From NCBI RefSeq assembly GCF_000313565.1, contig NZ_HE578924.1, positions 404,233 through 456,888 on the forward strand: DNA of 52,656 nucleotides, given 5' to 3'. The notes under the pieces were generated by a model that was not told where the DNA came from, searched no databases, and was given only the letters and a program-made list of their open reading frames with translations. Positions 1-52,656 of the stretch are shown here, piece by piece. The stretch comes from Dielma fastidiosa (GTDB lineage: Bacteria > Bacillota_I > Bacilli_A > Erysipelotrichales > Erysipelotrichaceae). The translations under genes and the position numbers were made by a program. Each line of letters begins with the position of its first letter. The first letter of the stretch is position 1.

Positions 1-2
1 AT

Positions 3-65
3 AAAAAAAGTGGTTCAAGGCCTCTAAAAGATATTTTTACCATCTTTTTAAATGCCCTGAACCAC
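3..65 (-). terminator. Rho-independent terminator of the mgl operon
   Basis: A 12-base stem pairs 10-21 with 54-65 (GTGGTTCAAGGC against GCCCTGAACCAC, one mismatch). An inner stem AAAAGAT/ATCTTTT lies inside it. On the minus strand the hairpin is followed by a run of seven T (positions 9-3). It sits just downstream of mglC and ends the operon. Confidence 0.88.
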
Positions 66-129
66 ATGTTATCTAAACCTTAACTTTGATTTTTTATAAC
101 TATTACTAAGCATTGCCTTCTTATAGTTA

Positions 130-1785
130 TTATTTCTTCTGAACGTATTTCAGACAGTCCAAAGTTACCGCTGTGATAATGATAATACCTTCAAATACGA
201 ATTGAAGATTTGTATCGATACCAAGAATTGTCAGTGAGTAGATTAATACGGTGAAAATAAGTACGCCGACTACTACACCTGAAATCTTACCAATACCGCC
301 AGTAAAGGATACGCCGCCTACTACGCAGGCCGCAATTGCATCCATCTCCCAGCCTTGGCCATATGCCGCAGAACCAGAACCGATCATTCTTGCACATTCA
401 AGCCATGAACCAAAGCCATAAAGAATACCAGCCAGAATAAATGCACCCATGGTTACCCAGAATACTGAGATACCAGAAACTGCTGCTGCTTCCGGATTGC
501 CGCCGACTGCATATAAATTCTTACCAAAAGTTGTCTTGTTCCAAATAAACCATACAATTGCGATGGCTACAACTGCCCATAAAATAATCGTTGGGAAGCC
601 GCCGATTCTTGGAATGATCATCTTTGGAATTGATGGATCGATAGCACCAAATGATACACCCTTTGTCGCATAAGTAACCAAACCAAAGATAACCAGCATA
701 TTAGCCATTGTAGAAATAAATGGATGCATCTTAAATCTTGCGGTGAAGAAGCCTGCAATGGCAGTAAAGAATGTACATAACAGAACACACATTACCAGTG
801 CAAAAATCATTCGCACACCAATCGGCATACCTGTAAAATCAAACACATGACCAAATACCGCACCGGTATTGATTCCCTGATGCATGATAATGGTTGCCGT
901 CGTCATACCCATACCAACCATACGTCCGATTGAAAGGTCGGTACCGGTCAGCAAGATTAAACCCGCAACACCAAGCGCTAAGAACATTCTCGGTGAAGCC
1001 TGCTGTAAAATATTTAAAACATTGTTAAAGGTCAGCAGCGGCACACCCTTGATGATTGGGGTAGCAATACATAGACCAATAAAAATTAAGATAATCGCAA
1101 TATATAAGCCATTATTCAGCAAGAATGTCCGTTTATTAAATGAGTATTTATAATTCTCCCATTTCTGCATTCTTGATTCCATAAAGGTGAATTTAGATAA
1201 ACGCAGCAAGTCAATCAGGTGATACTGCCATACAAAGGCGGCATGCCTTCTGTCTTTAATTTGCTGAAGCTCTTTATCTAACTCCATTTTGGCATCAAAC
1301 ATCCGGTTCTTATGAACATATTTTTCATCCTTGATTTCCTGATGATCAGAAATTTTTGCCAAAGTATCTTTATGTTCTTTTTCTAATTCCGCAATTTTCT
1401 TATTATATGCTTCCTTAGCCTGTATTTTTTCCTGTTCGCAGCTTTCTTTTAATAGCTGATAATAATCTGAATCAAAGTGCGCTTTCAAATATGCAATCGC
1501 ATCGTTGATCAATTTTGAAATCTCATCCTTGTTATTTGCTTCAACGGTTTTTGCTTTTGCCAGCTGTTCATTATATTCCTTGATTCTATTTTCTTTCTCT
1601 TCCTTTTGTATACTGCGATCCCGTTTTAAAGTATCAATATTATTTTGAAGAGCAACTACACGATTGGTGCCGTCGGCTCTGAGATCATCAATCTTTTCTT
1701 GTATTTTGCCTACATAATCCTCAATGGGCTGCCGCAGTTGCTGTTCCTGTTCAGCCGTTAGGATCTTATCGTTTCCTTTCGCCAT
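130..1785 (-). CDS. mglC: Galactose/methylgalactoside ABC transporter permease MglC with long N-terminal coiled coil
   Basis: This is the inner-membrane permease of the galactose/glucose ABC importer, last gene of the mgl operon, 17 bases after mglA. Residues from about 225 to 551 carry the hydrophobic permease core with family motifs such as LTGTDLSIGR and AVGGNPEAAAVSGI. The first ~220 residues are very polar, rich in Lys, Glu, Gln and Ala, and look like long coiled-coil helices (residues 20-80 and 110-180). The usual MglC is about 335 residues, so this protein is about 215 longer at the N-terminus. The extension precedes the first membrane helix and should be cytoplasmic, on the same side as the MglA ATPase. 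The single start has a good ribosome site (GGGAGATGAATTA before ATG), so the extension is not an artefact of start choice. The permease assignment is firm; the role of the extension is unknown. Confidence 0.93.
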   Translation of the reverse strand: MAKGNDKILTAEQEQQLRQPIEDYVGKIQEKIDDLRADGTNRVVALQNNIDTLKRDRSIQKEEKENRIKEYNEQLAKAKTVEANNKDEISKLINDAIAYLKAHFDSDYYQLLKESCEQEKIQAKEAYNKKIAELEKEHKDTLAKISDHQEIKDEKYVHKNRMFDAKMELDKELQQIKDRRHAAFVWQYHLIDLLRLSKFTFMESRMQKWENYKYSFNKRTFLLNNGLYIAIILIFIGLCIATPIIKGVPLLTFNNVLNILQQASPRMFLALGVAGLILLTGTDLSIGRMVGMGMTTATIIMHQGINTGAVFGHVFDFTGMPIGVRMIFALVMCVLLCTFFTAIAGFFTARFKMHPFISTMANMLVIFGLVTYATKGVSFGAIDPSIPKMIIPRIGGFPTIILWAVVAIAIVWFIWNKTTFGKNLYAVGGNPEAAAVSGISVFWVTMGAFILAGILYGFGSWLECARMIGSGSAAYGQGWEMDAIAACVVGGVSFTGGIGKISGVVVGVLIFTVLIYSLTILGIDTNLQFVFEGIIIITAVTLDCLKYVQKK

Positions 1786-1802
1786 ATTAATTCATCTCCC
1801 TG

Positions 1803-3311
1803 TTATAGATATTTCGCACTGAGTCTTAAAAGTTCTTCCTGGTTTGTCTCTTTAGTATTCACGATACCAGACAACCGCCCATTCGACATGACACCAATAC
1901 GGTTTGTTATACCGAGAATCTCCGGCATTTCCGATGAAACAACGATAATTGTCTTGCCCTGTTTCGCCATATTGATAATTAATTCATAGATTTCATATTT
2001 CGCACCAACATCAATTCCGCGTGTAGGTTCATCCATCATAAAAATCTTCGGTGCGCGTTCCAGCCATTTGCCAAATATAACCTTTTGCTGATTTCCTCCG
2101 GATAGGCTGGAAATCTTATCGTCAGGCCCCATGCACTTGGTATGCATAATCTTGATTTCATTAGAAGTAGCTTTAATCATTTTAGATTCAGAAAGAGCTA
2201 CACCTGACTTATACTGGTTTAGATTGGCAATTGTCGTATTAAAAGTCAAATCACCCTTCAGGAAAATACCATTCGCCTTTCGCTCTTCGGTAATCATTGC
2301 GAAACCATTCTCCATGGCCTCTTTTGCACTGCTGAAATTCATCAGCTGATTCTTGTAATAAACACGGCCTGCCGCTCTTGTACGAACACCAAAAATAGTT
2401 TCTAAAAGCTCAGTACGGCCAGCGCCTACCAGACCATATAAACCAAAGATTTCCCCTTCTTTCACATCAAAGGATATATCTTGTAAATGCGGTTCAAATT
2501 TAGTAGACAGATGCTGAATGGATAAGATGTTTTCACCCGGCGTATTGTCTACCGGCGGGAAACGGTTATCCAATGAACGGCCAACCATTGCGGATATTAA
2601 ATCGTTCATATTAGCATCCTTGGTACTCTTTGTCGCAACCAATTTACCGTCACGAAGTACCGATATTTCATCACATATCTCAAAAATCTCATCCATCTTA
2701 TGAGAAATATAAATAAGGGCAATCCCCTGTTCTTTTAGCTTTCTCATCATCTCGAAGAGCTTGTTCACCTCCTGCACCGTCAATGACGATGTAGGCTCAT
2801 CCAGAACAATTACCTGTGAATTATAGGAAATTGCCTTAGCGATTTCACACATCTGCCGCTGGGAAACCGACATATTCCGCATCGGCTGCGTAAGATTTAC
2901 AGTCATTCCCAGCTTTCTGAATAGCTCAGAAGCTTCTTTTTTCATTCTGCCTTCATCAACCACACCCAAGGAATTGACCGGATAACGGCCCAGAAAAAGA
3001 TTATCAATTACATTTCTTTCCAGGCATTGATTCAGTTCCTGATGCACCATCGCGATACCATTTTCAAGGGCATCCTTAGGACCGGAAAAGCTTACTTCCT
3101 TGCCCTTTAAATAGATATTGCCCTCATCTTTCTGATAGGTACCAAACAGGCACTTCATCATGGTTGACTTACCGGCGCCATTCTCACCCATAAGTCCCAT
3201 AACGGTTCCGCGTTTCACATCCAGATTGATATGATCCAGAACTCTGTTTCGGCCAAATGACTTGCTCATACCGCGTATTGATAAGACGATATCATCTTTC
3301 TTATCTGTCAT
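1803..3311 (-). CDS. mglA: Galactose/methylgalactoside ABC transporter ATP-binding protein MglA
   Basis: This cytoplasmic ATPase powers the Mgl sugar importer. It has the two fused nucleotide-binding domains typical of monosaccharide (CUT2) importers and the usual length of about 500 residues. Domain 1 has Walker A GENGAGKST, signature VSQRQ and Walker B VIVLDEPTSSL. Domain 2 has the degenerate Walker A GLVGAGRTE normal for this family, signature LSGGNQQK and Walker B IFMMDEPTRGID. It follows mglB after a 92-base gap that contains a hairpin and precedes mglC by 17 bases. The start has an upstream GAGGAG. Sugar specificity is inferred from the neighbouring MglB. Confidence 0.95.
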   Translation of the reverse strand: MTDKKDDIVLSIRGMSKSFGRNRVLDHINLDVKRGTVMGLMGENGAGKSTMMKCLFGTYQKDEGNIYLKGKEVSFSGPKDALENGIAMVHQELNQCLERNVIDNLFLGRYPVNSLGVVDEGRMKKEASELFRKLGMTVNLTQPMRNMSVSQRQMCEIAKAISYNSQVIVLDEPTSSLTVQEVNKLFEMMRKLKEQGIALIYISHKMDEIFEICDEISVLRDGKLVATKSTKDANMNDLISAMVGRSLDNRFPPVDNTPGENILSIQHLSTKFEPHLQDISFDVKEGEIFGLYGLVGAGRTELLETIFGVRTRAAGRVYYKNQLMNFSSAKEAMENGFAMITEERKANGIFLKGDLTFNTTIANLNQYKSGVALSESKMIKATSNEIKIMHTKCMGPDDKISSLSGGNQQKVIFGKWLERAPKIFMMDEPTRGIDVGAKYEIYELIINMAKQGKTIIVVSSEMPEILGITNRIGVMSNGRLSGIVNTKETNQEELLRLSAKYL

Positions 3312-3359
3312 TGTTCTTACTCCTCTGTTTAAAAATGCTGCATTGCCATAAATAGGTTC

Positions 3360-3383
3360 TTAGGGAGAATTTCTTCTCCCTAA
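3360..3383 (-). other. Intercistronic hairpin between mglB and mglA
   Basis: A perfect 9-base stem (TTAGGGAGA at 3360-3368, TCTCCCTAA at 3375-3383, six-base loop) lies in the 92-base gap after mglB. No T-run follows on the minus strand, so it is probably not a full terminator. Such hairpins after binding-protein genes often stabilise the upstream mRNA and keep the binding protein more abundant than the membrane parts. That role is inferred here. Confidence 0.7.
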
Positions 3384-3403
3384 TCGCCTTTAATTAATAA
3401 ATA

Positions 3404-4684
3404 TTATTGATTTAATAAACTTGTATAAGAAGCCGCATTATCGGTCTTAACCATGTTAATAGCAAAGGCATCAAATTGGCTAGGGTTACCAAGACGGTTT
3501 GTAATATTAGATTCTGTCTGACCATCGCCGCCGATATATTCAACTTTTAGATTCAGAAGCTTGTCATATTTTTGTAATAATGGCTGATAAGTAGAACCTA
3601 AGAAATTATCTGCAGAGTTATAGATGTTCAGCCATACATTCTTTGTAGGATGAGCTGCTTCATCAAGCTGATTAGATACTGGAGCGTAAACCATTGTAGA
3701 ATCCATGAAATCCTTATAGTTGTCTGCTGTAACAGCAACATTTAATGCATAATAAGAACGTTCATCAGCATTGTATTTGAAAACATCAGCACTCAGTACG
3801 TTACCTGCATCATCAGCAGTACCGATACCTGTATCGATGTCTACACCATCAAGTGCATTACGAAGAACACGCAGTGTTAAATATGCCTGTACGTCAGCAT
3901 GCTGGCTGATTGTTCCGCCATAACCTTCAGCGATAGCCGCAACAGCATCACTATTAGCATCATAACCAAAAGTAGCTACTTTATTATCTTTTGACCATGC
4001 GTTAAACATTGACATACCCATACCATCATTATTAGAAACTACGATATCAATTTGATCACCAAATGAAGAAGCCCAAGTACCGATAGCGTTACCTGCTGTT
4101 GCAGCATCCCATGTTGCACCTGCAGAGTTCTTCATTTCCTGTGAAGCAAGTTCACGAACGATATAAGTCTTGCCATTGATTTCAAGTGTTCCATCTTGAA
4201 CGATGGCTGTTGTTCCTTCAGTATTTGTACCGATTGGATCACTGTTAACATTACCGTCTTTATCTACGGCTGTACCTAATGCTTTACGAACACCTCTGGT
4301 ACGTGCGATTGAGTCATTATGTCCGATATCGCCGATAGCCAGAACATAACCGATGATACCGTCACCATTGCGGTCAATCGTATTGATGTTCTTTTCAATG
4401 TAATCCATAACCATCGTACCTTGAAGTTCAGCACCTTGGTTCGCATCGAAACCAACATAATATGTGTCTTTGTTGAAATTCAGCGCGTTCATATCAAGTT
4501 CGCCAGTGGCGCTGCTTGATGGCTGACGGTTAAACCAAACTAACGGTTTATCCTTGTTGGCAACTTCCGCAGTACCAGGATCCGACGGGTTATCTGTCGG
4601 TTTGTCGTTGCTGCCGCAGCCTGCAACAGCAAATACCATTGCAGAAGCCATACTTACTGCTAATGCTTTTTTGAGTAATTTCAT
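3404..4684 (-). CDS. mglB: Galactose/glucose-binding lipoprotein MglB, circularly permuted
   Basis: This is the extracellular sugar-binding lipoprotein of the Mgl importer. The lipobox VAGC puts the lipidated Cys at 23, followed by a polar linker to about 45. The order of the fold is changed. The mature protein starts with the strand PLVWFNRQP, which in normal galactose-binding proteins lies about 90 residues in. It then runs through the calcium loop (DRNGDG, 104-109), GHNDSIAR (121-128), TWD (191-193), SNNDGMGM (217-224) and FGYDAN (239-244) to the normal C-terminus near 330. A linker (331-347) leads into residues 349-426, which match the usual first ~75 residues (NIYNSADNF, then FAINMVKTDNAASY). 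Counterparts of the E. coli sugar ligands Asp14, Phe16, Asn91, His152, Asp154, Arg158, Trp183, Asn211 and Asp236 are all present, as D359, F361, N52, H122, D124, R128, W192, N218 or N219, and D242. The protein therefore looks functional. The start has a strong ribosome site inside a hairpin. Confidence 0.92.
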   Translation of the reverse strand: MKLLKKALAVSMASAMVFAVAGCGSNDKPTDNPSDPGTAEVANKDKPLVWFNRQPSSSATGELDMNALNFNKDTYYVGFDANQGAELQGTMVMDYIEKNINTIDRNGDGIIGYVLAIGDIGHNDSIARTRGVRKALGTAVDKDGNVNSDPIGTNTEGTTAIVQDGTLEINGKTYIVRELASQEMKNSAGATWDAATAGNAIGTWASSFGDQIDIVVSNNDGMGMSMFNAWSKDNKVATFGYDANSDAVAAIAEGYGGTISQHADVQAYLTLRVLRNALDGVDIDTGIGTADDAGNVLSADVFKYNADERSYYALNVAVTADNYKDFMDSTMVYAPVSNQLDEAAHPTKNVWLNIYNSADNFLGSTYQPLLQKYDKLLNLKVEYIGGDGQTESNITNRLGNPSQFDAFAINMVKTDNAASYTSLLNQ

Positions 4685-4688
4685 AATA

Positions 4689-4735
4689 AATCCTCCCTTG
4701 ATTTATCCAAATTATAGCTTTATCAAGGGAGGATT
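4689..4735 (-). promoter_or_regulatory. Hairpin sequestering the mglB ribosome binding site
   Basis: A perfect 14-base inverted repeat pairs 4722-4735 with 4689-4702. The mRNA sequence is AATCCTCCCTTGAT, a 19-base loop, then ATCAAGGGAGGATT. The 3' arm contains the mglB ribosome site GGGAGGA, whose ATG is at 4684-4682, so the 5' arm acts as an anti-Shine-Dalgarno. A TATAAT lies in the loop. A transcript started there would lack the 5' arm and have a free ribosome site, but I see no good -35, so this is only a possibility. No T-run follows. Confidence 0.75.
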
Positions 4736-4883
4736 ACCATGCGATATTATTCACTGCACTATAAAATTTCTTTGATAGCGCATACATTTTTATTCTTTTA
4801 TCCATAAATAATGGAGCTAATCAGCTTAAAAATGCCGATTATTTCCCAGGAAAACTTCATTTTTCATCATTAATTTTAGTTAC

Positions 4884-5915
4884 TTATTTAATCTGTGTGG
4901 TCAGGGCAATTTGGGAGCAGTTATAATACTTCCCGTCCTTTAATTCAATTTCTTTCTGCACATCATGTCCCAAGCCGGCAGCTGATGCGATTTTAAAAAT
5001 CACACTCGCATACTCATCACTGTCACATTGCACTGTTCCAAATAATTTGCCTGATTCCAAACCCTCAATACCTTGAGGGGTACCATCGATGCCCACAATT
5101 TTAATCGGCGCGGTAATTTTTTTACGCTCCAATGCATCGGCTGCCCCCAGTGCCATATCATCATTGTTGCTGATAACCAGCTCGATTTCGTTGGGGTATT
5201 CATCCAGCCATTTCTCCATCCATGCAGAGCCTTGACTTTTTTCCCAATTTCCGATGCCGCCGGTAATTTTCTCCAGCGGCACACCGCCGTCTTTTAATGT
5301 CTGAATAGACCATTCAGTTCTGATCAGAGAATCCTGATGATTCGTCTCGCCTTCAAGAAGTACATAGCTGACCTTGCCGTCATTGTTTAAATCGAGAGAG
5401 CTTGGATCTTCATTATAGGCATCTACTAAAATATTTCCCTGCAAAACAGCTGATTCCTTCGCGTCCTCACCGACATAATAAAGCTTCTCCCAGCGGTTCA
5501 TGTCCTCTTCCACCGGTTCTCGATTGAAGAATACAACAGGTATATCGCCTTCCATTGCCCGATTAATAATATAAGAAGCGGCTGATCGGTCAACCATATT
5601 GACACAGATCACATCAACACCTAATGATACAAAACGATCCACCTGGCTGTTTTGGGTATTTTGACTGCCTTTCCCGTTCACGATATCAAGAACAATCCGG
5701 ATGCCAGTATCCTTTTCGTAGGCTTTTACCTGTTCCTCCATCTTTCGGCAGAGATTGTTAATAAAGGAATCATCCCCGCGATATAAAGTAACGCCGATGC
5801 GAAGTGTCTTTTTTTCTTCTTTTTCTATATTACTGCGGCTTTGAAAAACGATACAGCCAATTACCAGACAAAAGATGAGAATCCCTGCTGCGATGAATGA
5901 ATTTTTCTTTTTCAT
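4884..5915 (-). CDS. Membrane-attached galactose/glucose-binding protein, normal domain order
   Basis: This is a type I periplasmic-binding protein of the galactose/glucose family in the usual order. After an N-terminal hydrophobic segment (7-24) come the first strand RIGVTLYRGDDSF, VNMVDRSAASY, VVFFNREP, the calcium loop DLNNDGKVSY, NHQDSLIR, SNNDDMALGA and GIDGTPQG. The segment ends in VIGC, so the protein could be a lipoprotein (Cys21) or simply membrane-anchored. It starts 12 bases after the preceding binding-protein gene and lies 199 bases before mglB. Its place beside a sensor kinase, apart from the transporter genes, suggests that it presents sugar to the kinase. The known XylFII-LytS xylose sensor of Clostridium beijerinckii is a parallel. 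It is also a built-in reference for the permuted MglB. Confidence 0.88.
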   Translation of the reverse strand: MKKKNSFIAAGILIFCLVIGCIVFQSRSNIEKEEKKTLRIGVTLYRGDDSFINNLCRKMEEQVKAYEKDTGIRIVLDIVNGKGSQNTQNSQVDRFVSLGVDVICVNMVDRSAASYIINRAMEGDIPVVFFNREPVEEDMNRWEKLYYVGEDAKESAVLQGNILVDAYNEDPSSLDLNNDGKVSYVLLEGETNHQDSLIRTEWSIQTLKDGGVPLEKITGGIGNWEKSQGSAWMEKWLDEYPNEIELVISNNDDMALGAADALERKKITAPIKIVGIDGTPQGIEGLESGKLFGTVQCDSDEYASVIFKIASAAGLGHDVQKEIELKDGKYYNCSQIALTTQIK

Positions 5916-5926
5916 AATGCCTCCGT

Positions 5927-6934
5927 TTATTCTATTGGATAAAGAATTTTTTCAAAATACTTTTCCTTCAAATCATCTTTTTCAAGATAATATGAAGCCA
6001 GTTCAATCTGTTCCCGGTCACTGCTTTTTTCAATTGCCTCGACTGCTTTCACAATGCTTAAATAACCAGCATCATATTGATTCGTCGCTATCAAGCCTTT
6101 GATGAAGCCGCGATCCATTTGATTTAAAATCTTTGTCGTACTGCCAAAGCCATACAAAACAGCAATGTCTTCATAAGCCGTATGATCCGCGATTATATCA
6201 GCGGTCAAGTCCAGACTCTTTACATCTAAAGCTACGATGATTGCCCCGTCATCACACGCCGCTACTTCATCAGCCATTACCTGAGAAAAGAAATCTTCAT
6301 TCTCAATAACAGGTGTATTAGGTGAGCCGCCGGGTGACATTTCATAATGATGGGCCTGAAAGCCAGCCTGGGAAATCTCCGCTAAAAGACCGTTATACAC
6401 TTCTTGGTTATAACCGTAATCAAGACCTTCAGTAAACATGTATACCGGCTTATCAGCATTATTTTCGCGAACAATGGCTTCACCCAGCATTCGGCCGGCT
6501 TCATAATAATCCTGTGAGATACCGGTAATTGCCCAATCTCCCGGCAGGCTGTTGCCCATGATAATCAGCGGACTCGTTAAAACCATGTCATCCAATATCC
6601 GACGGCATTCTGCCTGCTTTAACGGCACAAATACCACTGCCTGCGAGCCATCACTGATCTCACGATTTAAAAGCTCCATCTGTTCCTCGACATCCCCTTT
6701 TTCATATAATGTGATGAAATTAACATCCACATTGTATTCATCAGCGGCCTTATCAATCCCCTTACGGAAATTCTTATAATAATCGTCATTGGTATCTTTG
6801 ATTATGACGGAGACAGAATAAATGGTAGTTTCCTTTTCCTTAATAATTAAATCAGTTGAAGATAACAGAAATAAAATAATTAAAATGCCGGCCATCAGTC
6901 CCCATATCAGCTTTTCCTGTCTTGTCATTTCCAT
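5927..6934 (-). CDS. Membrane-anchored sugar-binding protein (type I periplasmic-binding fold)
   Basis: A 335-residue protein with one uncleaved signal-anchor helix (residues 10-27, no lipobox Cys). It is followed by a substrate-binding domain that begins SVSVIIKDTNDDYYKNF and contains AVVFVPL and PLIIMGNS. The fold matches the RbsB/galactose-binding family, but the sugar-contact residues are not those of MglB, so its ligand is unknown. Its start overlaps the end of the sensor-kinase gene by 10 bases, indicating translational coupling. A role as an extracytoplasmic co-sensor for the kinase is inferred from this coupling. Confidence 0.8.
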   Translation of the reverse strand: MEMTRQEKLIWGLMAGILIILFLLSSTDLIIKEKETTIYSVSVIIKDTNDDYYKNFRKGIDKAADEYNVDVNFITLYEKGDVEEQMELLNREISDGSQAVVFVPLKQAECRRILDDMVLTSPLIIMGNSLPGDWAITGISQDYYEAGRMLGEAIVRENNADKPVYMFTEGLDYGYNQEVYNGLLAEISQAGFQAHHYEMSPGGSPNTPVIENEDFFSQVMADEVAACDDGAIIVALDVKSLDLTADIIADHTAYEDIAVLYGFGSTTKILNQMDRGFIKGLIATNQYDAGYLSIVKAVEAIEKSSDREQIELASYYLEKDDLKEKYFEKILYPIE

Positions 6935-8715
6935 AGTTGTTCACCCTTTGCGATTATCTGGCTGTAAGGAATAGCCGGAAGCCGGATCATAATTTCTGTT
7001 CCTACATCCGGTTCAGAATGAATAGTTAAGCCATATTGCTCACCAAAATAGAGTTTAATTCGCTCATTCACATTCTTTACCCCAATGCCTGAACCCTTTT
7101 TAGAGGTTGTGTGAATTGAATCTGAGAATAAGCTTGCCACCTGTTCCTCAGTCATACCCAATCCATTGTCACAAACCAAAAAGAATAAATCATCAGCTTC
7201 ACGCCAGCTCTTAATGATTACCTCACCATCACCGTCCATGAATTCCATACCGTGATAGATCGCGTTTTCCACTAATGGCTGAAGCATAAGCTTTAAGCTG
7301 GCAAGTTCTTCGCAGCCCTCACCGACCTCAATATCATAAGTAAATTTATTTTTGAAACGCATTCTTTGAATCATCAAGTAGCTGCGTACATGCTCAATCT
7401 CATCACGAACCTGAATAATACTCTTTCCTTTACTTAAGCTGATGCGGAAGAAACGTGCCAGAGCAGTTACAACTTTCACAGCTTCAGCTTTCTGCTCATT
7501 TTCAATCATCCAGACAATAATATCTAATGTATTATAGAGGAAATGCGGATTGATCTGCGATTGCAGTGTATCAAATTCCTGTTTGCGTTTTGCCTCATGC
7601 TCGGTAACGATATCATTCATGAGTACCCTGATCTGTTTAGCCATGTTGCTGATTGAAGTTCCTAAATGCTGAATCTCATAAGAACCGCCAATATAGACCG
7701 GTGTCTGTAAATTACCTTCCTCAAGAATACCTACTGATTTTTCTAATTCCTTGATTGGATCGGTTATTCTGGAAGAGATGTATGAATTGATAAAGGTTAA
7801 AATAAATAAAATCAGGGTAATGATAAAGATAATAAATAATCTGGTTTTAATCGTATTTAAGGAGACAACATTCTTCGGTGTTACGCCTACCACCTTCCAG
7901 CCGGTATAACCGACTGATTTAACGGTGACAATTCGTTCAGTGCCTTCAAATTCCTCCAGATGATTGCCGTCCTTGTATTCGGCAGCTGCTAAATTATTCT
8001 CCATGAAACGGCCTGAATCAATCAGCTGCATCTTTGGGTGATAGAGAATTTCACCATCACTGCTGATTAGATAGACATAACCGCCGCTGCCGGTCGTTAC
8101 ACCGTTAAAAAGGTGAGCCAAGCTTGAATAGCTCAAATCGACAAGCAGTACACCTTGCGCGGTTGATGTCCCTTCGGTTAGTTCCACAGCTCTAGATAAC
8201 GATATAACCCATTGATACTGGCTCTCATTCCCATCAAAGATGGTTTGCACATGCGGATCAGAAAAATGCTGATTTTCCGTTTTATCAAGAGCATTAGTAA
8301 ACCAGCTGTCACTCTTAACATCAAGGTTGGTCTTGATTCTAGCTGCCGGCACCGCTTCAATCAACGCACCGTCTTGGGAAAACAAGGCAATATTGGCAAC
8401 ATCATCACGGTTATTGTCATAGAGCAGCGTGATTTCACTGTTAATAGATTCTGAGGACAAATCAGCATTCTTGACTGCCCCATAATAAAGTGAATCCGAC
8501 AGCTTCATCACCGTGCGCAGATAACTCTCTACCGAACGGGCTACCTGACTGATTAAGCTTTGATTCTCCTCCATGACTGTCTGCGATACTTGACTTGAAA
8601 GCCGCCCATAGATTGAAAAAGTAATCAGCAAGCTGGCAGCCAGAGCAGTGATTGTGAAATATATAAAAATTGTACGCCGGATGCTTTGGTTATGAAATAT
8701 TTTCTTTTTTTCCAT
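6925..8715 (-). CDS. YesM-type sensor histidine kinase
   Basis: Membrane sensor kinase of the LytS/YesM class, partner of the response regulator encoded just upstream. Residues 15-35 and about 292-312 are membrane helices flanking an extracellular Cache-like sensor domain of about 250 residues. A HAMP region follows (about 314-368), then the His_kinase motif SQINPHFLYNTLD with phospho-acceptor His391. A HATPase domain contains LQPLVENAIYHG and DNGLGM. The start codon overlaps the stop of the regulator (TAATG), so the two proteins are made together. The operon context points to extracellular galactose or glucose as the signal, probably through the two anchored binding proteins that follow. Confidence 0.93.
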   Translation of the reverse strand: MEKKKIFHNQSIRRTIFIYFTITALAASLLITFSIYGRLSSQVSQTVMEENQSLISQVARSVESYLRTVMKLSDSLYYGAVKNADLSSESINSEITLLYDNNRDDVANIALFSQDGALIEAVPAARIKTNLDVKSDSWFTNALDKTENQHFSDPHVQTIFDGNESQYQWVISLSRAVELTEGTSTAQGVLLVDLSYSSLAHLFNGVTTGSGGYVYLISSDGEILYHPKMQLIDSGRFMENNLAAAEYKDGNHLEEFEGTERIVTVKSVGYTGWKVVGVTPKNVVSLNTIKTRLFIIFIITLILFILTFINSYISSRITDPIKELEKSVGILEEGNLQTPVYIGGSYEIQHLGTSISNMAKQIRVLMNDIVTEHEAKRKQEFDTLQSQINPHFLYNTLDIIVWMIENEQKAEAVKVVTALARFFRISLSKGKSIIQVRDEIEHVRSYLMIQRMRFKNKFTYDIEVGEGCEELASLKLMLQPLVENAIYHGMEFMDGDGEVIIKSWREADDLFFLVCDNGLGMTEEQVASLFSDSIHTTSKKGSGIGVKNVNERIKLYFGEQYGLTIHSEPDVGTEIMIRLPAIPYSQIIAKGEQLWK

Positions 8716-10334
8716 TATCTGGCTCCGCGGAATTTAGTAGGTGATACACCATATTTTTTCTTAAATACATAACTGAAATAATTCTGTTCCTGATAACCTA
8801 CTTTAGAAGCAATGATATAAGTTTTATCATCTGTCTTATTTAATAGATCAACAGCCTTATTTAATCTGACTTCTGTCAGATAGGCAATGTAAGCCTGACC
8901 GGTTTCTTTCTTAAATATAGTCGAAAAGTAAGCCGGGCTCATATGCAGATGGCGGCAGATCATTTCAACAGATAAATCAGGGTTTTGATAATTATCCATG
9001 ATATACTGTTTAGCTTCCTGAATAATGTGCCGAGTTGTTACATCACGTTCATTATTGATTGCCTGATTGATTGTGAGGGTTGTATTAAAAAGCCATTCAC
9101 CAAAATCATCGCGTTTTTGAAGCATATCGATGACATTCAGATATTCCAATTCACCGCCTAAGATTTCCTCAAGATTAATGTCATATTGTTGGATTACTTG
9201 GATAATTGTATTCAAAACACCAAATACATAAACCTGTTTCTGACGGTAATGAACCTTAGCGGATGCGAGTTTTTCTGCGATTCTGGCAGTGACAGCTTTT
9301 ATTTTCTCATCCGGGCCAAATTTAACCGCTGCAATATATTCTGATTCGTCATTGTTGTCAAATTTCAATTTACCGCCGCCGACTGGTTCCATATCATTAA
9401 TATAGATGGTGCTGCCGCCGCCGACAACTGCTTTATAACCCAGAGCTTCAACTGCTGACTGGTAAGATCGTATGATCTGTGATAAATGGCTGCAGCTGTG
9501 TCCGATGCCAATTGTTACCGGCACCTCTAAAATTCGCTTTACCTCTTTGCAGATATCGCCAAACACATCGATCAGACCGGTAATTGTATTGTCATCAAGC
9601 GCTACAATAGCTACCATCTGAGCTTCCGCCACTGACTGAAAAAGTGAAAAACGGCAGTAACTGCTTAATTTTTCCGCGACGATTTGTTTTACTGAAATTG
9701 GTATCAGCTCTTCCTCTTGATGAAGGGATAATGTTTTTTTACTTCGGTCATCACCCTTTTCTACATCAATTGCGCCAATGATCCACCGTTTAGCACCGGC
9801 AATGGGAATATCATATTCTTCCAGCTTTGATTCAATAAAAGAGACCGGCATCTGGCGGTGAACCATGTCATTAAAGAATTGTTCACGGATAATTGGCAGG
9901 CTCTTGCGGTAATTCTCCCGCAGACTGTTTACATTACGTTTTTCTTCAATTTCTTCATCCAGACCGGATTTAATTCTTTTTAAAATAGAAGTCAGTTCTT
10001 CCACATTCACCGGCTTTAAAATATATTCCGTCACATTCAGTTTAATTGCCCGCTGAGCATATTCAAAATCATCATAACCGGAAAAGATGACCACTTTTGT
10101 GGAAGGATACCGCTGTCTGATCTTCTCAGTCAGTGTCAGTCCATCCATGTATGGCATACGGATATCCGTAAGCACTACATTGGGTTCTAACAGTTCGATT
10201 TTCTCAAGTCCATCTTCACCATTCTCTGCATCGCCCACAACTTTAAAGCCCGCCGACTCCCAATCGATCTGTTTGATGATGCTTTTACGTACTTCTTCCT
10301 CATCGTCTACCAATATAATGCTGTACAAATTCAT
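8715..10334 (-). CDS. YesN-type AraC-family response regulator
   Basis: First gene of the mgl sensing and uptake operon. It has an N-terminal receiver domain (LVDDEEEVRKS, phospho-acceptor Asp57 in LTDIRMPYMDG, Lys in YILKPVN). A long middle region (about 130-420) is of the type found in YesN proteins. A C-terminal AraC-type double helix-turn-helix (about 430-539) contains SPAYFSTIFKKETG and VGYQEQNYFSYVFKKKYG. It presumably activates this operon when phosphorylated by the kinase encoded next, which overlaps it by one base. A ribosome site GAGGAA precedes the ATG. Confidence 0.93.
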   Translation of the reverse strand: MNLYSIILVDDEEEVRKSIIKQIDWESAGFKVVGDAENGEDGLEKIELLEPNVVLTDIRMPYMDGLTLTEKIRQRYPSTKVVIFSGYDDFEYAQRAIKLNVTEYILKPVNVEELTSILKRIKSGLDEEIEEKRNVNSLRENYRKSLPIIREQFFNDMVHRQMPVSFIESKLEEYDIPIAGAKRWIIGAIDVEKGDDRSKKTLSLHQEEELIPISVKQIVAEKLSSYCRFSLFQSVAEAQMVAIVALDDNTITGLIDVFGDICKEVKRILEVPVTIGIGHSCSHLSQIIRSYQSAVEALGYKAVVGGGSTIYINDMEPVGGGKLKFDNNDESEYIAAVKFGPDEKIKAVTARIAEKLASAKVHYRQKQVYVFGVLNTIIQVIQQYDINLEEILGGELEYLNVIDMLQKRDDFGEWLFNTTLTINQAINNERDVTTRHIIQEAKQYIMDNYQNPDLSVEMICRHLHMSPAYFSTIFKKETGQAYIAYLTEVRLNKAVDLLNKTDDKTYIIASKVGYQEQNYFSYVFKKKYGVSPTKFRGAR

Positions 10335-10417
10335 GATCCAATTCCTCTTTTCTCATTGATTTATAAAACAGACATGCAATTCTGCCTGAATCATTCCATC
10401 CCTTTTTACTCAAAATA

Positions 10418-10446
10418 AATATACCATAAAACCGCTTACATATCAA
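10418..10446 (-). promoter_or_regulatory. Promoter of the mgl operon with a cre box in the spacer
   Basis: On the minus strand, -35 TTGATA (10446-10441) and -10 TATATT (10423-10418) are separated by exactly 17 bases. The first 14 spacer bases, TGTAAGCGGTTTTA (10440-10427), match the CcpA cre consensus TGWNANCGNTNWCA at all but one position. A repressor bound there would block RNA polymerase directly, so the sugar operon is probably subject to carbon catabolite repression. Confidence 0.72.
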
Positions 10447-10476
10447 AATACAGCACTCATTGATCAGCATCAACAG

Positions 10477-10507
10477 AAAAAAAAACTGATGGATGAGATC
10501 AGTTTTT
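10477..10507 (-). terminator. Terminator of the EIIB-EIIA-GH4 operon
   Basis: The stem AAAAACTGAT (10481-10490) pairs with ATCAGTTTTT (10498-10507) around a 7-base loop. On the minus strand it is followed by a T-run. It separates the beta-glucoside operon from the mgl promoter. Confidence 0.88.
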
Positions 10508-10513
10508 TAATAT

Positions 10514-11836
10514 TTATTTAGTAAATTGCGGCAGATATTCTTTATGAGCTTCAAGCAATTCATCAAAGACAAGATTCGCTAGCTCGTCTGAAGGAATCAA
10601 TGGATTCATATTCAGAGCAGTAATCGCAATGTCCCGATTGCCGGTAACAGCAGCTTCGCAGACTAATCGTTCGAAGGTTTTAATTGTTTGAATTGTTCCG
10701 TTGATCTGCGGCTTCAATTCGCCGACAGCGATTGGTTTAGGACCATCAGCGGTGATGACGCAAGCGATTTCTACAGCACTGTCAGCTGGCAGATTGCTGA
10801 TTGCGCCATTGTTGCGCACATTTACATATTGGATATCACCTGAATTGCTGTATAAAGATGCAATCAGGTTACACGCAGCATCACTGTAATGAGCACCGCC
10901 GCGCTGTTCAAGCTGTTTAGGTTTTACATCAAGCTCAGGATCTTTATATAATTCAAACAGCTCCTTCTCCACCTGTGATACAACTTCAGCCCGCACATGA
11001 CCGGCTTGGTATTCTTCAAGCTCTTTCGCAAGCTGCTCCTTGGTAAAGAAATAATAATTATGATAAGGGCATGGTATGCAGTGCAAACCGCGGATGAAGG
11101 CTGGTGAGAACGGCAGGGCGTTGAAGTTTTTCATTGCCAGAGCATCTGATGGATCTACATGCGCATATTTCTCAATGACTTCATCGAGTACAGATTTGCC
11201 GTCAATAAATACATCTGTAGCAAAAACATGATGGTTTAAACCAGATAATTCCATTCTTACCCGCTCTGGCTCGACATTCATGATTTTAGCGATGCCGTTT
11301 ACCATGCCAATCGGCACATTGCATAAGCCGATAACTCGTTTAAAATTCGTATACCGCAGTACAGCTTCGGTAACCATCCCAGCCGGGTTAGTGAAATTAA
11401 TCAGCCAAGCCTGCGGACACAGCTTTTGCATATCCTTAACAATATCCAAGATGACCGGTATCGTTCTAAGCGCTTTAAACATGCCGCCCGCCCCGTTGGT
11501 TTCCTGGCCGATCATGCCATGGCTTAATGGAATCCGCTCATCCTTAACGCGTGCCGGCAGCAAACCAATACGCATTTGAGTTGTAACATAATCAGCATCC
11601 TTTAATGCTTCACGGCGGTCCAGAGTTAGCATGATCTTCATCGGCAGACCTGCCTTTTCAACCATGCGTTTCGCTAATGCGCCGACAATTTCCAGCTTTT
11701 CTCTGCCTGCTTCAATATCAACAAGCCAAAGCTCACGGATCGGACATTGTTCATAACGCTTAATAAAGCCTTCCACAAGTTCTGGTGTATAACTGCTGCC
11801 ACCGCCAATCGTAACTACCTTAATTGCCTTTTTCAT
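10514..11836 (-). CDS. 6-phospho-beta-glucosidase, glycoside hydrolase family 4
   Basis: Cytoplasmic GH4 enzyme (LicH/CelF type) that cleaves phosphorylated beta-glucosides such as cellobiose 6-phosphate. GH4 enzymes use NAD and a divalent metal. The N-terminal Rossmann motif is VVTIGGGSSYTPELVEG (7-23). The metal and catalytic region shows LCNVPIGMVNG with Cys172 and LNHHVF with His202. At 440 residues it has the normal length. It overlaps the EIIA gene by 17 bases, so the imported phospho-sugar and its hydrolase are made together. A GAGAGGAG ribosome site precedes the start. The exact glycoside is not defined by sequence. Confidence 0.93.
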   Translation of the reverse strand: MKKAIKVVTIGGGSSYTPELVEGFIKRYEQCPIRELWLVDIEAGREKLEIVGALAKRMVEKAGLPMKIMLTLDRREALKDADYVTTQMRIGLLPARVKDERIPLSHGMIGQETNGAGGMFKALRTIPVILDIVKDMQKLCPQAWLINFTNPAGMVTEAVLRYTNFKRVIGLCNVPIGMVNGIAKIMNVEPERVRMELSGLNHHVFATDVFIDGKSVLDEVIEKYAHVDPSDALAMKNFNALPFSPAFIRGLHCIPCPYHNYYFFTKEQLAKELEEYQAGHVRAEVVSQVEKELFELYKDPELDVKPKQLEQRGGAHYSDAACNLIASLYSNSGDIQYVNVRNNGAISNLPADSAVEIACVITADGPKPIAVGELKPQINGTIQTIKTFERLVCEAAVTGNRDIAITALNMNPLIPSDELANLVFDELLEAHKEYLPQFTK

Positions 11837-12152
11837 AACTTCTCCTCTCTATGGTTTCATACACACTGATAAATTCTTCCGCCAGAATGCCGAATGACTC
11901 AGCGGACATTAATTGATCTTCGGCGTGAACCAGCAATAACTGAAAGGCTAGCTGATCACCAGATGCTTCCTGCTGAATCAATGCCGCATGAGCATGATGG
12001 CCTTCTAAGAAAATAGCCTGTCCTTGCTGAATCAAGTCTTTAGCTGAATCATAATGACCTGCCTTTGCCTCCTGAATCGCCTCAATATAGAAAGATCGGG
12101 CACTGCCAACGGCTGAAATAATCTGGAAACAAGTTAATTCTAAACCTTCCAT
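11820..12152 (-). CDS. PTS lactose/cellobiose-family EIIA
   Basis: Small helical phosphocarrier (about 110 residues) that passes phosphate from HPr to EIIB. The motif LLLVHAEDQLMSA holds the phospho-accepting His of the family. I chose ATG at 12152 (MEGLELTCF) because GGAG lies six bases upstream. A longer reading from TTG at 12164 has no ribosome site and would begin inside the EIIB gene. Its 3' end overlaps the GH4 gene. No EIIC is encoded in this operon. Confidence 0.9.
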   Translation of the reverse strand: MEGLELTCFQIISAVGSARSFYIEAIQEAKAGHYDSAKDLIQQGQAIFLEGHHAHAALIQQEASGDQLAFQLLLVHAEDQLMSAESFGILAEEFISVYETIERRSYEKGN

Positions 12153-12153
12153 C

Positions 12154-12456
12154 TTACTCTCCAATCAGCTTCAGCGCCTGTTGGAAGACACCCTTGCCAT
12201 CCATTGATCCATACATCCGCATATCGATTGAAGCCATCGGTACACTCGGATATTGCTGCTGCAGCTTTTGAAGATGGAAACGTACCTGTGGACCCAATAA
12301 TACACAGGCGGCAGATGGAATCATGGCTGATGCTTCAGAAAGTCCATAAGCGTCGATATTACACGCAATCCCCTCAGCTTCAGCAGCTGCCCGCATTTTA
12401 GTTACCAGCATACTTGTGCTCATACCAGCGGAACATAATAAGACAATATTTTTCAT
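12154..12456 (-). CDS. PTS lactose/cellobiose-family EIIB
   Basis: A 100-residue cytoplasmic phosphocarrier. The N-terminal loop VLLCSAGMSTSMLV has the phosphorylated Cys of cellobiose-type EIIB proteins, and LGPQVRFHL is a second family motif. First gene of the EIIB-EIIA-GH4 operon, with a GAGGAGAG ribosome site. With no EIIC here, it must use a membrane subunit encoded elsewhere, possibly one of those at 20850-22103 or 26257-27549. Confidence 0.92.
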   Translation of the reverse strand: MKNIVLLCSAGMSTSMLVTKMRAAAEAEGIACNIDAYGLSEASAMIPSAACVLLGPQVRFHLQKLQQQYPSVPMASIDMRMYGSMDGKGVFQQALKLIGE

Positions 12457-12497
12457 AAATTTCTCTCCTCTTGCTTCACAGGACAGTTCCTGTTTCT

Positions 12498-12533
12498 ATG
12501 ATATTATTATATCATTATATTCTTTTATTTCAA
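12498..12533 (-). promoter_or_regulatory. Promoter and palindromic operator of the EIIB-EIIA-GH4 operon
   Basis: On the minus strand, TTGAAA (12533-12528) and TATAAT (12511-12506) are spaced 16 bases apart. The -10 is embedded in a palindrome, ATGATAT TATT ATATCAT (12498-12515). A repressor bound there would cover the -10. The divergent GntR/UTRA regulator is the obvious candidate. Confidence 0.6.
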
Positions 12534-12569
12534 TCATTATATTCTTTATAAATTATAAATCATACATTT

Positions 12570-12598
12570 ATGACAAATTTAATAAAATAGAGTATAAT
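12570..12598 (+). promoter_or_regulatory. Promoter of the GntR/UTRA regulator
   Basis: ATGACA (12570-12575) and TATAAT (12593-12598) are separated by 17 bases. The -10 is 27 bases upstream of the start codon. Confidence 0.62.
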
Positions 12599-12624
12599 AT
12601 AATAAATGAAAAGGAGTATTCTTT

Positions 12625-13332
12625 ATGGACAAGAAATCAAAAATCCCTTTATATATGACTGTATTAGAAATATTGAAAGAGCGGATCATAACCGGTGAAT
12701 ATGGGCTGCATACCTTTATGCCAACTGAAAATGAATTAGAGAAAGAATTTGATGTCAGTAAGATTACGATCAGAAAAGCAATCGGCATGCTTGAAAATGA
12801 AGGCTTTGTGAGTAAGAAAAGCGGTTCTGGAACTAAGGTTATCAGCAATGGATTATATAATATCCTCACTCGATCACAGCCATTTTCAAAAACATTGACA
12901 GATGAAGGCTATGTATTCAGAAGAGAGAATACGAAGGTAACCCGGATTTCATTGGAACCGCAGGATGAGCTTTATCAATACTTCGGCAGTGAATGTTACA
13001 AAATCACCAGAAAATACTTTTTGGATGGTGTTCCTTATATTTATTACACGCATTATCTGTTAGGGGAAATGAAGCTGGATGAGGTATCCGATGATGAGCG
13101 TTTTTCCATTTATATGCAGATGTATAAGAATCATCGCATGATTTCACACTTTACAGATGAATTTTATATTGACTATCCTTCTACACAGATTCTTGAAGAG
13201 CTGAAGCTTAAGGAAGGTCCGACGCTTGGCAGAAAGCGCACGACTTATGGCATTAATGGCGAAGTGCTTGAAATATCATACTCACAGTACAATACACGGA
13301 TGCATAATTACGTGATTAATTTTGATGTATAA
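12625..13332 (+). CDS. GntR-family regulator with UTRA ligand domain
   Basis: A 235-residue repressor-type protein. Residues 1-70 form a GntR winged helix (VLEILKERIITGEYG, FMPTENELEKEFDVSKITIRKAI). Residues 90-235 form a UTRA domain that senses a sugar or sugar phosphate (SQPFSKTLTDEGY, ITRKYFLDGVPYIYY). It is divergent from the EIIB-EIIA-GH4 operon across 168 bases containing a palindrome over that operon's -10, so it is likely the local regulator, with a phospho-beta-glucoside as probable inducer. A clear AAGGAG precedes the start. Its closest known functional type would be a BglR/YydK-like repressor; the ligand is inferred. Confidence 0.9.
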   Translation: MDKKSKIPLYMTVLEILKERIITGEYGLHTFMPTENELEKEFDVSKITIRKAIGMLENEGFVSKKSGSGTKVISNGLYNILTRSQPFSKTLTDEGYVFRRENTKVTRISLEPQDELYQYFGSECYKITRKYFLDGVPYIYYTHYLLGEMKLDEVSDDERFSIYMQMYKNHRMISHFTDEFYIDYPSTQILEELKLKEGPTLGRKRTTYGINGEVLEISYSQYNTRMHNYVINFDV

Positions 13333-13334
13333 GA

Positions 13335-13363
13335 AAAAGCTGTTCTTAAATAGAACAGCTTTT
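13335..13363. terminator. Bidirectional terminator between gntR and the M24 gene
   Basis: A perfect 12-base stem AAAAGCTGTTCT / AGAACAGCTTTT with a 5-base loop. It serves the convergent regulator gene on the plus strand and the PTS-M20-M24 operon on the minus strand. Confidence 0.9.
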
Positions 13364-13368
13364 GAGTA

Positions 13369-14754
13369 TTATCTGCTTACAAGCATTGCTTTGTCTTTGT
13401 TTAACAGATAGGGTCTTAAATAGGCTACCGTTGAGCTCATAGGTAAAATGTCAGGATGCAGTGAAATATTTAATTCCTCAATAATATATTTTCTTCTTGC
13501 TTGAATCCGCTGCCAAAACTGCGGTGCTGTATTTTTAATATTTTCCCTCAAATGTTCATCAGCCAAGGCAACACTACATTCACAGCTTGTTCCGGCATAG
13601 CCGGCAACTGAAGGAATTATATCAATTTGAAACAGCATACCGCTTTCGATAACTTCCTGACTGTTTTCATAAATCGGTGATGCTAGCCATTCTTCATCAG
13701 CTGTAAGGTGACCTGGGCATAAATGCCAGTGATATTGATCCTTAGGCAATACATTTTCAACCAATTGATAAACATCATTACCGCTGCTTCCGCAATGCAC
13801 GTTCTCCAGCCAAGCAACAACCGCGCTATAATAAGGTTTAACAACAGCCTCTAAATAGTTCTGGGCGGCTGCTGGCAATTCCTCTGCATCATGGACAGCA
13901 TATCCTGCTCTGGAAGATAAACCGCCTTTATAACCTACGGTCAGACTGATTGGATCGCCGATTTTCACTTGATTCTGTGTAGGATAAAGGTTTGCTTTTA
14001 TAAACCGTTTTCCCGCAGCCGCAATGGTGACAACGCTATTTCTTTGCCCATAAGCATTTAACACATCACCTATCGACATTTCGCTTACGCCCTCATTTAA
14101 TCGCTGCATTGCTTCCAGCATACGATCAGAGGCTAAAGAAGCTCCAAATTCATAATGTTCCAGCTCATTTACATTGTTAATACAGCGTACCCCTTTTTCC
14201 CCAATAAATAGATAGGCAGCATTAGTTACATATTCTGATCCGCCGGCAAGAGCCTTGATTTCCTGTACTATATAATAAGGTACATCGAACAGATTGTGAT
14301 TATCATCATACTTGCTGGTAAAATTCTTCCAGCCAACAATGCCAACTTTCTTTCCGCTTTCAATCTTAGCCGCTTTTAAAAGTTCACTAAAGCTCGCTTT
14401 GTTATCCATCGGCTGATTAGGGAGTGAGAAATGCGGAACATGGATAGCTTCTGCATTAATACGCGCATGCTCAACTTTATTTAAATTCTCATTTCCCATC
14501 AACATATAGTTACAGCCATCTTGATGCATAACCAAAAGTGCTTCTTCAAATCTTGGCAGGAAACCGCACAGATATTCAAAATTACTGCCATGCTCTAAGT
14601 CCGCATAGATAACTAATGTATCAAAGTTTTCTTCTTGCATTCTTTTAAGCACTTTTTGATATCTATACTGCATTGTTTCATCGCTCAAAATAATCGGGAT
14701 ATTAGTACAATCGGGTTTGGGCTGAGGGACTCTTCCATAATTAATTTCTTTCAT
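13369..14754 (-). CDS. M24 (pita-bread fold) family protein with missing metal ligands
   Basis: A 461-residue protein resembling Xaa-Pro aminopeptidases and creatinase: an N-terminal creatinase-like domain (about 25-200) and a C-terminal M24 domain (about 205-430). In active M24 peptidases five residues bind two metals (Asp, Asp, His, Glu, Glu). Here the strand that normally has the first Asp reads ISLTVG (Thr272), and the second Asp position reads GGLSSRAG (Ser). His349 (PGHLT) and Glu392 (CECSV) remain, and the first Glu is Asp378. It may therefore be metal-free like creatinase, or non-catalytic. It is the last gene of an operon with an M20 amidohydrolase and a PTS, 12 bases after the M20 gene, which suggests a joint substrate with an amide or C-N bond. 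Confidence 0.8.
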   Translation of the reverse strand: MKEINYGRVPQPKPDCTNIPIILSDETMQYRYQKVLKRMQEENFDTLVIYADLEHGSNFEYLCGFLPRFEEALLVMHQDGCNYMLMGNENLNKVEHARINAEAIHVPHFSLPNQPMDNKASFSELLKAAKIESGKKVGIVGWKNFTSKYDDNHNLFDVPYYIVQEIKALAGGSEYVTNAAYLFIGEKGVRCINNVNELEHYEFGASLASDRMLEAMQRLNEGVSEMSIGDVLNAYGQRNSVVTIAAAGKRFIKANLYPTQNQVKIGDPISLTVGYKGGLSSRAGYAVHDAEELPAAAQNYLEAVVKPYYSAVVAWLENVHCGSSGNDVYQLVENVLPKDQYHWHLCPGHLTADEEWLASPIYENSQEVIESGMLFQIDIIPSVAGYAGTSCECSVALADEHLRENIKNTAPQFWQRIQARRKYIIEELNISLHPDILPMSSTVAYLRPYLLNKDKAMLVSR

Positions 14755-14766
14755 TTTTATTTTCTC

Positions 14767-16032
14767 CTATTCTTGCTTACTTAATTCCATAACTAAATGC
14801 AGAAGCACATCAGCGCCCTTTTTAATATCTTCATAATCTGTCCATTCTTCCGGACAATGAGAAACGCCGCCGTTTTTACTTGGTACATAAATCATATTAG
14901 TATCTACAAAATCTGTCATAATCATAGAATCATGTCCGGTTCCATTATTAATGATAGAATGTGAATAACCTAATTGATTACATATTGCTTCCATTTTCTT
15001 AACATTATCTGCATTCATAATACTAGGTCCGGTAGGATTTGGATAGTTAATTCTTTTAATTTCTTCTAATTCCGTTTTAAGCTGATAGTTTTCTTCCACC
15101 TCATTCAGTATAGACAGAATCAGTTCATTAAAATTTACCGATTCCACAATTTCTTTTGTAAATGTTCTTATTTCTATTTTACCCTCTACATATTCAGGAA
15201 CAAACTGATTTGAGTTTGGAACAATATCCAGCCTTCCCACACAGCCAGTTACCGACGATCCTAATGCTTTGATTTTCGCATCAAACGCATTTATAAAATA
15301 TGCAGCTCCGACCAGGGCATCTTTACGGTTAGTCATTGGTGCAGTTGAATCCGCAGTCGCGCCATAAAAGCGTATTTTATAACGGCCAATCCCCGCTAAA
15401 TACTTTATTAAACCCACTTCAATATTTTCCCTGTCTAAAACTGGTCCTTGTTCAACATGCAGCTCAATAAAATTTTTAATGGTTTTTGGATCACGTTTGG
15501 CAGCTTCTAAATCAGGTACTAAGCCGTATTCAGCCATTGCTTCCAATTTGGTTTGACCAAATCGATTTTTCACGGTTTTAAGTTCTTCTTCAGTCATTGT
15601 TCCCATCATTGCTCTTGAATTTGAAACACCTGTACTAGGGCCAAAGGTTGCCCCCTCTTCAGCGTTCATAGCGATAATTTCTAATGGATAATCATTGCGG
15701 AAGTTGTTTTCCGTCAATACTCGCATAACTTCAATTGCTGCAACGGTTCCTGCTGCACCGTCAAAGGCACCGCCATTCACAACACTGTCGTAATGTGAAC
15801 CAAACATTACTGAAGGCGCATCTTTTAATGTACCCTCTTTTCTGCCAAATACTGTTCCGAAGCCATCTTCATAAACCGTTAAATTCAGCTTCTGCATTTC
15901 GGAAATTAAATATGCTTTAGCCATTTGATCTTCTTTACTATATGAAGACCTGGTTACACCTTGCCCCGGTGTTGAAGTAAATGCTGCCAGTGTCTCAAGA
16001 TCTTTTTGTATTCTGTTTGTTTTTGTTTCCAT
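14767..16032 (-). CDS. M20-family N-carbamoyl/allantoate-type amidohydrolase
   Basis: Cytoplasmic metal-dependent hydrolase of the hydantoinase/carbamoylase group (AllC, beta-ureidopropionase, N-carbamoyl-L-amino-acid hydrolase), about 421 residues. The metal-binding motifs are visible: GSHYDSVVNGGAFDGAAG (His and Asp), MNAEEGATFGPS (Glu pair), FIELHVEQGP (His) and NNGTGHDSM (His). Residues 210-330 form the dimerisation domain. Two ATGs are adjacent; I chose the second because it is six bases after GGAGG and the first only three. A strong hairpin separates it from the PTS EIIA gene upstream. The substrate is unknown; this family cleaves N-carbamoyl or ureido bonds, rarely other amides. Confidence 0.88.
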   Translation of the reverse strand: METKTNRIQKDLETLAAFTSTPGQGVTRSSYSKEDQMAKAYLISEMQKLNLTVYEDGFGTVFGRKEGTLKDAPSVMFGSHYDSVVNGGAFDGAAGTVAAIEVMRVLTENNFRNDYPLEIIAMNAEEGATFGPSTGVSNSRAMMGTMTEEELKTVKNRFGQTKLEAMAEYGLVPDLEAAKRDPKTIKNFIELHVEQGPVLDRENIEVGLIKYLAGIGRYKIRFYGATADSTAPMTNRKDALVGAAYFINAFDAKIKALGSSVTGCVGRLDIVPNSNQFVPEYVEGKIEIRTFTKEIVESVNFNELILSILNEVEENYQLKTELEEIKRINYPNPTGPSIMNADNVKKMEAICNQLGYSHSIINNGTGHDSMIMTDFVDTNMIYVPSKNGGVSHCPEEWTDYEDIKKGADVLLHLVMELSKQE

Positions 16033-16070
16033 CATTTTCCTCCATATGCCTGATTTAATATATTAAATAT

Positions 16071-16097
16071 AAAAAGCCCAAGGAAGCTGGGCTTTTT
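16071..16097 (-). terminator. Internal (partial) terminator between EIIA and the M20 gene
   Basis: The stem AAAAAGCCCA / TGGGCTTTTT (10 bp, 7-base loop) is followed on the minus strand by T-rich sequence. It lies in the 75-base gap between two co-directional genes. It may reduce, rather than stop, transcription into the M20 and M24 genes. Confidence 0.78.
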
Positions 16098-16110
16098 ACA
16101 ACTTCAATTC

Positions 16111-16572
16111 TTAAAACTTAATGCCAACCGATTCATTTTCCTTTATCGTTCGAGTTATCTTTTCCACCTTTATATCTTGATTGGGAAAAACAACCATAAC
16201 CGTTGCATCATATCCTTTTGTTTTTAATAGATTCAAATCTACATGAACTAAAGGATCGCCTTGTTTTATCGTTTGACCTTGTTCAACTAAAGCTTTGAAA
16301 CCTTCCCCACCTAATTTAACCGTATCGATACCAATATGAATCAATACCTCTGCACCATTATCCATTTTCATGCCAATCGCGTGATGTGTCGGAAAGCATA
16401 CTGATATGATCCCGCTCATAGGAGCATAAACAGTTTGTCCAGAGGGGACAACAGCAAAGCCATCACCCATCATTTTCTGTGAAAAAACTGGATCTTTTAC
16501 TTCTTCTAAAGGAATTATCGTTCCAGCAACAGGAGCTGTGAATACTTCCTTTTTCTTAAATAAATTAAACAT
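16111..16572 (-). CDS. PTS glucose-type EIIA (Crr-like)
   Basis: A 153-residue stand-alone EIIA of the glucose family. It has a typical single-hybrid-like fold with FTAPVAGTIIPLEEV at the start, PTHHAIGMKM (first His) and LIHIGIDTVKLGGEGF (phospho-acceptor His). It overlaps the end of the EIICB gene by 8 bases. It phosphorylates the EIIB domain of that partner. Confidence 0.95.
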   Translation of the reverse strand: MFNLFKKKEVFTAPVAGTIIPLEEVKDPVFSQKMMGDGFAVVPSGQTVYAPMSGIISVCFPTHHAIGMKMDNGAEVLIHIGIDTVKLGGEGFKALVEQGQTIKQGDPLVHVDLNLLKTKGYDATVMVVFPNQDIKVEKITRTIKENESVGIKF

Positions 16573-18145
16573 TTGCTTTTACTGCGCGTTTTAATTCTGC
16601 CGCAGCCTTTTCAACTTTTGCGCCATAAACAACTTGAATATTTTCCTCATTGATTTTTATCAGCCCTAAAGAGCCGGTACCTTTCAAGGCAGCTTCATCA
16701 ACTTTTGAGGTATCCTTTAAAATAAGACGCAAACGTGAAATACAGTTATCAATTTCAACAATATTCTCTTTTCCGCCTAAAGCAGCCATAATTGCTGATC
16801 CTAATTCAGTAATTTCATCGACCATGTTGATTTCATCTTCCTCATCTTCTCTTCCTGGTGTTTTGATATTGAATTTAACAATTGCCCATTTAAATACAAG
16901 ATAATATATAACTGCATAAGCAATACCAATTACCACGTTGATAATCCATTTTGTTTCTGGGCCGCGCAGTACGCCAAACAGCATCAGATCTACCAAACCG
17001 CCGCCGGCATTACCAATACATACGCCAAGTAAAGTATTCAATAAGAATGAAAGACCCGCCATAAATGCGTGGAATAACCATAATAATGGTGAAATAAAGA
17101 AGAATGCAAATTCGATCGGTTCTGTGATACCGGTAAAGAAACTAGTTAAACCAGCTGCCAATAACATACCTTTAACTTTCTGCTTATTTTTTGGCAGCGC
17201 TGTCTGATACATTGCAAAGCATGCAGCAGGTAAGCCAAAGACCATAAACGGATGCGTTCCTTGTGTTAAAAAGCGTGTTGCCTGACGCATAACATCCATA
17301 TCTGGATTGGAAGACATTAATAATTGATTAAAAATATTTAAAGCCCCTGAAACTTGTTCACCGTCAATCATGGCACTGCCGCCAATCGGTGTAAAACGAA
17401 TTAACTGATTCAAGATATGATGTAACCCTGTTGGAATTAATAAACGCTCTAAGAAACCATAAATGAATGTTCCAAATGCACCAGCTACTGCCAATAAATT
17501 GCCGAATGCTTCAATCAGCATATTAAATAATGGCCATACAAAATACATGCCGCCAGCTAATAATGGAATTGTTACTACCATCATAATCGGAACAAAGCGT
17601 TTACCGCTAAAGAAACTAAATGCTGTTGGTAATTGTGTTTCATGGAATTTATTGTGAATCATCGCACTCCATAAACCGACAATGATACCGCCAAAGATTC
17701 CCATACGGTAAGTGAAGATACCAAATACAGTTTCATAAACAGCACTTTGCTGTGTTGCTTGCAGAATATCCATGCCGCTTTTCACAAGATAATCTATACT
17801 TGTTGTATCTGCGTTGATACCTTTAAGATTTAAAAAGAAACGAATTGTTGTATGAAATAATACAAAGCCGATGATTGATGCGAAAGTAGCTATTTCTTTA
17901 TCTTCTTTGGACATCCCCATCGCAACTGACATACAGAATAATATTGGAAGTAAACCAAATAAACCGCCAGACAGCGTATTAACTAAACTTATAAATGTAT
18001 TTACAATTTCCACATTCGCAAGAGAATTACCGAAAATCATTGGATTTTGTAATGTTGAAGCTAACCCCAGCAGCAATCCCGCTGCAACGATGATTGATAA
18101 AGGTCCCATTAAGGATTTACCAAGCTTTTGAATAAATGTTTTCAT
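16565..18145 (-). CDS. PTS glucose/N-acetylglucosamine-superfamily EIICB transporter
   Basis: Membrane subunit that imports and phosphorylates a sugar or sugar derivative. Residues 1-430 form the EIIC domain with many hydrophobic segments and the substrate-loop motif FTGITEPIEFAFFF. After a charged linker rich in Asp and Glu comes an EIIB domain with the phospho-Cys468 in EIDNCISRLRL. I start it at 18145 (MKTFIQKLG) because AAGGAGGAAGAA sits immediately before that ATG. A longer reading to 18196 has no ribosome site. The substrate cannot be read from sequence. The next genes encode an amidohydrolase and an M24 protein, suggesting that it may be an N-linked or amide-bearing sugar. Confidence 0.92.
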   Translation of the reverse strand: MKTFIQKLGKSLMGPLSIIVAAGLLLGLASTLQNPMIFGNSLANVEIVNTFISLVNTLSGGLFGLLPILFCMSVAMGMSKEDKEIATFASIIGFVLFHTTIRFFLNLKGINADTTSIDYLVKSGMDILQATQQSAVYETVFGIFTYRMGIFGGIIVGLWSAMIHNKFHETQLPTAFSFFSGKRFVPIMMVVTIPLLAGGMYFVWPLFNMLIEAFGNLLAVAGAFGTFIYGFLERLLIPTGLHHILNQLIRFTPIGGSAMIDGEQVSGALNIFNQLLMSSNPDMDVMRQATRFLTQGTHPFMVFGLPAACFAMYQTALPKNKQKVKGMLLAAGLTSFFTGITEPIEFAFFFISPLLWLFHAFMAGLSFLLNTLLGVCIGNAGGGLVDLMLFGVLRGPETKWIINVVIGIAYAVIYYLVFKWAIVKFNIKTPGREDEEDEINMVDEITELGSAIMAALGGKENIVEIDNCISRLRLILKDTSKVDEAALKGTGSLGLIKINEENIQVVYGAKVEKAAAELKRAVKANV

Positions 18146-18202
18146 TTCTTCCTCCTTATGCCAAGAATCATATGTGCACTCTACAATTCCTTTCATGGGC
18201 TA

Positions 18203-18239
18203 ATTATCTATGATTCAGGATAAAATGTAAACCTTTACA
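18203..18239 (-). promoter_or_regulatory. Promoter of the EIICB operon with a cre-like box
   Basis: On the minus strand, -35 TTTACA (18231-18226) and -10 GATAAT (18208-18203) are 17 bases apart. The palindrome TGTAAACCTTTACA (18226-18239) covers the -35 and matches the cre consensus except that the central CG reads CC. Catabolite repression by CcpA is likely. Confidence 0.65.
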
Positions 18240-18265
18240 CAAGCTCTTGAGATATTGTTTGTTTT

Positions 18266-18300
18266 ATGTTATTTGTAACATTTTATGTAATTTATTACAT
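18266..18300. promoter_or_regulatory. Tandem palindromic operators, probably for the RpiR regulator
   Basis: Two 16-base palindromes lie side by side: ATGTTATTTGTAACAT (18266-18281) and ATGTAATTTATTACAT (18285-18300), 19 bases centre to centre. Both have the form ATGTWA-N4-TWACAT. They sit upstream of the EIICB promoter and between it and the divergent RpiR gene, fitting a dimeric SIS-domain regulator bound at two sites. Confidence 0.7.
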
Positions 18301-18407
18301 GGTTATTTTAAGGTTGTATTTTATGGCACAGCCAGAGAAATTAAATTAATACTTGATTATTCCACTATATTAGCGATAATTATTATATTACGGAAGAAGG
18401 GTTAGAC

Positions 18408-19178
18408 ATGGGTTCAAAATTAGATTTATTAATTAATGAAAATTATCATAAATTAAATAACATTGACTTGCATATTCTGAATTTCATAAAGAATAATCAA
18501 GGATTATGTTCAGAAAGCAGTATAGCGGAATTAGCGAAAAGCTGTAATGTTTCAACAGCTACAATCTTGCGTACAGCCCGCAAATTAAATCTTAGCGGAT
18601 ATAGCGAGTTAAAGTATTTTTTGAAAAATGATACGACCAAGAAAGAAGAAGAGACAATCGATGTTGTAGAAATAATAAATTCAGATATTGTACAAACCAT
18701 TAAATTCTTCCAACAGAACGCTAACTTAAAAAGCATTTATCAAACAATGGAAAATGCGGATCATATTTATGCTTATGGTACAGGGCAGGGACAAAGGTTA
18801 ATGCTGCAGGAATTTGCCCGCTGTTTTTTGAATGTAAATATTAATATTATATTAATTCCCACATCCACTGAATTAAAGATTATTAAAAAGTTTATCACTA
18901 AAAATGATCTGTTATTTATTGCTTCATGGTCAGGAAAGATTGAAAAGTATAAAGAAACTTTGATTAACCTTGATGTTTTAGGTGTTCCTTTAATCTCAAT
19001 CACTAATTTAAACAATAATGAGTTATCTACTTTATCTGATTATAATTTATATTTTCAAAGCACTACCATTGATGAAGATATGAATATTAATCGGTCTTCT
19101 TACTTAACGCTGCATCTTGTTTTGCATCTACTGTATGATGGCTATATTGATTATCTGAATCACCAAGCAAAAGTTTAA
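18408..19178 (+). CDS. RpiR/MurR-family transcriptional regulator
   Basis: A 256-residue regulator with an N-terminal helix-turn-helix (SSIAELAKSCNVSTATILRTARKLNLSGYSELK is within 36-70). A SIS sugar-phosphate-binding domain follows (about 100-240, IYAYGTGQGQRLMLQEFARCF and IASWSGKIEKYKETL). It is divergent from the EIICB-EIIA-M20-M24 operon and probably controls it through the tandem palindromes between them. Regulators of this class commonly sense phosphorylated (amino)sugars. It ends at a bidirectional terminator. Confidence 0.9.
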   Translation: MGSKLDLLINENYHKLNNIDLHILNFIKNNQGLCSESSIAELAKSCNVSTATILRTARKLNLSGYSELKYFLKNDTTKKEEETIDVVEIINSDIVQTIKFFQQNANLKSIYQTMENADHIYAYGTGQGQRLMLQEFARCFLNVNINIILIPTSTELKIIKKFITKNDLLFIASWSGKIEKYKETLINLDVLGVPLISITNLNNNELSTLSDYNLYFQSTTIDEDMNINRSSYLTLHLVLHLLYDGYIDYLNHQAKV

Positions 19179-19186
19179 ATTATATT

Positions 19187-19210
19187 AAAAAACTGCCGAA
19201 GCAGTTTTTA
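19187..19210. terminator. Bidirectional terminator between rpiR and the gamma-glutamyltransferase gene
   Basis: The stem AAAAACTGC / GCAGTTTTT with the tetraloop CGAA has T-runs in both directions. It serves the convergent RpiR-type gene and the gamma-glutamyltransferase gene. Confidence 0.9.
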
Positions 19211-19216
19211 TTTTAT

Positions 19217-20830
19217 CTATAATGGCATGGCACAGCCGTCAGCCCGTGGATCACTGCCGCCAAATAAAACACCATTTTCCTTTATTTCAATTAACTGTGA
19301 AGCGCCCGAACACTCATAAGGCTCAATTACTTTAAGCTCATGTCCCATGGCTTGTAATTGCTTCAGCTTCTCTTCACCAATCTGTTTTTCTATTTTTAAT
19401 ACATTTGTAATACTGCCGCATGGATTGCTAGACTGAGCATCTGCCCATTTAGCGGTTTCTAATGCAGATTGCACATCCATGCCAAAATCAATGACATTGC
19501 ATAAGGTCTGCATGTTCCACTGCGGCTGATTGTCGCCGCCCGGTGTATTGCCGACCCAGCGCAGATTCCCCTGATTATCAGTTACCATATAAGTAACTAA
19601 TGTGTGCATTGTTTTTTTATGCGGATGCAGACAATTAGGATGACCTTCTGTCAAATTGAAGCCTGAACCTAAACGGTTATTCAGCAGGATGCCACAGCCC
19701 TCAATTTCCTCACCAGATCCCCAGGATGCCGAAATGCTGTGTATAAAGGAGACTGCATTGCCTTGACTGTCAACAACCACAAAGCTTGTCGTGTGGCCCT
19801 TTTCGTTAAATGGGATTTCATCAATAATTGGCAGTGAACGATCCATGCGAATCGCGGAAGCCTGCTTTTTCGCATATTCTTCAGATAAGATCATATCAAT
19901 AGGATTATTCACAAATGATGGATCACCAAAATAACGAACCCGGTCATTAAAGGCAAGTTTTTTTGCTTCCACCATCAAATGAATGGCTTCAGCTGATTCA
20001 GGCTCTAGTTTTGAAAAATCAAATTGATTTAAGATATTCATTTCTTCAAGATGAATAATGCCTTGTGATACCGGCGGTGTTTGGAAAACCCGATAATTGC
20101 GGTAAGGGACTGAAATTGGTTCAAGAATTTCTGATTTCATTGCCTTTAGATCTTCCAGCTTAAATAAACCGCCATGTTTTTCAGAATGTTTAACTAATTT
20201 TTCCGCAAGCTCTCCTTCATAAAAAGCAGCGCGTCCCTGTTCTGCGATAATACGCAATGAATGAGCATATTCAGGATTATAATACAATTCTCCGGCCGCC
20301 AGCGGTTCATTATCATTTTTTAAGAAACGCTTCCGCAGACCTTCGAAACGTAAGATTTTATCATAATCAGTATGCAGATGGCGAGCCACCTTTTCGGATA
20401 CCGGACAGCCATTTTCAGCCAAATCAATAGCGTCCTGACATAGATCAGCAAAACGCATCGTACCAAATTTTTCTAAAGCAAGCAGGCAGGCATCAACTTC
20501 CCCTGGCACAGCTGCCGATAAAATGCCGTCATTAGGTATATGGTTCATGCCATGTCTTTTGAAGTAATCAATTGTCGCCTGTTCCGGTGCCGCGCCAGAG
20601 CCGTTAAGCGCACTGATTTTTTTACTGGCCGCATCATAATACAGTAAGAATACATCGCCGCCAAGACCACACATATCGGGGAGTACGACACCGCTTGTAT
20701 TAGCCATGGCAACTGCCGCATCCATCGCGTTGCCGCCTTTTTTTAATATATCGATTCCTGTTGAGGATATCAACGGATGAGCGGAGGCCACCATGCCCTT
20801 TCTGCTCATCACAATACCTCGATGTTTCAT
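19217..20830 (-). CDS. Gamma-glutamyltransferase family protein, cytosolic
   Basis: A 537-residue N-terminal-nucleophile hydrolase of the gamma-glutamyltransferase family, which normally transfers or hydrolyses gamma-glutamyl groups and self-cleaves before a catalytic Thr. The cleavage motif is KGHTTSFVVVDSQGNAVS with Thr347 as likely nucleophile. The N-terminal MVASAHPLISSTGIDILKKGGNAMDAAVA and the later GSGF and NTPGGDNQPQ are also family features. No signal peptide precedes the domain, unlike periplasmic or secreted GGTs, so it probably acts inside the cell on an imported compound. It is 19 bases after a PTS EIIC gene in the same operon. Confidence 0.9.
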   Translation of the reverse strand: MKHRGIVMSRKGMVASAHPLISSTGIDILKKGGNAMDAAVAMANTSGVVLPDMCGLGGDVFLLYYDAASKKISALNGSGAAPEQATIDYFKRHGMNHIPNDGILSAAVPGEVDACLLALEKFGTMRFADLCQDAIDLAENGCPVSEKVARHLHTDYDKILRFEGLRKRFLKNDNEPLAAGELYYNPEYAHSLRIIAEQGRAAFYEGELAEKLVKHSEKHGGLFKLEDLKAMKSEILEPISVPYRNYRVFQTPPVSQGIIHLEEMNILNQFDFSKLEPESAEAIHLMVEAKKLAFNDRVRYFGDPSFVNNPIDMILSEEYAKKQASAIRMDRSLPIIDEIPFNEKGHTTSFVVVDSQGNAVSFIHSISASWGSGEEIEGCGILLNNRLGSGFNLTEGHPNCLHPHKKTMHTLVTYMVTDNQGNLRWVGNTPGGDNQPQWNMQTLCNVIDFGMDVQSALETAKWADAQSSNPCGSITNVLKIEKQIGEEKLKQLQAMGHELKVIEPYECSGASQLIEIKENGVLFGGSDPRADGCAMPL

Positions 20831-20849
20831 AAAATCACCTTCTTTTCAT

Positions 20850-22103
20850 CTACTGCTGATTCAGATTTTTTTGTGCTTCTTCAACTTCTTTCATACGCAT
20901 TTTCTCTGCGATTTTAAAGAACGGATAGTAAATCGCAATGGATATCAGCAGACCGCAGAAAGCCCAGACAGCGGCTGGAATATTTCCGCCTGTTGAGAGA
21001 TATGCGCCAATTACCGGCGGCATGATCCATGGTACAAGAGCTACCGGACGGCCGATAATATTAAAGAACATTAAGAAGTAAGTACCAATAACTAAAACTA
21101 CATCAACTAAAACAAATGGTATCATCATAACCGGGTTCATAACGATAGGGAAACCAAATGTTACCGGTTCATTAATATTAAAGATACCTGCCGGCAAAGC
21201 CAATTTACCAAGTGTGCTGAAAGATTTTTCTTTTGAACGTGTCATCAGCAGTACAAGACCTAAAGTTGCTCCGGCACCGCCCAGCGATACAAACCATGGA
21301 ATGAAACCCGTAGCTGTAATATAAGGGATTGGATTGCCAGCCAGATATGCTTCTGAGTTAGCAGTGATGAAAGTGGTAAAAATAGGCACACCCACTGCGT
21401 TGAGAATAGACTGACCATGGATACCTACGCACCACAGCAGCTGTGAAACAACCATATAAACTAAAATACCAGGCAATGTATTCAATGCGAATACAAGCGG
21501 TGAGAATAATTGCGTAACTAACTCTGGAATATTTAAACCAAAGACACAACTCAGCGTCCAAAGAATTGTTAATGCGACAGCACCTGGAATCAAGGCAGAG
21601 AAAGACTTAGAAACAGCTTCCGGCACACCTTCAGGGAAGCGTATGATCCAGTTTTTGCGGACAAACAATTCTAAGATTTTAACAGCGAAAATTGCAACAA
21701 CGATGGCCGTAAAAATACCCTTTGAACCAAAATACGTGGTTGACATTGCAAATTCACTGTCAATCTGAAGCATCATGAAACCGATAAATGATAGAATACC
21801 TCCCATCAATCGATCTTGTTTAAATTCTTTCGCCAAATTATAACCAACTGAAAAAGCTACATATAAAGCAATGATCCCCATTGTCATTGTGTTAGGAACA
21901 CCCAACATCGCTTTATAAGGTTCAATAAATTTCAGCCATGCATCATTTGGAAATTGCTGGATGATAATAAACAGGCTTCCGAAAATTGTGAAGGGAACAG
22001 TTGCAACCATACCGTCTTTTACACCGACAATGTAAGGATTCGCCCCTAGTTTAGCAAATATAGGCGCAACTTTCATCTCCATAAAGTCCATGAATTTTTT
22101 CAT
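20850..22103 (-). CDS. PTS lactose/cellobiose-family EIIC, no cognate EIIA/EIIB in the operon
   Basis: A membrane permease of about 417 residues in the cellobiose EIIC family: FMEMKVAPIFAKLGANPYIVGVKDG at the start, GIHGQSI and FNINEPVTFGFPIVMNP for the substrate region. I chose ATG at 22103 (MKKFMDF), preceded by AAAGGAGATGG. A longer reading to 22133 lacks a ribosome site. It is co-transcribed with a gamma-glutamyltransferase gene and has no EIIA or EIIB beside it. The orphan EIIB/EIIA pair at 11820-12456 lacks an EIIC, so a pairing is possible, but this is inference. Confidence 0.9.
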   Translation of the reverse strand: MKKFMDFMEMKVAPIFAKLGANPYIVGVKDGMVATVPFTIFGSLFIIIQQFPNDAWLKFIEPYKAMLGVPNTMTMGIIALYVAFSVGYNLAKEFKQDRLMGGILSFIGFMMLQIDSEFAMSTTYFGSKGIFTAIVVAIFAVKILELFVRKNWIIRFPEGVPEAVSKSFSALIPGAVALTILWTLSCVFGLNIPELVTQLFSPLVFALNTLPGILVYMVVSQLLWCVGIHGQSILNAVGVPIFTTFITANSEAYLAGNPIPYITATGFIPWFVSLGGAGATLGLVLLMTRSKEKSFSTLGKLALPAGIFNINEPVTFGFPIVMNPVMMIPFVLVDVVLVIGTYFLMFFNIIGRPVALVPWIMPPVIGAYLSTGGNIPAAVWAFCGLLISIAIYYPFFKIAEKMRMKEVEEAQKNLNQQ

Positions 22104-22151
22104 TTTTCCATCTCCTTTGAAAGTTTCATTCACTTTCCTTTATCTGCTGAC

Positions 22152-22180
22152 ATCTTAACATAATAATGTTTACTTGTAAA
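22152..22180 (-). promoter_or_regulatory. Promoter of the EIIC-gamma-glutamyltransferase operon
   Basis: On the minus strand, TTTACA (22180-22175) and TAAGAT (22157-22152) are separated by 17 bases. The start codon of the EIIC gene is 49 bases downstream of the -10. Confidence 0.62.
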
Positions 22181-22222
22181 GATTATAATGTTATATATTT
22201 ATAAAATATAGGACATAATGTT
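22163..22222. repeat. Three ATAATGTT repeats around the EIIC promoter
   Basis: ATAATGTT occurs at 22163-22170, 22185-22192 and 22215-22222, in the same orientation. The first lies in the promoter spacer and the other two lie upstream. They may be binding sites for a regulator. The region is AT-rich, so chance cannot be excluded. Confidence 0.4.
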
Positions 22223-22242
22223 AGACCGTGATTTTTATACAC

Positions 22243-22271
22243 AAAAAAAGATGACCTATTAAAATAAGTCA
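22243..22271 (-). terminator. Terminator of the PTS-GH1-GH1-KdgT operon
   Basis: The stem TGACCTATT (22252-22260) pairs with AATAAGTCA (22263-22271), with one G-T pair and a short loop. On the minus strand it is followed by seven T. It lies 31 bases past the end of the KdgT-like gene. Confidence 0.82.
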
Positions 22272-22302
22272 CCTAAAATCCTATTTATTGATTTCTGAGC
22301 AG

Positions 22303-23258
22303 CTAATGGATAACCGCTTTAACTTTAGCTTTTTCTCTATAATGCGCCCATAATCTCGTTAAATATGGCAATGCAAAGGTTGTGATAACCAGCGCTAAAG
22401 CACATTGGGCCGTTGCTGAACCGACATATGGTTCAAATGCTGGATTTATTTGCGCAGCCAAATAAGGCAGTGACAAGCTGACTCCTGATAAACCACATGA
22501 CGCAATTGCCGCATGCCCCGGCTGTTTCAGTATCAAGCAATCAAAAAGCAAAGCAGGAATCAGTGAAAGAAGTAATGTACACCCGCATAAAAGCAAACCT
22601 TGAAAGCCGCATTCAAACATTGTTATCAATGAGATATTGGTTCCAAACGCAAATCCTGCCAATGGTATTAAACATTGGGTACCATCTTTAAACATTTCTT
22701 TAAACTCACTGTCTAATAAATTGCAGCCTATCCCCAGCAGCAAGGGAAGCAGCATAGCCAGAAGACTATTAATCAGATTCCCTTGGCTAGAAAAGCTAAA
22801 TAGCAGCAAGGCAATATTGGGCAAGCCAATCAATGTCATTAAACCGAAATTCGCTTGATCAATAGAATCGCCTAATTCATTAACAATACTCAAATAAAGA
22901 GCCGAATTACAGCTCATATATGCGGTTATCCAAGCCAAAGAGCTGATTTGAAAAATGCCCTCTGCCGGCATATAACGCAGCATAAAAGTACCGAATATAA
23001 AGTAGAGAAGCAATTTAAACAAAGCTAACGGCAATCCGCGTTTTGCAACTTTTCGGATAGTTATAAAATCCATCTGAGTACCCGTAAAAAACAACATTAA
23101 ACCAATAATCGTCATCAGACCGCTTTTAGTAAAGGTTACCGTAAAGGGATCGCCAATTGCCAGTAAACCCGGACAAAATGTATTACATAACGCGCCAAGG
23201 AATACCGGCACCAGCATCATGCCTACCGGAATCCGTCTGATTAAAGCCGCAGCTTTCA

Positions 23259-23259
<1 letters not shown>
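22303..23259 (-). CDS. 2-keto-3-deoxygluconate permease (KdgT) family transporter
   Basis: A membrane protein of 318 residues with about ten hydrophobic segments. The start RRIPVGMMLVPVFLGALCNTFCPG closely resembles KdgT (in which the stretch reads IPGGMMLVPLFLGALCHTF). LDSEFKEMFKDGTQCLIPLAGFAFGTNI matches a second KdgT region. The start codon overlaps the GH1 stop (TAATG), so it is the last gene of the beta-glucoside operon. The family transports ketodeoxygluconate with protons; its use in a phospho-beta-glucosidase operon is unusual and the true substrate may differ, for instance an aglycone acid. Confidence 0.85.
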
Positions 23260-27548
<4,289 letters not shown>

Positions 27549-27549
<1 letters not shown>

Positions 27550-27854
27550 TATTTCCCCTCCACTAACGCTTCTGCCTGTTTCAGTACAGCAGCACCGTCG
27601 CAGCGGCCATAAGCAACAGCATCAATTACTGCGATTGGCGCAGCATCACCTACGATTTTAGATACCTTACGCTGAATATGACGTACTTGTGGTCCTAATA
27701 ACAATACATCAAAGTTACCTAATTCATCTTCGATCTGCCCCTGTTCAACAGCCCAAATCTTATAATCTTTACCCTGTTTTGCAGCTTCATCCTGCATTTT
27801 TGATACTACTAAACTTGTTGACATTCCCGCACAGCAGGCTAACATAATTCTCAT
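27549..27854 (-). CDS. PTS lactose/cellobiose-family EIIB
   Basis: A 101-residue phosphocarrier with MLACCAGMSTSLVVSKM at the N-terminus, where the second Cys is the usual phosphorylation site, and LLGPQVRHIQ later. The start overlaps the EIIA stop (ATGA) and its own stop overlaps the EIIC start, so the three PTS subunits are translationally coupled. Confidence 0.95.
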
Positions 27855-28186
27855 CCTTCTAAATCCTCCTTTTTAATTACTTTTGAAAGTAAACGATAAA
27901 TATTTAAAAATTCCTCTGCCTGATCAATCATAATCATGGCTGTTGTGAGATGATCCTGAGCATGAACCAGTATTAAACTTAGTTCACTTTTTTCTCCTCT
28001 GGCTTCACCCTGGATCAATTCCGTCTGTGTCTGATGAGCTGACTTTAAGTCCTCTCTAGCTTCTTTGATCAAACTAACAGCTTCATCAAAATTGAAATCA
28101 CGAGCTTCCTCAATAGCCATCAATGATTTTGATTTTGAGTTGCCAGCGTTTAAAATCAAAGTGAATGCTGTTTCATACGTATCCAT
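27851..28186 (-). CDS. PTS lactose/cellobiose-family EIIA
   Basis: First gene of the beta-glucoside PTS-GH1 operon, about 111 residues, all helical. LSLILVHAQDHLTTAM holds the phospho-accepting His. I chose ATG at 28186 (MDTYETAF) because AAGGAGG lies six bases upstream. The longer reading to 28207 would include that ribosome site in the coding sequence. Confidence 0.93.
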   Translation of the reverse strand: MDTYETAFTLILNAGNSKSKSLMAIEEARDFNFDEAVSLIKEAREDLKSAHQTQTELIQGEARGEKSELSLILVHAQDHLTTAMIMIDQAEEFLNIYRLLSKVIKKEDLEG

Positions 28187-28234
28187 GCGATTCCTCCTTG
28201 CTTTCAAATGTCTGCAGTCATTTGTTACAACTAC

Positions 28235-28315
28235 ATAATAAAGGAGAGTGCCGTTTCATTCCATAGATGTTTTTTCCGTTAACCAATGCGGAAATGAATT
28301 ATTGTATGCGGAAAT
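28235..28315 (-). promoter_or_regulatory. Activator-type promoter of the beta-glucoside PTS operon with two direct repeats
   Basis: On the minus strand, a -10 TATTAT (28240-28235) has only a weak -35 TGGAAT (28263-28258) at 17 bases. Upstream, ATGCGGAAAT occurs twice in direct order (28286-28295 and 28306-28315), 20 bases apart, about two helical turns. A weak -35 with spaced upstream repeats fits activation by a LicR/PRD-type activator, and one is encoded nearby at 29031-30941. Confidence 0.55.
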
Positions 28316-28423
28316 TATGAATTAGGATGAAATAATGCCCTCAAATGCTATATTTAAAATAATTACGGCTTGTAATCTATGGTATTATGTAACTAACAAT
28401 GTCTATGAAATGGGGAAACGTAT

Positions 28424-28972
28424 ATGAAAAAATATGTAATTGCATTTTTAATCTGTATTTATACGACAATATTAGTACCAATTTTAATTTCTGATATACC
28501 TGATTCAGTTAGTACGCTTTTAAATATTACCCTGATAGCTGCTGCAGTTTTAGGTATTCTCTGCATGATTGCATTATTTAAAAGCATCAAGGAGATACTC
28601 CAGACTCCTAAACAGCAAGATGAATTAAATAATCTTGCCTTGTTGCTGAAAATCGCTGTACTGCCTGTCTATGCTTATACCACGCTGATTGGTATCGGTG
28701 CTGGCACGATTATGATGATCTTCCCCGGCATGATATTCCTACTGCCTTTAATTTACGCCATAGTGACAACTTTGCTGTGCTTCTTGTTAGTCATTACCTC
28801 AAGCTATTCAATTGCCTGCATCTATGTTCACTATCGAAACGGTATCTTCTCACTTAAAAAGACTATCCTGCATGTGATTTTACAAGTAATCTTTTTTATC
28901 GATGTGATCGATTATATTTATTTGTTTTTCAACATCAGAAAATGCCGAAAAGAGTTAATTGATTTTGCCTAA
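28424..28972 (+). CDS. Small integral membrane protein of unknown function
   Basis: A 182-residue protein with about five hydrophobic segments (5-23, 33-53, 72-92, 95-125, 145-165) and a basic C-terminal tail. I do not recognise a family. It is a lone gene, divergent from the PTS operon and convergent with the PRD regulator. Ribosome site GGGGAAA is weak but at the right distance. Codon use looks like that of its neighbours and a clear terminator follows, so I consider it a real gene. Confidence 0.7.
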   Translation: MKKYVIAFLICIYTTILVPILISDIPDSVSTLLNITLIAAAVLGILCMIALFKSIKEILQTPKQQDELNNLALLLKIAVLPVYAYTTLIGIGAGTIMMIFPGMIFLLPLIYAIVTTLLCFLLVITSSYSIACIYVHYRNGIFSLKKTILHVILQVIFFIDVIDYIYLFFNIRKCRKELIDFA

Positions 28973-28975
28973 AAT

Positions 28976-29020
28976 AAAAGATATTTGCTTGAACATGTAA
29001 ATTCAGACAAATATCTTTTT
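28976..29020. terminator. Bidirectional terminator between the membrane protein and PRD-regulator genes
   Basis: AAAAGATATTTG (28976-28987) pairs with CAAATATCTTTT (29008-29019), a 12-base stem with a 20-base loop. T-rich sequence flanks it in both directions. Confidence 0.82.
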
Positions 29021-29030
29021 CAATTATGTA

Positions 29031-30941
29031 TTATAATTCATCTTCAATTGTTTTAAATATCCTCATCATTGTTGAGTACCGCTTTTCATGCAGCAATAAT
29101 TTAACATAATCCTTACTGGTAAGCATTTTACTTGTTAAGGTATAGAATTTTTGAAGATCGCGATTCTTATTTTTTTCAATAGACAGTAAGAAAACCAACT
29201 GTACTTTCTGTTTATCCCAAAGAATCGGCCGTTTCAGCAATGCTACACAAACAAAGGTTTCATCAGTACAAACACGGTATGGATGAGGAATCGCAATCAG
29301 ATTGCCGAATTCCGTCACTGCTTTCTTTTCACGAAGCAAAACTAACTCTTTAAAATTGCGCGGAACCTTACGGTAGTTACGAATCCGCATGGTCATATAG
29401 TCAATGACTTCATCCTTACTTTTCGCAGGGACATTGACAAAAAAGAGGTTAGGATCAAAAAATCGTTCAATTGAATTTTTTGATGAAATACTCAATAGCC
29501 GCTTAACCTTGTTTTCATCCCGCGTTTCCATGAAATACTGAACACGGATAATCGGTACTGGCAGCTTTGCCTGAATTGGTACGGTACTAATCACAAAATC
29601 GATATCAGTAAAATCAATCTTTTCAATATTCATCACATCACAGGTAATCAGCTTGTTAATATATTTCCCAAACTTATCTCGGTATTGATACTCCAATAGC
29701 TCAGCGGTACCCCGGCCTGTACTGCATACCATTACAATATTCTTGCGGTCAATGGTTTCACGCTTACGCTCTAATGCCAGATTGATATGCAGGGCGATAT
29801 AGCCAATTTCATCTTCACTGATTTCCTTGTGATACAATTCCTTTAAAGGCACACAGGCCGTAGTCGCAATCATGAAGGCCAGCATATAATGCGTCTTAAT
29901 CTCCTTCAGCAGCGGGTTGCGCATATTTAGATCATACTGCAGCCTGCTTTTTAACGGAATCAAATGCAAAGCGAGGACAAGTCTTAAATTCAGATCCTGA
30001 CTTAGCTCTAAATTCATCTCTTCATCCGCTACCTTAAGCATTTCATTTACTGTTTCAAACATTTCTTCATCGACAACCAGGTTAGCTTCCTCAGCAGATT
30101 TAATCATACGCTTGCCTAACAGATGAATCATAATATAACCGCATTCACTTTTAGGAACTGTAATTGAGAATTCTTTTTCAATAACATTAACAATGCGTAA
30201 AGCCAATTCATAGATTGTTTTATGCGTCTCAATCTCTTCCAGCTGTTCCACTTCCATCGGCACATAATTGCCTGTTTTAATTCGCTGTACAGCGATGTAA
30301 ATATGCGTCGCCAGATTATTAAAAGCAAAATCTGACATATGATAATTCTCTTCCTCAAACAAGAGTTCAAGGATTTCAGAAATTTTTTGCAGCTGACTGC
30401 GCTGAAGCACGGCTTCGCCATCTTCACTCTCAAATATATTGGATAGATAGTTAGAGATACAAAGCCGCAAGTCAAACTCACTGCCCTCGATTTTCATTCC
30501 ATAATAAGGACGCTGAATCAATTTTAAATTATTCTTTTCCAATATCTCACGAACAGTTTTCAAATCTTGAGAAATAGTGCTTTGACTCGTATAAAGCAAA
30601 TCACAAAGCTCTTCAATTTTCACATAATCATCATGCGCAAGCAAATATTCAAGGATGAATTGAACACGCTGCTGAGGTGTTACCGGCTGTACAGCTTCTT
30701 CAGCATCATCTTCTGCCACCAGCGCATTATATTGTTCACGATTCAAAACATGAAGCTGATAACCATACTTAGGCTTCGAAACTAATTCGATTCCCTCTTT
30801 ATATAACTCCTCCGCAAGAATTTTCATTTCTGAACGGATTGTCCTATCTGACACATTAATTCTGCCGGCAATATATGAAGCAGTTGTATAATCTTCTTCA
30901 TTGAGATATTTCATAATCTGCCGCTGTCTATTCGTTAACAT
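29031..30941 (-). CDS. PRD-containing PTS-controlled activator (LicR/ManR type)
   Basis: A 636-residue multidomain regulator. Domain order is: two N-terminal helix-turn-helices (1-160, MKYLNEEDYTTASYIAGRINVSDRTIRSEMK is in 10-40), PRD1 and PRD2 (about 175-395, with IYIAVQRIK and IGYIALHINLALER), an EIIB-like domain with VCSTGRGTAELLEYQ (Cys near 405) and an EIIA-like domain at the end (IAIPHPYRVCTDE). Phosphorylation of PRD His residues by HPr and of the EIIA/EIIB domains by the PTS controls such activators. It is the likely activator of the beta-glucoside PTS operon across the membrane-protein gene. Its own promoter carries a cre box. Confidence 0.93.
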   Translation of the reverse strand: MLTNRQRQIMKYLNEEDYTTASYIAGRINVSDRTIRSEMKILAEELYKEGIELVSKPKYGYQLHVLNREQYNALVAEDDAEEAVQPVTPQQRVQFILEYLLAHDDYVKIEELCDLLYTSQSTISQDLKTVREILEKNNLKLIQRPYYGMKIEGSEFDLRLCISNYLSNIFESEDGEAVLQRSQLQKISEILELLFEEENYHMSDFAFNNLATHIYIAVQRIKTGNYVPMEVEQLEEIETHKTIYELALRIVNVIEKEFSITVPKSECGYIMIHLLGKRMIKSAEEANLVVDEEMFETVNEMLKVADEEMNLELSQDLNLRLVLALHLIPLKSRLQYDLNMRNPLLKEIKTHYMLAFMIATTACVPLKELYHKEISEDEIGYIALHINLALERKRETIDRKNIVMVCSTGRGTAELLEYQYRDKFGKYINKLITCDVMNIEKIDFTDIDFVISTVPIQAKLPVPIIRVQYFMETRDENKVKRLLSISSKNSIERFFDPNLFFVNVPAKSKDEVIDYMTMRIRNYRKVPRNFKELVLLREKKAVTEFGNLIAIPHPYRVCTDETFVCVALLKRPILWDKQKVQLVFLLSIEKNKNRDLQKFYTLTSKMLTSKDYVKLLLHEKRYSTMMRIFKTIEDEL

Positions 30942-30973
30942 ATATCCACCACACCTTCAGTTACCTTTAGTTA

Positions 30974-31002
30974 ATCATAACAGGTAATCAAAGCGTTTTC
31001 AA
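30974..31002 (-). promoter_or_regulatory. Promoter of the PRD regulator with a cre box
   Basis: On the minus strand, TTGAAA (31002-30997) and TATGAT (30979-30974) are 17 bases apart. TGAAAACGCTTTGA (31001-30988) fits the cre consensus at 13 of 14 positions and overlaps the -35. CcpA would repress the activator gene when preferred sugars are present. Confidence 0.7.
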
Positions 31003-31080
31003 ATACTTTACGAAGCAGAAGCTTTTATTATCGTTAAATTTACATTACCATTTTTCCTCAGCAAAATAATATTTCTAAAC

Positions 31081-31839
31081 TTATACACCCAATTCGATCG
31101 TTTCCAGCATTTCATGATAGTATGTGGGATTCAGCTTCTTTTTCATCCAACCAAGCCTGCTTTCATCCTTCATCAGAATTGCTCCCAGCATTTCATAGCA
31201 TGTATTAAAAATCATCCACATATCATCCAGCTCTTCATCAAGATTCAATCGATGCATTGCATCTAATACATAACGCACACATTCAGCTTTGCATTCCCAC
31301 TGACTGTCATCAATTTCATATATATCTTGTTCCAATAAAGCCAAGACTTCCTCACTGAAATTGTAATAATCTCTGCTCTCCAATTCATCAATAGCTGCAG
31401 AATACTTTCTGATGATTTGATTTAACCGCTGTTTTAAAACAGTTTGCGGATCATTTTCGGCCAAGAGCTGCAGCTTATATTTTACAGCCCGCTGATCTGC
31501 AACAGAAAGCAGTATTTCTCTTAGCTTTTGTGTTGATAAACGATTAATCAGTTTACTTAAATCATGCTGCTGGATTATTTCAGCACCTTCTTCCACAGCA
31601 TATAAGACCGCTGCCATGTGCTTACAATAACCCATCTCCTGACCATAAATACAATCACAATTCATGATAAGCTCATCATTCTCAATTTCAATATTAACCT
31701 CATACTCATTGCCGCTGTCACTTTGAACAACAGCTTCATAGCCATGTGATGTCTGCATGAGTTCTAAGACATTCCCATTCTCATAATATGCCAGGCCGCG
31801 GTCTAACGTTTTTAATGTAAAATATTTTTGCCAATCCAT
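31081..31839 (-). CDS. SWIM zinc-finger protein
   Basis: A 252-residue cytoplasmic protein. Residues 1-85 include a SWIM-type zinc-binding motif, CDCIYGQEMGYCKHMAAVLYA, that is the CxC-x(n)-CxH pattern. The rest (90-250) is helical and acidic, of unknown function. Such proteins are common in Bacillota and are thought to bind DNA or proteins. It stands alone with a strong AAGGAGG ribosome site and is divergent from the hybrid kinase gene. The SNF2 helicase at 48014-51268 also begins with a SWIM motif. Confidence 0.8.
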   Translation of the reverse strand: MDWQKYFTLKTLDRGLAYYENGNVLELMQTSHGYEAVVQSDSGNEYEVNIEIENDELIMNCDCIYGQEMGYCKHMAAVLYAVEEGAEIIQQHDLSKLINRLSTQKLREILLSVADQRAVKYKLQLLAENDPQTVLKQRLNQIIRKYSAAIDELESRDYYNFSEEVLALLEQDIYEIDDSQWECKAECVRYVLDAMHRLNLDEELDDMWMIFNTCYEMLGAILMKDESRLGWMKKKLNPTYYHEMLETIELGV

Positions 31840-32138
31840 ATAATATCCTCCTTTTTATGCTTACAGTATAGTACCAAATATCACACTATTTATGTAAGGA
31901 TATGACCTAATTAAATAAATTAACAAATATAATTTCCTAAAATAGTTTTTTCTGTATTAATTCATATAAATTACATATGTTTTAGCTCTTTGGATATTGT
32001 TCTTTCCATATTACTTTGCTATAGTTGATATGCGTATATTTATCATTTAATTCTCGTAACGCCTATTTCTGCTTACAAATGATATTCTCATAAATAAAAG
32101 ACCAAGGTTGGACCTTTCTATTAAGGGCCGGAGGAAAT
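31840..32138. other. Intergenic region between divergent SWIM and hybrid-kinase genes
   Basis: About 300 AT-rich bases without a credible gene. It must contain the two divergent promoters, but I could not single out convincing -35/-10 pairs. A short inverted repeat AAGGT-TGG-ACCTT at 32105-32117 precedes the kinase ribosome site (GGAGGAAAT). Confidence 0.5.
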
Positions 32139-34766
32139 ATGAAAAAGGTTGAAATAAAACAGAATAATACAACGATTAATAAGGTTACTCTTGCAGGAAC
32201 AATCTCTTTACTTGCTTTGTTACTATTATTTCTAGTTGTAACACTCTTCAGCACAAACAGTTTGGCATCTCAAATAACATTGCTGACTGAGCACCCTTTT
32301 ACCGTAAACGGTGATATCAGTGATGTTAAAACTGATCTCGCATTAATGCGGATTCGCACCGAACGTCTGCAGTCATATAATCAGCCTGATGATATCGTTC
32401 TTGTAAGCGAAGCCTTGGAAGATATTTATATCGATATGGAAAAGCTGCTTAATGAAATAGCTGAATTATACTTAGGCCCGGATGAAGATATCCGGGCTTT
32501 AAGCGATACTTATGAAGAGCTCAAAAATGCTCATCATCAATTTTTAGCATTCTCTAAGCTTACCAGTTCATCAACAAATGAAATAGCTGAATATGAAAAA
32601 ACTTATCTTTATCCGCTCTATGACACCTTTGAAGCTGATGCGACCCGAATATTAACCTATGTCCGCAGTACGCAGCAAAGTATTTTCACTTCCGCGAATC
32701 AAATCAATAAGATGACAGTAATCTGGTCATGTATTATAATTGCCGCTACGGCAGTTGGTTTATTTTACTTTCAGTCATTGATCAGAAAAATGAGTCAGCG
32801 CCTCTATCAGAAAAACAATCAATTTGAAGTACTGGCTGAAACAATCGATGAATCATTTCTAATCTTTTCTAAGGAAAGAGAGGATTGTGATTTTGTATCA
32901 AGCAATACAGAGAAAGTCATCGGCATTCAAGCTGACCAGCTGCTGGCTGACCGCTCATTGATATATAATTACATGAGCAAAGAAACGGCTGAAGAATTAA
33001 GAAATACGATGTCAATGAAGAACGACGGTTCATGGGACAGTGCAATTGAGTTTTATAATCCACAAAAAATTGAACCACGCTGGCTGCAGCTTCGTTGTTA
33101 TCAGGTGGGTGAAGATGAGAATGCAAAATACATTATGACACTTACTGATCATACCGAGGAAAAACGTGCTAACCAAGCGCTTATGGATGCGCTGATCAGT
33201 GCGCAAAAGGCTAATAATGCAAAGAAAGACTTCCTTTCACGCATGAGTCATGAAATTCGTACACCTATGAATGCAATTATTGGTATGACAACAATAGCTG
33301 CAGCTTCGATTGAAGACCGCGGCCGCGTTGAAGATTGCCTGGCAAAAATCAGTTATGCTTCCAAACATCTGTTGATGCTGATTAATGATGTTCTGGATAT
33401 GTCCCGTATTGAAAGCAATCATATGAAAATTAATACTGAACCGTTTGAACTTTATCAATTTTTAAATAACTTTGTTTCTGTCATTTATCCGCAGGCAGCC
33501 AATAAGGGGCTTGAATTCACTGAAAAAACGTCGGGCTTTACAGATCATACAACTTACCTAGGTGACCCTATGCGGCTGAATCAGATTTTATTTAATTTAA
33601 CTTCTAATGCTATAAAATTCACTCAAAGCGGCGGGAAAGTCAGCTTAGAAGTCAGTCAGCTGCCACTGCGCGGCAAAAAAGTGTGGCTGCGCTTTATTGT
33701 ATCAGATACTGGGATCGGCATGGATGAACAAGGTTTAAAGAATCTTTACACCCCTTTTGAACAGGCTAATGCTTCAATTGCAGGCAAATATGGCGGTACT
33801 GGGCTTGGTATGTCAATAACGCAAAATTTAGTCTCCTTGATGGGCGGTCATATTAAGGTTAAGAGTACACCCAATGAAGGCACTGCCTTCACGGTTGAAT
33901 TACCGTTTGAACAAAGTAATGTTGATTTACAGCCATTACAGGAATATGTCTTAGAATCGCTGAAAGTGCTGGTAGTTGATGATGAGCGTGATATTTGCGA
34001 GCATACTGTTTTATTGCTTAAGAAAATGAAAATCAATGCTGAATGGGTGCTCAGCGGTAAAGAAGCTGTCGAAAGCGTGGTACTGGCACAGAATAATGGA
34101 AACAGCTTTGACATCTGTTTTATTGACTGGAAAATGCCGGAGATGGATGGTTTAGAAACAGTACGGCAGATACGCGAGAAAATTGGTCCTGATACACCTA
34201 TTATTATCATATCCGCCTACGATTGGTCAGACATTGAAGAAGAAGCACGCTCAATAGGTGTTAATGCATTTATAGCCAAGCCGATGTTTCAGTCTTCGAT
34301 ATATAATGTTCTTGTAAATGTCACACATGGAGCATTTGGCAGAAGTACCGCCAAAGCAGATACTGAACAAAATTCTTTAAAAGGCAAGCGTTTATTATTG
34401 GCTGAAGATAATGAATTGAATATGGAAATTGCCACAACCTTACTGAGCATGAATGGTGCCGATGTTGAAGGGGTGCCAAATGGTAAGGAAGCTGTCGAAA
34501 AATTTATGCAGATGGAGCCTTATTATTATGATGCGATTTTAATGGATGTCCAAATGCCGATTATGAATGGATGTGAGGCTACAAAACATATCCGTGCATG
34601 CGGCCGCCCTGATGCTGAATTTATACCTATCATAGCAACTACCGCTAATGCCTTTGCTGAAGATGTCGCCACCGTTATGGCTGCCGGAATGAATGCCCAT
34701 ATCGGCAAACCCATTGATATTAAGCAGCTATGCGAGGTATTAAACAGATTGTGCAGACAGCGATAA
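32139..34766 (+). CDS. Hybrid sensor histidine kinase with two receiver domains
   Basis: An 875-residue membrane kinase. A helix at 18-38 and one at 192-213 flank an extracytoplasmic sensor of about 150 mostly helical residues. A PAS-like region (225-345) follows. HisKA has phospho-acceptor His371 in SRMSHEIRTPMNAIIG; HATPase has NLTSNAIKF and SDTGIGM, and YGGTGLGMSI. Two receivers follow: REC1 with Asp663 (FIDWKMPEMDG) and REC2 with Asp803 (LMDVQMPIMNG). There is no Hpt domain, so a separate phosphotransfer protein or output regulator is needed. No partner gene is adjacent. It is a single-gene unit with a good ribosome site and its own terminator. The signal is unknown. Confidence 0.93.
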   Translation: MKKVEIKQNNTTINKVTLAGTISLLALLLLFLVVTLFSTNSLASQITLLTEHPFTVNGDISDVKTDLALMRIRTERLQSYNQPDDIVLVSEALEDIYIDMEKLLNEIAELYLGPDEDIRALSDTYEELKNAHHQFLAFSKLTSSSTNEIAEYEKTYLYPLYDTFEADATRILTYVRSTQQSIFTSANQINKMTVIWSCIIIAATAVGLFYFQSLIRKMSQRLYQKNNQFEVLAETIDESFLIFSKEREDCDFVSSNTEKVIGIQADQLLADRSLIYNYMSKETAEELRNTMSMKNDGSWDSAIEFYNPQKIEPRWLQLRCYQVGEDENAKYIMTLTDHTEEKRANQALMDALISAQKANNAKKDFLSRMSHEIRTPMNAIIGMTTIAAASIEDRGRVEDCLAKISYASKHLLMLINDVLDMSRIESNHMKINTEPFELYQFLNNFVSVIYPQAANKGLEFTEKTSGFTDHTTYLGDPMRLNQILFNLTSNAIKFTQSGGKVSLEVSQLPLRGKKVWLRFIVSDTGIGMDEQGLKNLYTPFEQANASIAGKYGGTGLGMSITQNLVSLMGGHIKVKSTPNEGTAFTVELPFEQSNVDLQPLQEYVLESLKVLVVDDERDICEHTVLLLKKMKINAEWVLSGKEAVESVVLAQNNGNSFDICFIDWKMPEMDGLETVRQIREKIGPDTPIIIISAYDWSDIEEEARSIGVNAFIAKPMFQSSIYNVLVNVTHGAFGRSTAKADTEQNSLKGKRLLLAEDNELNMEIATTLLSMNGADVEGVPNGKEAVEKFMQMEPYYYDAILMDVQMPIMNGCEATKHIRACGRPDAEFIPIIATTANAFAEDVATVMAAGMNAHIGKPIDIKQLCEVLNRLCRQR

Positions 34767-34780
34767 TAAAAGTAAGATCT

Positions 34781-34803
34781 AAAAGCTCCAACCGGAGCTT
34801 TTT
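34781..34803 (+). terminator. Terminator of the hybrid kinase gene
   Basis: AAAAGCTCC / GGAGCTTTT around AACC, followed by T-rich sequence, 14 bases after the stop codon. Confidence 0.88.
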
Positions 34804-34919
34804 AAATTTGTATTTTGAATTAAATAATAATTTTCATTAATTCTAATCATTCAATCTTTATTATAATACAGCTTATCCATGTAATATCTAATGAACGAAT
34901 AGATCTACATGTAAGAGTA

Positions 34920-35849
34920 TCATTCGTCTTGTAACGTATTACGAGGATTTTTATTGATCAGAATTTCTTTCTGTTTACATGAGCTGACATGAGTGTAAAT
35001 TTGCGTAGTTGTTATTGAACTATGCCCCAGGATTTGTTGAATATAACGAATATCTACATCTTCTTCTAACAGCATGGTGGCAAATGTATGTCTAAACATG
35101 TGGGGTGTTAAATGCTGATTAATTTTTAATTGATGTTCATAACGATTAATTACCAATCTTACGGATTGCTCAGATAATCTATTCCCGAGTTTATTAATAA
35201 AGAAGTATAGAGAAGTATTTAATTCTTCAGCAAATAGTTTACGATATAAATTTAATGAATCCATAACTTGCTGATTGCCAATTTGAAGAATTCTTTCTTT
35301 TGCTCCTTTTCCATAAATTCTAACATATCCTTCTTTCAAATTGACATTGTTTATTCGTAAATTGCATAATTCAGAAACACGAATGCCAGTAGAAAATAAT
35401 AATTCAAGAAGTGCCGTATTTCGTGCTGCTTGTTTCAGCTGATAATTTGTTTTGCTTTCTTCTAAATCTATGTAAAGCTGTTTAAATAAACGTTTAAGAT
35501 CAGTGGTATCGACAATTCTTGGCAATAATTTTGGTTCTTTGAATTTAGTGTTTATCTTATTCATCGGATTGTTGTCAATGATATCATTAAAAACCAGATA
35601 ATTAAAGAAAGCAACCAATGTTGCTATCTTACGCTTCACCGTTTTTGGTTTCGGATATTTCTCATGCAATCCTTCAATATAATTTTCTAAAGAGGATTTA
35701 TCAATTTGATAGCTAATCGTTTCTAAATATATTAAAAACTGCTTCATATCTATCGAATAGGCTTTTAAGGTGTGAGCATTTAAATGCTTTTTTATTCTGC
35801 ATTCTTTAAGATATGCTGTAATATGTGCCTGAGTTATTGTGATTTTCAT
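34920..35849 (-). CDS. XerC/D-like tyrosine recombinase, probable DNA invertase
   Basis: A 309-residue recombinase with an N-terminal core-binding SAM-like domain (5-95) and a C-terminal catalytic domain. All catalytic residues are visible: Arg157 (STGIRVSEL), Lys181 (YGKGAKER), His250 and Arg253 (HMFRHTFA), His276 (LGHSSITTT) and the nucleophile Tyr285 (IYTH). It is compact and has no arm-binding domain, as in Xer and phase-variation recombinases and unlike phage integrases. It starts 127 bases left of a 19-bp site whose inverted copy lies 3.4 kb away, and points away from it. Housekeeping XerC or XerD is the alternative, but the flanking sites favour a dedicated invertase. Ribosome site GGAGGTG precedes the start. 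Confidence 0.9.
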   Translation of the reverse strand: MKITITQAHITAYLKECRIKKHLNAHTLKAYSIDMKQFLIYLETISYQIDKSSLENYIEGLHEKYPKPKTVKRKIATLVAFFNYLVFNDIIDNNPMNKINTKFKEPKLLPRIVDTTDLKRLFKQLYIDLEESKTNYQLKQAARNTALLELLFSTGIRVSELCNLRINNVNLKEGYVRIYGKGAKERILQIGNQQVMDSLNLYRKLFAEELNTSLYFFINKLGNRLSEQSVRLVINRYEHQLKINQHLTPHMFRHTFATMLLEEDVDIRYIQQILGHSSITTTQIYTHVSSCKQKEILINKNPRNTLQDE

Positions 35850-35942
35850 ATAGCACCTCCAAGCAATATATTAAGCGATGGTGATTACCTTGTAAATTAA
35901 GGTTTATTATTAACAATTAATATGTCGTATGAATACAGAAAA

Positions 35943-35951
35943 TGATATAAT
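35943..35951 (+). promoter_or_regulatory. Extended -10 promoter reading into the invertible segment
   Basis: TGATATAAT is a perfect extended -10 (TG-N-TATAAT). No strong -35 is seen 17 bases upstream (TGTCGT), as is common for extended -10 promoters. Transcription would start near 35958, cross the left recombination site and enter whichever gene is next to it. It lies outside the segment, so it would not move on inversion. Confidence 0.6.
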
Positions 35952-35976
35952 TAGTAAAAACATGGGGTATATATAC

Positions 35977-35996
35977 AGGATAATATATGATTATCT
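35977..35996 (+). repeat. Left inverted recombination site of the invertible segment
   Basis: AGGATAATATATGATTATC is found here and, inverted, at 39408-39426. The site itself has two inverted arms (GGATAAT and ATTATC) around an asymmetric 5-base core ATATG, the usual layout of a tyrosine-recombinase crossover site. The asymmetric core gives the site its direction. Confidence 0.85.
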
Positions 35997-36020
35997 GGCA
36001 TAATACTTAGGAGGGGGAAT

Positions 36021-38354
36021 ATGGATTTTGATGAAACTGATTATATACAGCAAATAAAAAAACTTTTAAATGATTTAGATAATAAAGATCAAAGAATATT
36101 CAAAATAAAATTTTCAAATGCATTTAGAAAACCCCTAGACATTGAAACTAGATTTCTAGTCAATAAATATAAAGTTATTAAATTCTCGGATTTATATAAT
36201 AAACGAATTGACTATGCTACTAATTCAATACAAAGTAAACGATACTTTTATACCAATTTTATTTTTAATCTCGCTGGACTGATACCAAGTATTGGTACTT
36301 ATATTTCTTTAATAACTTTGGTAACTGATTTCTCACAATATCAAGTTACGCAAAGTGATTTTCGGCATTTGCGAAAGACTCTCAATTTTCTACCAAAACC
36401 CGCAAAAAAATATCACAAATTAAGAAATTTAGTCCTTATACCCAATATTGAACAGCTCTCCCTTGAGGAAAAATTGTATTTAAGTTTTGTTATTCGCCTC
36501 ATTGAAGAGAAATACCTATCGCAAACTGCCATTTTGATAATAGAACCTATTGATAATGTCACAGATATAACTATTGCAAATAAGGGTATTGTGTATAAGT
36601 TTGATTTAAATAATTATACGCAGATTCTTCATGATAAGAAAATATATTCTTTAACACATGTATCCCGTGTAGTTTTGAATTCAATAGGCATTGATTACAT
36701 TGACAAAGTAAATCAAATTCTAAACGGAGAAAAAACAGAAGATTCTTACGAAGCAGTCATGACACAGATAATTCGTGAAATGATAGAGAATTCAAAACCT
36801 CAAAATAGTGACGATCTAAAACGGTTTATAACACTTTGTAGTTTCTTGTTCGAATCTTTTACAATTAATGATATTTCAGAAGCTGTTAATTTAGAAAAAA
36901 ATCCTCTGAATTGTGGGCTGGATGATGCAATGAAAACGAATATAATCTGTAAAGAAAAGCATATTCAAAAATATTTGTTTCTTGAGGAAAAAATCAGACA
37001 GTATTTTCAAGACTCTTCGTATATCTTTGAAGCAAATTTATATACAAATATCTATAATTATTTACAAAAAACTTACCCAAAGAATTATGCAGATATCGCT
37101 TTATTGTCAGGCGTGCTTCTTTCTGACGAAAATGAGATATTATCTAATTATTTGATCGCATTTTATCAGGAAGATATGACAATGCCAGGTTATAAACTTA
37201 ATGCAATTAGAAGTTATATAAAAAAATCCAATGACTTTGAAATAATACTACGCCTACACGATGCTTATTCAGAAGAACCGCAAAATCTTATGAATTATAG
37301 AGAAGATTGTCTAAAATTGCTCAGCCATATTGACGGAAGTGGTTTAAATAATTTCGCAAAAGCAGCGGCGATCAGTTATCCAGCAAGAGTATTATATGAA
37401 ATACATTCTGACTTTGCTGAACTTGAGGCTGTTGAAGAAACTTATCTAAAATATATAAATAAAATTGTAGATTTCGCTTCTGTGGATACCCGTATATACA
37501 AATATGTCCTTGATTATATTTCATTTACAACAGCAATAGAAAACAATAGCACTATAACTACAGTTGTTCAACGCTTAGTAACACTATTAAACACTATTGA
37601 GCCAGCAGAAGTCACTTCAGGGCAGTATGTGAAGTTTATGAGAATGGGAAATGCGGTTTATCCATCTGATCCTAAACAAGCTCTTATGATGACACAGAAA
37701 GCTTTTAATTCAAAACAAAAGCCAATAGAACAAGCACTATCAGGGATCAATTATGGTGTCTCTTTGTGTTTAAATGCTAGATATAGAGAGGCAGTTGAAA
37801 TTCTTTCAAATAATGATTTACGCACTGATGTAATAAATACAATTTCTGCAGACAATAACCTTTTATTGGCTCAATATTTTAATGGTAAATTTGATGCATA
37901 TAAGACTTTAACCGGTTATACACGTCTACTAAAAATAATAAAAAAAGTTGATAATAGTGATGCTATTATTGTTAAAAATAATTATTTAGCTCTATGTATT
38001 GTTTTAGAAAAGAAAAAGAATAGTCAACTAGAACAGAGTATTGTAAAATCTGCTGATAATTATCATATCTTCTTTTATCAAATTAATTTACTGACAGAAG
38101 CATTCTTGCAGCATGATCTTGCTAGATTTGAAAAAATAAAAAATGCTATTACTGTACCGAAACTCCTTATTGGCTATAAAAGCTTCATAAATAAAAGAAA
38201 TGATTTCTTAGCAACTAATTTTGATAAAAACATGACTTATCCAGAACTGGATAATTCTTTATATAATTGGAGCATTACCAATTATCCTGACAAATCTATG
38301 TTATTCTATAGCCATCCTATTATTTTAGGTTGCATTGAGCGATGGTTTGAATGA
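36021..38354 (+). CDS. Large helical protein of unknown function inside the invertible segment (STAND-like remnant?)
   Basis: A 777-residue protein that I do not recognise. Residues 77-105 contain a hydrophobic stretch (NFIFNLAGLIPSIGTYISLI) that may be a membrane segment or buried helix. Residues 134-176 read LRNLVLIPNIEQLSLEEK, a helix, then TAILIIEP. This resembles the Walker B and sensor part of STAND/AAA ATPases, but no Walker A GxxxxGK[ST] is present, so ATP binding is doubtful. From about 250 to the end it is almost all helical with TPR-like spacing (for example 540-620, YGVSLCLNARYREAVEIL), suggesting a protein-binding solenoid. There is no signal peptide. The ribosome site AGGAGGGGG sits between the left inverted repeat and the ATG. 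Its 3' end overlaps the ATP-grasp gene on the other strand by 30 bases. It is presumably expressed in this orientation. Confidence 0.82.
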   Translation: MDFDETDYIQQIKKLLNDLDNKDQRIFKIKFSNAFRKPLDIETRFLVNKYKVIKFSDLYNKRIDYATNSIQSKRYFYTNFIFNLAGLIPSIGTYISLITLVTDFSQYQVTQSDFRHLRKTLNFLPKPAKKYHKLRNLVLIPNIEQLSLEEKLYLSFVIRLIEEKYLSQTAILIIEPIDNVTDITIANKGIVYKFDLNNYTQILHDKKIYSLTHVSRVVLNSIGIDYIDKVNQILNGEKTEDSYEAVMTQIIREMIENSKPQNSDDLKRFITLCSFLFESFTINDISEAVNLEKNPLNCGLDDAMKTNIICKEKHIQKYLFLEEKIRQYFQDSSYIFEANLYTNIYNYLQKTYPKNYADIALLSGVLLSDENEILSNYLIAFYQEDMTMPGYKLNAIRSYIKKSNDFEIILRLHDAYSEEPQNLMNYREDCLKLLSHIDGSGLNNFAKAAAISYPARVLYEIHSDFAELEAVEETYLKYINKIVDFASVDTRIYKYVLDYISFTTAIENNSTITTVVQRLVTLLNTIEPAEVTSGQYVKFMRMGNAVYPSDPKQALMMTQKAFNSKQKPIEQALSGINYGVSLCLNARYREAVEILSNNDLRTDVINTISADNNLLLAQYFNGKFDAYKTLTGYTRLLKIIKKVDNSDAIIVKNNYLALCIVLEKKKNSQLEQSIVKSADNYHIFFYQINLLTEAFLQHDLARFEKIKNAITVPKLLIGYKSFINKRNDFLATNFDKNMTYPELDNSLYNWSITNYPDKSMLFYSHPIILGCIERWFE

Positions 38355-39392
38355 ATCTATCTGTGATAGAAAGCTTAGCAAAAGCAGAATGTATATAGAT
38401 TCTTCATTATTAAAAAATGCATTTTTAAAAAGATAATTGGTTGAACTGTGCGTCGATATAGTTGGATTAGGTCCAATATCTATAATATATGGTTTATTAT
38501 TTGATATTATAAAATCTATTCGCGAAATCCCTTTAAATTTCAGAGTATTTGCTACAGCGATACTTTGTTCTTGTATTTGATCGTTCAAATGGCTACTATA
38601 GTTTGAAAAATGATATCTTTCAAGCGCTACAGTATTATAATCAAGAAATAATGTATCAGGATCTTTTAATATCAAACAAGAACCTGGGCAAAAATAATCA
38701 TGATTGAAATATAATAATGGAACTTCAACTTCATCACCACACAGGAATTCCTGTATGCAAAATATAGTATATTTTTTTATGTAGTCTTGCAGCAAATTAA
38801 TTACGCTATTTCGAGTTTCGCTAGAAATATTTATTAGTTTGATACCAATTCCTGCTGATTCATCATTAGGTTTAACAAGATATTTTCCTTCATTTAAATG
38901 ATTAACTGTCATCGTAATTTCTTCGATTGAAGAAACAAAGATGGTAAAAGGGAAATGCAAATTTTTATTTTGACTGAGTATTTCATACATGGCTTTTTTA
39001 TTACCGCCTAGATAGCAGGATTGAAAGTCAGCATTAATATTACGAAAGTCTAGATAATCACATAGTAATGGAATAAGACACCTTCTACCAACACCGGTTA
39101 CATCTTGAGCCATGCTGTATACAAATACTTCCTTAAAATCATGCTTCAACATAGGTATGTTTTTAATAAATTCTAACTCACTTGCGAATGGTTTAACGAC
39201 TTTACAAACGCTTTCAAATGAATTAATAATCATATCTCTTTCTGAAGGCATAACGCATTCCGATATATGCAGTGTATCGTGTATTGAATCAGGGTTATTA
39301 TATACAAATGCTAGACACATATTTTTATCTATGATTGGTGAGTTTGTTAATGCATATGTATACATTTTTAATATTTTTTCCTTTGTTATCAT
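38325..39392 (-). CDS. ATP-grasp ligase related to D-alanine-D-alanine ligase, inside the invertible segment
   Basis: A 355-residue ATP-grasp protein of the D-Ala-D-Ala-ligase-like group, which joins a carboxylate to an amine using ATP. Features: a preATP region with YSMAQDVTGVGRRCLIPLLCDYL and SCYLGGNKKAMYEIL (90-138), the ATP Lys174 in YLVKPNDESAGIGIKL, Glu215 in IQEFLCGDEVEVPLL, and the metal region GISRIDFI and YIIDIGPNPTISTHSS. In standard Ddl the last motif has Glu-x-Asn; here it is Asp305-Ile-Gly307, so metal binding or substrate may differ. I start it at ATG 39392, which follows GGGGAGG. A longer reading from 39416 begins inside the recombination site. No promoter fits between its start and the terminator at 39437-39470, so it should be silent in this orientation. 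Confidence 0.85.
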   Translation of the reverse strand: MITKEKILKMYTYALTNSPIIDKNMCLAFVYNNPDSIHDTLHISECVMPSERDMIINSFESVCKVVKPFASELEFIKNIPMLKHDFKEVFVYSMAQDVTGVGRRCLIPLLCDYLDFRNINADFQSCYLGGNKKAMYEILSQNKNLHFPFTIFVSSIEEITMTVNHLNEGKYLVKPNDESAGIGIKLINISSETRNSVINLLQDYIKKYTIFCIQEFLCGDEVEVPLLYFNHDYFCPGSCLILKDPDTLFLDYNTVALERYHFSNYSSHLNDQIQEQSIAVANTLKFKGISRIDFIISNNKPYIIDIGPNPTISTHSSTNYLFKNAFFNNEESIYILLLLSFLSQIDSFKPSLNAT

Positions 39393-39405
39393 AAATCCTC
39401 CCCAC

Positions 39406-39426
39406 AGGATAATCATATATTATCCT
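39406..39426 (-). repeat. Right inverted recombination site of the invertible segment
   Basis: The reverse complement of 39408-39426 equals the left site (19 of 19 bases). Here both arms are perfect, GGATAAT (39407-39413) and ATTATCC (39419-39425), around CATAT, the complement of the left core. Beyond these bases the flanks of the two sites differ. Confidence 0.85.
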
Positions 39427-39436
39427 TCATTGAGGC

Positions 39437-39470
39437 AAAAAAAGATTCTGCCAAACCTGACAGAATCTTT
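39437..39470 (-). terminator. Terminator of the ABC-lipoprotein operon, insulating the right end of the switch
   Basis: AAAGATTCTG (39441-39450) pairs with CAGAATCTTT (39461-39470) around a 10-base loop, followed on the minus strand by seven T (39443-39437). It ends the operon coming from the right only 11 bases before the right recombination site, so that operon should not read into the switch. Confidence 0.87.
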
Positions 39471-39488
39471 TATAACTCTTCCCTATGA

Positions 39489-39947
39489 TCAATTATAACG
39501 TAATATTTTTTTATCCCCTTCACATTCAAAGTGAAGTCTAGCGCTCTCATCTTTGGTAATTTTAACATAATCATTGCCATTATAATCACCAAAATCAATC
39601 ACAAAGCCTAACTTTTCAACTCTGCCAAAAATATGGCAAACAACCTTTCCCTGATACATAAACACTACCTGTATCATATCCTCACTAGTAGATTCCTTGA
39701 TATTATCCCATTTATAACCAATAATATCATAGATGAACTCCTTTTGAAGATAAGGTGTAAAACTGTATGCTTCATCCCATTCAAAAGGGATCAATTCTTC
39801 AACATTCTCTTCAGTTTGATTTAATTCACTTAAAGCGTGTGACAGCTGCGACGCATTTACTGTCCAGATTTCATCATGCTTACTGCAGCCGCTGACTAAT
39901 AAAAGAACTGCTAATCCTTTAATCAACAATTTCCGTGTCGTAACCAT
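39489..39947 (-). CDS. Small lipoprotein of unknown function
   Basis: A 152-residue protein with a lipoprotein signal (LLIKGLAVLLLVSGC, Cys21) and a small polar domain (about 25-152). I do not recognise the domain. It overlaps the ABC permease gene by 29 bases and has an AAGGTGAT ribosome site, so it is the last member of the GntR-ABC operon. It probably sits on the outer face of the membrane near the permease. Confidence 0.78.
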   Translation of the reverse strand: MVTTRKLLIKGLAVLLLVSGCSKHDEIWTVNASQLSHALSELNQTEENVEELIPFEWDEAYSFTPYLQKEFIYDIIGYKWDNIKESTSEDMIQVVFMYQGKVVCHIFGRVEKLGFVIDFGDYNGNDYVKITKDESARLHFECEGDKKILRYN

Positions 39948-41355
39948 AATTCATCACCTTGAAGCATTTACTTTCCAGCAAATCGCCATAATCTTCTCTA
40001 GGCAGATTGAATCGATAATAATGATCATAATCATCATCATTCACTTTGAATGCAACTCTGAGATAAATTGAATCTTCTACGTAATAATAAGAATTACCGA
40101 TATGATTCTTTTTTTCCTCAGCAGCAACTTTTTGCAGATCCAAAATATCATTTACAAACTTTTCTTCATCTTTATTCATATTACTAAGCAATATGACAGC
40201 TTCATATTCATTATCTTTGCCATTCCAATCATTATCATAATCGTAATAACTGACTTCCAACTTCGTAAATTGATCAACATTAGGTGTCTGAAGATTAATA
40301 CCGAAGAAATATGTTTCCTTGGCTGCAAAAGCAAAAACATTAAATGCCGCTAAAATCACGAAATATTTAATAATTAATTGCGGCGTGACTTTCATTGATC
40401 TTCTTGATATAAAATGCATAATCAGATAAAGAATAAAGGTAATCACCACAATCGTAATCGTAAGAATAATATCTGTTATATCTATAATATACATCGACAG
40501 AAGCAGCACGCTGGATAAGTTAACAACCAATGGATATGTGAAGAAATCATTAGAAACCTGCTCACTGTCCTCACCCTTGCGTTTTTTAAATACATTCACC
40601 GCCCAGAAATAAAAACCAACAATAATTAAAGCTTCATAGGCGATCCACAGCAAATTATATTCTAAGGCAGTAGTATATGTGCGGATGAAATCATTAAAAG
40701 AAGAAACAAAATCATTTAAAATCGTAAACGGTGATAAGAAATTAAGCATGATGCCAAAATCAAACATGCTGTCTGTAAAACCTACCGTAAATTGATTTAC
40801 AAAGGACATCGAGCAGACATACAGCATGAAAGGCAGAACGACATAAGCGGCAATCAAGATTGCTGAATCAATCATGTTATTAGCCTTTGTGACAATCAAT
40901 GTATTGATTGAATAAATTGCCATGGTAATAATGATAATCCCGAATAAACCTAATAAGCTATGCAAAGTAAATGAATAGAATCCATATCTAAAGGTTAAAA
41001 GCAATATGCCAATTAGGTAGTTCAATAACAAAGGCACATAGATACATGTTAAGCCTGCAAAGAAATGGACATCAAATAAATGCTTTCGGCTGATTGGCAG
41101 TGAAAAATAAGTATCCACACTTCGTTTATTGAGCATGAATTTATTAATCACAATTGGCATAATCAATGCACAGGCACCCATAAAGATTGCATACATCAAT
41201 ATACTATACTCATAAATACCTCGGCCGCCGTCATAATTGGTACTGATTAAAGCAACCATCGGAAATGCCACAAAACCGATTACGGTGTACAAGAATAATA
41301 ATTTTTTCTGTCTTTTTAGGATTGAAAGGTAATAATTAGTAACTGTTTTATACAT
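39919..41355 (-). CDS. ABC transporter permease (YtrC/D or ABC-2 like)
   Basis: A 478-residue membrane protein with six to eight hydrophobic segments in 15-360 and a soluble C-terminal part of about 110 residues, rich in Asp, Tyr and Lys. It contains the ABC-2-like stretch KFMLNKRSVDTYFSLPISRKHLFDVHFFAG. I start it at 41355 (MYKTVTNYYL), preceded by AAGGGGG; a longer reading to 41412 runs through the ATPase gene. It overlaps the ATPase gene by 8 bases. With the ATPase and a GntR regulator it forms an export-type or stress-response ABC unit; in Bacillus subtilis a similar gene group (ytr) responds to cell-wall antibiotics. Confidence 0.85.
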   Translation of the reverse strand: MYKTVTNYYLSILKRQKKLLFLYTVIGFVAFPMVALISTNYDGGRGIYEYSILMYAIFMGACALIMPIVINKFMLNKRSVDTYFSLPISRKHLFDVHFFAGLTCIYVPLLLNYLIGILLLTFRYGFYSFTLHSLLGLFGIIIITMAIYSINTLIVTKANNMIDSAILIAAYVVLPFMLYVCSMSFVNQFTVGFTDSMFDFGIMLNFLSPFTILNDFVSSFNDFIRTYTTALEYNLLWIAYEALIIVGFYFWAVNVFKKRKGEDSEQVSNDFFTYPLVVNLSSVLLLSMYIIDITDIILTITIVVITFILYLIMHFISRRSMKVTPQLIIKYFVILAAFNVFAFAAKETYFFGINLQTPNVDQFTKLEVSYYDYDNDWNGKDNEYEAVILLSNMNKDEEKFVNDILDLQKVAAEEKKNHIGNSYYYVEDSIYLRVAFKVNDDDYDHYYRFNLPREDYGDLLESKCFKVMNYGYDTEIVD

Positions 41356-42238
41356 TTTCAAATACCCCCTTCTTTTCCATTTCATAAATAAAGATTTCTT
41401 CAAGATTAACATTCAATACATCCATCATCAGCGGCTGCTGAGCGTTGATAATTCCCTCAATTTTATTCAAATCTCCCTTAACAACCATAGTAATAACTCT
41501 TGATGTCTGAGAATAATGAAGAATATCCAGATCACTGAAATCTGATCTTTGTTTTTCAATACTGAAGGCAAGCTGAATCTTATGAATGTTTTCTTTTGTT
41601 TCGTCCAACATACCTGAGGTTGTTATCTTATGATCATCAAGAATACCAAATGAATCACAGATATCTTCAAGCTCACGAAGGTTATGCGAAGAGATTATGA
41701 TTGTCATGTTCTTTTTCTCGATGCATTCGCTGATTGCCCTTTTGAATAACAGCCGCATCATCGGATCTAAACCGTCAAAGCTTTCATCTAACAGCAGCAG
41801 CTTTGGTGAGATTGCCAATGCGATTAATATAAATGCCTGACGCTTCATTCCTTTTGAAAAGTTATTCATGACTTTATTTTCATTTAGTTTGAATATATTA
41901 AGATATTTCCGATAAATTTCATCATCAAATTGAGGATAAAATACTTTATAAAACTCAACCATCTGGGCCAGTGTCGCATTGTAGTGATAATAAGGATCAT
42001 CCGACATCAGCAATAGATTCTGTTTTTGATATTCATTTTCAACGATTGATTCACCATCCACAGTGATTGTACCGCTGTCACACTTATAAATATCCGCAAT
42101 ACATCTCAGCAGCGTTGATTTACCAGCACCATTGGGACCGATCAAACCAAACACTGAACCATCTTTTATTTCCAAGCTGCAGTTATCAAGAACCACCTGG
42201 GTACCGAGCTTTTTAGTTACATTTTCAATTTTCAGCAT
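41348..42238 (-). CDS. ABC transporter ATP-binding protein
   Basis: A 296-residue single-domain ATPase. Walker A GPNGAGKST (near 35), signature FSKGMKRQA, Walker B LLLLDESFDGLD and switch His in ISSHNLRELED. The C-terminal ~80 residues form a small accessory domain usual in ABC-2 exporters. It overlaps the regulator gene by 14 bases and the permease gene by 8, indicating translational coupling. Confidence 0.94.
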   Translation of the reverse strand: MLKIENVTKKLGTQVVLDNCSLEIKDGSVFGLIGPNGAGKSTLLRCIADIYKCDSGTITVDGESIVENEYQKQNLLLMSDDPYYHYNATLAQMVEFYKVFYPQFDDEIYRKYLNIFKLNENKVMNNFSKGMKRQAFILIALAISPKLLLLDESFDGLDPMMRLLFKRAISECIEKKNMTIIISSHNLRELEDICDSFGILDDHKITTSGMLDETKENIHKIQLAFSIEKQRSDFSDLDILHYSQTSRVITMVVKGDLNKIEGIINAQQPLMMDVLNVNLEEIFIYEMEKKGVFENV

Positions 42239-42605
42239 GCTTCATACCCCCTTCATAGATTGATTCTATACTTGATATTAAAAGTTCTTTCTCAATATTG
42301 AATTTATGGCAATCCATAACGACTTGCTTAAATTCTTTAATTTTATTTCCCTGAATGTCAGCTTCGATATTCACTTGACTGACAAAACATCCTTTTCCTG
42401 CAACGGTGTAAACATAGCCTTGCAGTTCCAATTCCTGATAAGCTTTCGCAACTGTATTGGGATTGATGCCCAGTTCATTAGCCAGTGAACGTACTGACGG
42501 AAGCTGATCATTTGGATTCAGGATACCAAGCCCAATAAACTCAATGATTTGTTTTTTTAACTGAGCAAAGATCGGCGCTTTATCCTGCGGATTCAACATG
42601 AACAT
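42225..42605 (-). CDS. GntR-family regulator, YtrA type
   Basis: A 126-residue short GntR regulator: a winged helix (NPQDKAPIFAQLKKQIIEFI, LPSVRSLANELGINPNTVAKAYQELE) followed by only ~50 residues, the hallmark of the YtrA subgroup. It lies first in the operon and probably represses it through the repeats just upstream. The ribosome site AAAGGAG favours ATG at 42605. Confidence 0.92.
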   Translation of the reverse strand: MFMLNPQDKAPIFAQLKKQIIEFIGLGILNPNDQLPSVRSLANELGINPNTVAKAYQELELQGYVYTVAGKGCFVSQVNIEADIQGNKIKEFKQVVMDCHKFNIEKELLISSIESIYEGGMKHAEN

Positions 42606-42627
42606 GTTTCTGCTCCTTTCTGTACCA

Positions 42628-42676
42628 ACTGTACTATTTATATTAATACACTAATACAGTTAGTACAGTTTGTCAA
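42628..42676 (-). promoter_or_regulatory. Promoter and operator of the GntR-ABC operon
   Basis: A -35 TTGACA (42676-42671) is followed at 17 bases by a weak -10 TAGTGT (42653-42648). Inverted repeats ACTGTACTA (42628-42636) and TAGTACAGT (42661-42669) flank the -10, 33 bases apart, about three helical turns. This fits autoregulation by the YtrA-type repressor. The divergent YhfC gene may share this control. Confidence 0.65.
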
Positions 42677-42737
42677 TAAAAACTTGCAAATTAATTTTCT
42701 TGTAATACAATTATAGGGTAATTACCAGGAGGTCGTT

Positions 42738-43511
42738 ATGGTATCAACTACTACAATACTTGCGCTACTATTTGCGGTGATCATATTATTTTTATTAGGT
42801 TTAGGTCCTATTTTGTATTTAAAATCACAGGGCTATCGAATTATTTCGGTTGGCTTGGTAGGGGCCTTAGGCTTTTTCTTTTCACAGATAATCCTGAGGA
42901 TTCCATTGATGGGTGTATTAATGTCCAATGTTTCTGTTGTCACTTTTTTTGCTCAGCATATGACACTGTATGCGCTTTTCCTAGGTGCCAGTGCTGCCTT
43001 ATTTGAAACACTAGGACGATTATTTATTGTTAATATCTGTCTAAAAAAACGGAAAGGCTGGCTGGAAGGGGCTGTTGCCGGCTGGGGACATGGTTTCTGC
43101 GAAGCCTTCATTATGCTGGGGATAACATATATTTCATATATTTATTATGCTTTTCTGATTAATCAGGGAACATTAGCAACAATGGGACTTGACCCGGCTT
43201 CAGTGGCATCCATTACCACAACGCTGAGTTCATTCCCCGCTTGGGCAATCATTGTCGCTTTATTGGAGCGTGTATTCGCAATGCTGCTGCACTGTGCGTT
43301 GACAACACTGATTATGACAAAAAGCATGGATGGCAAAACACTGATTGGCTGCTTAGCTGCTTTTCTAATTCATATGGCTTTGGATGCCGGTGTTGCATTG
43401 CTTCAGATTAATGGTGCTTCACTCTTCATTCTTGAATTGCTGCCGGCCATCTTTGCCATCTTATCGATAGGGTATTTGTTTAAATCTTATAATAAATATA
43501 AGAATGCATAA
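42738..43511 (+). CDS. YhfC-family putative intramembrane metalloprotease
   Basis: A 257-residue membrane protein with about seven hydrophobic segments. Conserved polar motifs within membrane segments, FETLGRLF, AGWGHGFCEAF, ERVFAMLLHCALT and IHMALDAG, match the YhfC family, proposed to be membrane peptidases. Such genes often neighbour ABC exporters. It is divergent from the GntR-ABC operon across 132 bases and ends at a strong terminator. CAGGAGGT is the ribosome site. Confidence 0.85.
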   Translation: MVSTTTILALLFAVIILFLLGLGPILYLKSQGYRIISVGLVGALGFFFSQIILRIPLMGVLMSNVSVVTFFAQHMTLYALFLGASAALFETLGRLFIVNICLKKRKGWLEGAVAGWGHGFCEAFIMLGITYISYIYYAFLINQGTLATMGLDPASVASITTTLSSFPAWAIIVALLERVFAMLLHCALTTLIMTKSMDGKTLIGCLAAFLIHMALDAGVALLQINGASLFILELLPAIFAILSIGYLFKSYNKYKNA

Positions 43512-43517
43512 ATAAAA

Positions 43518-43569
43518 CATACACTTGGAAAGCTATAGCTGATTTGCTTTCTAGTGTATGCTTTTTTTT
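43518..43569. terminator. Bidirectional terminator between yhfC and the M14 gene
   Basis: CATACACTTGGAAAGC (43518-43533) pairs with GCTTTCTAGTGTATG (43546-43560) with one bulge, followed by nine T on the plus strand and T-rich sequence on the minus strand. Confidence 0.9.
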
Positions 43570-45251
43570 TATAAAACACATTGAATGGAAGCTTTTCCTG
43601 CCTTTTGACTAGTGGCGGTTAAAGTTACTAAATCATTCTGTTTACCGCTTATAATCCAAGTGAATCGTTTAAGCTGCGGGGCATGCTTTTGAGTTGTTAT
43701 CCCATCATACCCATAATAAGTATTAACGCCTGATACACCCTCTAACGCATTTACCATCAGTACCGCTTCTCCCTCAATAACCTCACAGCCGGATAAAGCG
43801 ATATGAACTGGCTGATCAATTTTCTGCCGTTTCGCACTGTCAGTAAGGTAAGTCGGCATGTAACCAGTATTGCCAAGCACTGCCTCCAATTTATAAATGC
43901 CGTCACAGATTTTTTCAGTTTTTACTGATTCAAATTTAAGTTTTGGCAGAGCATAAGCATTCGCAAGCATGAACTTTGCAGTTTTTTCAACTTCCTGAAG
44001 TAAATAATCACAAGGTGGATTTTGATGGATAAATTTATAATCGAAGCCGCCGATTTCCACAGGACCAAGCTGTGGATGATCAAACGCTGTCCAAGGCTTA
44101 ATAGCACTTTCACCAATATTCTCTTTGATCCACTTTAAAACCATTGCATATTCAGCTTCCTGTACATCATCATCCTTATCCTTACGCGGCCAGCTCATAT
44201 CCGCACCTGCACGTTCAAATAAATTCCATAATTCGATTGTATAAGCCGGTATGCCCTGTGTTTCATAACACCAATCATCAAACGCGCCAGAGGAATAATT
44301 TTCAATATCTGTCAGAAAACCATCAAAAATATTTACAGTCTCATAACCCATGATCTGCTTGGCCATTTTCCCTACTTTTTTAAACAAATCCATATCCTTT
44401 TTTAATGCCTTAGCTTCTGGATATGTTCCTGGAGGATAAACAAGTACACCGCCTGTTGTATGCAAAGTAGAAACAAAACCAATATTAGGATGGGCTAACA
44501 CAAAATCAGCTACTGCTTTATTTTCCGGATTACTCAACGGATATTTACCCGCTCCCGGCTGACGCACCTCACTAAACCAGCCAAACGGATAATTGCGGTT
44601 AAAATCCAAGCCCCATTTTTCTTTGGCTAATTCTATATGCAAGCCATCATAATTAATAATTTCACCTTCTGGATAAATATTATAGAAATCACCCTGAACA
44701 TCAAAAGGTGTTCTTTTTGTCATTACCTGCGAATCTTTTTCAGACACTTTCCATGCGCCGTAAGGTGTTTTTACACGCATCATACGAATTACGCCGTCAC
44801 CGTCTATGTCGCCAGGATGCAGACCATCAGCCAATTCTGATAATGGATAATTCCGATTTACTGAACGCAGACGCTGATCACTGTGCAGATAAACATCTGA
44901 ACCATCGGGTGAAATCTTTGGAATGATATAAAAAGTATAATTTTTTAATAAATCGGTAATTTTCTCATCCTTATTATAATTTGTACATAAGAGATCCACT
45001 GTATACATCGCCGCCATTGAACCGGTTACTTCACCGGCATGATGATTGCCGTCAATATAATAGGCTGGTTTGGCAGCTGCTTCTTTAGCACTTGAATCAG
45101 TAAGGGTAACTGCCCAAACATCCTTTCCTTCTTCACTCACACAAATACTTTCCAGCTGCATTAAGCTTGGATACTGCTTTAACAAGTGTTTTAAACATTC
45201 ACTCATTTCCAGCCAATCATAATAATGATCATAATTAAATGTTGTCTGCAT
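43569..45251 (-). CDS. M14-family zinc carboxypeptidase
   Basis: A 560-residue metallocarboxypeptidase. The zinc ligands are GNHHAGEVTG (His and Glu near 70) and LHTTGG (His near 264); a catalytic Glu lies in AYTIELWNLF (near 344). The C-terminal ~150 residues look like a beta-sandwich. No signal peptide is present, so it appears cytoplasmic. It is the last gene of the T-box-controlled amino-acid ABC operon, 9 bases after the ATPase gene, suggesting that it frees the same amino acid from imported peptides. A strong AAGGAGG precedes the start. Confidence 0.92.
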   Translation of the reverse strand: MQTTFNYDHYYDWLEMSECLKHLLKQYPSLMQLESICVSEEGKDVWAVTLTDSSAKEAAAKPAYYIDGNHHAGEVTGSMAAMYTVDLLCTNYNKDEKITDLLKNYTFYIIPKISPDGSDVYLHSDQRLRSVNRNYPLSELADGLHPGDIDGDGVIRMMRVKTPYGAWKVSEKDSQVMTKRTPFDVQGDFYNIYPEGEIINYDGLHIELAKEKWGLDFNRNYPFGWFSEVRQPGAGKYPLSNPENKAVADFVLAHPNIGFVSTLHTTGGVLVYPPGTYPEAKALKKDMDLFKKVGKMAKQIMGYETVNIFDGFLTDIENYSSGAFDDWCYETQGIPAYTIELWNLFERAGADMSWPRKDKDDDVQEAEYAMVLKWIKENIGESAIKPWTAFDHPQLGPVEIGGFDYKFIHQNPPCDYLLQEVEKTAKFMLANAYALPKLKFESVKTEKICDGIYKLEAVLGNTGYMPTYLTDSAKRQKIDQPVHIALSGCEVIEGEAVLMVNALEGVSGVNTYYGYDGITTQKHAPQLKRFTWIISGKQNDLVTLTATSQKAGKASIQCVL

Positions 45252-45260
45252 AAATCCTCC

Positions 45261-46005
45261 TTATAGTACTTTACTCAAAAACTCAATCGTTCTTGGATTC
45301 TTTGCATTCTTGAAAATATCCTCTGGTGTCCCCTGTTCGGCAATAATCCCGTCATCCATGAATAAAACACGATCACTGATTTCTCTGGCAAAGCCCATTT
45401 CATGAGTAACAATCACGATAGTCATCCCATTATCCGCCAGATCTTTGATTACCTCCAAAGACATCTTTAACCATTTCCGGATCAAGGGCACTGGTTGGTT
45501 CGTCAAATAACATTACATCAGGTTCCATAGCCATAGCTCTTACAATGGCAAGACGCTGTTTCTGTCCGCCTGATAATTTTCTTGGATATTCATCTGCCTT
45601 GCTTTCTAGCCCCACTTTTTTAAGCAGACGCATTCCCATTTCCGTGGCTTCCGCTTTTGACACTCCTTTTTCAAGAGTTGGCGTTATGGTAATATTCTCT
45701 AATACAGTAAGATGCGGAAATACATTAAAATGTTGGAAAACCATGCCGATTTTTTGCCGATGCTTGTCGATATTCAGATTTTTCGCTGCTATATCGACAC
45801 CTTCAAAGATAACTTGGCCGCTGGTTGGTTCCTCAAGTAAGTTCAAGCAGCGCAGAAAGGTACTTTTTCCCGAACCGGATGGACCAATGATTGACACAAC
45901 TTCACCCTTATGAATTTCTTCATTAATGCCTTTTAAAACTTGTAAATCACCGAAATTCTTACACAGGTCTTTTACCTGAATCAACGCCTGATTAATCACT
46001 GACAC
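45261..46005 (-). pseudogene. Amino-acid ABC transporter ATP-binding protein (GlnQ type), frameshifted
   Basis: The polar amino-acid ABC ATPase is split by one frameshift. The first part (46005 to 45430, 191 codons) has Walker A GPSGSGKST, signature LSGGQKQR and Walker [20 protein letters not shown], then goes out of frame. The rest continues in another frame from [22 protein letters not shown] to the end at 45261. One extra base in the AAA at 45457-45459 (TTT on the coding strand) explains it; without it the gene would encode 247 residues, the normal length. It may be a recent pseudogene or a sequencing error. The start overlaps the permease gene by 14 bases. Confidence 0.88.
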
Positions 46006-46684
46006 TCAACCTCTTTTCCATATAACCAACAACCTTTGATAATGAATAAGTTACGATAAAATAAATGATTGCAATAATGAACAGCGGCTGCCAGCTAAGG
46101 AATTTAGTCGACATCAGCAATGTTCTTGTATACATTAACTCATTAATGAATAAGACAGATGCCAATGATGTTTCTTTAATCATCATAATAAATTCATTTC
46201 CTAATGCCGGCAGAATATTTTTAATTGCCTGCGGCAGAATGATTTTCAGCATCATATTGCGATTGCTCATGCCAAGACTCTTCGCGGCTTCTGTCTGCCC
46301 TTTATCAACCGCCTGAATACCGGAACGAATAATTTCAGAAACATAGGCACTGGAGTTAATAATCAACGAAATGACAACCATGTAGTATTCCTTTACATTC
46401 GCTAAAATTGGAAATGCAATCGGCAGAAAGAAGGCAAAAATATAAAGCTGAACCAGAATTGGCGTACCTCTTATAACCTCGACATAAATATTAGCAATAC
46501 CGCTTAAAATCTTCCACTTTGACATTTTAGCTAAGGCGATGACAGCCCCTAAAACGGTACCGAATAAAACAGTAATAGCAGCAAGCTGCAAAGTTCCCAG
46601 CAAACCATCAACAAAGATTGGATAATTCTCATAAAACACTCTCCATATTTCAGTAATGAGTGAAAATAAAGTTAAATTTTGCAT
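45992..46684 (-). CDS. Polar amino-acid ABC transporter permease
   Basis: A 230-residue membrane permease of the His/Glu/Gln/Arg family. It has five hydrophobic segments and the family motifs FVDGLLGTLQLAAITVL at the start, EVIRGTPILVQLY and the ATPase-contact loop EAAKSLGMSNRNMMLKIILPQA. It works with the binding protein encoded 18 bases upstream and the ATPase that follows. Confidence 0.95.
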   Translation of the reverse strand: MQNLTLFSLITEIWRVFYENYPIFVDGLLGTLQLAAITVLFGTVLGAVIALAKMSKWKILSGIANIYVEVIRGTPILVQLYIFAFFLPIAFPILANVKEYYMVVISLIINSSAYVSEIIRSGIQAVDKGQTEAAKSLGMSNRNMMLKIILPQAIKNILPALGNEFIMMIKETSLASVLFINELMYTRTLLMSTKFLSWQPLFIIAIIYFIVTYSLSKVVGYMEKRLSVSD

Positions 46685-46702
46685 TGGACTTCAATCCTTT
46701 CA

Positions 46703-47566
46703 TCAATCTTCAAATTTAATACCTAATTCTTTAGCGGTGGCTTTCGCTGCCGTATTCCATTCATCATAGAGACCTTTTTCATTAACCTCATCAATGATTT
46801 CATTAATTTTAGCTAACAGCTCTGTCTGCCCTTTCTGAACAGCCGCGACATTACCATCATGTTCTGAATCATAAGTAATATCAAATTCAGCATCCGCTTT
46901 GACTAAATCTTCGTTGGCTGAAGCATACCCTTTCGCAAGATCGCATGTACATGCAAGTGCATCAACCTTACCGGTTTCCAATGACATAACGCCAATATCT
47001 AATGATGTTACTTGCTGCAATTTAGCATCCGGCAGCTGTTCCTTGGTATAACCTTCCTGTAATGAAGAAACCTGTGCAGCAATAGTCGCATTAGCTAAAT
47101 CAGCAAGCGTTGTATATTTAGCAGCATCCGCTTTTTTAATCAAGAAACCATGACAAGAAGCTTCACCATCTTTATTAAAGCCATGGGAAAGTTCAAAGCT
47201 TTCTTCACGATCTTCACGCCAGCCAAAACCACTGATAGCGATATCGGCATTGCCAAGATCCACAGAGCTTAACACGGCTGTAAAGTCCATTGCTTTTATT
47301 TCAAAATCAACACCAAGCTGTTCCGCGATATATTTTCCTAGTTCAATATCAGCTCCAACATACTGATCAATACCCGATTTAGTATTGTCGATGAATTCAA
47401 ATGGCGGAAAATCTGGCGAAACAGCCATTACTAATTTCCCTTTTTGTTGAATTTCTTCTAATTTATTTTGCGGCGCTGTACTTTGTCCGCCTTCGTTATT
47501 GGATGAACATGCCGTCATTGTAAAGCTTAATAAGCACGCGGCAGCAATTGTTAATAGTTTCTTCAT
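46703..47566 (-). CDS. Amino-acid ABC transporter substrate-binding lipoprotein
   Basis: A 287-residue lipoprotein (MTAC lipobox, Cys20) of the type II binding-protein fold. The family signature is GKLVMAVSPDFPPFEF, followed by VGADIELGKYIAEQLG and ADIAISGFGWREDREE. The specificity among polar amino acids is not evident from the sequence. It is the first gene of the operon and follows a T-box leader, so expression rises when a particular tRNA is uncharged. Ribosome site GGGAGG precedes the start. Confidence 0.94.
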   Translation of the reverse strand: MKKLLTIAAACLLSFTMTACSSNNEGGQSTAPQNKLEEIQQKGKLVMAVSPDFPPFEFIDNTKSGIDQYVGADIELGKYIAEQLGVDFEIKAMDFTAVLSSVDLGNADIAISGFGWREDREESFELSHGFNKDGEASCHGFLIKKADAAKYTTLADLANATIAAQVSSLQEGYTKEQLPDAKLQQVTSLDIGVMSLETGKVDALACTCDLAKGYASANEDLVKADAEFDITYDSEHDGNVAAVQKGQTELLAKINEIIDEVNEKGLYDEWNTAAKATAKELGIKFED

Positions 47567-47670
47567 GAATTGATCCTCCCTTAGATGTTTTTGTAATTCA
47601 TAAATTTATAGTAATAATCAAGCACAATTTCGTCGCTTTTTACTATTCTGTTCCATTCTAGCCTCCTATG

Positions 47671-47911
47671 GTAAAAGAAAACGTCTCTGAATATAAAATC
47701 CAGAGACGTTATTAAACGCGGTACCACTCCAGTTATTCATGCTCCGCACATGAACCACTCTTCCTGTAACGCCGGGTAAGCGATCCATCCTACTCATTTC
47801 AGACAGACATCTCGCAAGTGCGCTTCAATATTTCTTCCTCGATCAGGCTTCCACTCTGTCCTGACTCGCTGGCGATTCTTAAATATTTACTCTCTTGGTC
47901 ATCAACTTTAT
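47671..47911 (-). promoter_or_regulatory. T-box leader controlling the amino-acid transporter operon
   Basis: The minus strand carries the T-box hallmark GGAGTGGTACCGCG (47730-47717), followed by a terminator hairpin AACGTCTCTG / CAGAGACGTT (47710-47701 with 47689-47680) and a T-rich tail. The 5' part has AAGAGAGTA, the paired arms AAATATT/AATATT of Stem I, and an apical region with AGAGTGGAAG. Uncharged tRNA should favour the antiterminator. The specifier codon probably lies in the loop after the second AATATT arm (GAAGCGCACTTGC, near 47827-47815), but I could not assign it. The leader explains most of the 447-base gap between 47567 and 48013; nothing else is evident there. Confidence 0.88.
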
Positions 47912-47917
47912 GGTGTT

Positions 47918-47946
47918 AGTTTACACCCTTGAAAATCGTATGTCAA
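47918..47946 (-). promoter_or_regulatory. Promoter of the T-box operon
   Basis: Perfect -35 TTGACA (47946-47941), 17-base spacer and -10 TAAACT (47923-47918). Transcription would start near 47911, at the beginning of the T-box leader. Confidence 0.78.
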
Positions 47947-48013
47947 CCATTTTCTGAAAATAATTATTTTATTTTCTTAATTTTCATATTTTTATTTTCA
48001 TTATCTTTCATCA

Positions 48014-51000
48014 TTATTTTTCAACCACTGATAAGAAGTCCATAAAATCGCTCTTACTCATTATTTCCTGAGTAATACCGCCTTCAGAAATAATCTGATC
48101 AGACAGCTGAGCCTTTTTCTCCTGCAGTTTTTCGATCTTTTCTTCAATCGTGTCTTTTGCTAATAGCTTATATACAGTTACTATCTGCTCCTGACCGATG
48201 CGGTGAGTACGATCTGTGGCCTGATTTTGAGCTGCCAAGTTCCACCAAGGATCATAATGAATGACGATGCTGGCTGCTGTCAAATTTAAACCAGTACCGC
48301 CGGCCTTTAAGGAAATTAAAAATACCGGTGTCTGATCTTTATTAAAACGATCTACCAATTCACGCCGCTTTTCCTTTGTTGTAGAACCTGTCAGCATATA
48401 GGCATCAATTTTCAACTCATCAAGCCTGCCCTTAATAATATCGAGCATGGAAGTAAATTGTGAGAAAATCAGAATCTTATTATTAGCGTCAATCGCACTG
48501 TTTACCAGCTCCATGCAAGCCTCTAATTTTGCCGAACCACCTTGATAATCGTCATAGATAAGCGATGGGTCGCAGCACAATTGTCTGAGTTTTGTTAATT
48601 CGGCTAAGATTTGGATGCGGCTTGTTTTAAACTCATCATCACTCTTGGCTGCCAGTGATGCTAACACCTTTTGAGCATTGGCATTATAAAGACGTTCTTG
48701 TTCATTTTCCATTTTTGAAAGAATAACTTTCTCAATTTTATCCGGCAATTCTTTTAAAACATCCCGCTTTAAACGGCGCAGAATGAAGGGTTTGACCATT
48801 TTTTGAAGACGTTTACTGATTTCATTATCCGTATTGGCGATGATTGGATTTTCAAATTTCTTTCTGAATTTTTGATAGCTGCCCAGCAAGCCTGGCATCA
48901 GATAATCAAAAATGCTCCATAATTCACTTAATGAATTTTCAATTGGTGTACCAGTCAAGGCAAAGCGAATATCAGCCTGAATACTCTTCACTGCCTTTGC
49001 TGCCTGCGTGGTATAGTTTTTAATATTCTGTGCTTCATCGATAATTTCGTAATCGTACTGATAATTTTTATAGGATTCTAAATCACGTTTTAATAAATCG
49101 TAAGATGTCAGCGTAATATCATACTGTCCCTGTTTGCCGATCAATTCTTTACGCTGTTCTGTAGTGCCCACGATTGTACATACCGACAAGAATGGCGCAA
49201 ATCGCTGAATCTCACTTTCCCAGTTATAAACTAAGGAAGCTGGGCATAGGATTAAAGCTTTAATGATTTTGTTTTCAGCTTCTGCCTCACATACTTTAGC
49301 TAGTAAAAAAGCTATAATTTGAACCGTTTTACCTAAGCCCATATCATCAGCTAAAATACCGCCAAAGCCTAAATCAGCCAGCGTTCTGAGCCATTGATAG
49401 CCGAATTTCTGATAAGGGCGCAATTCTGTTTTCAGATCCTTTGGGCTTTCATAATCACTATTTTCGATATTCTGCATATTCCGAATAATCTGCCGAAAAT
49501 CATAATTTCTAACGGTTTCAATCTCAGCTTCATTATCTTTTAACACTTGATTAATATAAAGAGAATGATATTTAGGAAGCTGCAGATGCCCGTCTGCGAG
49601 CTGTTTTGTATCTAGTTCAAGCCCCTCACTTAGTTCAGCTAATGCGGAAAGTGATGAATCCTCTAATTGAATAAAATTACCATTTTTAAGCCGATAATAT
49701 TTTTTATGCTGATGATAGCTGTTGAGTAATTGCTCTAATTCATCCGGCGGTAAGTTTGTAGTAAGCTTCATGTCCAGTAAGCCAACATTTAAGCTGACAT
49801 TAACATTAACTTTCGGCGGCCGAGTGATGATAAGACTTCTCATTGATGAGCTTAAATATACCTCACCAAGCTGGCGAAGCTGATCCAGCCCTGTAGAAAT
49901 CAATTTATAAATAGATTCCTCATCCTCCCATGCAATAAAGGCAAAATCATTCCCACATTCTGGGAAATATTGATGCAAGGTATGCAGCGCTTGGCCTTCT
50001 TTTATTACATCGCGGTTCAATATGTCCTTATTCTCCAATAGACTAAAAAGATTACATTTTAAATCTCCATAAACCGCATACGGTTCACAGCAAATGATAT
50101 CGATTGCTTCATCAGCCACATGATCAAAATAGAACTGAATAATACACGGTACTGGCCGAAAACTATCTAATGAGCTTGCTTTCTCACAGATTGTTGTTGC
50201 TTCTAACGCAGACAGAAAAGATGAGCAAAATGCAGGCAGATCTTCCTCACTAATTGTATATTCATATTTTCCTGTATGTGTAAGCTCGAAGAGGTCTAAA
50301 GCATCCCGCGGATAATCGTCAGGAAGCCGATAGAATATTTTATTATGATATATATAGGCGCGATCATAATTACGGATGCATACCAATTTGGGTAAGGTTA
50401 AAATCCAATTCAGTCCTGCTTTATCGACCTTGCTGTATAGTACAGGCAAGCCGTCTGTGATATCTGCCAAATCATCATTCACATGAATCTTTTCATCTTT
50501 GAGAATTTCAAGCAATTGTATCAATGAATTACTACTGAGGGGTATTTTACGGATGGTAGGTGAATCATTGTAATAACGGCTATTATACAATCTATTGAAG
50601 CCTTCATTTTCACAAAGATATGCATGAATAAAGTCATATAGCAGCAAGCCAGTCTTAGTAAATGCTGTCCTGGAGTGTATGAAGGCAAGTTTCTTTCCGT
50701 AACTGTAATGTTCAAGATTACTGACAAGCCGATCTAAAAGGCCAAGATCCTTAAGAACATATTTTTTATCTTTGGTTCCTATCTTGAATTCGACACTCCA
50801 TTCTTTTAGTTCACTAATATGAAAAAATGGTTCAAGTTCAATTATGCCGTCGACACCACCTTCAAAATAAGTCTGAGCATTCTTTAGGGTTTGTTGTTTC
50901 ATTAAATGCATCAGCTGGCTGTTTGTTTTATATTTAAGATTGCTTACATCCAGCTCATGAGCAATTTGTTTTTGGTGGATGTGCAGTGCTAAAGCGATGC

Positions 51001-51268
51001 AATGTTTGCATGGTCCATAGTATTTCTGAAAGGCTTCACAATTGCAGCCGTTTCTTTCTAAATAGCCAGTATCACCATCATAGATAATTCTAGTATCGTA
51101 TGGCTGGTCATATGAGCCCTGTACTTCAGCACAGATCATAATCAGATTATCATCGAGTCCTTCAACACTGATGATATCAATGGCGTTGCTTTTCACAATC
51201 TTTTCTGCCTTACGAAAAGTATCTGGATATACCCGATAACGGAGACCATCAATATTTATATTTTTCAT
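48014..51268 (-). CDS. SNF2-family helicase with N-terminal SWIM zinc finger
   Basis: A 1084-residue protein. A SWIM zinc motif (CNCEAFQKYYGPCKHCIALALH, around 76-97) is followed by a ~500-residue region of unknown function typical of bacterial SNF2 proteins. The SNF2 ATPase core (about 620-1070) has Walker A DDMGLGKTVQ (near 640), DEAQNIKN (motif II), LTGTPIENS, FSQFTSMLD and the helicase C-terminal QNQATDRTHRIGQ. It should be an ATP-driven DNA translocase that remodels protein-DNA complexes. Bacterial homologues are often linked to transcription recycling (RapA-like) or DNA repair. It is a single-gene unit; the role here is not defined. Confidence 0.94.
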   Translation of the reverse strand: MKNINIDGLRYRVYPDTFRKAEKIVKSNAIDIISVEGLDDNLIMICAEVQGSYDQPYDTRIIYDGDTGYLERNGCNCEAFQKYYGPCKHCIALALHIHQKQIAHELDVSNLKYKTNSQLMHLMKQQTLKNAQTYFEGGVDGIIELEPFFHISELKEWSVEFKIGTKDKKYVLKDLGLLDRLVSNLEHYSYGKKLAFIHSRTAFTKTGLLLYDFIHAYLCENEGFNRLYNSRYYNDSPTIRKIPLSSNSLIQLLEILKDEKIHVNDDLADITDGLPVLYSKVDKAGLNWILTLPKLVCIRNYDRAYIYHNKIFYRLPDDYPRDALDLFELTHTGKYEYTISEEDLPAFCSSFLSALEATTICEKASSLDSFRPVPCIIQFYFDHVADEAIDIICCEPYAVYGDLKCNLFSLLENKDILNRDVIKEGQALHTLHQYFPECGNDFAFIAWEDEESIYKLISTGLDQLRQLGEVYLSSSMRSLIITRPPKVNVNVSLNVGLLDMKLTTNLPPDELEQLLNSYHQHKKYYRLKNGNFIQLEDSSLSALAELSEGLELDTKQLADGHLQLPKYHSLYINQVLKDNEAEIETVRNYDFRQIIRNMQNIENSDYESPKDLKTELRPYQKFGYQWLRTLADLGFGGILADDMGLGKTVQIIAFLLAKVCEAEAENKIIKALILCPASLVYNWESEIQRFAPFLSVCTIVGTTEQRKELIGKQGQYDITLTSYDLLKRDLESYKNYQYDYEIIDEAQNIKNYTTQAAKAVKSIQADIRFALTGTPIENSLSELWSIFDYLMPGLLGSYQKFRKKFENPIIANTDNEISKRLQKMVKPFILRRLKRDVLKELPDKIEKVILSKMENEQERLYNANAQKVLASLAAKSDDEFKTSRIQILAELTKLRQLCCDPSLIYDDYQGGSAKLEACMELVNSAIDANNKILIFSQFTSMLDIIKGRLDELKIDAYMLTGSTTKEKRRELVDRFNKDQTPVFLISLKAGGTGLNLTAASIVIHYDPWWNLAAQNQATDRTHRIGQEQIVTVYKLLAKDTIEEKIEKLQEKKAQLSDQIISEGGITQEIMSKSDFMDFLSVVEK

Positions 51269-51343
51269 TTTAACTCATCCCCTCCGCTTGAATCCATTAT
51301 AATACATCTTATGGTATATGCACAGATGTAAGATTAGCGTGAA

Positions 51344-52450
51344 TTAATAACAGTTTTCATTAATAATTTTTACTAATTCATCTTCGGTTTCAAAGAAGAG
51401 ATGCGTATAAACACCAAGAACGGTTTCTACATTATCACCTAACCGTGAGGCTATGGCTTTAATGTTGGCACCTTTATTAATCAGAAATGAGGCGTGGGAA
51501 TGTCTCAGATCATGAATTCGGATTACCGGGACGCCAGCAAATTCAGCGTATTGTTTGAATAACACGCCGATATATTTAATTCCTAACGGCTGTTCATCAC
51601 CAAATACAAAATTGGTACGGGAGAAATTTTCTTCTTGGGAAACTCTGGCATAACGGTCTCGCATGATTTTAATCAGCATGTCCGGCATTTTTATCGTCCT
51701 GATGCTGTTTTTGGTTTTAGGGGGTGTAAGTTTATAAGGAATGCCTTTTAATTGCTGGGCGATTGTCTTATTGATTTTGACGGTATTATTATCAAAGTTG
51801 ATATCGTTCCAGTTCAAGGCAAGACTTTCCCCTTTTCGGCAGCCCATGAAGTATTGGAAATTATAGAAGCAATAGTAGCGGTTGTGTTTGTTCTGATCTA
51901 CGTTTTCTATGAAGGCCGAGAATTCGTCGTAGGTCCAGAAATGGATTTCCTCCTCGAGCTCATCGGGTCTTACCAGTTTGGCGACCTTATCTACCGGATT
52001 ACTTTCAAGCAGGTCTTCTCGCACAGCGTAGGCAAGTATTTTATGGGCAAGGCTTCTGATTTTATTTACATATGAAGTGCTGGCGCCGTTTTTCTCCATT
52101 TCGTCAAGGATGACTTGTATGGTTGCAGGTTTTATATCACACAAACATACTGGACGGAGACGAACGAGTTTTGTTAATCCGAATTTATCATTTTGAATGG
52201 TTGTACTTTTGCGCACGTTGCGGCGGTCTTCAAAGTAAATTTCGCAGAGCTTGCCGAATGTTACTGTGCTGCCCGTTCTTACCTCGTAGCGTTCCAGTTC
52301 TTTCTTCATTATGAAATTTTTTTCAAGGATGCGTGCATCTTCCAGACAGGTGCATCCCTTGGCTAATCGATTGTAGAATACACTTCTGCCGTCGGGTAGT
52401 GTGTATTTCCCTTTGTAGTAAAATTTATTATCCCTTTGATAAACAGACAT
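51344..52450 (-). CDS. Phage-type tyrosine integrase
   Basis: A 368-residue site-specific integrase. The N-terminal ~55 residues (YQRDNKFYYKGKYTLPDGRS) form an AP2-like arm-binding domain, a core-binding domain follows (60-165), and the catalytic part has Arg in FMGCRKGES, HDLRHSHAS (His, Arg) and the nucleophile Tyr in VLGVYTHLF. It resembles the integrases of conjugative transposons and prophages in Bacillota. The rest of any mobile element would have to lie beyond the right edge, because the genes to the left look chromosomal. GAGGAGG precedes the start. Confidence 0.92.
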   Translation of the reverse strand: MSVYQRDNKFYYKGKYTLPDGRSVFYNRLAKGCTCLEDARILEKNFIMKKELERYEVRTGSTVTFGKLCEIYFEDRRNVRKSTTIQNDKFGLTKLVRLRPVCLCDIKPATIQVILDEMEKNGASTSYVNKIRSLAHKILAYAVREDLLESNPVDKVAKLVRPDELEEEIHFWTYDEFSAFIENVDQNKHNRYYCFYNFQYFMGCRKGESLALNWNDINFDNNTVKINKTIAQQLKGIPYKLTPPKTKNSIRTIKMPDMLIKIMRDRYARVSQEENFSRTNFVFGDEQPLGIKYIGVLFKQYAEFAGVPVIRIHDLRHSHASFLINKGANIKAIASRLGDNVETVLGVYTHLFFETEDELVKIINENCY

Positions 52451-52656
52451 GTTATTAATTCCTCCTCTGGGGTTATGGGTTTAATTTATCATATAGGGTT
52501 GATGATTTACAAGGAGAAATGATGTTTATTTCATTTATATTGATTTTTATTTTGTGAAAACCGCCAATGAGTTTGATTTTTCATTTTGTGTAACTAGGTG
52601 CAGTTATAATATTAATTTTCATGTTCGAAAACACAAAAATCTCTACTTCTTCAGTC
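52451..52656. other. Right-edge non-coding region upstream of the integrase
   Basis: About 200 AT-rich bases without a credible gene on either strand. It presumably contains the integrase promoter. I see no attachment site, tRNA end or excisionase gene before the window stops. Confidence 0.4.

Follow-up and report, generated by a model that had tools for sequence, protein, structure and literature searches.

DNA inversion systems known to date usually flip a promoter or shuffle parts of related genes. In the promoter invertons (Fim, Bacteroides CPS, C. difficile; PMC12118408 for Bacteroidales CPS) a tyrosine recombinase lies next to short perfect inverted repeats, as in the locus described here, and inverts a promoter segment of a few hundred bp, by which one operon is turned on or off. 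In the pneumococcal hsdS inversions (PMC4948785; invertase PsrA, PMC11709252) recombination at repeats inside homologous genes creates alternative, chimeric proteins. The PinQ/e14 P-segment inversion, which is linked to inhibition of phage T2, depends on a serine recombinase that makes a chimeric protein from prophage DNA (PMC12529663). In the G segment of phage Mu and the C segment of P1, inversion of a multi-kb segment by Gin or Cin appears to bring one of two oppositely oriented gene sets behind a fixed outside promoter; these invertases, however, are probably serine recombinases with an enhancer, and the alternatives homologous tail-fibre genes. The sap S-layer inversion of Campylobacter fetus likewise seems to decide which of two oppositely placed genes is expressed, but there the promoter segment probably inverts between homologous surface-protein genes. 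In the locus analyzed here, a 3412-bp segment with two complete, unrelated genes lies next to a tyrosine recombinase, and the genes themselves would invert past a fixed promoter. No paper in the literature library searched joined invertible elements, tyrosine recombinases and ATP-grasp enzymes.

The locus was examined within a 52,656-nucleotide stretch of contig NZ_HE578924.1 of Dielma fastidiosa (the window). The initial annotation had described an exact 19-base inverted repeat which encloses two genes arranged tail to tail, with a tyrosine recombinase 127 bases away, and this observation was confirmed. Each copy of the repeat consists of inverted 6-bp arms around an asymmetric 5-bp core. Nothing else within 3 mismatches of the site was found in the window, where shuffled sequences led us to expect 0.05, and there is no other copy with fewer than 3 mismatches in the genome. 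Only one other exact inverted pair of 17 bp or more, 200-6000 bp apart, exists in the window. The start of the 777-aa gene lies 25 bp and that of the ATP-grasp gene 15 bp inside the respective end of the segment, and the 3' ends of the two genes overlap by 30 bp. A longer ATP-grasp ORF beginning at 39416 starts inside the repeat and is not the likely start. The features are listed in the following table.

Features of the putative invertible element (positions refer to the window)
Position	Strand	Feature	Supporting evidence
34920..35849	-	Tyrosine recombinase (309 aa), presumed invertase; reads away from the segment and ends 127 bp from the left site	Phage_integrase 3.4e-42 and SAM-like N domain; R...K...HxxR...H...Y
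35943..35951	+	Candidate fixed promoter, extended -10 TGATATAAT, 34 bp upstream of the left site and pointing into the segment	Single-sided motif in six of six elements with this site type
35977..35995	+	Left recombination site AGGATAATATATGATTATC	Arms GATAAT/ATTATC, core ATATG
36009..36016	+	Ribosome-binding site AGGAGGGG of the 777-aa gene, inside the segment	Sequence
36021..38354	+	777-aa STAND-like TPR protein; ON in the present orientation (inferred)	26% identity to the 800-aa protein of Paenibacillus SZ31
38325..39392	-	ATP-grasp enzyme, 355 aa, D-Ala-D-Ala-ligase-like; OFF in the present orientation (inferred)	Dala_Dala_lig_C 3.2e-9 and ATP-grasp_3 9.5e-9
39397..39403	-	Ribosome-binding site GGGGAGG of the ATP-grasp gene	Sequence
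39408..39426	-	Right recombination site	Exact inverted copy of the left site
39439..39471	.	Bidirectional terminator-like hairpin just outside the right site, shielding the distal gene from read-through	-18.9 kcal/mol (z -4.4) on - strand, -15.3 (z -5.3) on + strand; U-tract on each side

The recombinase is XerC/D-like but remained below the XerC and XerD equivalog cut-offs (241.6 vs 335.15 and 233 vs 329.6 bits). Its catalytic residues are conserved in all 9 intact recombinases of the module that were aligned. For the 777-aa protein no confident hit was obtained with Pfam, NCBIfam, PADLOC or PHROG. Its classification as STAND-like rests on its homology to the Paenibacillus SZ31 protein, whose positional counterparts in other elements have GxxGxGKS/T and AAA_16/nSTAND hits. 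The P-loop itself is missing in the copies of the window, SZ31 and G117a, while it is present in PaenIHBB, Methylobacterium, Aliarc1, Aliarc2, G088, G289 and G449 (for the designations see below). The profile of the ATP-grasp family hits D-Ala-D-Ala ligases of the PDB at 4.2e-38, and the ATP-binding residues are kept. Nevertheless, the enzyme of the window does not qualify as a D-alanine--D-alanine ligase, as it scored 47 vs the family cut-off of 245.65 bits and carries DIGPN in place of the metal motif E-x-N, the second metal ligand being absent in nearly all members. AlphaFold models of both proteins, based on two-row alignments, reached a mean pLDDT of only 38-39 and were not used for fold searches.

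We then searched for further representatives and found the same module in ten other places: a STAND-like TPR protein convergent with a D-Ala-D-Ala-ligase-like ATP-grasp enzyme, both enclosed by a perfect 17-32-bp inverted repeat, plus a recombinase, which is absent in one decayed copy. Together with the window this amounts to 11 elements: two in the genome designated G117 (G117a and G117b), one each in the genomes G088, G289 and G449, one in Paenibacillus SZ31 and one on plasmid NZ_CP010977 (the two Paenibacillus elements, PaenSZ31 and PaenIHBB), one on Methylobacterium pMRAD01 and two on Aliarcobacter plasmids (Aliarc1 and Aliarc2). The hosts belong to Bacillota, Alphaproteobacteria and Campylobacterota. 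Segments are 3.3-3.8 kb long, or 6.2 kb with one insertion. All sites fit the pattern (G)ATAAY-N5-ATTAT(C) with varying cores. In the first two genomes searched, G000 and G117, the exact pattern GATAAT-N5-ATTATC occurs only at these elements plus one further site beside a G117 recombinase. Gene pair, site structure and recombinase type are kept across three phyla although the proteins have diverged to around or under 20% identity. Such conservation of the layout implies that the alternation itself is selected. Not all copies are functional, as G117a lacks an adjacent recombinase and carries a broken STAND gene, whereas G117b has a broken recombinase and a frameshifted ATP-grasp gene.

One pattern scan of GTDB genome contigs with the 777-aa protein found nothing, whereas the ATP-grasp alignment led to Paenibacillus SZ31. 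Three scans of viral contigs found no relatives, and two fragmentary ATP-grasp hits on fecal "phage" scaffolds were not counted as elements. Many ATP-grasp hits at E 1e-20 to 1e-40 look like ordinary Ddl or other contexts (fused 720-820-aa proteins, surface-polysaccharide-like loci); the examples fetched lacked the recombinase and the STAND partner, and these hits were excluded. Plasmid hits in Rhizobium, Sinorhizobium, Peptoclostridium and Thioflavicoccus are not this module.

Comparison of the elements showed that both orientations occur. Relative to the recombinase, the STAND gene is proximal in the window, PaenIHBB, Aliarc1, G289 and G449, while the ATP-grasp gene is proximal in G117b, PaenSZ31, Methylobacterium and Aliarc2. 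Close pairs are often opposite: this holds for the two Paenibacillus elements (recombinases 58% identical), for the two A. cryaerophilus plasmids (61%) and for G117b and G088, whose recombinase flank is 97% identical in DNA. Moreover, in the draft genome G088 three contigs (C2, C54 and C32) end exactly at the repeat boundaries with 119-bp exact overlaps, as expected from an assembly graph branching on both junctions if reads held both orientations. In a further genome, G549, a 134-bp inverted copy of the recombinase flank at the contig start may mean mixed orientations or a true long repeat and was not relied on. Every intact relative found with the gene pair plus recombinase has a perfect inverted repeat at the gene starts.

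A scan for consensus sigma-70 promoters with a -35 box gave no excess. In the six elements of the window's site type, however, an extended -10 motif is present within 45 bp of the site on exactly one side (six of six; shuffles mean 0.87, none of 500 reached 6). As this test was done afterwards, the choice of the motif and of the 45-bp limit is post hoc. In the window the motif faces the 777-aa gene, and after inversion the same promoter and site would lead straight into GGGGAGG-ATTT-ATG of the ATP-grasp gene. In Paenibacillus, Methylobacterium and G289 no near promoter was found and the recombinase reads into the segment, so that expression control is less clear there and the recombinase-side gene may also be transcribed. 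In Aliarcobacter both sides may be transcribed, and in G289 another gene ends 20 bp outside the distal site.

Based on these findings, the locus is most likely a site-specific inversion switch, in which the tyrosine recombinase is inferred to act at the two inverted ATAAT-N5-ATTAT sites and to flip the segment, whereby a fixed outside promoter transcribes whichever gene is next to it. Cells would therefore alternate between two states, although the assembly of the window's own strain shows only one orientation and inversion was not observed there. These findings support the initial annotation, which had proposed that inversion past a fixed outside promoter yields either the 777-residue protein or the ATP-grasp enzyme but not both; the relatives in opposite orientation and the presence of the sites wherever the intact gene pair and recombinase were found speak in its favor. 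The strict exclusion of one protein by the other remains an inference. That the arrangement recurs across phyla was not known to the initial annotation. The idea that the repeat is a transposon end was rejected, because the recombinase is always outside.

As a functional refinement of the switch rather than a competing explanation, the module may tentatively be regarded as a phase-variable defense or inter-element conflict system, in which the STAND-like protein is an NLR-type sensor/effector, costly when on, and the ATP-grasp enzyme represents the alternative state, either a different defense chemistry or a safe state, with inversion hedging the population. Most STAND partners keep a P-loop with AAA_16/nSTAND-like hits followed by TPR-like repeats, and the corresponding gene in G549 is TIR-AAA_16-TPR. 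A Pycsar-type TIR effector lies near the Methylobacterium copy and an Abi_2 protein beside the G289 copy, and several copies are located on plasmids. In addition, segments differ completely between otherwise 97%-identical flanks, as in fast-evolving conflict loci. On the other hand, no model of PADLOC-DB 2.0.0 matched the three proteins of the window, the 777-aa protein has lost the P-loop which an NLR-type NTPase would need, and no defense neighbors were recognized at the window's copy. A role in conflict is plausible but unproven. It is likewise possible, though no more than that, that the module represents a horizontally spread, cross-phylum immune selector with interchangeable cassettes between conserved sites.

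It is unlikely that the segment is mainly an exchangeable cassette, with the recombinase and sites serving to swap or mobilize two-gene cassettes between replicons and inversion as a by-product. This view could be based on the non-homologous segments of G117b and G088 and on the incongruent identities of recombinase and cassette, since the recombinase of the window is nearest to those of G088 and Aliarcobacter but its cassette is nearest to that of Paenibacillus SZ31. However, the recombinase lies outside the repeats in every case, the sites are always inverted, whereas excision would need direct sites, and the gene starts are placed just inside each site in nearly all copies (two have several hundred extra bases on one side), which serves expression switching. 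Least likely is a relic whose sites were once active but no longer invert, because, in contrast to the decayed copies in G117, the recombinase and both genes of the window are open reading frames of full length and both sites are identical.

The exact 19-bp inverted repeat is real, and no other copy with fewer than three mismatches exists in the genome. Each copy reads GATAAT-ATATG-ATTATC. Within the window only one other exact inverted pair of 17 bp or more with its copies lying within 6 kb was detected, which probably occurs by chance (1.5 kb apart). The tyrosine recombinase, which is located 127 bp from the left site, is a complete Phage_integrase protein with all catalytic residues, whereas a second integrase-like ORF close to the end of the contig is apparently unrelated to the switch. 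The inverted repeat encloses a gene encoding a 777-aa protein and a gene encoding a 355-aa ATP-grasp protein, which overlap by 30 bp at their 3' ends and each carry a strong RBS just inside a site. The coordinates of these and further features are listed in the table below.

Coordinates of features in the window and in related elements
Sequence	Feature	Position	Strand	Remarks
Window	Exact 17-bp inverted pair	26968-26984 and 28473-28489		AATTAAAATTGGTACTA
Window	Tyrosine recombinase	34920-35849	-	
Window	Extended -10 motif	35943		TGATATAAT
Window	777-aa protein	36021-38354	+	
Window	ATP-grasp protein	38325-39392	-	355 aa
Window	Bidirectional terminator	39439-39471		
Window	Amino-acid ABC transporter ATPase reading frame	45430-46005		191 aa
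Window	Integrase-like ORF	51344-52450		368 aa
G117, contig C1 (L063)	Region with the second G117 element (G117b)	208000-224000		
L063	Third site, downstream of the G117b recombinase	5730-5746		GATAATCGTGTATTATC
L068 (Aliarcobacter segment)	Aminoacyl-tRNA editing domain protein	5495-5920		
L069 (G289)	Imperfect extensions of the repeat	8266-8310 and 11715-11760		
L102 (G549, contig C4)	Decayed variant	204-6230		
G549, contig C4	Further site copy next to a transposase-like ORF	20965		N at the junction

For the detection of related elements, relatives were searched with each protein. This led to the genome G117, which belongs to another family of the same order and in which both genes lie tail to tail between perfect inverted copies of GATAATATCAGATTATC, with the same arms but a different core. 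In the genomes G000 and G117 the pattern GATAAT-N5-ATTATC hits only this kind of element, including a second G117 element (G117b) with a recombinase beside it, whose segment holds a different ATP-grasp gene convergent with a STAND-like gene. In three other genomes, however, the bare pattern also occurs singly at unrelated places and is thus not diagnostic alone. A database scan revealed an element in Paenibacillus SZ31, consisting of a recombinase, an ATP-grasp gene and an 800-aa homologue of the 777-aa protein, with a 25-bp repeat. Moreover, plasmid searches identified Paenibacillus IHBB 10380, Methylobacterium pMRAD01 and Aliarcobacter pACRY43158 with perfect repeats of 30, 17, and 19 bp, respectively. 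Profile searches added the genomes G289, G449, and G088, and a plasmid search a second Aliarcobacter copy. In total, 11 elements were established, with repeats of 17-32 bp, convergent genes and segments of 3.3-3.8 kb (6.2 kb in G088, which carries an extra ORF between the two genes). A recombinase is adjacent in nine of them; that of G088 is found on the neighboring contig and the other G117 element (G117a) has none. All sites fit (G)ATAAY-N5-ATTAT(C). In G289, beyond the 20-bp perfect repeat, the RBS and N-termini of both genes are near-identical (MIRDELI...), which represents an imperfect extension of the repeat into both coding regions. The occurrence is sporadic, as only few of several hundred sampled genomes carry the module, which is consistent with horizontal spread.

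Several lines of evidence speak for inversion. The gene next to the recombinase is of the STAND type in five elements and of the ATP-grasp type in four, and it differs between close pairs. G088 and G117b share a recombinase flank which is 97% identical in DNA over 1015 bp, but are assembled in opposite orientations. In G088 the segment forms its own contig, C54, which begins exactly at the outer boundary of the 25-bp repeat. Its first 119 bases equal, inverted, the first 119 bases of contig C2, and its last 119 bases equal the first 119 bases of contig C32, whose first base is the inner boundary of the repeat. These are the two branch points that an assembly graph has if the junction of the recombinase flank with the ATP-grasp end also occurred in the reads. 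From the assembly alone, we interpret this as reads from both orientations. A contig of the genome G549 starts with a 134-bp inverted copy of its recombinase flank plus site, which may indicate the same but has other explanations.

A generic sigma-70 scan for promoters was uninformative. In contrast, in all six elements with the site type of the window (window, G117a, G117b, G088, and both Aliarcobacter elements) an extended -10 motif, TGnTA...T, lies 16-38 bp outside exactly one of the two sites and points inwards. These six of six compare with a mean of 0.87 in shuffled sequences, none of 500 reaching six, although the motif was chosen post hoc. In the window the motif TGATATAAT faces the gene of the 777-aa protein, whereas the other side has a strong bidirectional terminator and no comparable motif. 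A virtual inversion places the RBS and start of the ATP-grasp gene directly behind the same promoter. In the Paenibacillus, Methylobacterium, and G289 copies the recombinase reads into the segment and ends within 50 bp of the site, and no such motif was found; there the proximal gene is probably co-transcribed with the recombinase.

Searches of an open-access library for invertible elements in connection with ATP-grasp enzymes, tyrosine recombinases, STAND proteins or phage defence gave no description of such a module, although a mention in the main survey of gene-altering inversions (Milman, 2023; cited in PMC11892184) cannot be excluded. Mechanistically related systems are known, namely promoter invertons and hsdS inversions and, as it appears, the G segment of phage Mu and the sap inversion of C. 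fetus.

The ATP-grasp family is nearest to D-Ala-D-Ala ligases by profile (4.2e-38 to a solved ligase) but scores far below the Ddl cut-off. It keeps the ATP-binding lysines, the G-x-E and R-x-D motifs and the D/E metal ligand, but mostly lacks the following Asn, so its substrate is likely different. An aminoacyl-tRNA-editing-domain gene, which precedes the ATP-grasp gene in one Aliarcobacter segment, is a possible clue to the substrate. The partner protein comprises about 800 aa and in most relatives consists of a P-loop NTPase domain (weak AAA_16/nSTAND-like hits) followed by helical TPR-like repeats. The P-loop is lost in the window, SZ31 and G117a. In the decayed G549 element the partner position holds a TIR-AAA_16-TPR protein, which is convergent with the ATP-grasp gene and a GNAT gene following it, and a transposase-like ORF is inserted. 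Furthermore, a Pycsar-type TIR effector lies near the Methylobacterium copy and an Abi_2 protein beside the G289 copy. These findings lead to the hypothesis of a role in conflict, which we regard as tentative.

Recombinase similarity does not track cassette similarity. Between the nearly identical flanks of G117b and G088 (contigs C54 and C32, loci L070 and L101) the two-gene segments share no DNA similarity apart from the ends. Cassettes therefore seem to be exchanged between conserved sites. A third site, outside the segment, lies downstream of the G117b recombinase, and in G549 a further site copy was noticed next to a transposase-like ORF. Apart from the switch, an amino-acid ABC transporter ATPase reading frame in the window appears truncated, possibly by a frameshift.
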